The notes below the pieces were generated by a model. The model searched no databases and had not been told where the DNA came from. It was given only the letters and a program-made list of their open reading frames with translations. DNA of 64,000 nt from Zasmidium citrigriseum (taxonomy: Eukaryota > Ascomycota > Dothideomycetes > Mycosphaerellales > Mycosphaerellaceae). This document shows positions 1-64,000 of the stretch, piece after piece (positions within the stretch are counted from its first letter, which is position 1; the number at the start of each line of letters is the position of its first letter). Position numbers and translations under genes: made by a program. The stretch is from the NCBI GenBank assembly GCA_002786025.1, contig NHNW01000081.1, positions 1-64,000 of the forward strand, read 5' to 3'.

Positions 1-299
1 TATAGTTTCTAACGGAGTATATACTAGTCGTCCGCCCTAGTATAATACTACTCGTACTACCTAGTTTACTCGTCTAGTAATAGATTAAGGAGCTCTACGA
101 CTTTACGATATACGACGAGTAGTTTATTATTATTACTACGACTAAAGAGTAGGAGCTATAGATATCGAAGAAGAAGAAGCTAAGTAGGTAGAAGAAAGTA
201 TATTATATCTCGGACGTTATACGTAAGGAACATAAGATAGATAAGATACGAGTATATACTAGGAGCCTCGGCCGCGGCTATATTAAGGACGGTAGAGTT

Positions 300-2060
300 A
301 TAGTCGCTACGTTAGTATATTAGTAAAAGGTCTAGGGCGAGACTATAGGCGTAGCGGCGCTATAGTAGAGAAACATTATCGTTATCTCTAGCTAGGAAAA
401 TATAGAGAAGTAGATTACCTACGTCGATTACTCTATAGGAAGGGTATATACGAAGAACGTAAACGGTATTATTGGCGCTATATTTATTAACGAAATGCAT
501 ATCTATAGTAACTACTAGTACTCGCTCTAGAAGACGCTTAGTTCTCTACTAGGATACCCTCCTATCGTTAGCCTTAGCGCTACTCCGTACCGCTTCCCAA
601 ATAAGCTAGCTACGATTACTATAGCTAGCTACGCGCGGTATTATAACTATTACTAGAATAAGAGCCTTAAGACGGTTAAGTAGAATAGGAAGAACGTCGT
701 TATTACAGACCTAGCGGTTTAGAAGAGCGTCTTTACTATTAATACTAGTAATTAGTTTTCTACCGAGACTAGCGCTACTATTAAGAACTATACGCTTAAG
801 CTTAAAGACGATATTAACCGTCGAACTAAGAAGTAGTTAAAAAAGGCTATATAGGAGGTTATTAGAGCTAGCGCTTAATTAATATCTATAGCTCTCTAGG
901 GCGCTAGTAAGTTTATAAGCGAGGGTAACGCTAGTAATAATATAGACCCGCTCGAGAAACTAGATAAGTCGCGAAACGAGTTTACTAACTAGCTCTAGTA
1001 CTTATAGATATATATCTTAAGGTAAGATATATAGAACCTAAACGGTAGTAACGGAACCTACCTATACGTTAACTATCTTACGAATACCTATTTCGATCTC
1101 TACTTACGATAGCTAAAGGACGTCGCTAATAAGCTAAAGCCTATCTTTAAGCGAGACTAGCCGAAGAAGGACTTCCGAAAGTTCTTAGGTTATATATAAA
1201 AGTAGTAGATTATCTAGCTATAGCTAGAGCTAGAGTTATAGGTCTAGAAAGACCTAGTACTATACGACGAGATTAACGGCTACGCTAAGAGGTATATAGC
1301 TAAGGTCTTAGGTAAGGAGAGGGACCGAGCCGTCTAGCTTAAGAAGTAAGCGAAGGGCGAATTGTCCGAGGACGAGGAAGACGATAAACCCCTAGGATCG
1401 GTATTTATAAGATAGTATACGCTACTACTCTATACGACTACTAGCGGTAAGACGATTATAGAGATTATTCGCTAAGCCCGCTCTTAGAAGAACTATATAG
1501 ATTTCTTCCGTAAGCTTACCTTCGTTAGCGTTAAGCTATTTAACTACTTCTTACTCGAGACGATAATTAAGTATATTATCGATTAGTAGCTCGAGCTAGA
1601 CCTATTACCTAGGATAGAATATATTAGCTTCCTTAGACTAAAGATAACGAAGGAGGCTACTAATTAGGTATTAGTAGACTTTCGTATAACTACGCTAGTT
1701 AAAGAGGGATATAGTAATACGCTATTCCTTCTCCTTAGTTATATCTAGCTTTATAAAGCTAGAGTCTAGTTTACTCTAGTAGACCTCGTCGTATAATTAG
1801 ATTAGTAATAGAAGGCGATCGATAATATCTAGGTATCTAGCCGTCCGAATCGTAACTAGCTAATCTAGCTAGCCGAATTTATAGAGAGCGTTCGTCTAGT
1901 TAGCGTTAGCGAGTAGTATAACTTAGGAGAGATATTAACGACGTAGTATAAGAAGTAGAGAGTAGTATTTAACTAGCTAAACTCGCGGATAGGGAACGTA
2001 ACGCTAGAGGATAATATCGATATAGTAGATTAAGTATAGTACGTCTACGCTATAAGTAGA
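300..2060 (+). pseudogene. RIP-inactivated SNF2-like helicase relic
   Basis: Reading in the frame of position 489 and taking TAG/TAA as former Gln or Trp codons gives one continuous frame without indels. A degenerate Walker A-like stretch (GETIG) lies at about 336-350. NEMH at 489-500 sits at the place of the DExH box. SLSATP at 567-584, 26 codons later, corresponds to motif III. The order and the motif II to III spacing fit a SNF2/DEAH-type ATPase. The frame continues past an acidic segment near 1360-1390 into a possible C-terminal half, but no clear motif VI was seen. It is certainly not expressed as a full protein. It could be cargo of the transposon or an unrelated repeated helicase. Confidence 0.6.
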
Positions 2061-3404
2061 ATAAGTCGATAAGTAGTACCGTATATCTAATATCTCGATT
2101 ACCCGCTTACGAGTTATAGCCTCTATTATCTAGCGTAGTAATCTAAAAGTCTTATATTAGCGGCGTCGATAGCGTAGAGATAGATAACGGAGCGCTATAT
2201 ATATAATAACGCTACGTAAAACGGTTATAGCGTACTAAGCTATAGCTTCCTACTACTATATATACGCGCTACTATAATAATACGATAGAACGCGTCTCTA
2301 TTAATATAATTCCGAGCGTTATAACTATTTACTATCTACTACTATAACGATAGAACCTATTCGTAAGTCTTACTCGATAACTACTCGTACTAATCGTCGT
2401 TACTAGTATAGGATATAATATACGACTTATACTATTAAAAAGAACCTCGAGCTTAACGATACTAATTATACTAGCTTCTATACTACTATCGAACGTATTA
2501 CTACTACGAGGGGCTAGATATCGAATACTTTTAGATCGATTATAGAAAAGGAAATAGTATAGAAAGAGTTACTACGGCTATTTCTAGCGGACGAAGAGGC
2601 TTATATATAGTTTCCTAATACTCTTATACTACTAGGGAAGTAGGCTAGGTAAGAGGCGTTTAGTTATCTCGTAGTAAAGATTTATACTAACTTTAGATAG
2701 CGGTAGCGCTAGAGAGATACTATATTACGACTATACGATACTATCGATATATTATATCTATCTAGACGGCTAGAGTCTAAAAGTCTAGCCTTAAGAGAAG
2801 AAAGGAGAGAAAGGATACGCGAGCTATTAATACTATAAGCTATATTAATAGAATAGTACGATAAAATAGTTAAAATCGTATAAAAGAGCGGCGAGACTAA
2901 GCCTCTATATTAGCTCTATAAACTCGTAAGAGGATAGCTGTAGCCTACTTCTCGCGGATAGATAGTAATTAAGGATTTAGATTTCTCCCTTTTCCGAGAT
3001 CTACTATAGTTAGATTACTAGTTCGATCTAATAGAAGATTATATAGGATAGGGAAAAGGCGAATCTATAACGACTTTATACCTTACGACGATCGATAATA
3101 AGCGGTAGTAGAAGGTAGTTATAGCTCGAATAGTTCGAGAGGACTAGTACCTCGAATTCGTTATCGTATAGCGAGGGATTATAGGTTAACGGTATTAGTA
3201 TATAGTATAAACTAAAGGGTAAAGGTCTTAGTATTCCGTAGGCTAACTACTTTATATAGTTACTTATATATAGCTTCTTATCTTACTTATCTACTTCCCT
3301 ACTCTCGCGGCCTATTCTTACTATCTATTAGAGAGCTCTAATACTCCTTCTAGGCCTAATATTATCCGTTACGTCGGCGTAGATATCTAAATATATATCG
3401 TAGA

Positions 3405-3470
3405 TAGCGTTAATAGCGCGCTAGGTATACGTATAGTAGCGCGTTAAAGCTTAACGCGCTATTAACGCTA
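3405..3470. repeat. Nested perfect inverted repeats (hairpin)
   Basis: A 16-nt arm at 3405-3420 (tagcgttaatagcgcg) is matched by its exact reverse complement at 3455-3470. Inside, 3437-3447 (tagcgcgttaa) pairs perfectly with 3451-3461 around a 3-nt loop. Related GCGTTAA words recur at about 7204-7220, so these stretches on the two sides of the transposase relic may be remains of subterminal repeats. Confidence 0.6.
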
Positions 3471-3699
3471 CGGGAGTAGGGGCTTAGCGATAACGCGTAC
3501 CCTCTATTAATAACGCTTATATAGTATTATATCGGTATATATAATATACTATCGCTCTTAACTTCGGATTAAAACCCTCTATATATAGGCTATCTCTATA
3601 CGATATACTAGGCGTATAGAAAGTATTTCTATCGCCTAGAGGGCGTATAGAGACACCTATAAACCTATAGCGCTACTAACGACCTAGAACGTATAATCT

Positions 3700-6600
3700 A
3701 TATCGACGACCTAGTAGATAGTCTAATACTTAATATAGATATACTAGCCTAGGCCTAGCTATAAGTTAGAGAAGAGGATTACGGATAGGAAGGGTTAGAA
3801 GTTCTAGAATAGATACCGTTTAACGCTAAAGAAGACAATAAATAAGAAGAGTTAGAACTTCTAGATTAGGTACCGTATAACGCGGAAGAGGATAACGATA
3901 AGATACTACTACTATAAGGGCTATTTAATACCTATACTAGGGTTAACGACAACTTATAGGATAGAGAGGTAGCAAGTAGAGTCTCTAGTACTATAAGACT
4001 CTATAACGTCTAAGATAGTATAGATATAGGCGATACGACCGACGATAATAGCGAATCTATCTACTCTAGTAGCTCGATTCGTATAGGCCGTAGACGGCTC
4101 TCTATAGTAAGTAATCCGGATAACTATAATATTATAATATTTAAAGAGAGTACTAGAAAGAAGGTAGGAACGTAGCTTTACCCGTACGTTAGATATTATT
4201 ATAGTAACGGCGATAACTAATACTTTAATATAGAAATACCGTATATACTAGACGATTATTAGACGAAATAGGTATATTTAACTCCCTATTCGACTCTTCT
4301 TTCGTAAGATAGCTACTAGAAGAGAAGGTATTAGCTAAAGTAATTACTCGCCTCCTTATAAATCTAGTACTTAAGCCTCTTTACGAACTACTAAGCTAGT
4401 AGAATCTAATCGAGCTTAAGGATAAGATAGAGTAGATAGGTAGCTCTTTATTAGGGCGATTAGGCTAGTAGTAGAGAGGTAAGATATTAGTAGCTATAGG
4501 ATATAGTACCGACGGAGCGATAAGGTATCTATTTAGGTTTCGTTCGCCGCTAGATAGAGTTCGTTTCCTTATAGGCTATAACGGATTTAAAGATAACCTA
4601 ATATACGCCCTATACCGGATAATAACAAAATAAGAACCTAGGAGCTAGATCTATAGTAAGATAGCGTCTACGGACTAGTAGTAGCGGATATAAGATTCGC
4701 TTAGTATAGATAGCGTAACGATCGTACCGATTATTATTATAAGTAATAAGACGTAGGTAACGAATTACTAGGGAAACCTTACTTCGTATCTAGTATATAT
4801 AATAATTAGTAACCTTCCGGAAGACGTACGGTACTTAAATAACCGCCTAGCTAGTATACTCTTAGCCTAGCTACTAGTTATTAAGGATAGGGACCTCGTT
4901 ACCCGACTCTAGGTACTATACGACTATATAAACTAACTATTCGACCCTATCCGCCGACTTAGATATGGAGACGGAGTAGATATTAAGTATATAGACGGCT
5001 ATATATAGCGATACTTCCCTATTATAGTAGCGATATCGATTAATTACGAGGAGTAGGTTAAGATAGTATATGTTAACTCTCGAAACTACTATCCGCTATA
5101 TCTTATCTATCCTAACTAGCGCGAGAACCTCGAAATTATAGCTAAATAGCGTACGTATAATAATACTAAGCGCTAGTAGAGGAAGTAACGGTACCGCTAG
5201 TCTAGGGCTAGTAAAGGCGACTAAAGTAAGAAGAGGAAAAGTAAGGCCTTATACGAGTCGGACGATAAGGACGATCTAGTATAGGATATCTATAATATAG
5301 AAAACTTTACGTAGGGATACCCTAAGGTAAATATCTATAAAACGCTTATCGTTAATATCCTATACTAGCTACTAAAGGGAGTACTTTATTATACCTTAAC
5401 TTAGACGACGAAGCTTTTAACGGAATAGATACGGAAACGTACTACTAAAAGGGTTAAGCGCTAGATAGCCTATAACCTAGGCTAGAGTATAAAAAGAGGT
5501 AAGGCCGCTATACCTATAGAGGCGATTACCGATATTATCGACTAACGGTTTATATCTATACCGCTATACCCTAATACTAAGGTCTTCCGCTATTTCTCCG
5601 AGGTTAAATAGTAGACGGATAAAGAATAGAAGAGCCTACTCCGATAGATATTACTAGTATTTACGCCGCTATTAATAGAAGCTAATTAGATACTAGCCTT
5701 AAATTTTATATAGGCTATAGTAGACTTTATCTTATTAGCTATATACCCGAGCTACGATAATAATACCCTACGATATATAGACCTAGTATTATTCCGAATA
5801 AACGAGCTTCGGGATATGTTTTTATACTTCTAACTATAATATAGCGATAAAGAAGGGGAAAAGGAAAGATACTTTAATTTCCCTAAGTAGTATACTATAA
5901 TATACTATCTAGAGATAATCTAACGATTCGGTAGTACTACTAGGTAAGAGACTAGATTATTCGAGTATAACTACGTTAAATATATTAAGAATACCTTTAA
6001 GCTTACTAATAAGAAGAATAGTTAGGAGGACTAGATTATAGACGCTAAGAAGCGTAGGATAAACCTTTAGACCCGCTTCGACGATACTCTACTCTTTCGA
6101 AGGCTAACTCGGACTAAAGAGCTAGAATATTTATTAATACCTAATAGACCGACTTAAGTAGTAGATATCCCTAGTACGTTCGGATAGCCGAGGAAGACGT
6201 TAAACGTAGGCCTCCCTATTAATAACGACTACTAGAGAATAGTCGTAGAGGTAGAATCGATACTTAGTAAGACTAAAGGCCGATATTTCCGTAGAGTAAT
6301 AGCTACGTTCGTACGCGAGAATCGGCTACCTCCTCTAGTAATAGCGTTAGCCGAAGGCGAGTATAGACGGCCTAATCTAGATAAGATCGTAGAAGACGAC
6401 GAATAGGTACTACTACTCCGTTTAAAGTTCTATTTATCCGCGAGGTATTAGAAAAGGACGGGTAAATCTCGATCTAATCTAGACGCGGTAGAGTAAGACT
6501 TCGTCCGATATATATATTTATAGTAGAGAGTTTAAAGCTACGAGAGATACGACTAGATATAGGTATAAGAGTATACTACTAGTATAGACGATACGGCTAA

Positions 6601-7010
6601 AGATATACTATTTAAGGGTATACTACCCGCCTAAGTAAAACTAATCGTTATAGTAGAGGACTAAGCGTTAAGCGTTAATAGTAAAGGTATAGGTACCGAG
6701 AAGGATAAGGATAATACCTAGTTTACTAGTCGCGCTCCTATACTAGAATATACTAGGGTATTCGTTAAACTATACTAGCTAAAGGAGAAGAATAGCTTAG
6801 TAGATAAGATATATAGTATAATAGTAATTAAGCGTATACTATTAGTACTAGTATACGGCCTCTTATAAGGTAGATAGATATATAAACTCTCGTATATTAC
6901 TTATACTATCTATATAGTACTAGTCGATAAAGCCGAGCTAGATAGAGACAAGTTTATTAATAATACGGCTAACTTCGAGACTTATAATATATTATAGAAT
7001 ATAGAGTAGG
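3700..7010 (+). pseudogene. RIP-inactivated Plavaka-type transposase relic
   Basis: In the frame of position 4712, with TAG/TAA read as Gln or Trp, a long continuous protein relic appears. It shows landmarks of the fungal Plavaka (CACTA/CMC-related) transposase: the SNKT-xVTNYxGN block at about 4733-4780; the SNLPEDVRYLNN block at about 4806-4841; GYI-xRYFPIIVA at 4997-5036, followed by a region where Cys pairs have become Tyr; then a KGVL block, a PSYDNNTLRYID block and a YFNFPK-like block towards 5890. The limits are uncertain; the recognisable core is 4200-6000. Near the N-terminus an in-frame 57-bp (19-codon) acidic segment is duplicated (about 3794-3907). No codon-level indels were met in the core, so inactivation was by RIP alone. 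Confidence 0.8.
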
Positions 7011-8735
7011 AGGCGGAGGTCGCTCGAGTAGTAGTAGACGTACGCTCGTAACGCTAATCTAGATTATAACTATATATCGCTCTATAGAAGCGCTTTAATA
7101 TTAGTTTCGAGTAGCGTATATATATTAGGCGGCGTAAATATATATATATACCGCGGCGTAATTATATCGAGTAGCGTAAGGACTACGAGTAGGCTAAGCT
7201 ACTTAGCGCGTTAACGCTACGCCTTACGTATATCTTTACGCTTCTCGAACTACCTTAGCCCGCTTAGCCTACTTAGTATCCTTAACTACGCTCGCCTTTT
7301 AGGTTTTCTAGACGAAAGCCTACTACCCCTATAGCCGCTCTTACTCTTAATCTAAGCTCTATATCTACTACCCTAATAGACTCTAAGGGTTTAAAGAAGG
7401 CCGCTAATAATGTAGCTATCTTAAGTACCTCCTTCGGCTCTAGTAGTAATAGTAACGTTATATAGATAGAAATTAAGCTATAGAAGGCGATTAAGGTAGC
7501 TTCGATATTACTAGACCTCTATAACCTTCTACTAGCTAAGAACGACGATCTACGAAGGTTACTAGGTAATAAGAGCTATATAAAGAGTAAGGCGATAAGG
7601 AAGGTAATTAGTAAGGGGCGAGTCTTCGATAACGAGACTATCGAGCTCCTTATTACTACTAAGAATAATAAGGAAGCTACTAAGGTAGCTACTAGTAAGC
7701 TAAAGGAAGAAATTAAGCGACTAGTAGTATAGAAGGCGACTAGGTTAGACGCTTTAAAATTACTTAGTAGTAAAGCGAGGGTATAGCGAGTAATTACTAA
7801 TAAGAGCTATATTATAGCTTAGAGGGTATATAATTAAGTAGCAAAGGCCGCTAGTTACCTCTTAATAACTAGATAACTACTAGATCTAGAGTAGTAGCAA
7901 GAATATTAACTTACCGCCGAGTTACTCTACGATAAGATACTATCTATTAGAGCTACCTTATAGTAGTAGAAGGAAGCTAAGGAAGCGATTAAAGTAGTAA
8001 GGGAGGTATAGGAGGGTAAAACGAGCAATATTAAAATACCTAAGAGAAAGCGTAATACTATAAGGCGGATTAATAACGAGGCGGCTACCTTAGACGATAT
8101 TATAACCTCTAAGATAGTAGCTCTAACTAGTATTATCGTAGTAGACGAGAGGATTAAGTAAGAGGGCGCCGAGGAGATTAAATATAAGCCTAAAGAAGTA
8201 CCTAATAATAGCGAGTAGCTCTACTCTTAACTACCTCTAGAGCCGTTTAACGAGGATCTATACTTAGGCTCCTTATATTAATATATAGATTCTTCGTTAT
8301 AGGCTAAGATAGATACTATAAGCGATAGCGCCTATAAGCTAGTTTAACGTATAAACGCGTCTCTTAAACGCGAGAATTACGTAATAATTATATAGAGTTT
8401 CTTAGCCTCTAATTAGCTACCGCTAGAAAGGGCGGCAAACGACGAATTAGGCTAGTTTTAAGGTTTTAAAAGGGGTATATTAGCTTAATAGCTTAAGGAT
8501 ACTTAGAGGCGGCTTTAAGCTACTTTACGATAGTCTAGTACTATACTACTACTATATAATATTATAATATTTAGTACTAGGTTTATATAATATATATTTA
8601 GTCGATCCTATATATTCCTTTATAATATATAGGTATTAGTAGGTTATAGTATTAATAGAGGGTAAAATCTATATATTATAGCCGTATCTACTAATAAATC
8701 CGAGTTATCCGAGCTAATACGAGCTCCTCTTCTAC
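7011..8735. other. RIP-mutated stretch without recognised gene
   Basis: Same TA-rich composition as the rest of the block. From 7120 to 7270 there is a cluster of repeated GCGTAA/GCGTTAACG words, some in opposite orientation. From about 7300 to 8200 a frame rich in Lys, Glu and Arg codons suggests another decayed coding region with coiled-coil character, but no family could be named. Confidence 0.4.
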
Positions 8736-8884
8736 TGTACTTTATACAATTGTTATACTACGTAGATATATTACTTTAACTTCGTTTTAATTTTATATTA
8801 CTTAGAAAGGTAAGTACTATATAGATAAAAAAAAATTAAAGAAAATAGATCGCTCTACGTAGTGCAATAATTGCCTAAACTACG
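8736..8884. repeat. Imperfect 30-bp inverted repeat at element boundary
   Basis: The arm at 8736-8765 and the reverse complement of 8855-8884 align over 30 bp with seven differences. Five of these are C/T or G/A transitions of the RIP type. The outer arm coincides with the change from RIP-type DNA to normal composition at about 8880, so it may mark the end of the element or a small nested element of about 150 bp. Confidence 0.5.
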
Positions 8885-9480
8885 TGACGAGAGGAAGCTG
8901 TAGCGCGCTTAGTTAGGCTTAGCGTGGCCGACTGGCTGTGCGGCCGACTACCTCCCGGGAGATGTTAGGCCCCAGAGGTCGATCGTTCTGGGAGTAGAAC
9001 TAGCGAGCCAGGGCGTGAGTTATCTCACAAGCACTTCCCTCTTCCGACTTCGAAGAATGCGACATCGTTCGTCCTTCAACAACCTATACAGTCACAGATG
9101 CGAAACTGACATTCATCGAGATACCGCATAACAGTATCGTATATCCAAAGCATGGCCACATTCCCCTCCCTCGCAATCAATGCACACAAAAGACGCATTG
9201 ATGACATGCTCTCCGCCATCCAGCAGCGACTACGCGGTCAGCAGAGAATCCTTCATAAGGCTGAAGGAGCAGCGCAGCTACTACCCATGCAGTCTGAGTA
9301 ACATTATGTCAAGGATCTTACTGGCTGCTCTACCAATGGAGTATATTGTACGGTGGTACGCCGAACGCTAGTCTCTCTCCTCCAGGAATCAGAAGCATTA
9401 GGGTCCGAAAACGCTTGAGGTATGTATTGATCTCAACTCTCGGGTTTTGAAAAGATGCAAGACCTTACAATTCCGTAACA
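8885..9480. other. Intergenic region with one weak small ORF
   Basis: Normal base composition resumes here. The only coding-like item is an ATG frame at 9152-9301 (49 codons, helix-forming, rich in Gln and Arg) with no family match and no clear exon partner; it may be the decayed end of a gene cut by the transposon. The rest is presumed upstream region of the P450 gene. Confidence 0.4.
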
Positions 9481-11305
9481 ATGCCCGAACTACTATCTCC
9501 AACAACCATCCTCATTCTCCTCGCCTTCACAACATGTCTCTACCTCCTCTACCGCACCGCCCTCCCCAAACCCCTCCCCGGAATCCCCTACGTCCCCGGC
9601 TCCGAAAAGTCCCTCCTAGGAAACCTCCCCCTCGCCCTCACGCACCTGAAAACCCACGGCCGCTTCAGCAGCTACTTCTACCAACCCTGCTCCGACCTCC
9701 AAGTCCCCCTCCTCCAAATCTTCATGCGCCCCTTCAGCCGTCCCTGGCTCCTCCTCTGCGACGGCCGCGAAGCCCAAGACCTAATGACCCGTCGCGCGCA
9801 CGAGTTCGAGTATGCGGACTTCGCGATTGATCTGCATCGGGCGGCGTGGCCGGAGACTCTGGCGAGTTTGAAGACGAATGAGAGGTGGAGGGCGAATCGG
9901 AGGATGATGGGGGAGACGGCGACGTCGAGGTTTATTAATAGTGTCGGGTTGGAGGCGATGTATAAGGGGGCGGAGGAGCTTGTGGAGTTGTTGAGGGTTA
10001 AGGAGAGGTTGGCGGGTGGGGAGGCGTTTGATATTAGGGAGGATTTGAAGAGTGCTACTGCTGATATGTGAGTTTCCCAGACTGATCGTCACAAAATGGG
10101 TTCTTCGCTGATCTGTTTCGCCAGTATCTGGACATTTTCCTACAACGGCAATCTCGGAGCCGTCGCCTCCCAAATCAAAGCCTTGACCGCTTCCAACAGA
10201 CTCTTGGACCAACAAACCCTCGCCTCCAAACTTCCAGACGTCCTCAAAGCCATCATCGAGATCTCAGAAACATCTCAAATCCCTCTCGAATCACCACTTG
10301 GAATAACGCACCAAAAGCTCGTCCTCAGACTCAGTCCCAAACTCCGACGTGCCACCGCGGTCCACGATGCACGGTTAGAACACGAAGTCCAACAAGCCGC
10401 GCAACGTCTCTCCAAAAACGACCTCCCTCCAGACGAAAGCGCCATGGCCTCAATGCTCAACAGACTCCAAAGCGTCTGGGGCGAGAACATCCCTCAAGCC
10501 GAGCTAAAAGCCGTGCAAAATGAACTAGCATTAATGATGCACGCCGGACAGAAGACAGTCGCAGATACGTCTGCGTGGGCAATCAAGTATCTCGCTGTGC
10601 ATCAAGTAACTCCACCCCTTGCCTTCACCTCCTCCGCCTACTAACATTCACCAGGACATCCAAACCCGCATCCGCGCCGAACTCCTCTCCACCTTCCCCA
10701 ACCACCCCTCCCTCCCAAAAGCAACCCTCCCAACAGCCACCCTCCCCCACACCGACGCCCTCGCCCACGAAGTCCTCCGCCACATGCCCATAATCCCGTG
10801 CCACATCCGCACAGCCCTCATCGACACGCAACTCCTGGGCCACTTCATCCCCAAAGGAACCTCAATTTTCATGCCGCCCATAGGACCATCCTTCACATCC
10901 CCCGCTCTGCCCATCCCCGAAGACAAACGGACCGGTAATGCGGCGTCTCGGATGTGGAGTCACAAGCATGAGGATCTGGAGGTCTTTCGCCCGGATCGCT
11001 GGATCGATGAGAGTGGGAAGTTTGATGCGAGGGCGGCGCCGATGTTGACTTTTGCGGATGGGCCGAGGGCGTGTTTTGGTAAGTTACCGTCGTTTGAGCA
11101 AGGGGAGAGGGGATGGGTGAGCTGACTTATGGCAGGGTCCAAGTTTGCTATGTTGGAGCTGAGGGTTTTGCTTTGCATGATTATCTGGCATTTCGAGATT
11201 CTGGAACTGCCGGAGGCGTTGGTGGATTTTGAGGCGAACGATTTCTTGACGATTGAGCCAAGGAATACGTTGGCCAAGCTCAAGACGATTGACAGGTCGG
11301 CTTGA
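9481..11305 (+). CDS. Cytochrome P450 monooxygenase
   Basis: Haem-thiolate monooxygenase, predicted on the endoplasmic reticulum membrane; substrate unknown. Four exons (9481-10067, 10125-10605, 10655-11078, 11136-11305) give about 553 residues. Visible are an N-terminal membrane anchor (about 9-24), an I-helix segment around HAGQKTVADT, an ExxR motif (EVLR), a PERF-like segment (FRPDRW) and the haem-binding loop FADGPRACFG, which is split by the third intron directly after the Cys codon. The three introns are 57, 49 and 57 nt, with a clear ctaac branch site in the second. The coding strand is strongly C-rich in the first 300 bp and then turns G-rich. It lies 600 bp from the RIP block and has no obvious pathway partner except the anchored Cys-rich protein gene downstream. 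Confidence 0.92.
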
Positions 11306-11591
11306 GAAATAGGCACCGGACCAACTATATCAAGTGACAGCCTCGACGCCCAATGAAAGAATATAATAAAAGCGTCCCTCGCACCAGCCGCACTCCAACA
11401 CGCCCAGAACACACGCATTGTGCATGACAGGGATCCTCAGCCATGTTCGCCAAGGTACACAGGAACATCACAGCCTGCAGTACCTTTCGATAATAGCACA
11501 TCTTCCCAATCAGCCGCTCGCCATATCTCACGTTGAGTACATATCTGACTCTCTCCCGTAACCCACTCGAGCCCCTTACCATCACTCCAAA

Positions 11592-12068
11592 ATGACAACC
11601 CTCAACCGCAGTACGCCCCATCACCCACCCACCCATTCTCAAACCCCTAACAAACCCTCCAACAGCAACCTGTCCCTCCCCCGCCATCTCCGCCCCGAAC
11701 CTCCCACCCTGGTGGAACGAAATCCCCACGCCCCTGTGTGGTTCCAACTCCCAAACCGATATTCCGCTACAAAATCTCTCAGGTACCGCCAAACCCTCAC
11801 TCATCCTCTGGCCGTCAACTGATAATGCCTCTCAGCATGCTGTGAACCCAATACAATCCAGGAAGCCGAAGGCTGCTTCATCTACTGCCAACCGACAAGT
11901 CCCACAATCGGTGCTCTGGGCGAATGTGCGCTACTGCAGACGAATGTGACGAGTCCTGTGGCGAATAACTGTAATGATGCACATAGGGAGGCGGTGGAAT
12001 CAGGGGCGGTGAAGTTTGGTGTTTCCGGCGTGTTGATGCTCTCTCTGCTGTTGATTAGCTTGTACTAG
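11592..12068 (+). CDS. Small Cys-rich protein with C-terminal hydrophobic anchor
   Basis: Function unknown. The 3' exons are convincing: 11666-11782 and 11836-12068 join in phase to give a Cys-rich segment (Cys at the start, then LCGSN, a CC pair, GCFIYC, GEC and NNC) with an NVT glycosylation site and a hydrophobic tail (VSGVLMLSLLLISLY) that resembles a GPI or tail anchor. The proposed first exon 11592-11610 with a 55-nt intron (branch ctaac) keeps phase but encodes no signal peptide, so the true 5' end may lie further upstream. Length about 122 residues as modelled. It is probably a cell-surface protein of the fungal small secreted type. Confidence 0.55.
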
Positions 12069-12238
12069 TAGCGTTCGCTCTTGGTTCCATGTTGCTCGAT
12101 ACCCCTACCTCCAAATAGAACTGCACAACACCCTGCTCCCTTCTGACGGGCAAGGCTCAAGTTGCTTCGAGGATTGAAAAGGAGTAGTTCTTGAAGCTGA
12201 TTGATGTGTTCATTGACATTTCATTCGGGCTGGTATCA

Positions 12239-13948
12239 TCATATCGTCACCGGCGCACTAAGCACCTTCGACTCCTCCAATCCAGGAGTGACTAGCGCTT
12301 CCCTGAGTCCATCGAGTCCTTTCCCAGACTCGCCGAGACCGTCCAAAGCATCCAACGCCTGGAAGCCATCTTCCACAACCCATTTCTGTGGCGACTTCTG
12401 CAGGACTTCGCACGAAGCTCCTACAACGAGCAAGCCGGGTGGCCGGCTACCCTCCTCTTCGACGGCGGCGTTGACGTGCTCGAGAGTTGTCCGGATGACG
12501 CGCTGGTCGGGGCAAGATGCGCGCTCGATGACTGCGCAAGGTGTCGATCCGGGATACGGTGATGTTTGGTGTTCGACGAGGCTGGTGATCAGATCCTGCA
12601 ATCGATGCAGTGTCATCAGGAAGACAACGGTCTGGTTTGGGAGGAAGGCGGGCGGATTAGGCGCAGCACCCTTTCGTCCCGTGCCAGTGCATATCAGAAT
12701 CTGATCACTGACAGATCGATGCGTGGCAGGTATTTGAGCGAAGAGCGGCGCGCTGAGTGAGGATGTAATCCCCGGTAAGACAATCGCTTCGTGGCCATGT
12801 TCGCGGAAGAACGCCACTTCTTCTGCGCCTCGGCCATACAGGTAAGGGTCTCCCTGCTTCAGTCGAAGGACCGTCTTGCCTTCTTTCAATGCTTCCAGAC
12901 CCATTCGATGCAGCTCATCTTGCGCCTGATCCGCATTCCCAGGGAACTTGCGTGCGATCTGTATAGGTGTCCGACGAGGCACCAGATCGAGTACAGGGGC
13001 AGGTACAAGCTTATCGGCGAGGATGAGGTCCGCACTGCGAATCGCTTTCAGAGTCGCAGTGGTGAGAAGATCAGGATGGCCAGGTCCAGAACCAGCGAGG
13101 ATGATTCGACCACGATTTCGCCGGGCGTCCAGGGCAGCAATGCTCAGCAGCGGCTTCTCGTCGTTACTTTGTGGGGAGAGAGTTTCTTCTTTGTAAGCTT
13201 GGAGTATCTGGTCCACGTCCTCGTCTGTAATTGCCGCCAGTCGTCGTAAAGGCCAGTATTCGCAGATCTGGGCGAGCCATCTCATGCGCCTGGCTTTCGC
13301 TGCCTCTGCGTCGGATGGTAAGACGAGCTTGTTGAAGGTGGAGGTCTGTCCAGCGTCTTCGTCCTCCGCTTCCAAATCGGCGCCAGATTCGTTGGCATGA
13401 TCTTGTTCCCAAATCCGTCTTCGTACTGTGCCTAGTCGTTCGACTGCAGAACCGAGATCTTGTGGCAAAGCTGCTGCAATCTCTCTTCGTATCCGTGATG
13501 CAAGCTTGCAGCCTTTGCCTGAAGTTGTCACGCCAATCTGTAGCGGTCCTGACGAGTGCGTTGACAGCAATGTGAATGTGCAGAGGTTCGGTGCATCCGC
13601 CACATTGACCGGTATCCGCAACCTCCTGCATAGCGTCGATATCGTCGTACTGAATGGGCTCTTGCCACCCGTCGTGACAAAAACAGCATCCACGATGTGG
13701 TCTACCTCTTCTCTTCCCAAGCTCGTCAAGTCTGTCTCTTCGAAGTCCCGCTTGATCCATTGTACAGCACCCTCTTCGATCCTCTTTGCGAGACCGTAGT
13801 GTAGGTTGGCGTTCTCAGGCGCGATTAGGATAGGCTTGGCTCCGACCTCGAGTGACTTGCTACATCTTGCGCCAGCCAGTGGGTTCGATCCAATGACTAA
13901 GTGGACATGTGCAGTCGAGTCCACTGCAGTTAGTAATGCAGGCGACAT
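12239..13948 (-). CDS. MET1: Siroheme synthase / uroporphyrinogen-III C-methyltransferase
   Basis: Makes precorrin-2 from uroporphyrinogen III with S-adenosylmethionine, on the path to siroheme, the cofactor of sulfite and nitrite reductase. Single exon, 569 residues from the ATG at 13948; the open frame extends 19 codons further up but has no other ATG. The N-terminal part is a CysG/Met8-like NAD-binding domain (HLVIGSNPLAGARC; PVNVADAP; GVTTSGKGCKLASRIR). The C-terminal part is the SUMT methylase with AGSGPGHPDLLT, GDPYLYGRGAEE, PGITSSLSAP and a TGTGRKG loop. This CysG-like fusion is the usual form in filamentous fungi. Together with MET3 and MET16 it forms a loose sulfate-assimilation group within 13 kb, all on the minus strand. 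Confidence 0.92.
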   Translation of the reverse strand: MSPALLTAVDSTAHVHLVIGSNPLAGARCSKSLEVGAKPILIAPENANLHYGLAKRIEEGAVQWIKRDFEETDLTSLGREEVDHIVDAVFVTTGGKSPFSTTISTLCRRLRIPVNVADAPNLCTFTLLSTHSSGPLQIGVTTSGKGCKLASRIRREIAAALPQDLGSAVERLGTVRRRIWEQDHANESGADLEAEDEDAGQTSTFNKLVLPSDAEAAKARRMRWLAQICEYWPLRRLAAITDEDVDQILQAYKEETLSPQSNDEKPLLSIAALDARRNRGRIILAGSGPGHPDLLTTATLKAIRSADLILADKLVPAPVLDLVPRRTPIQIARKFPGNADQAQDELHRMGLEALKEGKTVLRLKQGDPYLYGRGAEEVAFFREHGHEAIVLPGITSSLSAPLFAQIPATHRSVSDQILICTGTGRKGAAPNPPAFLPNQTVVFLMTLHRLQDLITSLVEHQTSPYPGSTPCAVIERASCPDQRVIRTTLEHVNAAVEEEGSRPPGLLVVGASCEVLQKSPQKWVVEDGFQALDALDGLGESGKGLDGLREALVTPGLEESKVLSAPVTI

Positions 13949-14310
13949 GCTCGGAGTCGGACTCGATGAACAATGAAATCTCCAAGAGCGTTTCTTGAAG
14001 GCCAACGACAGACTGAGGTAGTCTGAGAACAGAAATGTCGTGTCGCCACGGAAGACCTCAACTTAAGAGAAGTGGTAGGTGGTACTCAAGCGGGCCAGTC
14101 GCGTTGTCGCATTGTAATCATCAGCATATCTTATCGGAATTTCTCTGGGCGGATTCGCTTAGCCTTCCGCAATCGGCGGGCCGCGGAGAAAGCCTTTTTC
14201 TTTCACATGGCGTGCTTGCTGTGGCTGATGAAAGATCCATGATAAATCGATGTCGGCGGAGATGCTGAAATCCATGTTGTAGCGTGGGAGGTCATGGTGG
14301 TTGTTGATGT
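13949..14310. other. Intergenic region, MET1 promoter
   Basis: No gene seen. It carries the 5' region of MET1 and the 3' end of the RAV2 gene, both on the minus strand. No clear CYS3/MetR site could be recognised by eye. Confidence 0.5.
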
Positions 14311-15270
14311 TCAACCCTCTTCTTGCTCTTTGCCCATGACCACGTCAAGAGCCCGCCTCGAGAGAGCAACATTTCGCTCCAGAGCACCCAATTTGGCCAT
14401 GGCAGCCATCAGACTCGGGTCTTGACTCTCGACTCTGACCTTGTCTCGCACTCGAACTTCTTGTCCTTTGTATGCGAACACCTCGTGTGCCTCGTCGTGG
14501 AAAGCCTGCCTGGTTCCACCCAATGCTGTTGCCAGTCTTTCTCGCAGTGAGAAGCCGCTGTATGACTGTCCACCAGCACTTGCGTTGAGCGATAAGGGCG
14601 TGTTCGTGCCAGTATTGGGATATGCGGTCTCGAGAGTTCGAACGTTCAGAAGGACTGCTGCTTCGGAGATGGAAAGGTGGAAGGACACGTTGCTCGGTAA
14701 TGGTGGATTGAATGCATTTTCATCGATTGAGTCCTCGTACCATGGCTTTTGGTTTTCAGTCCAGCCTTTCAGCGCGGACTTTGCTTCCTGGATGTTGTCA
14801 TGAAGGAGCTTGAGCTGGCCGGATATGAAATTCGCGTTCGTGCTGTCACCCGTCCATCTTGTGGCATCTACCACATCCAAGCAGGCATTTATGAGTGTTC
14901 GCGTAGTCGTGAGTTGCTCCAGTACGATGGTCGGGGCAGTCGGCAGGTTCGATATGGTCAGCTTGTAGCTGTTCTGGCCGCGCGGTGGAGGTAGTGAGGG
15001 CAGCCGCAGCTGCACATCGCCCTTGACGATGCGCGTGCCTACTCTCGTGATGAATCCCTTGAGGTTCTCCGACCTGAGCGAAGACAGCACCAACGTGGAC
15101 CCGGGCTCTTTGGGTGCAAGCAATTCAGCGCACTCATCCAGACCTTCTTTGAGCGAACGAAGAGTATCCTGCAGCGAGGACAGCAACCACTCAAGCTCGT
15201 GTGCCTGAGCGTCGTCCTCTGCCTTGAGCAGCTCCTCCGCGGCGATGGGTGGCCAGACCAGAGTAGACAT
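14311..15270 (-). CDS. RAV2: RAV2/Rogdi-family V-ATPase assembly factor
   Basis: Subunit of the RAVE-type complex that helps assemble the V1 and V0 sectors of the vacuolar proton ATPase. Single exon, 319 residues, ATG at 15270. The protein starts with a helical segment rich in leucine (ELEWLLSSLQDTLRSLKEGL), followed by the family block around CAELLAPKEPGSTLVLSS, SENLKG and TRIVKGD, and a C-terminal Leu/Ala-rich helix. Length and order fit the Rogdi/RAV2 family. It is cytosolic with no membrane segment. It is not linked to the sulfur genes functionally. Confidence 0.85.
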   Translation of the reverse strand: MSTLVWPPIAAEELLKAEDDAQAHELEWLLSSLQDTLRSLKEGLDECAELLAPKEPGSTLVLSSLRSENLKGFITRVGTRIVKGDVQLRLPSLPPPRGQNSYKLTISNLPTAPTIVLEQLTTTRTLINACLDVVDATRWTGDSTNANFISGQLKLLHDNIQEAKSALKGWTENQKPWYEDSIDENAFNPPLPSNVSFHLSISEAAVLLNVRTLETAYPNTGTNTPLSLNASAGGQSYSGFSLRERLATALGGTRQAFHDEAHEVFAYKGQEVRVRDKVRVESQDPSLMAAMAKLGALERNVALSRRALDVVMGKEQEEG

Positions 15271-16050
15271 GGTCGCGCGATGCCCTTCACAGGATGGCCT
15301 TTGTCATGGAGCTCTCGCGCTGGTGACGATGCTTCTTCGGAGGGATTGCCGAGGGATTCAGGCAAAGCCACAGCAGCGATCCGCCTGATCAGGATCTGCA
15401 GCCAGGAAACTGGAGAGACACAGCAAGTCTGGGCGCATTCAGGTGGCTTGTGCGATTCGACTCGGCATCATCGTGCATAGCAACACAGAATGCAAGCTCT
15501 CTCCGCGCTGCTGGATCTCCACGTTTTGCATTGTCCTGCGCGCATTCCGGGGCAGCAGCACTCGACCTTCTTGACTACAGACCACACGAGCAGCTTCATC
15601 TTGTGATTCCGCGGCGAGCCGGCGCAGGACGAAGCACAATCCATCGCAACGCGGCGCTGAGCTGTCTGCGATTGGCTTTGTCGTGACGTAGCTTTGGGCG
15701 CCAGAAGAGCACGGTTGCAGGTTTTCCGCCCAGAACACCAGCAGCCAGAGCTCCCAGATCTCTGACGACTGACCGCACCCCATCCTCACGCAACCCCCAA
15801 AACCACGTCACACGCCCACGCCGCGCTATCTGCATCCTTCTTCCCTGCTCTCGCCCGGCTGTTCTGTCTTCCTCGCTGCTGTCTTCTCGACAAGCAGGTG
15901 TCGCGCGTGGTTGAGCGTTTCAGGAGTCGACGTTGTACGTTTTGTTTATATCCCCTCAAACCCCCGTGCGCATTGTGTCGCACCTCCTAACACCCTCCCA
16001 GCATCTTCCCTGCCCATATCGACGCGAGCTCTGCAGAGCTTCCATCCGCA
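15271..16050. other. Intergenic region between divergent RAV2 and SUR7 genes
   Basis: No gene seen; short open frames here lack coding character. It must contain both promoters. A pyrimidine-rich segment lies just before the SUR7 start. Confidence 0.5.
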
Positions 16051-16976
16051 ATGGCCATCGCACGTGAGTAGCATTCGATACCAACATGTCTGCGAATACA
16101 ATCCTCACACCCCCTTTCAGGTCCGCTCCTCGGCCTCGCGGCCATCCTCCTCCTCGCCGGCGGCATTGTCATGGAATTCCTCGTCATCCTGTCTGGTCTC
16201 AGTAGCACGCCATTGAACCAGGTCTACTTCCTGCAAGCCTCCACCAACGGCATCAACAACGCCAACACCCGCATCCGCGACCCAGCAAGATGGACATACC
16301 TCGCCATCTGCGGCGTTGGCGACAATGGCCACAATGCGGACTGCACCTCCAAGACCGCAGCCCTGCCATTCGATGTTCCAAGGAACTTCGGTACCATTGA
16401 TGGCGTGCCGGACACATTCGTCAACAACCGCAGCTACTACTTCTACATGAGCCGATTCGCGTGGGTCTTCTACCTCATCGCGCTCTTCTTCGCTGTTGTC
16501 GCCATCTTCATCAGCCTCTTCGCGCTCTTTGCGCGTCTCGGCGCATACCTGACCGGCTTCACCACCTTCCTCGCCATGTTCTTCCAGACATTGGCCGCCG
16601 CATTGATGACGTGAGTATTGATCCAAAATCTTTCTGCGACCACAGCCTAACACTTGCACAGCGCCTGGGTCGTCAAGGGACGTAATGGCTTCCGCGGCGA
16701 CGGCATGGATGCGAAGATCGGTGTCAAGGCCATGGCTTTCACCTGGGCAACCTGGGCTTGCTACTTCCTCGCGATGATCTTCTTCTGCATCGGCGGCACG
16801 GTCGGCCGCAGCAACAGCACCCAGAAGTCCTCATACTTTGGCCGCAAGCGAAGCACGCGCAGCCGTGGAAGCTTCGTCGACAGCAGCAGCGAGAGGCGGG
16901 GCGTGAAGGATGAGTGCGTATCACCAACACCACCTGTCACATAACAACAACTGACAAAAGTCATAGCTACGACTAA
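16051..16976 (+). CDS. SUR7/PalI-family plasma membrane protein
   Basis: Tetraspan protein of the kind found in eisosome-associated membrane domains or in pH sensing (PalI/Rim9). Four exons: a 13-nt first exon 16051-16063, then 16121-16610, 16662-16913 and a 16-nt last exon 16961-16976; all phases fit. A first membrane helix (about 5-30) is followed by an extracellular loop with two Cys residues (GVGDNGHNADCTS and the Cys before GVGD), then helices at FYLIALFFAVVAIFISLFAL, FTTFLAMFFQTLAAALM and WACYFLAMIFFCIGG, and a basic Ser-rich cytosolic tail. If the last intron is retained, the protein ends at 16944 instead. About 257 residues. Confidence 0.85.
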
Positions 16977-17548
16977 ACGCGCAGTCTCCCGACCACCTCG
17001 ATCCCAATAACGTTTATCAGAAAACGAAGTCAAAGATCTCAACGCAAAGAACGAAAAAAGAAGGAACGACAAACGAAGAAAGAGAAAGATCCAAGAATCC
17101 AGAAAGATCTCGTATAACGTCCTTGAAACGCTTTATGATTCCCAAAGATGTAGTTACGCTTGCAATTGGAAAAAGAAAGAAACGATGAGTAGTGTCGGAG
17201 GTGGAGGATGTGTTGACGGCTATTATCCAGATACCAGGAAACAATGTAATGTCTCAGTCTTGTAATGTTGAAATGTTCAATTATGCTAAATATCTGAAAG
17301 TGAATGTCCATGAGGCACGTGATGAGTGAAAGCTAGTTGAGACTTGAGGGCAACTGACATGTGATTGCAAAACCGCGCCTTCCTTCCGTATTTGACTGGC
17401 GACTTCACTTCATGTTAGCAGCGGACACCTTGTCATCTGCCACCGACAACAAGCTCCTCTCGCCGCCAACAATCGTCTTCCACAGCCAGCTTCTACCGAC
17501 ATTCCCCCTCCACCATCATTCACCTTGCACGGCGACTCACCCTTCACA
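16977..17548. other. Intergenic region
   Basis: No gene seen. An A-rich stretch (about 17020-17110) looks like the 3' region of the SUR7-family gene; the rest is the upstream region of the F-box-like gene. Confidence 0.5.
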
Positions 17549-18368
17549 ATGGCCACCAACATCACCGACACGACCAGCGACGCGACCACGACTAGCGGCG
17601 CCACCAGCGACGTTGCCACCGACTCGACGAGCAAGCCAAATATCTTCGACGACGAGGACGTCCCCCCATTCTTCCGCCTCAGCGCCGAGTTGCGCAACAA
17701 CATCTACGAGCTGGCGCTGCCTCCATCCAAAGTCAACATGAAGCGCGACTACCGCCTTCCTGGACTCCTCACGGCTTGCAAGCAAATCCACAACGAGACC
17801 GCCAAGCTCTACTACAACACAACGGCCTTCTACTTCAAGTCCCTCGAACTGTGCCTCGAATGGCTCGGCCGTCTTCCGGACAGATACAAGCAAGCACTCT
17901 CGACCGTCAGACTCGAGACAGCCCAGAGAAACTACGCAGACATCTGCCTCGGAGCATGCTGCGGTCTGCAACTCCGCAGCGTCGACATGCCAGAGGCATC
18001 ACGGAGCCTCCAGCGGATGCACGTGTCTTGGATTCGCAAATGCTTCAGAGACCTCGTCGAAGACCTCGATGCGGAGGTCGTCAAGGTCGACCAAGTGCAG
18101 ACGTGCACTGGCAATGAGTCAAAGGAGGAGCGGGCGAAGTGGCTTGACGATCCGAGTTGGGATTTCAAGAGGGTGTGGGTCAAAGTCAAGCCGGGCAAGG
18201 ATGATGGAGAGTGGGAGGACTATGGAGATGAATTCAAGGTCAGTCTGGACATGGCAGTTCGAGTGTGGTTCGAGTGTACTAACGTAGACGCAGGAGGTGT
18301 TCGAGATGATGGAGACGGAGGGTATTTCGGTCGAGGAGGCGTTTGATGAATGGTGGGATCAAGTGTAG
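17549..18368 (+). CDS. F-box-like / 2EXR-type protein
   Basis: Function unknown. Two exons (17549-18238 and 18294-18368) with a 55-nt intron (branch ctaac) give 254 residues. The start is the ATG in the context cacaATGgcc. A low-complexity Thr/Ser-rich N-terminus is followed by the block FFRLSAELRNNIYELAL, typical of the large family of F-box-like proteins of Dothideomycetes, and then LLTACKQIHNETAKLYY. Such proteins are thought to recruit targets to SCF ligases, but the family is poorly studied. The short second exon adds a tail with many Glu residues. Confidence 0.75.
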
Positions 18369-18602
18369 AAATGGCGTGCACCCTTTCTGCTACCCTCCAA
18401 GAAGTCGAGGAAATTCCAGGAGAAGTCCAGGAGAAGCCATCCGGCGGTCTCGCGACAGGAGTAGCAGGGCCACAGGAGTAGGAGGGCCATATCTTCTTCG
18501 ATTCGAAGCTCTTGTATACACACAGCAAAGATCGAGTGCCCTGACTCCATAAACACAGGACGATCCTGATGCTGGTCGGCAATTGACATGGGATGTGAAC
18601 TT

Positions 18603-20375
18603 CTATTTCAATCGTCCCTCTGCCTGCATGTCGACACTGGTTATACCACCACCATACCTTGGCTCCTGTCTCGCCGCCAATTGATACCCACTCGACACTG
18701 TCGTAGTCAATCGCTCCAGTCTCGCTCTCTGATCAAACATCTCCGTCTCATCGTCCGCCACATCCTGACCAGCTAACACGATAGCATCCAATGGACTCAG
18801 GACGACATCTGCTCCGACTCGCAGGTGCTCCTCTTTCGACGTGCAGTGCCCGAAGTCGCATATTTCGTATCCGTCCACGGTGAAGCCTTGACCGACGACG
18901 CCGTAGAATTCCTCGTCTAGTCTTCGGAGGATGACGAAGGTTTGGCTGTTTGATTGGAGGCCGTCAATGGGAATGAGGATGTCGCCTGGTAGGGTGGAGT
19001 TGCAAACGAGGGCGGCGACGTTCGGTCCGACGTAGAGGGCTTTGTGTCCTTGGTCTGGAGATAGGATTTGGTGTGCCAATCGATTCGTGGTACGATCATC
19101 CCTGGAAAGATGGACCGACAGAGCCCCTGGAGCCATCTCCCGAACTTCTACGCCATCTTTCAAGCGTTGTGCATGGCTGTGCTCTCTCGACAAATGATGC
19201 GCATCTCGATTCACACTGGAGACGTCAAAGTCAGCACCGATACCCTTCTTCTGGCGCTTTCGCACAGCAGCCCTGATCTCAGGACACCGTCCATGCATCT
19301 TCAAGCTTCTCAGAACCGTTCTCACACCGGCCAACTGCGCAAGCCTTATCAAATGACGCTCTCGTGCAGAAACTTCTTTCGAAAGACTCGCAACAACATC
19401 CACCGCAAGCTCAAAAGCCGATTTTCCATAATCCGGCACAAACTCATGACTCCTTAACAAAGGAAGCAGCGCAAAGATCCTATCCCTCGGATCAGAACAG
19501 ACAAAGGATCCAAACGCCCGCAGCACGTCGGGCGTGTCTCCAATCAAAGCGCCATCCAGAACAGTCAGCAGAGTAGCAACGGGATTTGCAGGCAGGACAT
19601 TCGGGGTCTCGGGCGGCGACGCACTCGTCCATCCGTGAATCTCCTCCATGAACACCCTGACAGGCCACCAATCTATGACATCCTTGCCGCAAAGAATCTC
19701 GCTTTCCCGCGCGCGATGATTTTCCTGCACGATCCAGAGTCTAGTCCAATACGTTCTGTGCACAAAAGCGTCGATTGCGTGCAACATTCGCCGTCTGCGT
19801 TCCTCTTCGAGTCTCTGAATCCAGCTACACATTGCGTCCTTATTATGCCGATGGAACCGCTTCTCCAGCCTCGCAGCTTTCTGAGCAGCAACCTTGGCTT
19901 CTCTCAGCTCCTCGAAAAAGCTAGGGAGGATTTCACTCCCATCCTCATGAGGTCCGACGCAAGAAACAACAAGTTCCGCGGCGAAGTAAATCTCCCCCAT
20001 GATTGCCACTTGCTGGCTCTTCTCCCTCAAATCATTCTGATTAATACAAATCGAGTCCATCCAGACCAAATCCTTCGGATGGTGGAGGCGGTGTTGCCAG
20101 AGAGCGTAGTATGCATTCTTGCGGACTGGAAAGGGGGTGCCGTTGACGACAATAGTCGTGAGGTCGGCGGAATTACCCCAGGTGTATGAGATTGCGTGGA
20201 AGGAAAGTTTTGCTGTTGACTCGTCTAGTTGGGGCGAGATGTCCAGGACGTCGTCTTGGGCGATGATCATCTCGAACGCCAGCTCGTCGGGCGAGGTGTT
20301 GGAGACATGGCGTAGGAGACGGATTTGCTTCTCTGCGTTCTCGAGAGGTTCGTACTGGAATCTAGGGGCCGACAT
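18603..20375 (-). CDS. HET-domain (heterokaryon incompatibility) protein
   Basis: Single exon, 590 residues from the ATG at 20375 (the frame extends two codons upstream without an ATG). The HET domain blocks are all present: FHAISYTWGN, VWMDSICINQNDLREKSQQV, a MGEIYFAA block and TRLWIVQE. The C-terminal half holds a CSDPRDRIFALLPL block and a VPDYGKSAFELAVDV block, as in the common long HET family. HET domains trigger cell death in vegetative incompatibility when they meet a non-self partner; the specificity of this copy cannot be read from the sequence. Confidence 0.9.
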   Translation of the reverse strand: MSAPRFQYEPLENAEKQIRLLRHVSNTSPDELAFEMIIAQDDVLDISPQLDESTAKLSFHAISYTWGNSADLTTIVVNGTPFPVRKNAYYALWQHRLHHPKDLVWMDSICINQNDLREKSQQVAIMGEIYFAAELVVSCVGPHEDGSEILPSFFEELREAKVAAQKAARLEKRFHRHNKDAMCSWIQRLEEERRRRMLHAIDAFVHRTYWTRLWIVQENHRARESEILCGKDVIDWWPVRVFMEEIHGWTSASPPETPNVLPANPVATLLTVLDGALIGDTPDVLRAFGSFVCSDPRDRIFALLPLLRSHEFVPDYGKSAFELAVDVVASLSKEVSARERHLIRLAQLAGVRTVLRSLKMHGRCPEIRAAVRKRQKKGIGADFDVSSVNRDAHHLSREHSHAQRLKDGVEVREMAPGALSVHLSRDDRTTNRLAHQILSPDQGHKALYVGPNVAALVCNSTLPGDILIPIDGLQSNSQTFVILRRLDEEFYGVVGQGFTVDGYEICDFGHCTSKEEHLRVGADVVLSPLDAIVLAGQDVADDETEMFDQRARLERLTTTVSSGYQLAARQEPRYGGGITSVDMQAEGRLK

Positions 20376-20799
20376 CTTCACAACTTGTCACGGTATCTTT
20401 GCCAGTGAAAGTTGTACTCGCTGTAAGGCGATACTTTCGAGCGAGAGCACGGTGCCATTTCCAGGCGGCTGAACACTCATCTGTATGTCGACATGAACGA
20501 GGTGGATGAACATGTGCTGTTCTGTGACCAGAATCGTCAAGAGGTGAGGTCGAACTGGCAGGAGCATGCTTATGTAAGTCCCGTTCGCTCCTGCCTGAGG
20601 AGAAACCACTCACTCTGCGTGCGAGAATCAAAGAGAAGAGGAATAGTCATTCTGGCACAAAAGAAAATGTAATGCTTTCCATGCAATCGCTCTATCTCAC
20701 AGCGTCTATAGCCCATTTCCGAGCTCCTGTGCTTTTGATGATACATCTACCAGCCGGCTCACTGTAGCCAGCACCAAACCTCCTCTCTCTGTAATCAAC
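20376..20799. other. Intergenic region
   Basis: Between HET and MET3 genes on the same strand; it holds the HET gene promoter and the MET3 3' region. No other feature seen. Confidence 0.5.
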
Positions 20800-22593
<1,794 letters not shown>

Positions 22594-24083
22594 GGTGTGT
22601 AGTCTGGCTCGTCTCGTATTCTTTCAGGCGGTGCTGGAGTGGGAAATGAGAGAAATCAAGTCAACTCGCGTCCCTGACAAAGCTCCGTCAGTTCTGAACT
22701 TTTAGACTTTTCCTGCAGCGAGCACGCAAGCACGTGTGACGCCCCACTGGCACTGCTGCAACAATGTCAATCCGGAATGTTGCGTGACGTACCGGCGCTG
22801 CGTCGAAGTTTTCTTGGGTCGGACAAGACGTGACAAGAAAAGCAGGAGACGGCGGTTCAGTCTGCTAAAGAAGAACAACCACACGCCCGCCACACGCTCA
22901 GGGGAAGCAAGAGGCCTGAACAGCTTTCATCAGCCTCGTCTGTGATCCGCGCAACCCTCTGCTTGGCAGGGATTGATCATCATCGTTCCTCTCCAAACAC
23001 ACCCCTCCCAGCCGACCACCACTCCCGGCTGCCGACGTCCGATGGAGCACCAAGTCGGTTTCCATCTCGTCCAACAAAACGCCCAGCGAACCTCTCCAAC
23101 AATCTTCTTGTCATGCTCTTGTTCAGCACCAGGACCCTTCAAATTCGAGAAGAATCCTCCCTCAACCGTTCCAACCGTCCTCCACCGCAACGGGTATATC
23201 GCGGCAAGAAGGCGTTGTACGTTATCTCCATTGCGTACGCATCTGGGGAATGCCAATTTCCACAACACCCATCCGTTTCAGAGTGACAGTCCCCGTGCGA
23301 GCGTGCCACAATCAGTTCAATTCCATGTCGGTAGGGTCGGCCGAAGGAGGAAGGTAGACGTGGGATGTCGCGAAATCCATCAAGAAGTACAACGAACGAA
23401 CCGAACTTCTACTTGACAAGAAGCCATGCAAGTCTTATACACCCCAACCACTAACACTTCACACCGACGAAACCTTTCCCACCATCTCTACAATCCTAAA
23501 AATCATTGGTTGAATCCGCCTACTTCCCATGTTCATTACAGTCTCAGCGCACAGTCTCGGGCGATCGCAATCGGCTGGTCGCTTTGCTCGGACGCATCCT
23601 GCCACCAGCCATGTATACGTATCGAAGAGCATCCTCGACCTCACCTCTTGATCTCTTGTCCGATTTTCTTCGTTGCACGAAAGTATTGTTTGTTTGTCTT
23701 TGAGATGTCACGAAACACCCGAGCCGTCGAGCTGCGATGGCGTGATTGTGGACACCACGTGATTTGGCCACCGCGAGACCGAGTACACCGCCGCCGCGAA
23801 GCTGGTGAAGGCGAAGGTGAAGGTTGGAGGGAATATGGGGATAAGTATATCAAGTTCGAGACTCTCATTTGAGTACATCTCTATGCTATTGCAGACGAAT
23901 GCTATGCTTTTTTCGAAGCTGGAAAAACAGCCACCAGCGGGTAGAAAACCTCGCTCCAAGACCAACGCCATGCTAACCTCAAAGGTCTATCCCCCATCAT
24001 CATCAGTCATCCTTGATCAAAACCCCCATCGCAATACATCACCGCCGAAGTCGAATCGAAATACGGAAGAAGATCCCCGATTA
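22594..24083. other. Long intergenic region between MET3 and MET16
   Basis: About 1.5 kb holding the MET3 promoter and the MET16 3' region. Several short open frames exist, but their composition is not coding-like and no exon chain with good splice signals was found. A tgacgt core, the half-site of many bZIP factors, lies near 22785-22790; whether it serves the sulfur regulator is open. Confidence 0.5.
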
Positions 24084-24977
24084 CTATGCCGAGGACTCAA
24101 CATTCAACCCCGCTTGAATCGCCTCACTCAACTCGCGTTGCCGCTTCTCCTCTTGCTCCTGCAAGAACTGCGCGTACCGACTCCGCTTGTTGTGGATACC
24201 GCACTCGGTCTTCTGGCGACCCTTCCATCGACCGGCACGCTCGTCCTCACTATCCGTCACCGGCTGCGTCGAGTGCCAGTCACCTACAGACCGGTACCCT
24301 TGGTCGAGCAGGTCGTTGGTGGGGACGTCATTCTCCTTGATATACGCCTGCACGTCCTTGAAAGACCAGTTGGCGAGCGGGTTGACTTTGATAAGACCGG
24401 CGTCATCGATCTCGACAATGTCCAGCGAGCCGCGAGCACCGCCCTGCGTCCTACGCCGGCCGGTCAGGACGGCTTGCACGCCGAGATCCCGGTATGCACG
24501 CTGTGCTGGCTCGACCTTGGCGACGAAGTCGTACATCTCCTCGTTCGACTCCCACAGTCTCTCGCCGTGCTTCGCCTCGAACTCCTCCGTCGTCTCGCAT
24601 CCCTCAGGCTTGTATGTGTGGATCTTGAGGTGGGGATATCTGTCCTTGACCCGTCGCACGAGATCAAGAGTCTGTGGGAAGTGGTACAAAGTGTCGAGGA
24701 AGATCATCTCGATGTCCGACTTGAGCGGGAAGTCGAGTTTGGAGATCATGTCCATGACTGCGAGGCCCGTGAGGCCGAAGGCGGAGGTCTGAAAGAGGTT
24801 GGGCAGCGAGATGATGCACCATTTGAGGACGTCTTGCGGCTCGAGCTTGGCGAGTTGCGAGTTGATGTGCTTGAGGTGGGGGCGTGAGAAGTAGACTTCG
24901 GACAGAGAGGCGGTGCTGCTGCCGCTGGCGTAGCCAGACTCGCGGTCCGTGGAGTTGGACCGCTGGCGGTAGGCCAT
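24084..24977 (-). CDS. MET16: Phosphoadenylyl-sulfate (PAPS) reductase
   Basis: Reduces PAPS to sulfite with thioredoxin. Single exon, 297 residues, ATG at 24977. Motifs of the family: TSAFGLTGLA (about 65-74, PP-loop position), LDTLYHFPQT (94-103), LTGRRRTQGG (171-180) and the catalytic KTECGIH with Cys259. The CC...CC pairs that bind the iron-sulfur cluster of APS reductases are absent, so PAPS is the expected substrate. The protein is cytosolic. It lies 1.5 kb upstream of MET3 and about 10 kb from MET1, all on the minus strand. Confidence 0.96.
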   Translation of the reverse strand: MAYRQRSNSTDRESGYASGSSTASLSEVYFSRPHLKHINSQLAKLEPQDVLKWCIISLPNLFQTSAFGLTGLAVMDMISKLDFPLKSDIEMIFLDTLYHFPQTLDLVRRVKDRYPHLKIHTYKPEGCETTEEFEAKHGERLWESNEEMYDFVAKVEPAQRAYRDLGVQAVLTGRRRTQGGARGSLDIVEIDDAGLIKVNPLANWSFKDVQAYIKENDVPTNDLLDQGYRSVGDWHSTQPVTDSEDERAGRWKGRQKTECGIHNKRSRYAQFLQEQEEKRQRELSEAIQAGLNVESSA

Positions 24978-26212
24978 TGTGGTGGTGGTGTGAAGTGATG
25001 GAAGACGGTGAGTGTTGGTCTCCGTGTTTCCTTTTGCACGAGTGGATCTCGCGGAGTGGGTGGGTTCTCCTTCTGAAAACGTCGAAAAGCCTCAATGGGT
25101 ATGGTATCTCAGGAACTCGTCGAGGATGTAAGAGCAAGAGCAGGGAGGTGTATCACACAGGCGAAGTCGATGATGTCGTTGTTGTTGTCGAGGAGGAGAA
25201 TAAGAGAGTGTCATACTTACGGTGCCTACTTCACGGGCTGCCGTCGCCGCCGCCCTGGCTGAGCACGCCATTCTTCGTCTTCGCCGCTGCTCACAAATCC
25301 AGAAGAATTGCGTGCTCGCTAGGGGACCCATTGTTCTTGACACGCCAGCCAATCACGACCCGCGACCGTCGACTTGTGGAATTTTGCGCTCTTGCACCGG
25401 CAATTGTGTTTCCAATGATTGCAGAAGTGAGCATTTGCAATCGCGATTTGAAGATGATGCGAAATCAGAGAGAAGTGTCGAGTTGTGTTGGAAATGGTTT
25501 GGTACTTGGGTACTTCGACGGTCCGGCTTGGGCGATTTGTATGTGCCTGAGGCATCGAACTTGAAGGACAAAGAAACATCAGGTAAGCCGTGTTTCATTT
25601 CCGAGGCCTCTCTGCTTTCCTTTCATGAGTTGTGCAGTGAATGCCTCGAACGGCGTTTACAATGTTATGCTCATCTTCTCCGCGGGTTTGATGAGTTGCG
25701 ATTGTGCGATCTGGTTTTGAGATCCACAGTTCTCGGATCGGTGAGCCGGGGCGATGATGACGATGGCAGCACGGCTTCGGACTTCGAACTTCAGGTCTCG
25801 ACCTCTTTGATGGACTTGATCACGCTTCATCGTGTGCAGAGCGCTCCTATGTGACTTGAACAGTCACAACAATCCTCTGCGCTGCTTTGAAGTGCAGGGT
25901 ATTGATACTCTTTCAATGGCATTGGCGCTTTCTACATCTTCTGATACCATCTTCCACGCATGTCCACCTCCCGATTGGCCTTCATGGCATTCAATCTGTT
26001 GCGAACCAGCAGGCGCAACGCCATGAATCTGCAACGGGGGTGCATCTGCTGTGCTACCACAGTCTTGCTGACATACGTGTCAAGCGAGCCTGAGAGCCGT
26101 AGCGGCTGAAAAGAAGATAGCATCCCCCCTGATCGCAATACTCACATCGTCCTACATTCAGTCGGACACTCGCTTTACTGAATCCTTGCTGGAACTACGC
26201 TACGATGTAGCT
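24978..26212. other. Intergenic region
   Basis: About 1.2 kb between divergent MET16 and HET genes. Open frames here begin at non-ATG codons or run through low-quality sequence; none is supported. It must contain the MET16 and HET promoters. Confidence 0.5.
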
Positions 26213-27774
26213 ATGGGTTCATATCGGTTGCCATACTCACCTCGCTATTCCAGGAGCGCTCCTGCCCCATATGAGACTGTGGACTATCAGGCGCTAGGCA
26301 GCGACGAGTTTCGTCTCCTTGGTCTAGAAGGCTTCACTCCCCAAGGCGCTCTCGAATCTCGTCTGCGGACAGTCTCTCGCGAAGCATCTGGGGTTTATAC
26401 CGGCATCTCATACACCTGGAGTGACAAAGAGAGAATATGGTACGGCAAATACGACACATCCCCCAAGCCAATGTGGATTGATGGCAAGCTCGTCCGAGTC
26501 TCCGATAAAGTGGTCAATATCCTTTCCCTCGCTGTATATGTAAGAGTCTGAGGCTGGTTAACCATCATGGCTGCTGACCAAGTTAGCATGGAAGACGAGT
26601 CGTCTGGATCGATGGTCTCTGTATTAACCAGTCGGACACTGCTGAGAAGAGTCACCAGGTTGCGCAAATGGGCCGCATTTACAAGGGAGCGGCAGAAGTA
26701 CTCTGCTTCCTGAACAACCCTTCCACGAAAACAGACGATATTCTAGACAACATCAAGCGTTCTTCCGGCTTACCATCGTTGCGATCCTCTGTAGATTACG
26801 TGGTCGGGTTCCAACACTTGGCCCAGGACAGTTACTTCAGCCGCGCATGGACGCTTCCAGAGATGATTCTGGCCAAGACGGCCATCTTCTGCTGCGGGAC
26901 GACGATAATTCCTTTATCTGAGCTTGTGGATTTTGAAAAGAGAGTCGGTCATGTGGCTACCGGCGATCTTCTTGATAGTCTTCGAGGCTTTCGTTATTTC
27001 TTGCCCACGATCCTCAAGCAGTATCTGCGTAGCGGAAGAGATGCATTCGCAAGCTGGGAGAGTAGGCTGATCGAACCAGATACAGACTTCCTCGATCTTT
27101 TGCGGCAATGTCGTGGATCTTTTGCCTGTACGGATCCGCGAGACCTCATATACTCCCGGCTAGCCTTGTGCCCCGAATCCTACAAGTTCGTGCCGTACGC
27201 AGACTACACGATTAGTGTGGAAGAGTTATATAAGCAATTCGCCGGGAATTGGATACTGCACACTGAATCTCTGGAGATCATCACGGTGGCGACAAATTCC
27301 CAAATGCAATTACCAAGCTGGGTTCCGGACTGGACATCCGCAAATCACGGTTGGGAAGCCGACAATATTGTGTGGGAGATAAGCAATCCTCTACGCCGTA
27401 TCTTCTGGGAGCCGAGTGATCTGCCACGAATATCTCCCGGCCGCAACGAGCTCACGGTACAAGGGAAGATTCTGGTTCGCCTTTCCGGACGAGGCGCTGG
27501 CCATGCATTGCTGTCTGCCGTAACAAAACATACAGCTTATCGTACAACGTACGCTAAGTCTGAAGGTCCGTCTTCTGGCGATCTCGTATGTGCATTGAAA
27601 GGATGCCACTGTCTGGTCTTTTTACGACCCGTTGATGATCACCACATCGTTGTTGGCAGAAATTCCTTTTCTCATGACTATTTTGAAAGCATGTCTAACG
27701 GTCTATCGAGAGAAGTGTGTAAGACGCTAGAGAAAGTCGAGACTATTCCAGAGACTGTGTTCAAGATTAGGTAG
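26213..27774 (+). CDS. HET-domain protein
   Basis: Two exons (26213-26539 and 26587-27774) with a 47-nt intron give 504 residues. The HET blocks are YTGISYTWSD at the end of exon 1 and VVWIDGLCINQSDTAEKSHQ at the start of exon 2, then a MGRIYKGAAEVLCFL block. The downstream block CTDPRDLIYSRLALCPESYK is the usual second landmark. Only weakly similar to the other HET protein at 18.6 kb outside these blocks. The partner and trigger are unknown. Confidence 0.88.
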
Positions 27775-28114
27775 CGAGCCTGTTGAATGTCCGTCCTCAA
27801 TGGAGAGAATCTGGCATGTGATTGCCTGGACTAGTGCGAGAATTCGGGCAACAGCATCACAAATAGACTCTGAATGGATGTTGCAATTGGAGGAGAGAGA
27901 CCAGCGTTTGAAGGGCATCAAAGCTTTCCAGATCCAATGTAACTATATTCTCATCCATCGATCATCAAAATTGCTTCCCTTATCCCATCCGCGAACATCT
28001 GCCCCTCCCCCTCACGGAACGCATTCCGCTGCGGGGCCCAAAACCTCACCCACCCACCCACCCACACGCCGCAGCGCATCTTCGGTCAACGAAACCACAA
28101 CCACACACACCAAA
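27775..28114. other. Intergenic region
   Basis: Tandem HET and PDCD5-like genes are separated by 340 bp; a ccacccacc run lies near 28047-28062 in the presumed PDCD5 leader. Nothing else seen. Confidence 0.4.
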
Positions 28115-28609
28115 ATGTCGGACAGCGACCTCGAAGCAATCCGGCACGCGCGCCTCCAACAACTCCAACAATCCCAAGGCGGCGCCCCTTCAGGCAACTC
28201 CGGCGGCCAACAAGATGAGCAAAAGTGCGTGCCTGTCCCCCACCACACATCACACCCTCCCCTGCTCTTACAAAATACTAACAATGCTCTCTCATAACAC
28301 AGACAACGCGAATCCGAAGCCCGCCTCTCCATCCTCTCCCAAATCCTCGAGCCCCTCGCCGCCGACCGCCTCGGCCGCATCCGCATGGTGAACGCCAAAC
28401 GCGCGGAAGACGTCGAGAACCGACTGATTATGTTGGCGAGGAGTGGACAGTTGCGGGCGAGGGTTAGTGAGGAGCAGTTGAAAGAGATTTTGGGGGCGGT
28501 GGCGAAGCAGCAGGAGGAGGCTGCTAGTGGGGAGGGAGGTGGTGTGAAGGTTGTGAGGAGGGGCGGGTGGGATGAGGATGATTTGGAGGATTTGTTGGAT
28601 GAGTCTTGA
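28115..28609 (+). CDS. PDCD5-family DNA-binding protein
   Basis: Conserved small protein related to human programmed cell death 5 and archaeal homologues; proposed roles are in chaperonin-assisted tubulin folding and stress death. Two exons (28115-28224, 28303-28609) with a 78-nt intron give 138 residues. Seen are an N-terminal acidic helix (SDSDLEAIRHARLQQLQ), a Gln/Gly-rich linker, the helical core (ILEPLAADRLGRIRMV) and the block KRAEDVENRLIMLARSGQL, ending in an acidic tail. The exon turns from C-rich to G-rich in its middle. Confidence 0.9.
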
Positions 28610-28610
28610 T

Positions 28611-28672
28611 GGAGAGGGAGGGGCGGAAGGGGAGGGGAGAGAGAAAGGGAGGAGAGAGAGACTGCTGTTCTT
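28611..28672 (+). repeat. Polypurine tract
   Basis: Just after the PDCD5 stop codon the plus strand is almost purely A and G for about 60 bp, with repeated gagag and gggag words. Such tracts can adopt triplex structures. It could also simply be the G-rich composition of the 3' part of this gene continuing into the UTR. Confidence 0.6.
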
Positions 28673-28847
28673 CGAGACAGTGTGATGAGAGAGAGATTGA
28701 AGAAGAAGAGATACCCAACGCGTGCGGGAAGAGCATGCAAAAAGTCATATTCGTACAGTTGTTGTACACAGCCCGGCCTTCGAAACAGACCCAGACCCAA
28801 AGCGACACAAACCCACACCCTACCAGTCAACGGAGCGACCCATCGAA

Positions 28848-30340
28848 TCAACCATCACTCTCCTCCTCACTACCATCCCCATTCTCATACCTCTCAATCG
28901 CCTCCACAATCTGCCTCCACCTCGTCTTCAACAACCCCACAGCCGCCCAATCCTTATTCCCCTCCTCCTCCCTCACCGCATTCAACTCCTCAATCTTACT
29001 CTCCGCAAGTTCCCGAAACTCCCTCAACTTCGGCCTCATCCACTCCTTGACCCTCCCACTCTGATCCCCACTCATATCCTCCCCATTCGCGATAAAATAC
29101 TCCCACTCATTCGCCGTCGAAAGCATAGACCTGACAGCGACTTGCGTCTTGAAACATAGTTCTTCTGTGGCCGGGAGCAGGGCGTAGCCGCCCAGGAAGC
29201 CGGTGTCCTGGAGCGCGGTGGTTGTGGAGGCGGACATGTGGGGGATTAGGAGGTGGTCGAGGCGGATGTCGTCGTCTGTTGTGATTTTGACTTTGGTGTT
29301 TTGTGGGGTGTAATCGACGACGAAGCCATAGTGGATTAGGAGTTTGTCGTTGGGGTGCGCGCCATATGTGGCTAGGATTTCTTCGCCTGGTGCTGGGGGT
29401 CGAGGTCGTCGGTCAGCGAAGGGGGCTTGGCAGGGGGGATGATGTAGGAGGGGTCTGGTATGTGAGGTCATGGAGGAAGGACGAACCTCTATGGGGACTT
29501 TATTTCTGAGTGGTGATCGTGAGGGGTATTGCATGTACTCTTTTGAAAATGCCCGAGAGAAAGTCCATAGAGAAGGGGGAAAACAGAGTCAAAGAGAGAT
29601 GGACTGTACATACCATAATCCCTATCCGCATGCACCTCATACCCCTTCGGCGTCTGCCTAACATTCACCCCCGTCCCACTCGGCCCATGATTCATATAAT
29701 CAACAAAAGGACACAACACCATGAACCCAGGCCTAGCTCCGGGAGGTTTGAAGTGGAAACTCCGAGAATTGACAATGCTCCAGTAGTACGCAAAGTCCTC
29801 TTCGGACCAATCAGAAGAAGTCTCCGTAGCGAAGGTCCTGGCCATGTCGAGGTCTTTCTGGTAGTCGGATTTCTGTCGCTCTAGTGGGGAGTGCAGAGAC
29901 GGCGGGAGGTAGGGGTCTAGCTTTTTGGGCCAGAAGAGGGGGAGGGTAGGGAGGAGGTCTGATGGTGTTGGCCAGGTTGCTTTCCATTTGTGGTATTGGG
30001 AGTCTGGTTTGTTGCAGGCTTGCATTATGCTCATTGCTAGCTGGAGTTGTGGTGAGGCTTTTTGGGTCCAGGATTTCGAGCTGGCCTTTCCGAAGACGGT
30101 GGCGTCGGGTTTGAACATTGCTTTCTCTGGTACGAAAAGTATTTGTTCATCTTTCTTGATTTTTGCGGTTGTTATGAGGCCTACGCCACGACCGGGGAGG
30201 ACTGCTGGTTTGACGTTGTTGATTTGAACGCCGTGGTCGATGCTCCACTGGGTGAAAATCTCGTGTTTTGAGGGCTCCTCCTGTTTTGCTGAAACGGGTT
30301 GGGTGGATGTTCGTCTACGTTTCCTTGATGTGCTGGACAT
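28848..30340 (-). CDS. SET-domain protein lysine methyltransferase (RKM/LSMT-like)
   Basis: Probably methylates lysines of non-histone proteins such as ribosomal proteins, using S-adenosylmethionine. Exon 1 is 29614-30340 and exon 2 28848-29392; the 221-nt intron is long for this window. The SET domain is split: PGRGVGLITTAKIKKDEQIL near the start, FVDYMNHG (NH motif) in the middle, and after the intron a GEEILATYG block then NDKLLIHYGFV, typical of Rubisco LSMT-like enzymes. The C-terminal part is the substrate-binding helical domain with an acidic end. About 423 residues. An in-frame ATG at 30412 would add 24 residues but is preceded by an out-of-frame ATG, so 30340 is preferred. Confidence 0.85.
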
Positions 30341-30539
30341 TGTTGACTGTGTTGGAGGAAAGAGCAATGTTTTGATCGATGAAGTGCCGGGATTTTGAGT
30401 TGGACCGGGCATTCATGCCTGAGGCACCAACATTTTCTCAATTGCCTTCGATATCGATTGTGCAGAGGAGAATGAAGAGTCTTGATATCCTGCTGTGTGG
30501 ACAATCTATGAGAGGCTCTCCATCTGCCTTGTCGCTTCA

Positions 30540-31649
30540 TCATGTTTCTTGTGTGCCACACTCCCTGGTATCAACCGCAACAACCTGAGCACCAACGACT
30601 TCTGCTCTCCCATCCTGCCACACCGGAAACCCCAAACCACCAGCCGTCGTCACATACAGTATGTGACTATCCCACTTCGTTCGACCAAAAGCCGCTGAAG
30701 TAGGCTCCGCCAGCTCTGTACTGTTGACATTGCCTGCAACAACGTGGACTTTGCCTCGCCGTTCCACCCTTTGTACGCCATTTCCAGGCTCTGTCGCTAT
30801 CCAGGCGTTTGATTCCGCGTCCAAAGCGAAGTCATCCCAGCTCACCCGGTTACCGTCCTGCGTGATGCTGTCTGCGATGCACTCTGCAGGCCCAAGGACT
30901 TTGCCATTCTCGTCCAGCTCAATTTTGCCGAAGAGGTGTTTTTGGCTGTTGGTGAAGTACACTGTTCCGCCGCCATGACTGTTCAATGGATAATGAGGCA
31001 CAAAGTGCAGTCCATTAATGCCCTCTTTGAACCCATCTCCTCTTGGATTCGGCGGCTCCATTAAGTTGTCTTGGATAAGCTTGTAGTACTCTCCACTCTC
31101 GGCATCGATCGCCCAAATGGCTCCAAGAACAGAGTCAGCGGCCAGGAGCAATGTGTTATTGAATTTGGTCAGTCCATTCAATGATACCACTTCCTCGCCG
31201 AGCTTTTTCACAAGCTGCACGCTTGGATCCTGGTCTTCTCCACAATGCCGGAAGTCTACCCGGAACAAGGCGTTCGTTCCATGCTGAGTCCCCAGAGTCT
31301 CTTTCGCTAGGCTGTAGTTGGCGGCCAGAATGTAGAAGATGTCGGGTTCCGCTTCGACGATGCCCAGAGTACTGTTCAGATAGTTCAGTCCTGCGGACGG
31401 GATGACTTGCTTCGGAGCACATCTTTTCGAAGGGTTGAGGACTGAAAGGCCGCCGGGATGATTAAGAGACGTGAGGAGCAGGTCGCCATTGGAGCGGACG
31501 GCAATATTCTCTATCCAAGTGCCCACTGCTGGGTATTGGTAGATCAGTCTGGTAGGACACGAAGACTGTCTTTCCGGCATGGGTAAAAAAGATGAAATTA
31601 CGAAAGACGAATAGAGAATGAGATGCAGTAGTGCAATATGCTTGAACAT
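30540..31649 (-). CDS. Secreted SMP-30/gluconolactonase-like beta-propeller
   Basis: A six-bladed beta-propeller of the SMP-30/strictosidine-synthase-like superfamily, predicted secreted. Start chosen at the ATG at 31649 because a signal peptide follows (HIALLHLILYSSFVISSFL); the frame is open up to an ATG at 31790. 369 residues in one exon. Blade-like segments: ENIAVRSNGDLLLTSL, GIVEAEPDIFYILAANYSL, LNGLTKFNNTLLLAAD, INGLHFVPH, TVYFTNSQ and DDFALDAESNAWIATEP. Several NST/NNT glycosylation sites support export. The substrate is unknown; lactonase activity would need the metal ligands to be checked. Confidence 0.82.
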   Translation of the reverse strand: MFKHIALLHLILYSSFVISSFLPMPERQSSCPTRLIYQYPAVGTWIENIAVRSNGDLLLTSLNHPGGLSVLNPSKRCAPKQVIPSAGLNYLNSTLGIVEAEPDIFYILAANYSLAKETLGTQHGTNALFRVDFRHCGEDQDPSVQLVKKLGEEVVSLNGLTKFNNTLLLAADSVLGAIWAIDAESGEYYKLIQDNLMEPPNPRGDGFKEGINGLHFVPHYPLNSHGGGTVYFTNSQKHLFGKIELDENGKVLGPAECIADSITQDGNRVSWDDFALDAESNAWIATEPGNGVQRVERRGKVHVVAGNVNSTELAEPTSAAFGRTKWDSHILYVTTAGGLGFPVWQDGRAEVVGAQVVAVDTRECGTQET

Positions 31650-32161
31650 CTTTGATAGAGTATCTCCCTCACCTTGCGTTGTGAGCCGAAGAAAGTGGAA
31701 CGGCGTCTTTATGTACTCACGGATCAGACGATTGCTCGTCTTGGTCATCGCTCTTTGGTCAGCACATGTCTCCAGATTATATCGTGCCATCGATCATGGA
31801 TCCGAGTCTTCCATATAGGCGAAGAGCTGTGCCGTTTTCGTTAGGTTGATGCATCGCACAGCGGCTGACAAAGCTATCGTCGGTATGCAGCCGGGAGTTC
31901 ATCCGGATAGTATTGAGATTGGGTCGTATTTTGTGAGCTTTTAGGGGCATTAACCTGATGGGAAGTTGGATAGTTCTCCGATTCGTAAATTAAGTGAAGG
32001 AAGGAAGGAAGGAAGGAAAGAAGTCCAACAGCATGTGAAAGTCGGAAGTCTCGCACACCTTGGCTCGTGCGCCGGCCCGTGCACACCTCGTCTCGAGGTC
32101 TCTCGCATCTCAAAAATCCCCAATCCACCACCACCACACACAACCAACAACCACCACCAAA
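31650..32161. other. Intergenic region with GAAG microsatellite
   Basis: Divergent promoters of the beta-propeller gene and LRP1. A (gaag/ggaa) repeat of about six units runs from 31996 to 32020. A short CCACCA-rich leader precedes the LRP1 start. Confidence 0.6.
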
Positions 32162-32935
32162 ATGGACACCCTCCAACCTCAACTCGAAACGCTGAAATCG
32201 CACATCGATGATTTGGAATTCGCCCTCCAACCCCTCCTCTCCCCGCTCACAACAACCTCCTCAACCCTCCCCCTCCTCGACAAAGCCAAACTCCACGTCC
32301 TCACAACCTACGCCCTCGAATCCCTCCTCTTCACAACCCTGCGCCTCAGCGGCACCGACGCAAAAGCCCACCCCGTATTCGCCGAACTCGCGCGCGTCAA
32401 AGAGTACTATGCGAAAATCGGGAGGGCGGAGGAGATGGGTGCTGATGGGGCGCGGAGTGGAGCTGGAAGATTGAATACGGAGGCGGCGAGGAGGTTTATC
32501 AAAGCGGGGTTGTCGGGGAATGAGAGGTATGATCGCGAGAGGAAAGAACGTGAAGATAGGGAGAGGGCGGGTGCGAAGAGGAAGTTGGAGAGTTTGGGCG
32601 TGGGGACGCATACGAGGTTTGAGGGGCCGGCGAGGAGGATTAGGAAGTTGGATGAACAGGAGAGTGTGAGTGTTGTTAGGGCGGAGGATGTTGATGATGA
32701 AGAGGACGATGGGGAGGCTGAGGCGGATTTTAATGAGGCGGCGGATCAGATTGTTGAGAGTAAGCAGAAGGGCAAGAAGTCGAAGGGAAGGAAGGCAAAG
32801 ACCGCCGAAGACGAAGAAGGCGATCCGATGGCTGCGCTGGAGGAGTCGCTGGCGGATCCTGTAACAACGGAGACCAGCAGTCCTGCTAATGGGAAAGCAA
32901 AAGGCGGCAAGAAGAAGAAGAACAAGAAGCGGTAA
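32162..32935 (+). CDS. LRP1: Nuclear exosome cofactor of the C1D/LRP1 (Rrp47) family
   Basis: Binds the exosome nuclease Rrp6 and structured RNA in 3' processing of rRNA and snoRNA. Single exon, 257 residues. The N-terminal Sas10/C1D domain is seen as LETLKSHIDDLEFALQPLL and KAKLHVLTTYALESLLFTTL, then RVKEYYAKI. The middle carries NTEAARRFIKAGL, and the C-terminus is a long acidic then Lys-rich tail typical for nucleolar proteins. The coding strand changes abruptly from C-rich (first 240 bp) to G-rich. Confidence 0.9.
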   Translation: MDTLQPQLETLKSHIDDLEFALQPLLSPLTTTSSTLPLLDKAKLHVLTTYALESLLFTTLRLSGTDAKAHPVFAELARVKEYYAKIGRAEEMGADGARSGAGRLNTEAARRFIKAGLSGNERYDRERKEREDRERAGAKRKLESLGVGTHTRFEGPARRIRKLDEQESVSVVRAEDVDDEEDDGEAEADFNEAADQIVESKQKGKKSKGRKAKTAEDEEGDPMAALEESLADPVTTETSSPANGKAKGGKKKKNKKR

Positions 32936-33159
32936 TGGCCCCAACAAGCATGGAGAGCAAACCAGGCTCTGTCGCGTCTACGAGGCACAAAGCAGGAGCC
33001 GTTTTGTACGATACAGATTTTTGGCTTCGCACAATGATACCCCAGGCAGCATCTGTATGAATTGACATCAGGAAACTTCCTTTGCCTGGCCGAACACAAC
33101 GTGTGGGCATTCTCTCCCATTTTTCACAAACCCTACGCCTCTCCTTCTCCCACTCCCAC

Positions 33160-34452
33160 TCACTTCTCCCTCGCCAACCAAGTCAAAGCCCCAACAGCAT
33201 AAGCATCAACCGCAACCCTCAACGTCGGCTGCAAAACCGGCGCAAACAACCCCGAATGATTAACCGGAATCCCCTCCTGCAACCGTCCCTCCCTCTCACA
33301 CCGATCCCACAACTCATGACTCGTCCCCCCATAACAAAAGAACGCAGTCGGCTTCCCAACCGCCGTCCCCAAAATACTGAAATCCTCACTGCCCCCGATC
33401 CTTTCACAGTTCGCGTTGTAGTTATGCGCGTCCTGCGGCATATGTGCAGAGAAAGACTTCTCGAGCGCGGTTGTAAGCGTGTCGTCGTTTATGGTTAGGG
33501 GAAAATTCCGGGTTGGAGTGATGGTGGGTGGTTTCACGGCGTTGGAACCGAGGGATTCCGCGTCGACGATCCGACGGATGGCGGCGAGGGCTTTGGATCT
33601 AGTTTCCTCGTTCGTAGAGCGCACGTCGACGGCGATCCGGGCATCGTCTACCACGACGTTTTCTGCATCGCCGGCTTGTACGCTGGCGACTGTGACGACG
33701 GCGTGGTCCGCGGGGTTTATCTCCCGGGAGACGATGGTTTGGAGTTTCATGATTGTGCTCGCGGCCATGACGACGGGGTCGACGAGGCGTTCGGGCATGC
33801 TGGCGTGCCCGCCGCGGCCGTGGAGTGTGATGCGCATGCTATCCGCTGCAGTGGCCATCAAGCCGCGTTTCGTGCCTAGGACGCCTGCTCTCCAGGGCAC
33901 GACATGTCCGCCAAGACAGACGTCGGGGATAGGCACGGCGTGTTTCTTGGAATCGTACATCCCGTCGTCGACCATAGCTTGTGCGCCTGTTCCTCGCTCT
34001 TCTGCGGGCTGGAAAGCCAGTAACAGTGTCCCTGACCAGGAATCTTTACATTTCACAAGAGTCTCGGCTGCGGCGAGGAGGGAGGTGATGTGCATGTCGT
34101 GGCCGCAGGCGTGCATGACGGGCTTCTCGATCCCGTCGGCGTCTTTCATGCGTTTCTTGCTGGCGTAGGGGAGGCCGGTGCGTTCTTCGACGGGGAGGGC
34201 GTCGAAGTCGGCGCGCAGGAGGACGGTGGGGCCTTCGCCGTTGAAGAGGAGGGCTGCGATGCCATGGCCGCCGATGTTGGGGCGGATGTCGAAGTCGGAG
34301 GAGATCTTCTCTTTCAGGTGTTTGCAGATGTGGGCGGCGGTTTCTTTCTCTTGATTTGAGAGTTCTGGGTTCGCGTGGAAGTATTTGTACAGCTCCTCGT
34401 AGGGCGAGAGGTCAGGACGATGCTTGTTAACGAGCTGCGAAATGGCCGCCAT
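33160..34452 (-). CDS. M20-family amidohydrolase (hippurate hydrolase-like)
   Basis: Zinc- or manganese-dependent amidohydrolase of the M20D type that cleaves N-acyl amino acids or similar amides. Single exon, 430 residues. Metal-site motifs: ACGHDMH at 115-121, the general-base Glu pair in QPAEERGTGAQ (148-158), a His at GGHVVP (183) and a C-terminal His in NHSGLF. The dimerisation domain segment GRGGHASMPERLVDPV is present. No signal peptide, so cytosolic. Its substrate cannot be inferred from its housekeeping neighbours. Confidence 0.9.
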   Translation of the reverse strand: MAAISQLVNKHRPDLSPYEELYKYFHANPELSNQEKETAAHICKHLKEKISSDFDIRPNIGGHGIAALLFNGEGPTVLLRADFDALPVEERTGLPYASKKRMKDADGIEKPVMHACGHDMHITSLLAAAETLVKCKDSWSGTLLLAFQPAEERGTGAQAMVDDGMYDSKKHAVPIPDVCLGGHVVPWRAGVLGTKRGLMATAADSMRITLHGRGGHASMPERLVDPVVMAASTIMKLQTIVSREINPADHAVVTVASVQAGDAENVVVDDARIAVDVRSTNEETRSKALAAIRRIVDAESLGSNAVKPPTITPTRNFPLTINDDTLTTALEKSFSAHMPQDAHNYNANCERIGGSEDFSILGTAVGKPTAFFCYGGTSHELWDRCEREGRLQEGIPVNHSGLFAPVLQPTLRVAVDAYAVGALTWLAREK

Positions 34453-34761
34453 ATTGAAATGAGAGGTGCTTCAGGATAGTGATACAACAAGAGTCAACAG
34501 CGAAACAAAAGTATTTGTACCTACAGAAGCTGAAGTCCTACTGTGGGTCCACTTTCAATGCTACGCTCGAGCAGTGATGTTTCCTGGGTGAGGCAGGGCG
34601 CGAGTGGGTGGAGCTTGTCAGTACAGCTCCATGACCTCCGCTTTGCCCGCTCCGCGCTGGCCGACACTAACGATGCCTTGACATCGTGAAATTCAAGGCC
34701 TCCAATGGTGTCCCAGAGGTTTGCGAAATGCGTTAGGTTTGCGACGTTTGCAGCTTGTCTT
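34453..34761. other. Intergenic region
   Basis: Promoter region of the amidohydrolase and 3' end of the Gemin2-like gene, both on the minus strand. No other feature seen. Confidence 0.4.
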
Positions 34762-36159
34762 TCAGACTGGCGCGACTGCAGGCTTCCACGACGTTCTGAA
34801 ATCGAGAAGGTCTCGTTGACCATAGACCTCGCCAACGACGAGGAGGATCATATCCAGCGTGGCAAGCGTGTTGTCGGTGATGTTTGGATGAGGTTCATTC
34901 CTCGCCAGGGTTCCAGATGTTGACCGATCTGGCGTCTCATCATCCGAGTCGTCCAATGGAATCTCGTCTGGGTTGTGCATAGTCACTCCAGCTTGGCCAA
35001 TGGCTTGAAGCTGGGCAGCGACTTCGGGTTGGGTGAGGGAGTACTGCAAGAAGACCGCTTTCTTACCCAACTCTCGTAACGGATAGACCTGGTCGTTGGT
35101 CATGTTGCCGACATCTTCCAATCGGGCGAGGAGCGACCAGATCCAATTGCTGACGTGCTTCTTGATGTTCTTGCCTGGAGTAAGAACTCTGGTTTGCAGC
35201 AGATCGAGGAGCTGGAAGACGGTTTCTTGATCCAGCGATTGCAATTGTGCCAAGCGCGGCGGCTTCGTGGATAGCAAGCGATGCCATTCTGCGCAAGCCT
35301 TGTTGTTACCTTTTGGAAAGGAAATGGGGTAGCTGTCATCGAGTTCGGCCAGTGCGTCGGCTTTTGGTGGTAGGCGAAGCTGCCTGCGTTGATCGAAGAA
35401 GCGGTCTGTGATGTTGCGAGTGTAAGCTTTCTGAGGACTAGAGTCGTCTTCAGCTGGGGCGGTTGGTGATGCTGGAGCAATACAAACTCCGTCGTGGAAG
35501 TTCTCATCCTCCATCGCATCGTCGACAGCATCAGCGACTGGGTCATCGGGTTGCTGATCGTCTTGCTGGATAGACGTCAAGACCTCTGGTATGCCCTGTC
35601 GCTCGGATCTGGATGGTGTTAGCAGACAGTTGTCAGACTTATTTGAGGGATCAGAGGATAAGTGATGTTACCTGACTGCCCTGAGATATGCCATGGCCTC
35701 TTCCGTCGTACTGTCGTATTCCTCATCTTGATCCTCCTCGTCCCACTGATACGAGACCAGTCCTAGCTGAGGAAATTGGTTCGTTCGCTCATTTCTCTTG
35801 ACATTCGCACCCCATCGCTTCGACGTCCTATTCCGTTGATTTGGCGTATGGTCTTCCTCTTGCTCCTCCTCTTCCCCAAGTTCGGGCTGGACTGCGTCGT
35901 CTCGAGTTTCCAAAGTTGGGTCGTAGTTTGGCCGCTCAGCGCCGAGCTGTACGCTGTCCTCGTCCTTCGGACACTCTTCCGTCTCGTAGTCGGCGACGGC
36001 ACGGTCGTCCACACTTGCGCCATCCTGCTGTCCAGAAGCATCCTCGATCTCCTCGTCTCCGTCGGAAGCATAGCTGAGCAGCACACGCTTGTTCGGATTA
36101 TAAAGAGCGTCAGGCCCAGACTTGGGCTTGTCGCGCTCTCTGCGGCGCTTGAGAGTCAT
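34762..36159 (-). CDS. Gemin2/SIP1-family snRNP assembly protein
   Basis: Homologue of Gemin2 (SIP1; Brr1 in yeast), which helps load Sm proteins onto spliceosomal snRNA. Two exons (35672-36159 and 34762-35608) with a 63-nt intron (branch ctaac) give about 444 residues. Family blocks are YDPTLETRDDA in exon 1, the junction AMAYLRAVR-SERQGIPEVL across the intron, VSNWIWSLLARLEDVG, and the C-terminal VVGEVYGQRDLLDFR. The start MTLKRRRERDKP at 36159 is chosen; the longer open frame upstream has no family similarity. Confidence 0.85.
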
Positions 36160-36487
36160 GGTGTTGATGCTCGTGTTGGTAGATGATGTTGTCAGAAGAA
36201 GAGCGTTCATCAAGGTCGCCCAAAGATCCACACACTTAGACTTTCTTGGCGTCGCGCTTAAACGCGACGTCACGTTGCACGGATGGATGAAAAGACCACA
36301 TTCATCCACAATCCCTTCTCGCAACTCTCCCATTCCTGCTGCGATCAACCATTTCGATCACATCAGTATGAGACTGCCTTGACTGGTGTTCGCTACACGT
36401 GTGCGCTTGCAGTTTACCATATAGCCAATATAGGTAGCTACGAGCTCGATATCATAACAGCTCTACAAGCAGGTATTCTACAGGCAT
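36160..36487. other. Intergenic region
   Basis: Promoter of the Gemin2-like gene and 3' region of the AvfA-like gene, both transcribed on the minus strand. No gene seen. Confidence 0.4.
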
Positions 36488-37273
36488 CTACTTCAGATAC
36501 TGATATGTCCAGGGCATGAAATGGAACAGCAAACCACGCAACAATCCCAGTGGCGCATCCCAGGGAAAGGCCACGTCTTTGGCGGTTGGATTCACCGTCA
36601 CTCCCTTCATCGCGTACTCGTCGCCATGGTCCGCCACCTCAATCATACCCGCGGCAAGATCCAGGAACGACAATGGAGTCTTCGATGGCCCGAGACTCAA
36701 CTCATGGCCCTTCTGGGTGTCGTGTGACAAGCCGCCAGGACGCACGAAAGCGGTCGTGGTCAGAGACTCCTTGGACCGAAGGAACCTCTCTGCAACTTGT
36801 AGGTCGCGGTAGACGTGGGACGCAGCGCAGAACAGCATGTTGTGCACGAATTTGGGAAGCTCAGACATGAGGTAGTCGTCGAGCGAAGCCGATGAGAGCA
36901 CGACGAGGCGTGGCAATGTCTCGTTGGGATACTGTTTCTGAAGTTGTTCCAGGGCAGTGATCACTGACTTGGCTGTGTCGACGGCGATGGTGCAGCTGGG
37001 GACGTTGTCGGACAATGCGACTGTCAAGAATGCGGCGCGGGTGCCGCGGAGGCAGTTTGCAAGATTGTCAATGTCGTCCAGAGAGCCTTCGAAGATGCTG
37101 ACGCTCTTGTTTTCCTGTACTTCGGGCGAGAGGCGGAACAGCTTCTGTTTTGAGCGGCAGTAGGCATTGATTGCTTTTCGCGGGTTTTCTTTGAGCAGGA
37201 CCTTGATGAGAGCTTGGCCGGTATTTCCTGTAGCGCCCAGCACGGCGTAGGAAGGAATGGTCGACGAGGCCAT
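36488..37273 (-). CDS. NmrA-like NAD(P)-binding oxidoreductase (AvfA-like)
   Basis: Atypical short-chain dehydrogenase with an N-terminal Rossmann motif (YAVLGATGNTGQALI). Single exon, 261 residues. The blocks IFEGSLDDIDNLANCLRGT, AVDTAKSVITALEQL, RLVVLSSASLDDYL and FVRPGGLSHD are those of the averufin-oxidase-A-like branch of the NmrA family, found in many polyketide pathways and also in general metabolism. A C-terminal hydrophobic stretch (LLRGLLFHFMPWTYQYL) is present. The next gene is a DUF1772 protein and the next but one an alcohol dehydrogenase, which suggests a secondary-metabolite or detoxification context. The substrate is not known. Confidence 0.82.
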   Translation of the reverse strand: MASSTIPSYAVLGATGNTGQALIKVLLKENPRKAINAYCRSKQKLFRLSPEVQENKSVSIFEGSLDDIDNLANCLRGTRAAFLTVALSDNVPSCTIAVDTAKSVITALEQLQKQYPNETLPRLVVLSSASLDDYLMSELPKFVHNMLFCAASHVYRDLQVAERFLRSKESLTTTAFVRPGGLSHDTQKGHELSLGPSKTPLSFLDLAAGMIEVADHGDEYAMKGVTVNPTAKDVAFPWDAPLGLLRGLLFHFMPWTYQYLK

Positions 37274-37909
37274 TGATGGAGTTGTGTGACAAAGCTGTCA
37301 AGCACGGGGGCTTGTTGCGATCCTATTATGAACTCTCAAGGGAACATCCACAGGCCAAGTCAAGCATCGCAACAGCCCGCAACAATCGGACAATTGAAAA
37401 GCCTAATTGGAGGAAGTCAGAGAGGGACAATAAGGGTCCCAGAGAAAAGTCCTGATCCAACTACGACTATGACGATGACGATTTGGACCGACAATGTGGG
37501 TGTCTGGATGCACGTGTACGAGTGCAGAGGAACTGCACTCCTTCGCGCAGGCGCGGGCCGACAGGCCATTCACATGCGAGATTCAGCATCTTCCGCAGCT
37601 TAAGCCACGATCCGCTCCGCGGCGTCGCCAGGTACCGTCAAGGCTGTTCCCAGTCCGGCGTACTCATTCCACATGACACGGCCTGCGCTGCTAATCCAAG
37701 CCTATCGCTCTTCCAACCATCCTGCGGAACATCGATGTAAAAGTTTCCAATGCTGCCATCGCCCTAGTCTATGGTCTGTCATCAACAGAAACGCATGTGA
37801 TGCACACATACGCTGCCCGGCTCCCCTAACAAGCATTCGTCCTGCTAATGATGACTTCCATCCATGTGCCTCCCTCCGTCCAACAGCTCCGAAGCGATTG
37901 CTGGCAACA
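37274..37909. other. Intergenic region
   Basis: About 640 bp between two minus-strand genes. Short open frames lack coding features. No repeats seen. Confidence 0.4.
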
Positions 37910-38440
37910 TCAGAGTAAACCATACATAGCAACGCAAGCTCCACACAGAGGCAAAATCACTCTGCCAACATGCCTCCGCTTCCAAGTCTCAAGCAGCTCG
38001 ACGACCTTAACCTTGAAATCCCCATCCTTCTCCGGACGCTCCATCACCAGCTTCTCAATCTCCAAGATCCTACGATTAACCGGAAAAACAGCAACGATCT
38101 CGTACCAGGCGACTTGCACGACGATCAGGAGCGCCACGGCAAAGTAAATCCACCGAGCGGCCAGCTGACGGTCTTGGTGCGTGTAGAGTAGGTAGGTTGC
38201 AATTGTGAGGGTCAGGCCTTGGATCCGGCTGCTGGTCTGCAGGTAATCGCTGCCTTTGGTGATGAGGTCGTCGAATTGCCTCGTCATGACTCGGGAGGTT
38301 CCACCGCCGTCTCGGATGATGGGGATGATGAAGATGGACATGCTGGCGCTGACACCGGCTACTAAGGCTAGCCAGAGGGTGTTGAGAGCCGCGAAGCCTT
38401 TGACGAATTCGGTCGATGTGAAAAAGGCGAGTATCTCCAT
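37910..38440 (-). CDS. DUF1772 membrane protein (anthrone oxygenase-like)
   Basis: Small integral membrane protein of the DUF1772 family, members of which oxidise anthrones to anthraquinones in fungal polyketide pathways; most members are uncharacterised. The ATG at 38440 gives 176 residues, the usual length. Four hydrophobic segments are seen: near KGFAALNTLWLALVAGVSASM, LTLTIATYLLYT, ARWIYFAVALLIVVQVAWYE and the C-terminal GRVILPLCGACVAMYGL. The open frame upstream of 38440 has no ATG. Adjacent to the AvfA-like reductase gene, same strand. Confidence 0.82.
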   Translation of the reverse strand: MEILAFFTSTEFVKGFAALNTLWLALVAGVSASMSIFIIPIIRDGGGTSRVMTRQFDDLITKGSDYLQTSSRIQGLTLTIATYLLYTHQDRQLAARWIYFAVALLIVVQVAWYEIVAVFPVNRRILEIEKLVMERPEKDGDFKVKVVELLETWKRRHVGRVILPLCGACVAMYGLL

Positions 38441-39263
38441 GGCTCTCGGGATGTCCAGTCTCGCCGGTATGAGCAGTGCTTTGCCGAGATGGCGGAATTG
38501 GATTCGCAATAGCGAGGCATGGATATTTCAAAGACGGTGCTTTGCTGTTATACTCTTTCCACACTCTTCTTGTACTGATGTCATCAACTCCTGCCCGCGG
38601 ACTCACATTCGTTATCATAGCTGAAGTCCACGAGACACGGGCATAGAAATGTCCGGACCCCGATGATAGGGCACAATAGACACTCTGAGATAGGGCATGG
38701 AATCAGCTTTTGTCTCTTTCTTTCGTCTTCTTGTGAGCAAGATGTGCGTGGCGTCCCTGAGATATGTGTTGGCCATTTCTTGTTTTCGGGCCCGAGGTGG
38801 CCATTCAGGTCTTTGGTGAGCGAGTGACTTTTCGATTTCTTCCTCGCTCTTCTCCATTATCCACCATCTTACAGTGCCATCAAGATGCCAATGATGATCT
38901 CAGATCGACAATCGCCGCAGCCTAGGACATTTGTTTTTGCAATTGCAACACCGTTCCTTACCAGGCTAGGACGATCGTCGCTTCGATGACCCAGGATGTT
39001 CATGCCAAAGAGGATCACTTCCTTTCGAAGCTGCAACGGCATCAACAATGTTTACTCCCGCAGCCTTCATGGCAAGTGTAGCTCAATTGCAACCTGCAAG
39101 AGCTTGAAGAGTTGTTTCTGTCTTTCCTGCAGTGAGCTCCTCTCTTCTCTTCTGCACGCTCAAACAAGCTCAAGACTCCGCGTCATCGCCGAGCACAGTC
39201 CACATCAACTTTCGACTTCACCTCCTGAGCTACGCCTCTCTCCACCCATCAAAGGAACGAAGC
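38441..39263. other. Intergenic region
   Basis: About 820 bp between the divergent DUF1772 and alcohol dehydrogenase genes; it must hold both promoters. No gene or repeat seen. Confidence 0.4.
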
Positions 39264-40304
39264 ATGTCATCGAAAAACCACATCCTGACTACCTACCACT
39301 TCTCCAACACATCCAAGACCTTCCAACAAAAAACCACGAGCAAAACCCTCGGTCTCAACGACATTCTCATCAAAACGACCCACTCTGGAATCTGCTTCAC
39401 AGACGTCCATGCCAAATCCAAAGAATGCGGTCTCGGGCACGAAGGTGTAGGCCATATCATCGAGATCGGCCCAGCCGTGAAGCACCTCTCAATCGGCGAC
39501 AGAGTTGGCTGGGGCTGGCTTCATACTTCTTGCGGCCATTGCAAAACGTGTGTGACTGGGTATAGACAGTACTGTTCGGAAGCAAGAGGGTTCGCGTTCT
39601 CGGATCTAGATCAAGGTGCTTTTGGGGATTATAGGATTATTGATGCGGAGTTTGCGTATCGGATTCCCGAGAGTATCGAGTCGATTCATGCGGCGCCGTT
39701 GATGTGTGCGGGAGCTTCTGTGTATGAGGCTCTTGATGCTGCGAGGACGAAAGCTGGAGACAGAGTTGGGATCGTTGGCTTAGGTGGTCTTGGGCATATG
39801 GGTGTGCTTTTTGCCAAGGCGATGGGATGTGGCGTTACAGTCATCTCAAATTCGATCCCCAAAATCTCGGACTCATGGATGATGGGTGCAGACGAGTTCC
39901 GTTATGCTGGAGACATCGACTACGTGCATCGCCAATCAGGGGTCGTCTCGGAACCGCAGTCGATGAGCATCGATGTCCTGCTGATCACATCGAATGCAGT
40001 CCCGAAGCTGGACAGTTTGTTCCCTTTCCTCTCCAGGAGGGCCACGATTGTTCTGATGACGATTCAGCAGGAGAGTCTGGAAGTTCCCTACATGGGTTTC
40101 GTGCTACCTGGTCATCGATTGATTGCGTCCACGGAGGCGAGTCGAGAGAATCATATCAAGATGCTGGAGTTCGCAGAGAGGCATCAGATCAAGCCTCGGG
40201 TTGAAGTCTTCGATATGAATGAGGCGGGTCTGGCTAAGGCTTTCAGTCGATTGGAGAGCGGCAAGATTCGTTATCGAGGTGTCTTGCAACGAACGAAGGA
40301 ATAA
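39264..40304 (+). CDS. Zinc-dependent alcohol dehydrogenase (cinnamyl/ADH6 type)
   Basis: NADP-dependent reductase of aldehydes or oxidase of alcohols, medium-chain dehydrogenase family. Single exon, 346 residues from the ATG at 39264; the longer frame from 39132 lacks similarity. Catalytic zinc region SGICFTDVH and GHEGVG, structural zinc loop CGHCKTC with the fourth Cys in YRQYCSEA, and the nucleotide-binding GLGGLGHMGV are intact. A shift from ancestral length is seen in the first zinc region (VHAKSKECGLGHEGVG), where the loop is shorter than in typical cinnamyl alcohol dehydrogenases. It may act with the two preceding genes. Confidence 0.88.
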   Translation: MSSKNHILTTYHFSNTSKTFQQKTTSKTLGLNDILIKTTHSGICFTDVHAKSKECGLGHEGVGHIIEIGPAVKHLSIGDRVGWGWLHTSCGHCKTCVTGYRQYCSEARGFAFSDLDQGAFGDYRIIDAEFAYRIPESIESIHAAPLMCAGASVYEALDAARTKAGDRVGIVGLGGLGHMGVLFAKAMGCGVTVISNSIPKISDSWMMGADEFRYAGDIDYVHRQSGVVSEPQSMSIDVLLITSNAVPKLDSLFPFLSRRATIVLMTIQQESLEVPYMGFVLPGHRLIASTEASRENHIKMLEFAERHQIKPRVEVFDMNEAGLAKAFSRLESGKIRYRGVLQRTKE

Positions 40305-40720
40305 ATGAATGCGACAATACCTGGAACCAGGGCGAACACTGCCGATCCAATCTACTCGATTATCTCGAGTTTGAACACTGTCATGAGGCTCAGCATGCAG
40401 TTGTCAGGACAGTTGGGTGTAGAGATGCCTTAGGTGTGATTTGACTTTCACGCTTGTTGCAAGCGCCATGTGCAGCGAATCCTTCCCGCACAGACGACTG
40501 GTCGCCCTCTCTGCGAAGGGTACGCCACATTTTTAGAGGCGGGCAGCCATCGCGCAACTGTCACTTCCTCTTTTCTCATCGGATGTCTGCTGAGAGATAT
40601 CAAGCAATGTCTGGCATCGTCAAGGATCTACTGTGCCCCGACATTCGCAGAGTCTGACGACCACTTCAGTCTTTGCCGCTCTCATGATCTCAAAGACGAG
40701 TTGGATGCATTCCGATCACA
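40305..40720. other. Intergenic region
   Basis: Upstream region of the zinc-finger gene. No other feature seen. Confidence 0.4.
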
Positions 40721-43700
40721 ATGGCGCAAATGCCTCAATGGTCTCAGCTACCTCCATGGTCTGATGTCGGCCAATCTTCATTCGATGGAAAATGCGGAGA
40801 GTTAATCAAAGGACCCAAGCCGGATAATTCACAACACGACACGATCGAAATCTGCTACGAGGCTTATCTGCTGGGAAAAGACTCATTGAGCCGTGGGACA
40901 TTGACTGTCAAGCGCGTTGGCAAGCAAAAATGCCCTTTTCTGGACAACACGGTCTACCATTCGGATCAGAGTTCTTTCAACCTGGGTGGAAAGAGCGCTT
41001 CGGTCCATTTTGCCGACTTAACCAGGGCACAGGGCGAGGCGGCAAACAACCTCTTGAACGAACGTCGAGCCCACGAGAGCCACAGCAATGCCGAGTGGGT
41101 GCTCATATCCATACGAAAGAACATTTGCGGAAGCCGGATACTGCGACTGTTGAGAGCTCATGACGTTGTCGTGATCATCAAGCGGCAGGCAAGAGTCCCA
41201 TATTTCTCCGCTTGGAACGTCCCTCGGAAGACAAATCATGTCACGGAATTTGACATCGCGTTGAAAGTCCTATCTTCGATGAAACATTCAGTCGAGTTTT
41301 TTGAAGTCATCAAAGACTTTCTCGAGGCGTACCCCGAACCATCGATAGACTCGCGCACGCCGGCTAGCTTGAGCTCTACGAAGGACAAGCCGCGAATGCC
41401 TTTCCAGCATGAGGACGAGCAAGCACAACTATATCGCCTAGCCGGAAGGCTCAGTTCGCACCCTGGAGCAGTACGTGCCCTTCGTCAGGCTGTTTACTCC
41501 ATGTATGAGACAGACGCTCGGTTCTACTGGATGTCACGTCAATGTGGGACGAGCATGCTTCCTTTGAAGAAGATTCTGGTCAATCGGCGCCCAGAACTCA
41601 TGCGATATCTTCTGAATCGGGACCGAGCTACCACGAAACCCCAACGCAACATCTATTTTGAGCAACCAACATTGGACGATACAGCGGGGAATCAGTCGCA
41701 ACTTCAGAATGCTTGGAGACACTGCAAGTACGAAAAAGTACTGCGCCGCGATTTCCTTTGGTCTCACGATCTCCCAGCAGGAGAAATGTCCGGAAGGCCT
41801 TCGAGAATGAGCAGTCCACGATTTACTTCAGTCCAAGGTCATCTTGCCGGCGGACAGCAACCTGTGGTCGAGAATCTGAATACATTGATTCCTGTTCAGG
41901 CCCATAGCAGCGTCCCAGATTACATGGAGGTATGGAGTGCCCACGGCTGTAAAGACGCTGACGTCTTCCCTGGCAATGTGTCTCGTCTGAAACTGGCACT
42001 GCTACTTGCCGCATTATACATTCGCGTGCATGAGACGCAGTGGCTACAGAGACCATTGGGGACTACCGATAGTACTGATCAGTGCGACTCCGACCATGGG
42101 ACAGATGGACCGCTCCGGGCACCTCGAACCTCATTGGAGCTAACGTCTGGGCATTGGTCCCGAAATGTCGTTACTCTCGCCAGTCCATGTCCGCGCCAAC
42201 AAATTCGCTGTTGCGGCAACACCGTTGCAGTAAATTCCCAACAGAATCTCAGCTCAAGATCAGACAACATCACTGAAACGCATGTCGAGCGTATTCGCGT
42301 AGATTTGCAGGGACAAATGGATCCGAATCCTGACGAAAAGGAACCACGTTCTTCACTCAAACCAGAGATACGTGGCCATGTGACAACCACGCCAAATGCC
42401 GAACCAATTATTGACATCGATCACGAAATACTGCCAAATGGGCAGCCTTATACCGAATGCGCACGCATGAGCAATTGCGAAAGTAATACTGCGACAAACG
42501 TGATCGAACAAAGCTCCCAGGAAGACGATAGCAAGTCAACGCATATCATGTCTAAAGATTTCAATGCCTGCGGCCCCTCAGACGAGCATCCCATGAACTA
42601 CTTGGAGACCTTCCGCGATCTTCAAACAAGAGTCGACCGACTTTCGACTTTAACAAGGCCAGACACGCCACCCTCATCCGAAGAAAGTTTCACTGAAGAG
42701 GCCACAAGCCTTTCCAGCTTTGATAATCGAAGTCGAACTTCGCAAGCAACGCAAAGCGTAAACAACCATTCACGGCCTTCTGAAGGGCTCGCTTCCCAAC
42801 AGTCGCTGGCGTCAAGCTCTTTTAGAGCTAAAGCTGCGAGGGCGACTCACGGTCATCATCCTGATGCCGAGGGAAGCGAGGAGGAGGAAGAGTTGGGTCC
42901 GCAACGCAAGAAACCTCGTAGCTCAGACTCTGGAGACTTACGTTCCAGGCGATACCCTTGCCCGTATTCCATTGGAGATGGTGTGAAGTACAGCTCGCAC
43001 ACAACATGCTACCCGCATATTTCACCATTGCTGTATGTATGGCCCCAAAAGACCCGTTGATAGGGACAGACACTAAACTCTGTCACAGTCGTCACCTCGA
43101 ATCGCACGAATTCTACATGTGCACCAAATGCCTCTCAACTTTCAGCTCTAAGGAGCAGAAGGCTAGCCACGATGCTATGAAGGCGTGCATCAAGACCTGT
43201 CTCCGCCGCGCCTGCAAGAGGCACACAGCACTGGACTCCCTTGACTCTGGCGAACATCAATGTATCCTGAGCTCTGACGATAAATGGGCAGCAATCTTTC
43301 GTCGAGCCTTTCCGCAGCTGCCGATCCCTGATCCATGGTCCTCCACTGTGCAGCCGTGGCTGCTTCAAACAACTCATGAGATGCCTCATCCGGCCGTGGA
43401 CCCGTTGACTACATTGCCGGCCATTGGATCTCAGGTCCTGGATCCAGCTCCAGAAAACTCGATCGACCAATACTTCGTGACATCTCCTGATGTTGGCAAG
43501 GTGTGGGAACAATCTTTCGAGCCTCACCGGACAATGCCTGGAACATTCTCTCGACAAAGAGTTGACTTCGGAAGCTGCATCGACGAGGAACTGTTCCGAC
43601 AAACTGGATGCGAGCCACAGGTTGTCGCTTGTGAGTCGCTACAATCCGTATCCCGAACAGACGTTCAGGAGCTTCGGCAAAAGCTTGCAATCATTGAGCA

Positions 43701-44031
43701 ACGGGTTGAACAGCCAAGTCGCTCGGAGCAGCAGTCTAGTGCAATGCTCCGACTTCTGTGGAAACGCCTTCTCGAGATTGGAGACTCCTCTGTGCAGGAA
43801 GGTGGTCTTCTTCGCCAGGTGGCGAGTATGCTGACCCCTGACATCCTCGACGATGGACTGCCTGGCTGCGATGTACTCAACACAAATCAGCAGACGGACA
43901 TGACTGGAAATGTCGACTGGTCCATTGCTGGCCTCGCTCCACAGCAACGTGCGGCTGGTGGCAAGGGGAAAAAGCGAGCGATTCCTGGAGCAGCAGACTC
44001 CGCGTATCACTCTGGTAAGCAGATGAGCTGA
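40721..44031 (+). CDS. Large C2H2-type zinc-finger protein, possible regulator
   Basis: Function unknown. Exons 40721-43032 and 43089-44031 join across a 56-nt intron; about 1,084 residues. The zinc finger spans the intron: RRYPCPYSIGDGVKY, a second Cys in SSHTTCYPH, RHLESHEFYMC, CTKCLSTFSSKEQKASH. This is the fungal C2H2 array found in many large orphan proteins of Dothideomycetes. The N-terminal 650 residues have no recognised domain, and the segment before the finger is acidic and Ser-rich. A Gln/Glu-rich helix follows near TDVQELRQKLAIIEQRVEQ. It ends only 113 bp from the first UstYa gene (convergent), so a regulatory link to the cluster is possible but unproven. Confidence 0.75.
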
Positions 44032-44144
44032 ATGTGAAGGCCATTTGGAACGAGCCAAGGCCATAATTTGCCGAAACAGCCACATGTGGAAGATCGCCAA
44101 CGCTCTCCACGAGAAGCACTGGAGTGGCGAGCAACTTCACCACC

Positions 44145-45223
44145 TCAAGGCACGTGCGGATAAACATACTCCGTCGGCTGTGGCTGGACCGGATTGTGGT
44201 GGCCAAAGATCACATTCTTCACTGGATGTTCCATCTCTTCGATCTCTCGCTCTTTCGTCCATTGCACCAGGGCATCGAAGTCTTTACAGGTCTTTTTCGG
44301 CAATTGCAAATCTGGGATCATTCGGGGTCGATCTTGGATCCATTGCTGTGTGATGATGGATGTTCCCGCGTTGCACATGAGTGCGTCTCGAATGACTTCG
44401 ATGCAATGGTCTGCGACACCAATCAGCCTCCGTGCGGAGAAGTGCGATTCAACAATAATCAACCATTCAATCTTACCAAGCTTGAGTAGCAATGTCTCAT
44501 TGCTGTTCTTCTCAAAGATATGGAAGTCATCGTGCTGGCGATAGTAGTCCCGATGGGTATACACCCGCAACCAGTTGAGACAACTCAGCTGAACCCCATA
44601 TTCAGTCAAAGCCAAAGCTCCTGGTCCATAACGATCTTCGTACTGCGGAGGAAGACGAACGACTTTGGATGGATCCTTTCCTGCGGCTCGCACTTCGTCG
44701 TCCGTCACGAACAACAAGTTTTCTGGAAGCAGTCAGCCCCTGGACTCATCCATCTATGAATTTTAGTAGCTTGCCTCGAGCAATTTCATGCCAAGCTACG
44801 TCGATTTCATGGCTCGGTGGTCTTCGCCATTGACTGTGATGTCTCGGCGTGACATTGACTTCTCGCGTTCTGTACCGTATTGCTTCCCTCATCGGAGCTA
44901 TCCGGCAAGTCAGTCTTCAGATTGCACTGCGCTCTGCAACGTCGGACGAACTCACTTTCGCCATTGAGGAACCTGGCACAACGATCAGGCAATTGATTGT
45001 CTCGCAGCGCATACGCGATCACCAGAGCTCCGAGCAGAAGAGCGATCAGGAATGCCTGAACAAGTGCGATTGTCCGAAGAGAGATCCCGCTGGCATGGCC
45101 GCAAAGACCATTGTGCTCGGTGGTTGAAGCCTTTTCTTCCTCGGCTCCAAGAAGTCTTTGCTCGATCTCAGGAACTGAGCTGCTGGGACTGTGTCCGCGA
45201 AAGTCGTGCGGCTCATCAATCAT
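44145..45223 (-). CDS. UstYa-family protein with degenerate HxxHC motifs
   Basis: Member of the UstYa/DUF3328 family, which oxidatively cyclises RiPP core peptides. Four exons: 44956-45223, 44775-44897, 44477-44722, 44410-44145; about 300 residues. An N-terminal cytosolic part is followed by one membrane helix (TIALVQAFLIALLLGALVIA), then PMREAIRYRTREV, PPSHEIDVAWHEI and VRLPPQYEDRYG. The second intron is a GC-AG intron (44723-44774). The first motif reads VQLSC instead of HxxHC and the second KLDHC, so three of four histidines are missing. It may be non-catalytic or a partner subunit. Divergent from the next UstYa gene. Confidence 0.88.
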
Positions 45224-45610
45224 GGTTGATACGCCTGAAAACTCATCGAAAAGTCGCGGATGAAGAGAGGAGAGCAACGATCTCGAATGGCGAGCATGGC
45301 AAGTTCCGTTGGTGCTGACAAGAGGCCCGCCTTGACGACATGGTTGGTGATACGACAGAGCTGAAAAGCCCTTTGCAGCATCTCGCAGAATCCTTCGGCG
45401 CGAGTTCTCGACCACGCATTTTGGCACTCTTATCATCCATTTTCTGAGCATGTAGTGCTTGTGCTGGCGGCCTTGTGCATGCTACTGCATTAGTTTGGCT
45501 CCCACGGAACGCCCTGCTTACAATGGTACGTCGATACGTCAGCCTGCCTGCGGGCTCCGACTTCATCTACGCAGACAGTCTGACTGGCGCAGCCATCCAG
45601 ACGCGCTTCA
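45224..45610. promoter_or_regulatory. Divergent promoter between two UstYa genes
   Basis: 387 bp shared by two divergently transcribed UstYa genes. It contains ttccgt at 45304-45309 and its complement acggaa at 45504-45509, and a CGG-N3-CCG word (cgggctccg) at about 45548-45556 that could bind a Zn2Cys6 factor. These are leads by eye only. Confidence 0.45.
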
Positions 45611-46618
45611 ATGGCGTCAGAAATGAGTGAGAGTGAGGATCCTGCCTTTGAGTTGGAGAACGACAAGAATCTCCTCGGCGACTGGTCTATTTCGCCTGCG
45701 GCACTCAAAAGACAGTTGCTGCGGCGAGACAGACTCGTCAAAGCTCAGTGGGCAGTCATTGCTATCTTGATGAGCATCATTGTCGCTGGGACGATTCTGC
45801 CGACGAAACCGCAACGCTGTTCAGACTGCGTGCAGCACTTCTTCGCGCTATGTCAGTCATCACAATATTTTGGAATTTGACAAGTGGATCGGAACTGACA
45901 CATAACAGCGCCAGCCTTGAGATACGTGCTCGAAGAGAACTATCATGACGACACAATCAATGGAAGCACTCACTATCGTTCTCGCTGGCAAGGACAGCCA
46001 AACGACGATCTTGACGCAGCCTGGCAAAGCATTGTCAACGGTGAGGCTCTCACGACATCTACAAAGGAAGAGACTCTTCTGATGAAGATGCTTAGAGGGA
46101 CTCATGCGGATCACTTTCGAAGAAGCGAAGACATTGGGAAAGCCCCTGGATGACCGAGTTGCGATTCCACCCGACTTGACGTCTAAATATGGCGCGGGCA
46201 TCGTCGTGTCTTCAGACATGGCACACGAGCTCCATTGCTTGAACATGATCAGAATGTATACATACGGAGACTACTATCGCAAGAAGGACCCAGTCCCCAT
46301 GCTCTTCCAGCAAAGCGAGGCAAAGATACTGCGAGCGCATATCGGTCAGCGTTCGTAATGATACTGATAAATACCGCGGAAGGCTGACCTGTCTCAGACC
46401 ACTGCATTGACGTTCTCCGACAAAACATCATTTGTACCACAGACACCGCCTTGATCACACACAGATGGATCGAGGGCCGACCGTTGATGCAGCCCGACTT
46501 CAACGTCAAGAAGAAGTGCCGCTCATTCGACGCTATGATGGACTGGATCAGCGAACGTGAAATCAAAGAACTCAACGGGCGTCCTGGATATGGTGTGCCG
46601 AGAGGGACTGAGATATAG
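45611..46618 (+). CDS. UstYa-family oxidative cyclase
   Basis: Type II-like membrane protein expected to act in the secretory pathway on the RiPP core. Four exons: 45611-45851, 45909-46040, 46096-46344, 46398-46618; 280 residues. A cytosolic N-terminus, one membrane helix (WAVIAILMSIIVAGTIL), then the blocks SPALRYVLEENY, PNDDLDAAWQSI, VAIPPDLTSKYG and both intact motifs HELHC (in a HELHCLNMIRMY block) and HIDHC (HIDHCIDVLRQ). The last intron interrupts the codon just before DHC, the same place as in the other family members of this cluster. Its stop codon lies 36 bp from the tyrosinase stop (convergent). Confidence 0.92.
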
Positions 46619-46654
46619 CACTCTGAATGCATTGAAGAGATGGTTCTAGAGGCT

Positions 46655-47945
46655 CTACAGTGCACCGAAACCCATACGATCGTACTCGTAGCAAAGCAAG
46701 CCTCTCCTTGTGTCGATCGTCTCCTCGACGGCTGGATCACGGGCCAAGCCATGGAATGTGAGCACATCCGTCAACGACGCACTTGCGTTCGAGACTGAAG
46801 ATGTTGGACCATCATACGCTCGCTGATTCTTTGAAGCCTTTTTCTGCCAAATCCACCACAATCGATCGAGTTGGCCATGATGAAGGTAGAACAGCGGTTC
46901 TGATAAAACTCATTATCTCATATGCTACAATACGGCCTCTTAATGGGAAGACATACCTGCTGGAGCCACGAAGTGGGAAAAGTCACCTCCAATTTGTTGT
47001 GGAACAGTGTTGTGTGGTCCATGCTCTACCAAGAGGAGGAAGTCAAAATACTCATCGTGCTTTAGCATACGTTCGATCAGAGTAGCTCTGTTGTTTTTCC
47101 AAACTGGAGGCATGCTGGAGAAGTTCCGAGCCAGACAATGAGGCTTCTCGTCCATATCCCAGTATCGGGAGGTGAAGTTTGCGAATGGGCCCTGAGAGAC
47201 GACAATGTCAGCTGGAGCTAGCGATTGTTGATATGGGATGCCGAACGTCATTGATGCAGTATCCAGCACCACTTGATGAAGGCCTGTCTCGATCTCCATT
47301 ACCTCCAAAGCCTGTGGTGGAAGAAAAGACTGGCGAGGAAAAGGGACTCTGCCAGTCCAGCGTCCAATCCCAATATCTGCATTGAACGTCAGCGAGACGC
47401 AAACATCATTTGAATTGATATGACTGACGGCAAAGATCCTTCATATCCACACTCCGATCTCAAGTTGTCTTCGAAGATCTGGATGAAGTAGCGATGCCAC
47501 GAGAAGAATGAGGCTGAGTCATGAGAAATGTACCCGACATGCTGGTGCGTCCAGGGAAAGTCGTCCAGTCTGGAGGAATTTGGCTGAAGACGAGAAGGGG
47601 CTCGATGCAGACATTTGACAGCATCAATGAATGCCAGCTTCTCTGCGTCTGAAAGCGTTCGCCATTCCCGCCGGGTTCGTGGACTTGAACAAGCAGGTTC
47701 TATCGATGAAGACAAACCAAACACTCGGATTGACAGGCCAGCGAGAGAGATTACGAGTAGTACTGCTATCGCAGCGATTGCAAGAGTTGGTGAAGTGCGT
47801 CTGCTCTGGCGTGATTGTCTACCAAATGTCAAATCGAAGCTTCTGAAGCTGCGGGGAACACTTACTTGTCGCAGTTCACACGGAGATCCTTTTCATCGTC
47901 CCTCAATCGCTCATATCTCTGTCCTCGAGAGAACATGTGCAGCAT
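46655..47945 (-). CDS. Tyrosinase (UstQ-like copper monooxygenase)
   Basis: Type-3 copper oxidase; in ustiloxin-type pathways such an enzyme hydroxylates or couples the tyrosine of the core peptide. Five exons: 47866-47945, 47429-47818, 47247-47376, 46957-47191, 46655-46899; 359 residues. A membrane anchor (LAIAAIAVLLVISLAGL) follows the cytosolic N-terminus. Copper-site segments: HQHVGYISHDSASFFSWHR, LPYWDWTLDW (across intron 2), PHCLAR, HGPHNTVPQQIGGDF and, after intron 4, FYLHHGQLDRLWWIWQ. The third intron uses a gttcgg donor. The first exon starts at either of two ATGs (47945 or 47936). Convergent with the preceding UstYa gene and divergent from the next. Confidence 0.93.
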
Positions 47946-48390
47946 CTTTGGACTTTGATTTTCCGAGTCAACCTGGTATGCTCAACGCTGCTCAACAGCT
48001 GGGCACCTTGGCGTCTTGAGCACAAGCTGAAAGCCCCAGAGGATCGCAACTGGATCGTCTTCTGCATCTCGCATCGCTTACAGAGGACACTGCGCTCATT
48101 GATCCAGAAATTGCGTCGCAGGAATTGGGGGCCTGGTTGTGCTTGCCATATGTCGCAGTGCAGTAGCTTCGGAAAGGCTGCATGCGAGCCTCGTGGGCAG
48201 GTACGCCCCCACTTCATGTATTCGAGTGGAGAACTAGCAAATTCCTGTACGACATGAAGAATACAAGCGAAACGTCAGCACGGACTAAAGACTTCCCGGG
48301 AAGAGGGCGGGTGACGACGTGGTCTGGAGCTGGCACACGGAATCTCTGCACGAGGTCGTCTTCGCCAGACCCAGCGGCAGAGGGCCCGTC
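47946..48390. promoter_or_regulatory. Divergent promoter between tyrosinase and UstYa genes
   Basis: 445 bp shared by the tyrosinase gene and the third UstYa gene. An acggaa word occurs at 48337-48342, as in the previous divergent promoter. No separate gene was found here. Confidence 0.45.
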
Positions 48391-49451
48391 ATGATCAAGG
48401 GAAAAGGCTATACACCGCTGGACTATGAGAATTGCCATGAACAGAGACCTGATCAATCCAACACCAGGTCGGGATTCTCACCATGGCTCATTCATGCTGC
48501 GCTGCTTTTGACGTCCTTCGGATTCTTCGTCTCGTCACTGTGGATTCGCAACGATGCCACGGCCGAGGAATGTGTGAAAAAGACTTCAGTATATTGTGAG
48601 TCGTTTGGTCATCCACTTCAAATATTTGCGACTGAATGAAGCTTCTCATCAGCACCCGCCTTGGAAGCCGTTCGAACCCATGTAACGAGATTGAACGGAT
48701 CTTTCAATTACGAGTCCGTATTCAAAGGAGAGCCTTCACCCGAACTTGACGCAGCTTGGTCCAGACTTACAGCGGGAGGTATGAACCAGTACTCAAGCCT
48801 TGGTACAACACAAGCGCTAACATCAAGATGTAGACATTCTTCCAGGTCCACTCATATCCGTATCAGAAGATGACTTGATCGAGGTCGATCAAGCCGACGA
48901 CATCGATACCGTTGTACGACTTCCGCCACACTATGGCGAAGGATATGTTGCATCTCTTGAAGTCTTCCATCAATTGCATTGTTTAGTAAGTGCGTCGCAT
49001 AGCCGTATGGATTTGATGCTGAGTCGAGCAGAACATGCTGCGGCAGATATCATATCCTGAATACTATCAGAGAAACTCTGATCCTGAGAAAGTCAATCGT
49101 ATGCATATAGGTATGGCAATCTTTCGCCATGGTATTGAAAGGTGACAACGCTGACGAAGTGACTAGATCACTGTAAGGCTGACATTCGCCACTCTGGACG
49201 GGATAGGTTCACTCACAGTCTGAACAGGCATTGACATGTTGAGGCAACATCTCATGTGCCGAGGAGACACTGGTATTGTCACCGGACGGTGGGTGACGGG
49301 ATATAGTCATCTATATCCATACTTCAGCACCGTCCACATATGTAGAGACCTCGATGCGATTTACGAGTGGGCGGATCAAAGGAAAGTGACTGTGTCTCAG
49401 GAAGAGCTCAAGGCGTTTCGAGGCTCTGTAAGCCTTGAGAACATACCTTGA
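48391..49451 (+). CDS. UstYa-family oxidative cyclase with 6-nt microexon
   Basis: Six exons: 48391-48595, 48653-48778, 48834-48985, 49032-49110, 49167-49172 and 49228-49451; 263 residues. A cytosolic N-terminus, one membrane helix (WLIHAALLLTSFGFFVSSLW), then SPALEAVRTHV, PSPELDAAWSRL, VVRLPPHYGEGY, HQLHC (split from NMLRQ by intron 3) and HIDHC followed by IDMLRQHLMC. The fifth exon has only six bases (atcact) and supplies D, H and the first base of C of the second motif. Skipping it would keep phase but give HIGID and lose the motif. Both flanking introns have good signals (gtatgg...ctgac...tag; gtaagg...cag). Confidence 0.88.
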
Positions 49452-49659
49452 GCAACTCCATACGGAGTGTATAGATACTCCTCCCTGGGAGAGTTGGATG
49501 TCGACATGACATTAGACGAACAGCAAGCTCAGCAAGTATTGTATTCTTGTTACCAGTAGCGACCGTCCGAAGCACTTCTCATTCCCATCTCTCCCGACGT
49601 CACAATTCGTCCTGCTCCTTCCTTCAAGTCACACTAATCCAAGCAATCGCTCATCCCAT
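49452..49659. other. Convergent intergenic region
   Basis: 208 bp between the stop codons of the third UstYa gene and the precursor gene. No gene or clear hairpin seen. Confidence 0.4.
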
Positions 49660-49867
49660 TTAAACCTCAGCCTCGTCGAAGTCATCGGCGTAGTACCTGG
49701 AACGATGAATATCAGCCGATCGAGAACTCATGTTGAAAGACGCACATGGTGTTCGCCGCTGGTGCTGCCTCTGCACGCTTCTCAAGATCGCCGACGTCCT
49801 GATTGACCGGAGCAGCTAGGGTGAAGCCCAAGATTGCGGCGAAGGCGAGGAAGGCTTTGAACTGCAT
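49660..49867 (-). CDS. Candidate RiPP precursor peptide (secreted, Kex2 site)
   Basis: Two exons (49746-49867 and 49660-49696) with a 49-nt intron (gtgcgt...ctgat...ccag) encode 52 residues. A signal peptide (about 1-19: MQFKAFLAFAAILGFTLAA) is followed by a short acidic propeptide ending in Lys30-Arg31, a Kex2 cleavage site. The released segment (32-52) begins with an Ala/Pro-rich stretch and, through the second exon, ends with a Tyr-Tyr pair (42-43) followed by an acidic run. Without splicing the frame would end differently and contain no Tyr. Position between two UstYa genes and near a tyrosinase fits a dikaritin-like precursor, here with one core instead of repeated cores. It could alternatively be an unrelated small secreted peptide. 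Confidence 0.75.
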
Positions 49868-50416
49868 GGTGGCGGATGGTGAAAAGTCTGAGATCTGTGC
49901 TATGATTTCGTCGACGAACGTGAGGTATCGAGTGCGGATGCAATCGTAACGACTTCTGGCTCGTGGCTTATAGCCGACACTCACCGCTAGTGAGCTTGAA
50001 GACCCCATTTCATGCCCTAGTTGCGATCGTTCTGCGCTTGCATCAGAGGCGTTGCTCACTGCGAGCCTGAAAATCCTCTTGCTCCACGACTTTTGGTCGA
50101 TCGACATCCACGATAATCTGACATGGCCTTCTCGCATTTGAGATTCCCTATCAAGCTGAATTGCGAGTTTTGGTTGGATCCTGCAGCTTTCAGCTCAGGC
50201 CGGCCGCACAATCACGACAATTCCTTCCGATAAATCCACCACCTCAGCTACACCCTCGATGATAGGGCGGCGGTGAAGGACAACATGGAATCGTGAGGTC
50301 ATGTGTTTCCCAACCCTACAGGGGCTAGACGCAATCCTCCACGCTAGAGTAAGAACCAAATCACATGCCAGGACAAGCATGATCTCACAGACTCCGTCCG
50401 AAACACCTCTCCCACT
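49868..50416. promoter_or_regulatory. Divergent promoter of precursor and fourth UstYa gene
   Basis: 549 bp shared by the candidate precursor gene and the UstYa gene on the plus strand. A TATA-like word (ctataag on the minus strand, 49968-49974) lies about 100 bp upstream of the precursor ATG, which fits a highly expressed small gene. Confidence 0.45.
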
Positions 50417-51401
50417 ATGCCACTGAACATCTGTAAGTGATGGTGTGGCTCAACTCTAATGGCAACGATCCTCTTGAAGCAGTCTCCAACATCGATACCT
50501 TGCCGTCGCAATCAAGAAGAAACATCATACCATGGATTTTAACCCTGTGCAATGCCGGACTCGCGCTGCTCACTATCTACTTTAGCTTGACTGATGACGG
50601 TGGCTGTTCAAAAGGGCCAGTGGACGAAAGGTATCGCAACGCAAAGTTGAACTCTGCATTGAAGGCAACATCTACATACTGTCAGTATTGGACTTGTCCG
50701 AATGAGATCTCACAACTCATACCTATCGTCCAGCTCCGATTTTCGACGAAGTAGACCTGTCTCTGGGGGTTCGCAAGCTTGATGGAACGTTCAAGAACAA
50801 GTCTTCCATCTTCCGCCAAGATCCCTCCCCCGAAGTTGACAAGGCTTGGGACTTCTTCTCAGGGGCCATATTCACAACTACTTCGTATACGCTGGCTGAG
50901 AACGGGAAGCGTCCCGGAGAGGCTGTCAAAGCCCCGGCATCGTGGAATCGCGGGGACGATTCGTACATCATACAACTTGATGTCTTCCATGAAATTCATT
51001 GTCTCAACTGGCTACGGAAGGACCTGAACTGGGAATACTATTACGGAGATAAGAAGCCTACACAATGGTGGCTGGACCATCGAGCTCATTGCATGTAAGA
51101 TAGAGGCCTCGACCTTGGTGCCTTGACCACTTGCTGACATTTTTGCTTGATTTCCAGTCACGTTCTCTTGCAAACACTCATGTGCCACGCCGACCTCGAC
51201 GTCGTGCCATACAACTGGGTCAGCAAGTCCGAGGATCACGAGGCTGTACCTGATCCCGATTTCAATGTCTTGAAGAAGTGCAGGAACTTCGACGCGCTAC
51301 TGGAGTGGGCAGAGAAGAACGAAGTAAAGAATGCCCAAGAGAAGCGGAAGCAGCTGAGAGCTCCGAAGGATGCTGTCATTCATGATTGGCCGTATGCATA
51401 G
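50417..51401 (+). CDS. UstYa-family oxidative cyclase
   Basis: Four exons: a 16-nt first exon 50417-50432 with a consensus gtaagt donor, then 50483-50680, 50734-51094 and 51158-51401; 272 residues. If the first intron is not used, an ATG at 50440 opens the same frame. One membrane helix (IIPWILTLCNAGLALLTIYF), then SPIFDEVDLSLG, PSPEVDKAWDFF, and intact motifs HEIHC (HEIHCLNWLRKD) and HRAHC (HRAHCIHVLLQTLMC). Its last intron lies within the Ile codon just after the second motif's Cys, not before DHC as in the other three UstYa genes, so it is the most divergent of the intact members. Confidence 0.9.
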
Positions 51402-51761
51402 AGACCAACAACGATGACATTCGGACAATCTTCATGAGCCTCTCTCTCGATGCTGTGGTTCGCCTCTCTTGAATCAAAGAACCAGGTTGTAGAAGAGACG
51501 CAGAGTTCAGCCAATCCAGGGCAGTGGTAAATCAACTCTCAATTACAAATTCGACGAATCTGGTAATATGCGAGGAAGTGCCAAGTTTGGCAAGGCTGCG
51601 AGGGTGTCGATAACGCCGACTCGGAGACGCTCTGAATCCATCTGGCGTTGAAGATGAGCATTTAAGTCTCTCTGATCTTCCCTCTACTCTCTTCCAGCTC
51701 AACTCTAGCAGCAGTCGAGATCAACACCAAGACAACCTCAACTTCCATCAACAACCCAACC
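51402..51761. other. Intergenic region
   Basis: Upstream region of the small anchored protein gene. No other feature seen. Confidence 0.4.
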
Positions 51762-52202
51762 ATGAAGCCCAACACCATCCTCACCATCCTCCTCACCGCA
51801 GCTCTGGCTTCCACAATCCACGCCGCCGGCTGCCCTTACGCAGCTCAAGCCGGCCACTGTTGCAACGGCTCCATCTATCGCAGCAACGAATCTGGTGACT
51901 CGAGCGATCCCAATAACTGGATATGCTGCCAGGGTGGCAGCCTCGGAGTAACAAACTCTCAGGGCAGTTGTCCTTCTGGAAGTCCGATCTCCTTGGCGGA
52001 TGCGCCCAGCGTCAATGGCAATGACTCTGGTACCTCTTCTGCTGGTACTGCTACGCTCTCGACCACGATGAGTGCTACTGGGCCTTCGACTTCGGGGGCA
52101 ACGGTTGAGGCGTCGACTGGAGGTGCAGAAGATATTAGCTTGAGGGTTATTCCAGTCGTTGTGGGAGGCGTCATTGCTGGCGGATTAGGCATGTTAGTTT
52201 AG
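51762..52202 (+). CDS. Small Cys-rich GPI-anchored surface protein
   Basis: Function unknown. Single exon, 146 residues: signal peptide (NTILTILLTAALASTIHAAG), a Cys-rich head (GCPYAAQAGHCCNGSIY, WICCQGG and SCPSG), a Ser/Thr-rich stalk, and a hydrophobic C-terminus (VIPVVVGGVIAGGLGMLV) behind a small-residue site, as in GPI-anchored proteins. It sits between the last UstYa gene and the Zn2Cys6 gene. Whether it belongs to the cluster is not known. Confidence 0.82.
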   Translation: MKPNTILTILLTAALASTIHAAGCPYAAQAGHCCNGSIYRSNESGDSSDPNNWICCQGGSLGVTNSQGSCPSGSPISLADAPSVNGNDSGTSSAGTATLSTTMSATGPSTSGATVEASTGGAEDISLRVIPVVVGGVIAGGLGMLV

Positions 52203-52380
52203 ACCATGCCAAGATGAGCGGCAAATGGTCGTACATACCGTACTGTTGAGGGGGTGATCAATCGATTACAAATCCGAGGGAGTCTTGAACTGCTGCTATG
52301 TCAAATATAAAGTTGTAATGCCTGAGCACTCGGCAGCACAGTCAATCTCAGATTCCGTTTTGTAGACATTTCAAGCTTAC

Positions 52381-54181
52381 TCATTGAATTGTTGCAGCAT
52401 CAGGGGCTGGCGATGTCTCAGGCCGTGCCCGATTCCCAGCAAACGGTCCACCAACGAACATATCGCAGATCACAGTCAGCCTGTCAAGGTCCGCTGACTT
52501 ATACCGCCACATACTTCCAATCTCGTCCAGTCGAGCAAAGATCCAATAGATGTTCTCGAATGCCTCAGCAGACCTTGCTGCTTCCCGCTTGGCAAGACGA
52601 AGCCAAGTGCCGACTGCTATTTGAATCGGAATAATCATCTTCAGAGCGGTGAGCGGTCTTGATGGGGACGGCGACACGGCGTAGTGTAAACACATCATGA
52701 TCGATTGGGCGGCTTCAATCTCCGCTTGTTCGATGCAGACGATGTCGGGGTTTGTGTAGTGGCCATGAGACGAGAGCTTTCCCAGCAGGCCGCAGATGAT
52801 CAATCGGTAGAGATTGTAGCGGACCGCAATCAGAAAGATTGGGTACGAGTCGATTTCGAAGGCTGTTCCGAAGGGTGGTATTGTAACATCGCTCTGGCTC
52901 TGGACTGGGGTGGTGTACAAACTGAGGTATTCTTGTACGTGTCTGTCAGCGTCTGAGCCAAAGATCGCCAGAAGTCTCTCCGTCGCAAGTTCAATATGTG
53001 TGGCATCTCCTTCTTGCGTTGCTTGTCGAACGAGAAAGACCAGGCGTGGGAGTTGGACGAGCAGATGCCCAACCATGTCCAAGGCTTCGACCGGAGTGTT
53101 GAAAGAGGTGGTTCTGCCAGGCTGAGAACCGAATGTGTTCTCGAAGATTGAGCAGTCTCGGCCGTACATGATAGACTCCACAACCTGGCATTGGAAGGTT
53201 AGTCACAACGCGACGTTCCCTGGGGCCACAACTTACCTCGTCCATGCAGAAAGAGTTCGCAATCTCGCTCAACAATGTATCAGATTCGTATCTCGCCCGG
53301 TGGAGCTTGAGCAAGTAACGAAGAGCAAGCATATGCGGGACGTAGTCAAATGAGTCCAGCTGCAGAAAGTGCTGCACCATGTCAGTAGTCTCCAATCCAC
53401 TGATCTCATATAGAACTCACTTCAGCAGCATAGTGCAGCAAAATCGCAAGTATCAGATTCCTGGAGTTGTCCTCCGTTCTGCAGTTCTCCACGGTGGCTC
53501 TTAAAGACGTCAAAGCGCGTGCACCTGATTTATGTGCCCGCAGCAGCGCTCTGTTGTCGCTTCGATAGAAAGCTGACATAGTGTCCAGAGCGTAGTGTGA
53601 GGCCAGCTCAAGAGCTTTACTCTCAGGGGCATATAACAAGGCCAGCTTGAGATAGTCGCCAAGTGGATTCATCCCGAGAGCCTCGTACCCGAAGACGGTG
53701 GACCATGTCGCCGATGCCTTGCTCTGTGGGCACAGGGTCGCAGTACTTGGCGTTGATTTTGTCGAGGGGTGGGCCTTTCGGTCGCGTTTGAGCCGGTGTA
53801 TCCTGGAAACTCCAAGCGTCAGGAAGGTTCCTTCGCCACTGGCAGCTTGGCGTGCATGCTTTACGCCTAGATGGTCGACTACCTCACAAGGCTCGATGCC
53901 TGAATTGAGATCCTGCTCTGCTTTTGGTCGCTCAGATGGAATGTGTCTCGCACATCCAACACGGAAAGCAAGGACCTGCTCGATCACCGGGATATGGACT
54001 GAATCCTTCCCTGGCTTGTAGACGCAAGGCCTACTCTTCTTACGGCAGGCACCGCACGAAGGCTTGCGTTCATCGCACTGTCGATGTAACGTCAGCATAG
54101 TGGGACTGACCAGCCAAGTGCGGTAGCTCTGACCTTGACCTTCCTGTTCCTGCACATCTCGCACTTGCCCAATCGAGTCAT
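52381..54181 (-). CDS. Zn2Cys6 transcription factor, candidate cluster regulator
   Basis: Four exons: 54134-54181, 53421-54077, 53237-53371, 52381-53184; 547 residues. The binuclear zinc cluster begins at residue 7 and is split by the first intron after the sixteenth codon: CEMCRNRKVK then CDERKPSCGACRKKSRPC, with the canonical spacing C-x2-C-x6-C-x6-C-x2-C-x6-C. The rest resembles the fungal-specific regulator domain, with a block LLHYAAEHFLQLD across the second intron. The frames open upstream of 54181 and downstream of each donor are intronic. It is the only classical regulator next to the RiPP genes and may bind CGG-type sites in their divergent promoters. Confidence 0.9.
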
Positions 54182-54645
54182 TTTCAAAATCTTCCAACTT
54201 TCCCACGTCTCTTCCTGCTCTTTGAGTGAATGTCTTCAGGGACTATTCGCTGTAGGCGTTGCCCACGGTAGGCTCCTCTTATCACAGCACTGTCGACTTG
54301 GAGACCAGGACTTGCCGTCAAATACCGTCGAACCAAGCACCGCCACGGGAAGGAACCGATCGTCGAAGCTCAGCTACAAGGCTGAGGGCTGAAGGATGAC
54401 TTGACATGCATGTGCAAGCGAGACCCTGCGGAAGATCTTAGCCAGAAGAGGCGATACATCGCATTTTCACAATGCAGGGCAGCAATAAGAGCCATTAAGG
54501 AGGTGAGTACCTCTTGACTGCATGTCTGTACTGGAGCCGGAGTGCCCGAGACCGCAAGAAACCAATGCCTGCTCGATATGATCAGTCACACGGCCTGTTC
54601 AGAGAGAAATGACTTAGGTCTGCAAGTACAAAACACCACCACCTT
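54182..54645. other. Intergenic region
   Basis: Promoter of the Zn2Cys6 gene on one side and, on the other, the 3' end of the DUF3176 gene. No gene seen; it probably marks the right border of the RiPP cluster. Confidence 0.4.
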
Positions 54646-56476
54646 TCACGACCTCGACTGCAAAACCCACTCCCCCCTCCCATCCCTCCCAAGCCTAACA
54701 AACATCCCCTCCGCAACCCTCTCCATCTCCCCCTTCGTCCTAAGTCCCTGCAACGCAAACAAACTCGCAACACTACTCGTCTTCCAAGTCTCCAGCCCCG
54801 CCATCCGGCTCAAAACCGCAACACATCCCACAAAAATAAGAGCAAGAACCAGCAGCCCCAAAGGCAACGCCATCCAAACCCACCTCACCGTAACAATAGC
54901 CTGCTGATAGAACGCCTGGCCCTGGATGACTTCTGGAGAATTGTGCGTGCGGAGGTTGAGAGTTGCGGCAGCGGCGATGTTATCGAACATAGAGTCGAGG
55001 GTATGTGGTGTGGAATTGAGATGTTGGAAGATAGATTGCGTGAGGTCGCTTGGCCATTCGGGTTGTGCGGAGGCGGAGTTGTACTGGGCCACAGAACCCG
55101 TGAAGAGGGTTGTGAAATAGAACCAGAATCCTTTCATTGCGTTTTCGCCGATGGTGTAGTTTTTGCCGTATTGCGTCAGGTAATAGTACGACAAACTCTC
55201 GGGACCGACGTCGACGTCTCGGTTGGCGCCTGCGTCAAGAGGGGTGGGACGGCCGACGGGGGTTTCGACGAAGGTGCCGTTGGTGGAGGCGGCGGTGTAG
55301 TATTGGACGCAGAATTCGAGGATGCATTCTGCGGCGTAGGGGCCGAGGGGTGCGGGTGTGGAGGAGGTGGGTGTGGATGTTCCGTCCCAGGTGTAGTTGC
55401 CGAGGATTACGAAGACGTCGGCGAGGGGCATGGAGTCTTTGAGGTGGTCTGCGAAGGCTATGGATGTGAGGGAGCCGTTTGCGAGGGTGTTGTTGACGAC
55501 CATGCTGACGCCGATGGCGATGGGGTCTTGGATTAGGGAGACTCCGTTGGGGAGGGTGTAGTTTGTGCTGGAGTTTGCGGGTTGGGTGGTGAGTTTGTTG
55601 GTGAGGTCTTTGCATTGTCCGCAGACGGCTAAACTGTTGTAGGTCGGCCAGGTGCAGTTGCCCGTGGGACATTGTGCTGGCACTTGGAAGAGGGAGGCCG
55701 ATTCGTTGCCGTATGTAAGTAGCCCGCTCATGATGGCTGCTTTCATGGACAGGTCGACGTCGACGGTGTTGGTACTGTTGAGGTATGTTCGAGCAACGGG
55801 TAGAGAGGCTTCCTCCTTAGGAACGGCACGAAAGTCGGTCGATAGGATCTGTTGAACGAATGGGCTGATGGCGAGGAGGAGTATCGTCAAGAGAGCGCCC
55901 ATGAATGCCAATGGCCTTGTTCAGTCAGCATTGTCAACCATCATGTACTGGTCAACGTTTGTTCGAGACTCACCCTCCTTTCATCTTCAACATCAACATC
56001 GCACTCCCCGGCGGTCCACCAGCAGCATCATTAATCGTCTCAAAATCCTTCAACGCCCTCGTCTTCCTAAACCACAACCACTTCAACTGCCCCAGCCCCT
56101 CATCAATCGGCACCGCAAGTGAGAAAGTCGCGACTGACGACAAAAGCGACACAACAGTCGGAAGCGTAATGCCCCATTTCCAGTTCGGCACAGGCTGCCC
56201 ATCGAACGAGATCAAAATTCCCACAATGGCCGCAAAACAGCCCAGCGTGAAAAGCCAGCAGAACAGTTCAAAGAGCCAGAGGTTTTGGAAGGCGTGTTTG
56301 AAAGACCGTCGACTGGGGCCTCGGGGCGGTAGTTGATACACGTTATTGGGGTATTGGTGAGGATGGTTCTGATCGACATCAAAGGTCTGGACTGGTGGGT
56401 TGTATGGTTTATACGCAGATTCTTCGTTGGCACCATATACTGGTGGTGCAGGTGGGAGAGGAGCGTAGCTTGCCAT
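54646..56476 (-). CDS. DUF3176 membrane protein
   Basis: Function unknown, a family common in filamentous ascomycetes. Exons 55974-56476 and 54646-55915 with a 58-nt intron give 590 residues from MASYAPLPPAPP (56476). Seen are NLWLFELFCWLFTLGCFAAIVGIL, the family block DGQPVPNWKWGITLPTVVSLL, LGQLKWLWFRKTRALKDFE, AMLMLKMKGG-PLAFMGALL across the intron, a large extracellular domain with NCTW and many N-glycosylation sites, Cys pairs (PTGNCTW, CGQCKDL) and a final membrane helix (VWMALPLGLLVLALIFVGC). The coding strand turns from C-rich to G-rich in both exons. Confidence 0.85.
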
Positions 56477-57203
56477 GTTTTCGACGACGAACACGAGTTC
56501 CCTTGTCAAAGCACCCTGCCCTCCCCCGAGTATAAGTCTGTGGAGGCATATCCAGCTGATTAATTGGCGAGATCTTTAATTGGGGGTCTCCAGATCAGGG
56601 CTTGTTCCTGCGCCTGTTAGCGTAGGAATTAGGGGCCGTTCCCGTCGACCACATGTCGAAAGAGTGGTTAAATAAAGGCTTCGTCCGTCCCAGCTGAAAT
56701 GGCTAGACTTCCAGAACGTGTCCTGCGAGATTCGCAGATTACCATGAAGCCAGGTCTGGAAAGCCACCAACAGGGCATTTTGGCGATGAGGGAACCGGAT
56801 ATGTCTAGAGAAAAGCGAGGTGGCGACGAAAAAGGGCAACAACTGGAACAGTAATGATGATGATTGGAAAACAGGTAGATACTAGGATGAAGAAAGCCTT
56901 CAGGGTGCGAGATCGATCTTGCGAAGTCGTCATCTCCAGCTGAAACGCACGGACCTGCATCGTGCTTCGACGCCTCGAGCCATGATCCTTCGAAGAGCGA
57001 CAATGGACTTGGTTCAGGAGCCAGACCAGAACGCCGCGGACGAAGACCGACGAAGACTGGCCTTTTGAAGAGTATGGTGTCTGATGGGTGGAAGATGGGA
57101 AGGAGCGAGGGCTGAAGACGAATCCTGCAGCGATCGTGGAAGAATAAACAATAATAATAAAGGGAGCAGGGGTTGATAAAGACTCTTTTTGAACATGAAC
57201 CCT
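56477..57203. other. Intergenic region
   Basis: About 730 bp between two minus-strand genes; it holds the DUF3176 promoter and the 3' region of the cutinase gene. No gene seen. Confidence 0.4.
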
Positions 57204-57936
57204 CTATGCAAGACTCGCCACAAAGTTAGCAGCTTCCTGTGCGTGATTGGGGACCTCAGCAGAGTGGACGTCCAGGCTGTCGCCGCTGGCGCAGAAAGTG
57301 TCGTTCTCGTCGCAGTAGCTCCTGAGCACGCTCGCATAGGTGTTAAGTAGGGCAAGGCTATCGCCGCCCTCGCTGCGAGCGAAGATGCCGTCCTCGGTCG
57401 AAGTTCCGCGATCGAAAGACTGGCCAGCTGTGAAGCTGGGGTCGCCGAAGACAACGACGGCGGCGACTGTAGGACGTCAGCTTGAGATCGTACCACGAGG
57501 AGACTTGATACTGACTATTCTCACGGTACTGAGGGCCAATAGGATCCGGCTTGAAGACACCGCCAGCCAGAACATCAGTCATGACGTTTCCGCCCTGACT
57601 GTAGCCGACAAGAACGATGCGGCTACCGGAACCACAAGCCGCAACGTAGCTTTTGATCTTGTCTTCAGTATCGTTGATGCCATCTGTCACGGATGCCGGG
57701 TAGCTACCGCTGTCGTCGATGATAGTGGCTGGATAGTCGACTGCCACGCTGTAGGATCCTGGGACCATCTGCTCGATCAGGTCGGCGACTTGGCCTGGCT
57801 TGCCCTCGCCGGGGGCTTCGTTGGAGCCACGGGCGACGATGATGTAGAAGCCCGATGCGCAAGATTGGCGAGGAGCCAGAGGCGCGGCGATTGAAGAGGC
57901 TGCGAGGCCGAGCGCTAGGAGGGATTGGGCGAGCAT
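57204..57936 (-). CDS. Secreted cutinase-family esterase
   Basis: Serine esterase of the cutinase/acetylxylan-esterase family, acting on cutin or similar polyesters outside the cell. Exons 57516-57936 and 57204-57466 with a 49-nt intron give 227 residues. Signal peptide MLAQSLLALGLAASSIA, then FYIIVARGSNEAPGEG, the nucleophile motif GYSQGG, the block AVVVFGDPSF after the intron, and YCDENDTFC with a following His (DVHSAEV) completing the Ser-Asp-His triad. Cys pairs are present for disulfides. Start at the ATG at 57936; the longer frame has no signal peptide. Typical of a plant-associated or saprotrophic fungus. Confidence 0.92.
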
Positions 57937-58954
57937 CTTGTCGTGGCCTGGCGATGGATATTTCGAAGCCGAAAAGCGAGTGAAAGAGTGAGTGACTTGA
58001 CCTTCGTGAAGCAGATGGATGGCCGGCACACTGCTGCTTTAATGTATCCTCCAGCCATTTTGCCGGCTATGTATCCGTACTTCCGTTCCATGGACGCTAT
58101 GTTGGATAGCCTGGTGAGTGTGCGAATGTTCAGTCGATCCCTGCCAAGTCAGAATGCATGTCCGACACTACGCAGCAGCCAAAGTAGCTCCTAGGAGACA
58201 GCATGTTCACGTGGTTGTGTTTCGGGCAGTTTCTGTCGACTCTCTGCTCAACGTGCAAGCTCGTACAAGCTGCTGCAAAGTTTAGCTCTCGCTTGTCCTG
58301 CATAAGGCGATGTCGATCTCTGCGCTGTTCCTGGAGCTGAATGGGACTTGGGTGTGGGTGGTTTAGTAGGACCTGCCTTTCAGAGACAAGATGTTACATT
58401 CGCTTGTGGATGTAGCATTGTCGTCTTTAGTTGCCATTTTACACCTCGCGTGTTTCCTGGGAATGGAATGGGGCATAGGCGTCCACGGAGAGACATGCGA
58501 ATCCAACCGCGCTCCGACTTCCAGTATGGAGAAAGGCATTTGAGCTTTGCGTCGTGAAGATGCTGGTTTCGGTTCCAGACACGTTGAATATCTCCAAGAT
58601 GCTGAAGACGGCAGGCGTGGCTGGAGAGTGAGCCTTCTCACGTAGTCGCTGTTCTCAGGAGCCTGAGAAAGGGACTAGATACGCTCGAGTGTCATGGTAT
58701 TTCTGAGCCGATTGCTGAAGACAATGCTTTCTAGAGAGCGGTTGATTTGCGAAGTGAAGAGCGATGTTCGCAAGTCGAAGTTTCGGTGAGGTTGAGATGG
58801 CTGGCTTGACACGTGACACTGCCAAGCGCAGCGGTCGGCAAAACGTTTGGCCATGCCCCGGCGCTAGCAAGTCGAAATTCGTCTTCTCGCTTGTGCCGCC
58901 TGCAACTTCTCGCTGCTGTTCAGGTCTCGTCGACAACACAACAACACCGCCAAG
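57937..58954. other. Intergenic region between divergent cutinase and RPS4 genes
   Basis: About 1 kb with both promoters. The 150 bp before RPS4 include a short pyrimidine-rich tract typical of ribosomal protein gene leaders. Open frames on the minus strand here lack coding features. Confidence 0.45.
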
Positions 58955-59948
58955 ATGGGTAGAGGTCCAAAGAAGCACCAAAAGCGGTTGTCCGCCCCCT
59001 CGCACTGGCTTCTCGACAAGCTCAGCGGTGCCTACGCCCCCAAGGCCTCGCCTGGTCCGCACAAGCTGCGCGACTGCATGCCATTGATCGTCTTCATCCG
59101 CAACCGGTGCGCAAACACAGTCCTCGAGGTCGCTCAGACGAGCCGTCTATACTGACAATCTTCTTTCTCACAGTTTGAAGTACGCCCTCAATGGCCGCGA
59201 GACCAAGGCCATCGTCATGCAGCGCCTGATCAAGGTCGATGGCAAGGTCCGCACCGACCCAACCTACCCGGCCGGCTTCATGGACGTCATCTCCATCGAG
59301 AAGACTGGCGAGAACTTCCGCCTCGTGTACGACACCAAGGGTCGCTTCACCGTCCACCGCATCACTGCTGAAGAGGCCGAGTACAAGTTGGGCAAGGTCA
59401 AGAGAGTGCAGCTGGGCAAGGGTGGCATCCCATTCTTGGTTACGCATGACGCGCGCACGTGAGTAATTACTCTGTGGTTGCGATGTCTATCAGACGTTGG
59501 ACCAAGCTTTGGTGATATACAAATGCTGAGTGTGGTTATAGGATCCGATACCCCGACCCGGCCATCCGTGTCAACGACACCGTCAAGGTCGACCTCGCGA
59601 CTGGTGAGTACAGGCTCGAAGATCGAGGGGACTTGCAGAGGCTAATGTTGTTGAACAGGCAAGATCGCCGACTTCATCCGCTTCGACACTGGTGTGATCG
59701 CCATGGCTACTGGTGGTCGCAACATGGGTCGTGTTGGTGTCATCACCCACCGTGAGCGCCACGACGGAGGCTTCAACATCGTGCACATCAAGGACGCCAT
59801 CGACAACGAGTTCGCTACCCGTGAGTCCAACGTCTTCGTCATCGGCCGTGAGAAGCCATGGATCTCGCTCCCCAAGGGCAAGGGTGTCAAGCTCAGCATC
59901 GCCGAGGAGAGAGATCGCAGACGCGCCTACGCTCAGGCCGGCCACTAA
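58955..59948 (+). CDS. RPS4: 40S ribosomal protein eS4
   Basis: Small-subunit ribosomal protein. Four exons: 58955-59106, 59174-59458, 59542-59603, 59659-59948; 262 residues, the normal length. It starts [20 protein letters not shown] and shows the S4-like RNA-binding segment, [18 protein letters not shown], the KOW-like region ([17 protein letters not shown]) and [12 protein letters not shown]. The introns are 67, 83 and 55 nt. Codon use is strongly biased to C-ending codons, as expected for a highly expressed gene. Confidence 0.98.
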
Positions 59949-60416
59949 GCAATTCAGCGTGCTTAAGGGAAAAGGCGGCGGAGTTCAGGTTGCGGTCATG
60001 TATTGCAGGTTGCATGAATTGGGGTAGGAGGCGAAAGAATATCCTCCGACTGGCGTCAGGGTTGCCAGGCTCCATAGCGGCCAAAATCCAATGTGTCAAT
60101 GCCATGAATTTGCCGTTTCCCATATTGTCGCCACTACTTCCATGTGATCGAGTAGGGTTTTTGTGAATGTTTGATGAGCCTCAGGCCTGCGTAGGATCGT
60201 CATTGCCAAGGCTGGAACTTACGCAGCTTGCTGCAGCTTCGACCGGCATCTGCGGCTCTCACACATCGCCAGGTGGCTGCGATCTTTCATGCAATTGTTG
60301 TTGCCTGCCACTTAAATAATCCACCACCACACCAATACTTCACTTAGACCCGCTCAATCCTGGCGACCGCTCCCTTCTCCGTCTATCGCCCGCCGCCGCA
60401 GCAGCAGCCCCCGAAC
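59949..60416. other. Intergenic region
   Basis: RPS4 terminator region and SLA2 promoter; a CCGCCGCCGCAGCAGCAG leader segment lies just before the SLA2 ATG. No gene seen. Confidence 0.45.
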
Positions 60417-63400
60417 ATGGCGCTGTACAGCCAGGCCACGCGCAACGTGGACCTGACCAAGAGCGAGACCGACCTCAACACGCATATTAAGAAGGCGACG
60501 TCTATCGAGGAGACTGCCCCCAAGCGTAAGCATGTGCGCGCATGTATCGTCTACACCTGGGACCACAAGAGCAGCCAGAGCTTCTGGAATGGTATCAAGG
60601 TCCAGCCCATCCAGGCCGACGAGGTCCAGACCTTCAAGGCGCTGTATACCGTCCACAAAGTACTGCAGGAGGGACATCCGGTAGCGCTGAAAGAGGCCCA
60701 ACAACATGTTGGCTGGCTCGAGGGTCTGTCGCGCGGCATGATGGGAGGCATTGGTGGCGAGGGTCTGCGAGGATATGCGCCTTTGATCCAGGAGTACATC
60801 TTTTACCTGGTCTCGAAACTCAAGTTCCATCGCGAACATCCAGAGTTCAACGGAACATTCGAGTATGAGGAGTACATCTCCCTCAAGTCGATCAACGATC
60901 CCAACGAAGGCTACGAGACCATTTCCGAGCTCATGACCCTGCAAGATCAGATTGATAGCTTTCAGAAACTGCTGTTTGCGCACTTCCGAACCGGATCCAA
61001 CAACGAATGCCGAATCAGTGCGCTTGTACCGCTGGTTCAGGAGAGCTATGGAATCTACAAGTTCATCACCAGCATGCTTCGTGCCATGCATACGACTTTG
61101 GGAGACGATGAGGCTTTGTCGCCGCTGCGAGGACGATATGACGCGCAACACTACCGACTGGTGCGCTTTTACTATGAGTGTTCGAACCTGCGCTACCTCA
61201 CCTCACTCATCACAATCCCCAAACTTCCTCAAGATCCGCCGAATCTCCTTGCAGATGACGAGAACGCTCCAGCCTTACCAGCGCGACCGAAGAATGAGCC
61301 TGTCACGAAGCCGAGGGACACACCACCTCCTCAGGCCGCCACTGATCCCGAGCCCATCAACGAGTTTTGGAAGAATGAGCAGGCGAGGCAGCAGGAGGAG
61401 TATGAAAATGAGCAGAGGCGACTCCAGGCGCAGTGGGAGGAGGCGCAGAGGCAGCAGCAATTGGCGCAACAACAAGCACAACGCGACTTTGAAGAGCAGC
61501 AACGCTTACAGGCTGAACAACAACGATTACAACTTGAGGCTCTCCAGAGACAACAGTATCAGGATCAGACTCAAGGTCGTATGGCCGAGCTTGAACGAGA
61601 AAATCTGAATGCCCGGGCGCAGTACGAGAGAGATCAGCTCATGCTGCAACAATACGATGCGAGACTGAAAGCTTTGGAAACCGAGCTGGCGAACCTCAAC
61701 CAGAACTTTCAGCAGCAGACACAGAGCAAGGATGACCAGATCCGAGCGCTGCAAGAACAGGTCAACACCTGGAGGACGAAGTACGAGGCCCTCGCCAAGT
61801 TGTACAGTCAATTGCGACACGAGCATTTGGAGCTTCTGCAGAAGTTCAAGGGTGTGCAGTTGAAGGCTGCTTCTGCACAGGAAGCTATCGACAAGCGCGA
61901 GAAGTTGGAGCGTGAGCTGAAGACCAAAAACCTGGAGCTGGCTGATATGATTCGAGAGCGCGACCGTGCTCTCCACGAGAAAGACCGATCCACTGGTGGC
62001 CATCGTGACGAAGTCGAAAAGCTCAAGCGCGAACTGCGCATGGCCTTGGAGAGAGCTGATAATGCGGATCGAGCCAAGGGGAGCGAACTTTCGGCCATGC
62101 TCTCGAGGCACAACCGTGAGATTGCAGACCTGGAGGAAGCACTCCGCAACAAGACTCGTGCTCTCGACGACATGCAAATGAAGCTCGGTGAGGGCAGCTC
62201 TGATCTCGAGCGACAACTTCGGGAGAAGGAGGAGGAACTCGAAATTTACAAGTCCGGCATGGATCAGACTCTCCTGGAGCTCAACGAGCTACGCAACGGC
62301 AACGGCGTCTCAGACAAGGCTATGGACGAGCAGATCGACGTCATGCTCCTCGACAACATCAAGAAGATCAACGACATTATCGATTCGGTCCTTCAGGCTG
62401 GTGTGCAGAGAGTAGACGATGCGCTGTACGAGCTCGACAGCTCAATGCAGGCCGGTAACCAGAACGCTAGCGGTCCCTATGTGCTCTCGCAGATTGAGAA
62501 GGCTCAGAGCACCGCCATGGAGTTCAGCACTGCATTCAACAACTTCATCGCCGACGGTCCCAACAGCACTCACGCCGAGGTCATCAGGACTGTTCACCAG
62601 TTCTCGAATGCTATTGCCGATGTATTGTCGAACACGAAGGGTCTGACTCGGTTTGCCAGCGATGACAAAAAGGGCGATCAGCTCATCTCTGCCGCTCGCC
62701 GCTCTGCATCCAGCACTGTCGACTTCTTCCGTGGCATCATGTCCTATCGTCTCGATGGTCTTGAGGATCTGCAGAAGACTGATGTGGTGATCAACAAGAA
62801 CAACGATGTTCAGATCGCTTTGAACAACCTTAGCAAGCTTGCTGATGCGTTTGCACCCAAGACGAAGGTCACTTCGCAGTCTGGAGATCTTGCTGAGACC
62901 GTCGACCGCGAGATGATGAACGCCGCCAAAGCCATTGAGGCCGCCACCGAGCGTCTCACGAAGCTGATGAACAAGCCTCGCGACTCATACTCGACATACG
63001 AATTGAAGATCCACGATTCGATTCTTGAAGCTGCCATCGCAGTCACCAACGCCATCGCCCAGCTCATCAAGGCCGCCACAGCCTCTCAACAAGAAATTGT
63101 GAACCAAGGTCGTGGCTCATCCATGAGCAAGACCCAATTCTACAAGAAGAACAACCGCTGGACCGAAGGCCTCATCTCAGCAGCCAAAGCCGTTGCCTCT
63201 TCGACCAACATGCTCATCGAGACCGCTGACGGCGTCATCAGTGGCCGCAACTCCCCCGAACAACTCATCGTCGCATCCAACGACGTCGCAGCCTCCACCG
63301 CACAGCTCGTGGCCGCGTCCAGGGTCAAGGCAAGCTTCATGTCGAAGACCCAAGAGCGTCTCGAGGAGTGCAGCAAGGCTGTCACAAACGCTTGCAGGAG

Positions 63401-63663
63401 CTTGGTGCGGCAGGTGCAGAGTATCATTGAGAGCCGGAATAAGGATGGCGATGAGGATATGGATTATAGTAAGCTGAGCGGGCATGATTTTAAGGTGAGG
63501 CAGATGGAGCAGCAGGTACGTTTTAACCCCTTTGATTGTGTTGTGGTTGTGAGTGTACTGACTTTTGGGGTAGGTCGAGATTCTGCAGCTGGAGAATGCG
63601 CTGAGTGCTGCTAGGCATCGGTTGGGTGAGATGAGGAAGTTGAGTTATCAGGAGGAAGATTAG
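60417..63663 (+). CDS. SLA2: SLA2/END4 endocytic adaptor (HIP1R-like)
   Basis: Links clathrin coats to actin during endocytosis. Exons 60417-63515 and 63574-63663 with a 58-nt intron give 1,062 residues. The ANTH lipid-binding domain (about 10-280) includes IKKATSIEETAPKRKHVR and IVYTWDHKSS. A long Gln/Glu/Lys/Arg-rich coiled coil follows (about 320-650) and the C-terminal I/LWEQ (THATCH) actin-binding domain (about 800-1050) ends with a short last exon (VEILQLENALSAARHRLGEM). The full length is normal for the family. In many ascomycetes this gene flanks the mating-type locus. Confidence 0.96.
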
Positions 63664-64000
63664 GTGGGTCACAAGGGATATGGTGTTGTATAGGTATCGT
63701 GGAACTACCTCTTCGGATACACTGCTCTCCTATTTCACTTCGCCATCACAGAACGTCTAGTGTTGCGCGGGGTCATCTTTGTGACTGACACGCTAACAGG
63801 CCTTCACTGCGGGCTTCTTCGGCGCTCTGGACATAATGCAAATTCTACTTCAGTCTGTGCGAATGGGCGAAGACCTTGAGCTTCATGTTGTGTGACGGCT
63901 GCGCCCCAACGTGGAGGCGCATGTCTTGGACAAAAGAGTTGAGGAAGATTGCCTGGACCCAGGACTTAGAAATACTGCGTCGGCCACGATGTCCTTCCAA
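63664..64000. other. 3' region of SLA2, window end
   Basis: No complete gene seen in the last 337 bp. Sequence continues beyond the window. Confidence 0.4.

Follow-up and report, generated by a model that had tools for sequence, protein, structure and literature searches.

A probable UstYa/tyrosinase-type RiPP gene cluster with a candidate single-core precursor in Zasmidium citrigriseum

Could UstYa-family proteins and a tyrosinase mature a ribosomal peptide that carries a single core, and what would the substrate be in a gene cluster that has no repeated precursor? The main survey of such precursors was restricted to proteins with three or more repeats (PMC7329392), and a lichen survey of 2025 describes UstYa clusters without a findable precursor, for which it names a single core peptide among the possible explanations (PMC12048977). 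A locus in a 64-kb stretch of the Z. citrigriseum genome (contig NHNW01000081.1, positions 1 to 64,000; hereafter the window) provides a concrete single-core candidate, that is, a gene for a 52-amino-acid peptide placed between two UstYa genes. On the basis of sequence, we consider it reasonably probable that the locus is a UstYa/tyrosinase-type RiPP pathway with this candidate precursor. An earlier note on this DNA had proposed a complete dikaritin-type RiPP pathway, of which we retain the UstYa/tyrosinase RiPP as the best reading and give up the completeness; the candidate precursor differs from the repeated kind by which the known pathways are defined.

The make-up of the locus agrees with that note, as all eight of its genes (four UstYa genes, a tyrosinase, a Kex2-site peptide, an anchored small protein and a Zn2Cys6 regulator) lie between 44145 and 54181. 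In a Pfam search with gene models spliced by hand, UstYa domains were recognized in UstYa-A (44145-45223, minus strand; 300 aa; four exons at 44956-45223, 44775-44897, 44477-44722 and 44145-44410, with one GC-AG intron; E = 4.9e-40), UstYa-B (45611-46618, plus strand; 280 aa, four exons; E = 4.4e-46), UstYa-D (48391-49451, plus strand; 263 aa, six exons; E = 8.3e-57) and UstYa-F (50440-51401, plus strand; 281 aa, three exons; E = 7.9e-49), a tyrosinase domain in the product of 46655-47936 (minus strand; 356 aa, five exons; E = 6.6e-38) and a Zn_clus domain in the regulator (52381-54181, minus strand; 547 aa; four exons at 54134-54181, 53421-54077, 53237-53371 and 52381-53184; E = 4.3e-7). The candidate precursor gene (49660-49867, minus strand) is placed between UstYa-D and UstYa-F, and a small Cys-containing secreted protein of 146 aa is encoded at 51762-52202 (plus strand). 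UstYa-A and UstYa-B, the tyrosinase and UstYa-D, and the candidate precursor and UstYa-F form divergent pairs (387, 454 and 572 bp between the partners, respectively). Because the genome was searched exon-wise for UstYa and tyrosinase genes, the resulting counts are lower bounds: 43 UstYa exon matches were grouped into approximately 32 genes, of which the 28 located elsewhere than in the window would, if spread randomly, give about 0.006 genes per 10 kb versus the four found here, and every other tyrosinase match found is more than 30 kb away from any UstYa match (the nearest, on contig C112, is approximately 30.6 kb away). Comparison of the four UstYa proteins with the other UstYa loci indicated no single sister cluster.

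The candidate precursor gene is modelled with exon 1 (49746-49867), a probable 49-nt intron (49697-49745) and exon 2 (49660-49696), and its predicted spliced 52-aa product comprises a signal peptide with a hydrophobic N terminus, one Kex2 site (LEKR, its only KR) and one 21-residue core, AEAAPAANTMYYADDFDEAEV. This core (reading ...NTM^YYADDFDEAEV) is free of repeats, of a closing KR and of the YxIx pattern seen in ustiloxin and phomopsin, and its Tyr-Tyr pair is formed at the predicted splice join, only after splicing. In the small secreted Kex2 peptide of the earlier note, the tail of the plain open reading frame (...NTMCVFQHEFSIG) is altered by the probable intron to ...NTMYYADDFDEAEV. The stretch MCVFQHEFSIG was considered as the core and rejected, because it is covered by a probable intron that matches the other cluster introns in quality: the precursor intron scores 19.25, the 20 other modelled cluster introns span 15.9-23.4, and no intron within 300 nt from the start codon scores higher, with an equally good one arising in 35 of 500 shuffles of those 300 nt. 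Searches with the peptide returned no Pfam match (E <= 1), no homologue in the protein database (spliced 52 aa) and, in six frames of its own genome, only itself, that is, a single copy. The missing homologues, the shuffle result and the lack of YxIx and of a closing KR count against the reading as a precursor; the position between two UstYa genes and the score of the intron count in its favour.

In the same genome, a repeat precursor on contig C61 resembles the window peptide in an intron that interrupts an M-[FY]Y join (at three of its five M-F joins, read by eye), in EAE near the unit end and in an adjacent UstYa gene; the likeness is short, with the window intron one base earlier, and C61 differs in its five units separated by KR, versus one core here, and in the absence of any tyrosinase match from the surrounding 400 kb of its contig. 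This bears on an alternative in which the 52-aa gene lies in the cluster by chance and encodes an ordinary effector or signalling peptide that is small and secreted, or in which the intron is wrong and MCVFQHEFSIG is the true tail. Fungi commonly make small secreted peptides, signal-peptide ORFs that lack a clear precursor pattern were likewise obtained at further UstYa loci of this genome, and the shuffled sequences and the missing database homologue point the same way; however, the intron equals those of the enzyme genes in quality and places Tyr-Tyr exactly at the splice join, comparable to M-Phe-Tyr on C61, and we consider this alternative improbable.

With the 52-aa peptide as the candidate precursor, the class of the locus depends on the definition. 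The original definition of dikaritins (Ding et al., quoted in PMC12048977) comprises five parts: a leader with a repeated core, a tyrosinase, a methyltransferase, multiple DUF3328 proteins, and a transporter or peptidase. Here we found a leader with one core and no repeats in the window, a tyrosinase with six invariant His, and four DUF3328 proteins; in the Pfam searches, none of the eight genes showed the domain of a methyltransferase, a transporter or a peptidase, in agreement with the earlier note. Because repeats are absent and no methyltransferase was found, the locus lies outside this original definition. Beyond the cluster, 17 ORF stretches were tested, and their only methylase is a tetrapyrrole methylase (a siroheme gene at 12-14 kb). 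An M20 peptidase at 33 kb was rejected as a member, being 9.7 kb to the left with alcohol-dehydrogenase-like and NmrA-like genes between. A later definition (Montalban-Lopez, quoted in PMC12048977) names DUF3328 proteins with two HxxHC motifs that modify a ribosomal peptide; in the window the HxxHC pair is intact in three of the four UstYa proteins and the 52-aa peptide is a candidate substrate. KEPs (Kex2-processed repeat proteins), whose definition requires three or more tandem repeats, each 8 aa or longer and bounded by Kex2 sites (PMC7329392), share with the window peptide a signal peptide, a dibasic site and adjacent UstYa genes, and the single core places it outside that definition.

Among known systems, ustiloxin and phomopsin (dikaritins) likewise combine UstYa and tyrosinase genes with a secreted Kex2-site precursor that has tyrosine in its core. 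The window differs from them in one core versus many repeats, in YY versus YxIx, in a gene set without a methyltransferase, peptidase or transporter domain, and in four UstYa genes, one of which lacks most copper ligands. The lichen UstYa clusters without a repeat precursor are alike in their UstYa genes (plus a tyrosinase in clan R1) and in genes with a signal and a Kex2 site and no repeats, and a single core peptide is among the possibilities listed by their authors; they belong to another fungal class, clan R1 includes a methyltransferase as well as a sulfatase-type gene, and no single-core precursor sequence is named in the excerpted text (PMC12048977). In the open-licence PMC literature, we found no single-core UstYa precursor in print.

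Repeat precursors do occur elsewhere in this genome: of the 21 other UstYa loci scanned for repeats, 8 have tandem-repeat genes, versus none in the 64-kb window. One, on contig C110, carries SPDAYTIP repeats, with the YxIP pattern of phomopsin, on a contig without a tyrosinase match. The oxidases of the window may thus form a real pathway whose substrate is made elsewhere, either a repeat-type precursor (for example, that on C110) or a non-ribosomal peptide such as that on which the UstYa enzymes of cyclochlorotine act (PMC12435403), with the 52-aa peptide as a bystander. We regard this as decidedly unlikely, given that each repeat precursor adjoins its own UstYa gene, that the 52-aa peptide, with its signal, Kex2 site and Tyr-Tyr, is encoded between two UstYa genes, and that the tested ORFs around the cluster, which are part of those in the window, include no recognizable NRPS.

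If the 52-aa peptide is the substrate, which proteins would oxidize it? All four candidates match the UstYa family, UstYa-A (PF11807) with 138.2 bits against a cut-off of 25 over profile positions 10-220 of 220. UstYa-B (HELHC, HIDHC), UstYa-D (HQLHC, HIDHC) and UstYa-F (HEIHC, HRAHC) have an N-terminal hydrophobic anchor and a double HxxHC as in CctR, a copper-dependent DUF3328 hydroxylase in which the HxxHC pair carries the copper chemistry (PMC12435403). UstYa-A, in contrast, departs from the CctR-type motif HxxHC(x)nHxxHC, with VQLSC and KLDHC in its place and one of the four histidines left. Loss of motif 1 is common to all three UstYa-A orthologues found, and UstYa-A aligns end to end with the Z. 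cellare proteins P0121 and P0122. It provides a natural example of conservation in a UstYa protein that has lost its copper ligands. On these motifs, UstYa-A is probably a copper-free UstYa partner, and because it lacks most copper-site histidines, the four UstYa proteins of the earlier reading are more likely three oxidases and one partner. It is less likely, and in our view unlikely, that UstYa-A is an active enzyme with a metal site rebuilt from other histidines: H188, H195, H199, H284, H285 and H299 (numbered as in P0121) do not vary among the three orthologues and are present in the window protein, whereas replacement of the conserved motif residues by alanine abolished all activity of CctR (PMC12435403) and AlphaFold2 gave no reliable model for the three orthologues (mean pLDDT 40.5). 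Matches of UstYa-D to solved structures were at chance level only (E 0.17 and 0.46).

We suggest the following sequence of events for a single-core precursor matured by three oxidases and one partner. The Zn2Cys6 factor would turn the gene set on, and the 52-aa precursor would enter the secretory pathway, where a single Kex2 cut after LEKR is predicted to release AEAAPAANTMYYADDFDEAEV. The tyrosinase (predicted to be membrane-anchored; N-terminal hydrophobic stretch at residues 36-54, six His invariant across eight aligned tyrosinases) and UstYa-B, UstYa-D and UstYa-F may then oxidize the core in the lumen, most likely at its two tyrosines, by hydroxylation, ether or aryl cross-linking, or desaturation of a neighbour, by analogy with ustiloxin, phomopsin and CctR. 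UstYa-A, probably no copper oxidase itself, might pair with an intact UstYa protein as a structural or substrate-positioning subunit, perhaps with UstYa-B, its closest relative and divergent neighbour. Because the UstYa enzyme studied in most detail, CctR, forms a homodimer (and acts on a non-ribosomal peptide; PMC12435403), a mixed dimer draws no support from the precedent seen, and we found no report of a DUF3328 heterodimer or pseudoenzyme in the open-licence PMC literature. The combination of a one-core, one-cut peptide in place of a repeated precursor with a tyrosinase and UstYa dimers containing a non-catalytic UstYa-A is put forward tentatively, as a possibility of modest likelihood; if true, a class of fungal RiPPs is missed by repeat-based mining, and UstYa enzymes are able to work as catalytic/non-catalytic pairs.

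The 146-aa protein, which the earlier note had called anchored, fits that description with hydrophobic stretches at its N- and C-terminal ends (the latter GPI-anchor-like). It has no Pfam family above cut-off, and a search of its own genome gave three other matches (best E = 0.006). Its place inside the gene set and its tyrosines (in CPY and IYR) would allow it to be the substrate instead of the 52-aa peptide, with the cluster modifying a surface protein; it has, however, no Kex2-bounded core, UstYa enzymes are not known to act in this way, and we consider this highly improbable.

A scan of five promoters for gapped CGG-, TCG- and TCC-type pairs gave no convincing shared regulator site, a point against the proposed pathway; a TCG-1 base-CGA pair in three of the five (4 observed versus 1.95 expected) and one 8-mer common to three of the five were likewise not convincing. 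The locus had been called undescribed, which applies to its function and not to all of its sequences, as two of the genes have deposited orthologues: the best database match of the tyrosinase is P0001 of Z. cellare (71%), and both UstYa-A and the tyrosinase have orthologues approximately 70% identical in that species, which are deposited as hypothetical proteins, each entry naming a contig of 350,224 bp.

The UstYa/tyrosinase locus, which lies on contig C129 of a 44.4-Mb fungal genome in 148 contigs, is real and compact: hand-built gene models and Pfam matches bear out the gene set that an earlier note had proposed, and positions 44145–54181 are filled by four genes of the UstYa (DUF3328) family (A, B, D and F), a membrane-anchored tyrosinase, a secreted 52-amino-acid peptide, a secreted 146-amino-acid protein with a hydrophobic C terminus and a Zn2Cys6 factor. 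According to the model coordinates, divergent pairs are formed by UstYa-A and UstYa-B (387 bp between them), the tyrosinase and UstYa-D (454 bp), and the peptide and UstYa-F (572 bp). The 20 introns modelled outside the peptide gene are 46–66 nt long; one GC-AG intron is among those of UstYa-A, the hand model of which matches over the whole length two Zasmidium proteins that had been annotated independently. The flanking genes look unrelated to the cluster (on the left, an alcohol-dehydrogenase-like gene, an NmrA-like gene and a gene with ORFs at 40688–43060 and 42922–44031 to which a Pfam search, covering part of the window's ORFs, assigned no family; on the right, a DUF3176 gene, a cutinase, ribosomal S4e and an ANTH/I-LWEQ protein).

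The locus is probably also conserved. For the two genes searched, the tyrosinase and UstYa-A, the closest database proteins belong to Zasmidium cellare (Mycosphaerellaceae) at about 70% identity, both in strain ATCC 36951: P0001 for the tyrosinase (71% over 87%) and P0121 for UstYa-A (70% over 95%). At this identity the fungus is related to that species as sequenced but distinct from it. As both are listed with the same longest contig (350,224 bp), they are probably on one scaffold. Among the best 120 of 446 tyrosinase matches, all after P0001 are at or below 49% identity, and some bear the depositors' name ustQ. Tyrosinases have two copper sites of three histidines each, and the six histidines expected are invariant in an alignment of eight tyrosinases; solved catechol oxidases are sequence relatives (4j3p, E 4.8e-40).

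By analogy with known pathways, the precursor would be secreted and cut once by Kex2, and its Tyr-Tyr part would then be oxidised in the lumen by the tyrosinase and UstYa oxidases. Cyclisation in ustiloxin and phomopsin needs a tyrosinase beside DUF3328 proteins (PMC7329392), and phomopsin residues are also desaturated by UstYa proteins (PMC10512285). The locus would work like a dikaritin pathway, yet it falls outside the original dikaritin definition, and we regard it as new as a variant because it combines a single-core precursor with a UstYa protein that lacks the copper motif.

The candidate precursor gene (49660–49867, minus strand) ends in ...AANTMCVFQHEFSIG when read as an unspliced ORF. 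Over this tail lies a 49-nt candidate intron (49697–49745; donor GTGCGT, branch-like CTGAT, acceptor CAG), removal of which gives MQFKAFLAFAAILGFTLAAPVNQDVGDLEKRAEAAPAANTMYYADDFDEAEV. Its score of 19.25, against 15.9–23.4 for the cluster's 20 other introns (from which the score was derived), is the highest in 300 nt; given that 35 of 500 dinucleotide shuffles of these 300 nt contain an equally good intron, the score alone lends moderate support. A second support, as a lead rather than proven homology, comes from a secreted repeat precursor on contig C61 (about 1446.3–1446.9 kb, minus strand), close to a UstYa gene with the motifs HQIHC/HVGHC. Its introns appear to lie within the core units, at the M-F joins: three of the five joins are broken by introns (by eye), one with a weak donor and acceptor. 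The likeness is short. The C61 precursor has five similar units, (AP)GNM-FYVP[AP]GA[ED]G...KR; the window peptide has a single core and is split at M^YY, after the AT of ATG, one base earlier than the C61 introns. A protein database search with the peptide gave no match, perhaps simply because a two-exon gene for 52 amino acids may go unannotated. On balance, we consider this peptide the likely true substrate.

We scanned for frames with recurring four-residue words at the genome's UstYa loci and at 43–55 kb of the window, and then across the whole window. Outside the window, at least 8 of the 21 loci scanned (of 23 after grouping of matches, C121 and C63 being left out) have a repeat-type gene in the scan output as read by eye, a lower bound given that mostly 1.5 kb on either side was covered: C110 (~38 kb, and ~177 kb with SPDAYTIP units), C57, C61 (~1447 kb), C65, C119 and C76 (~420 and ~477 kb). 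Dibasic sites separate at least some units in six of the eight (hardly any on C119 and at C76 477 kb), and a signal-peptide start was detected in five. The same scan found no repeat-type gene in the whole 64-kb window, so the method detects such precursors at other loci but none here. A published precursor survey demanded at least three repeats (PMC7329392), so that a single-core gene would have been left uncounted. A lichen survey describes UstYa clusters in which, as for the window peptide, genes with a signal and Kex2 site lack repeats; among the possibilities that it raises is a single core peptide (PMC12048977).

Units of the tandem-repeat genes near UstYa on C57, C110, C76 (two), C65 and C119 include DDVYHAKDGGIIKK, VPPIYRPLVNVALPPSDEKR and DGSTEFDPDAFLKR. 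The many SPDAYTIP units at ~177.5 kb of C110 (YxIP as in phomopsin) adjoin a UstYa gene, and no tyrosinase match was found on that contig. At ~247.9 kb of C120 (minus strand), a short secreted ORF adjoining a UstYa gene has, with its predicted intron, neither Kex2 site nor repeats, and is possibly another non-repeat precursor.

The HxxHC(x)nHxxHC motif of DUF3328 enzymes binds two copper ions, and the hydroxylase CctR, a homodimer, loses all activity in alanine mutants of the conserved residues (PMC12435403). This motif is kept in UstYa-B (HELHC/HIDHC), UstYa-D (HQLHC/HIDHC) and UstYa-F (HEIHC/HRAHC), whereas UstYa-A has VQLSC and KLDHC at the corresponding positions. Three proteins matched UstYa-A with E ≤ 0.001 (among 3714 candidates), two of them from Zasmidium cellare; all three have V[QE]LSC at motif 1, and at motif 2 both Zasmidium proteins have KLDHC and the third has an insert, ending LGHC, that looks like a retained intron. 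At the other places in the genome that a pattern search located, motif 1 was intact in 4/4 and motif 2 in 12/13, counts that are not rates, the search being blind to some altered motifs; the exception at motif 2 is RSDHC, in a UstYa gene at ~162.2 kb of C112. That the motif loss is common to UstYa-A proteins 67–70% identical, with the remainder well conserved, argues that a function independent of the known copper site has been kept. The orthologues also have in common histidines, and an FGHHNPV.PQPTE tail at the C terminus, that are not seen in UstYa-B, D or F. Judging from these sequences, UstYa-A may be either a partner subunit or an enzyme with a site rebuilt from other conserved histidines, and its predicted structure (mean pLDDT 40.5) does not decide between the two. 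As a partner, it might pair with UstYa-B, because this is the closest in the cluster (32% identity, against 29% for D and 23% for F) and shares its upstream region.

Elsewhere in the window, neighbouring sulfate-assimilation genes occupy 12239–25091 (siroheme synthase/methylase, ATP sulfurylase with an APS-kinase domain, and PAPS reductase), and two genes with HET (heterokaryon incompatibility) domains lie at 18603–20387 and 26587–27774. Positions 1–8000, with 35–38% G+C against mostly 50–57% over the remaining window, look like repeat-rich or RIP-affected DNA.
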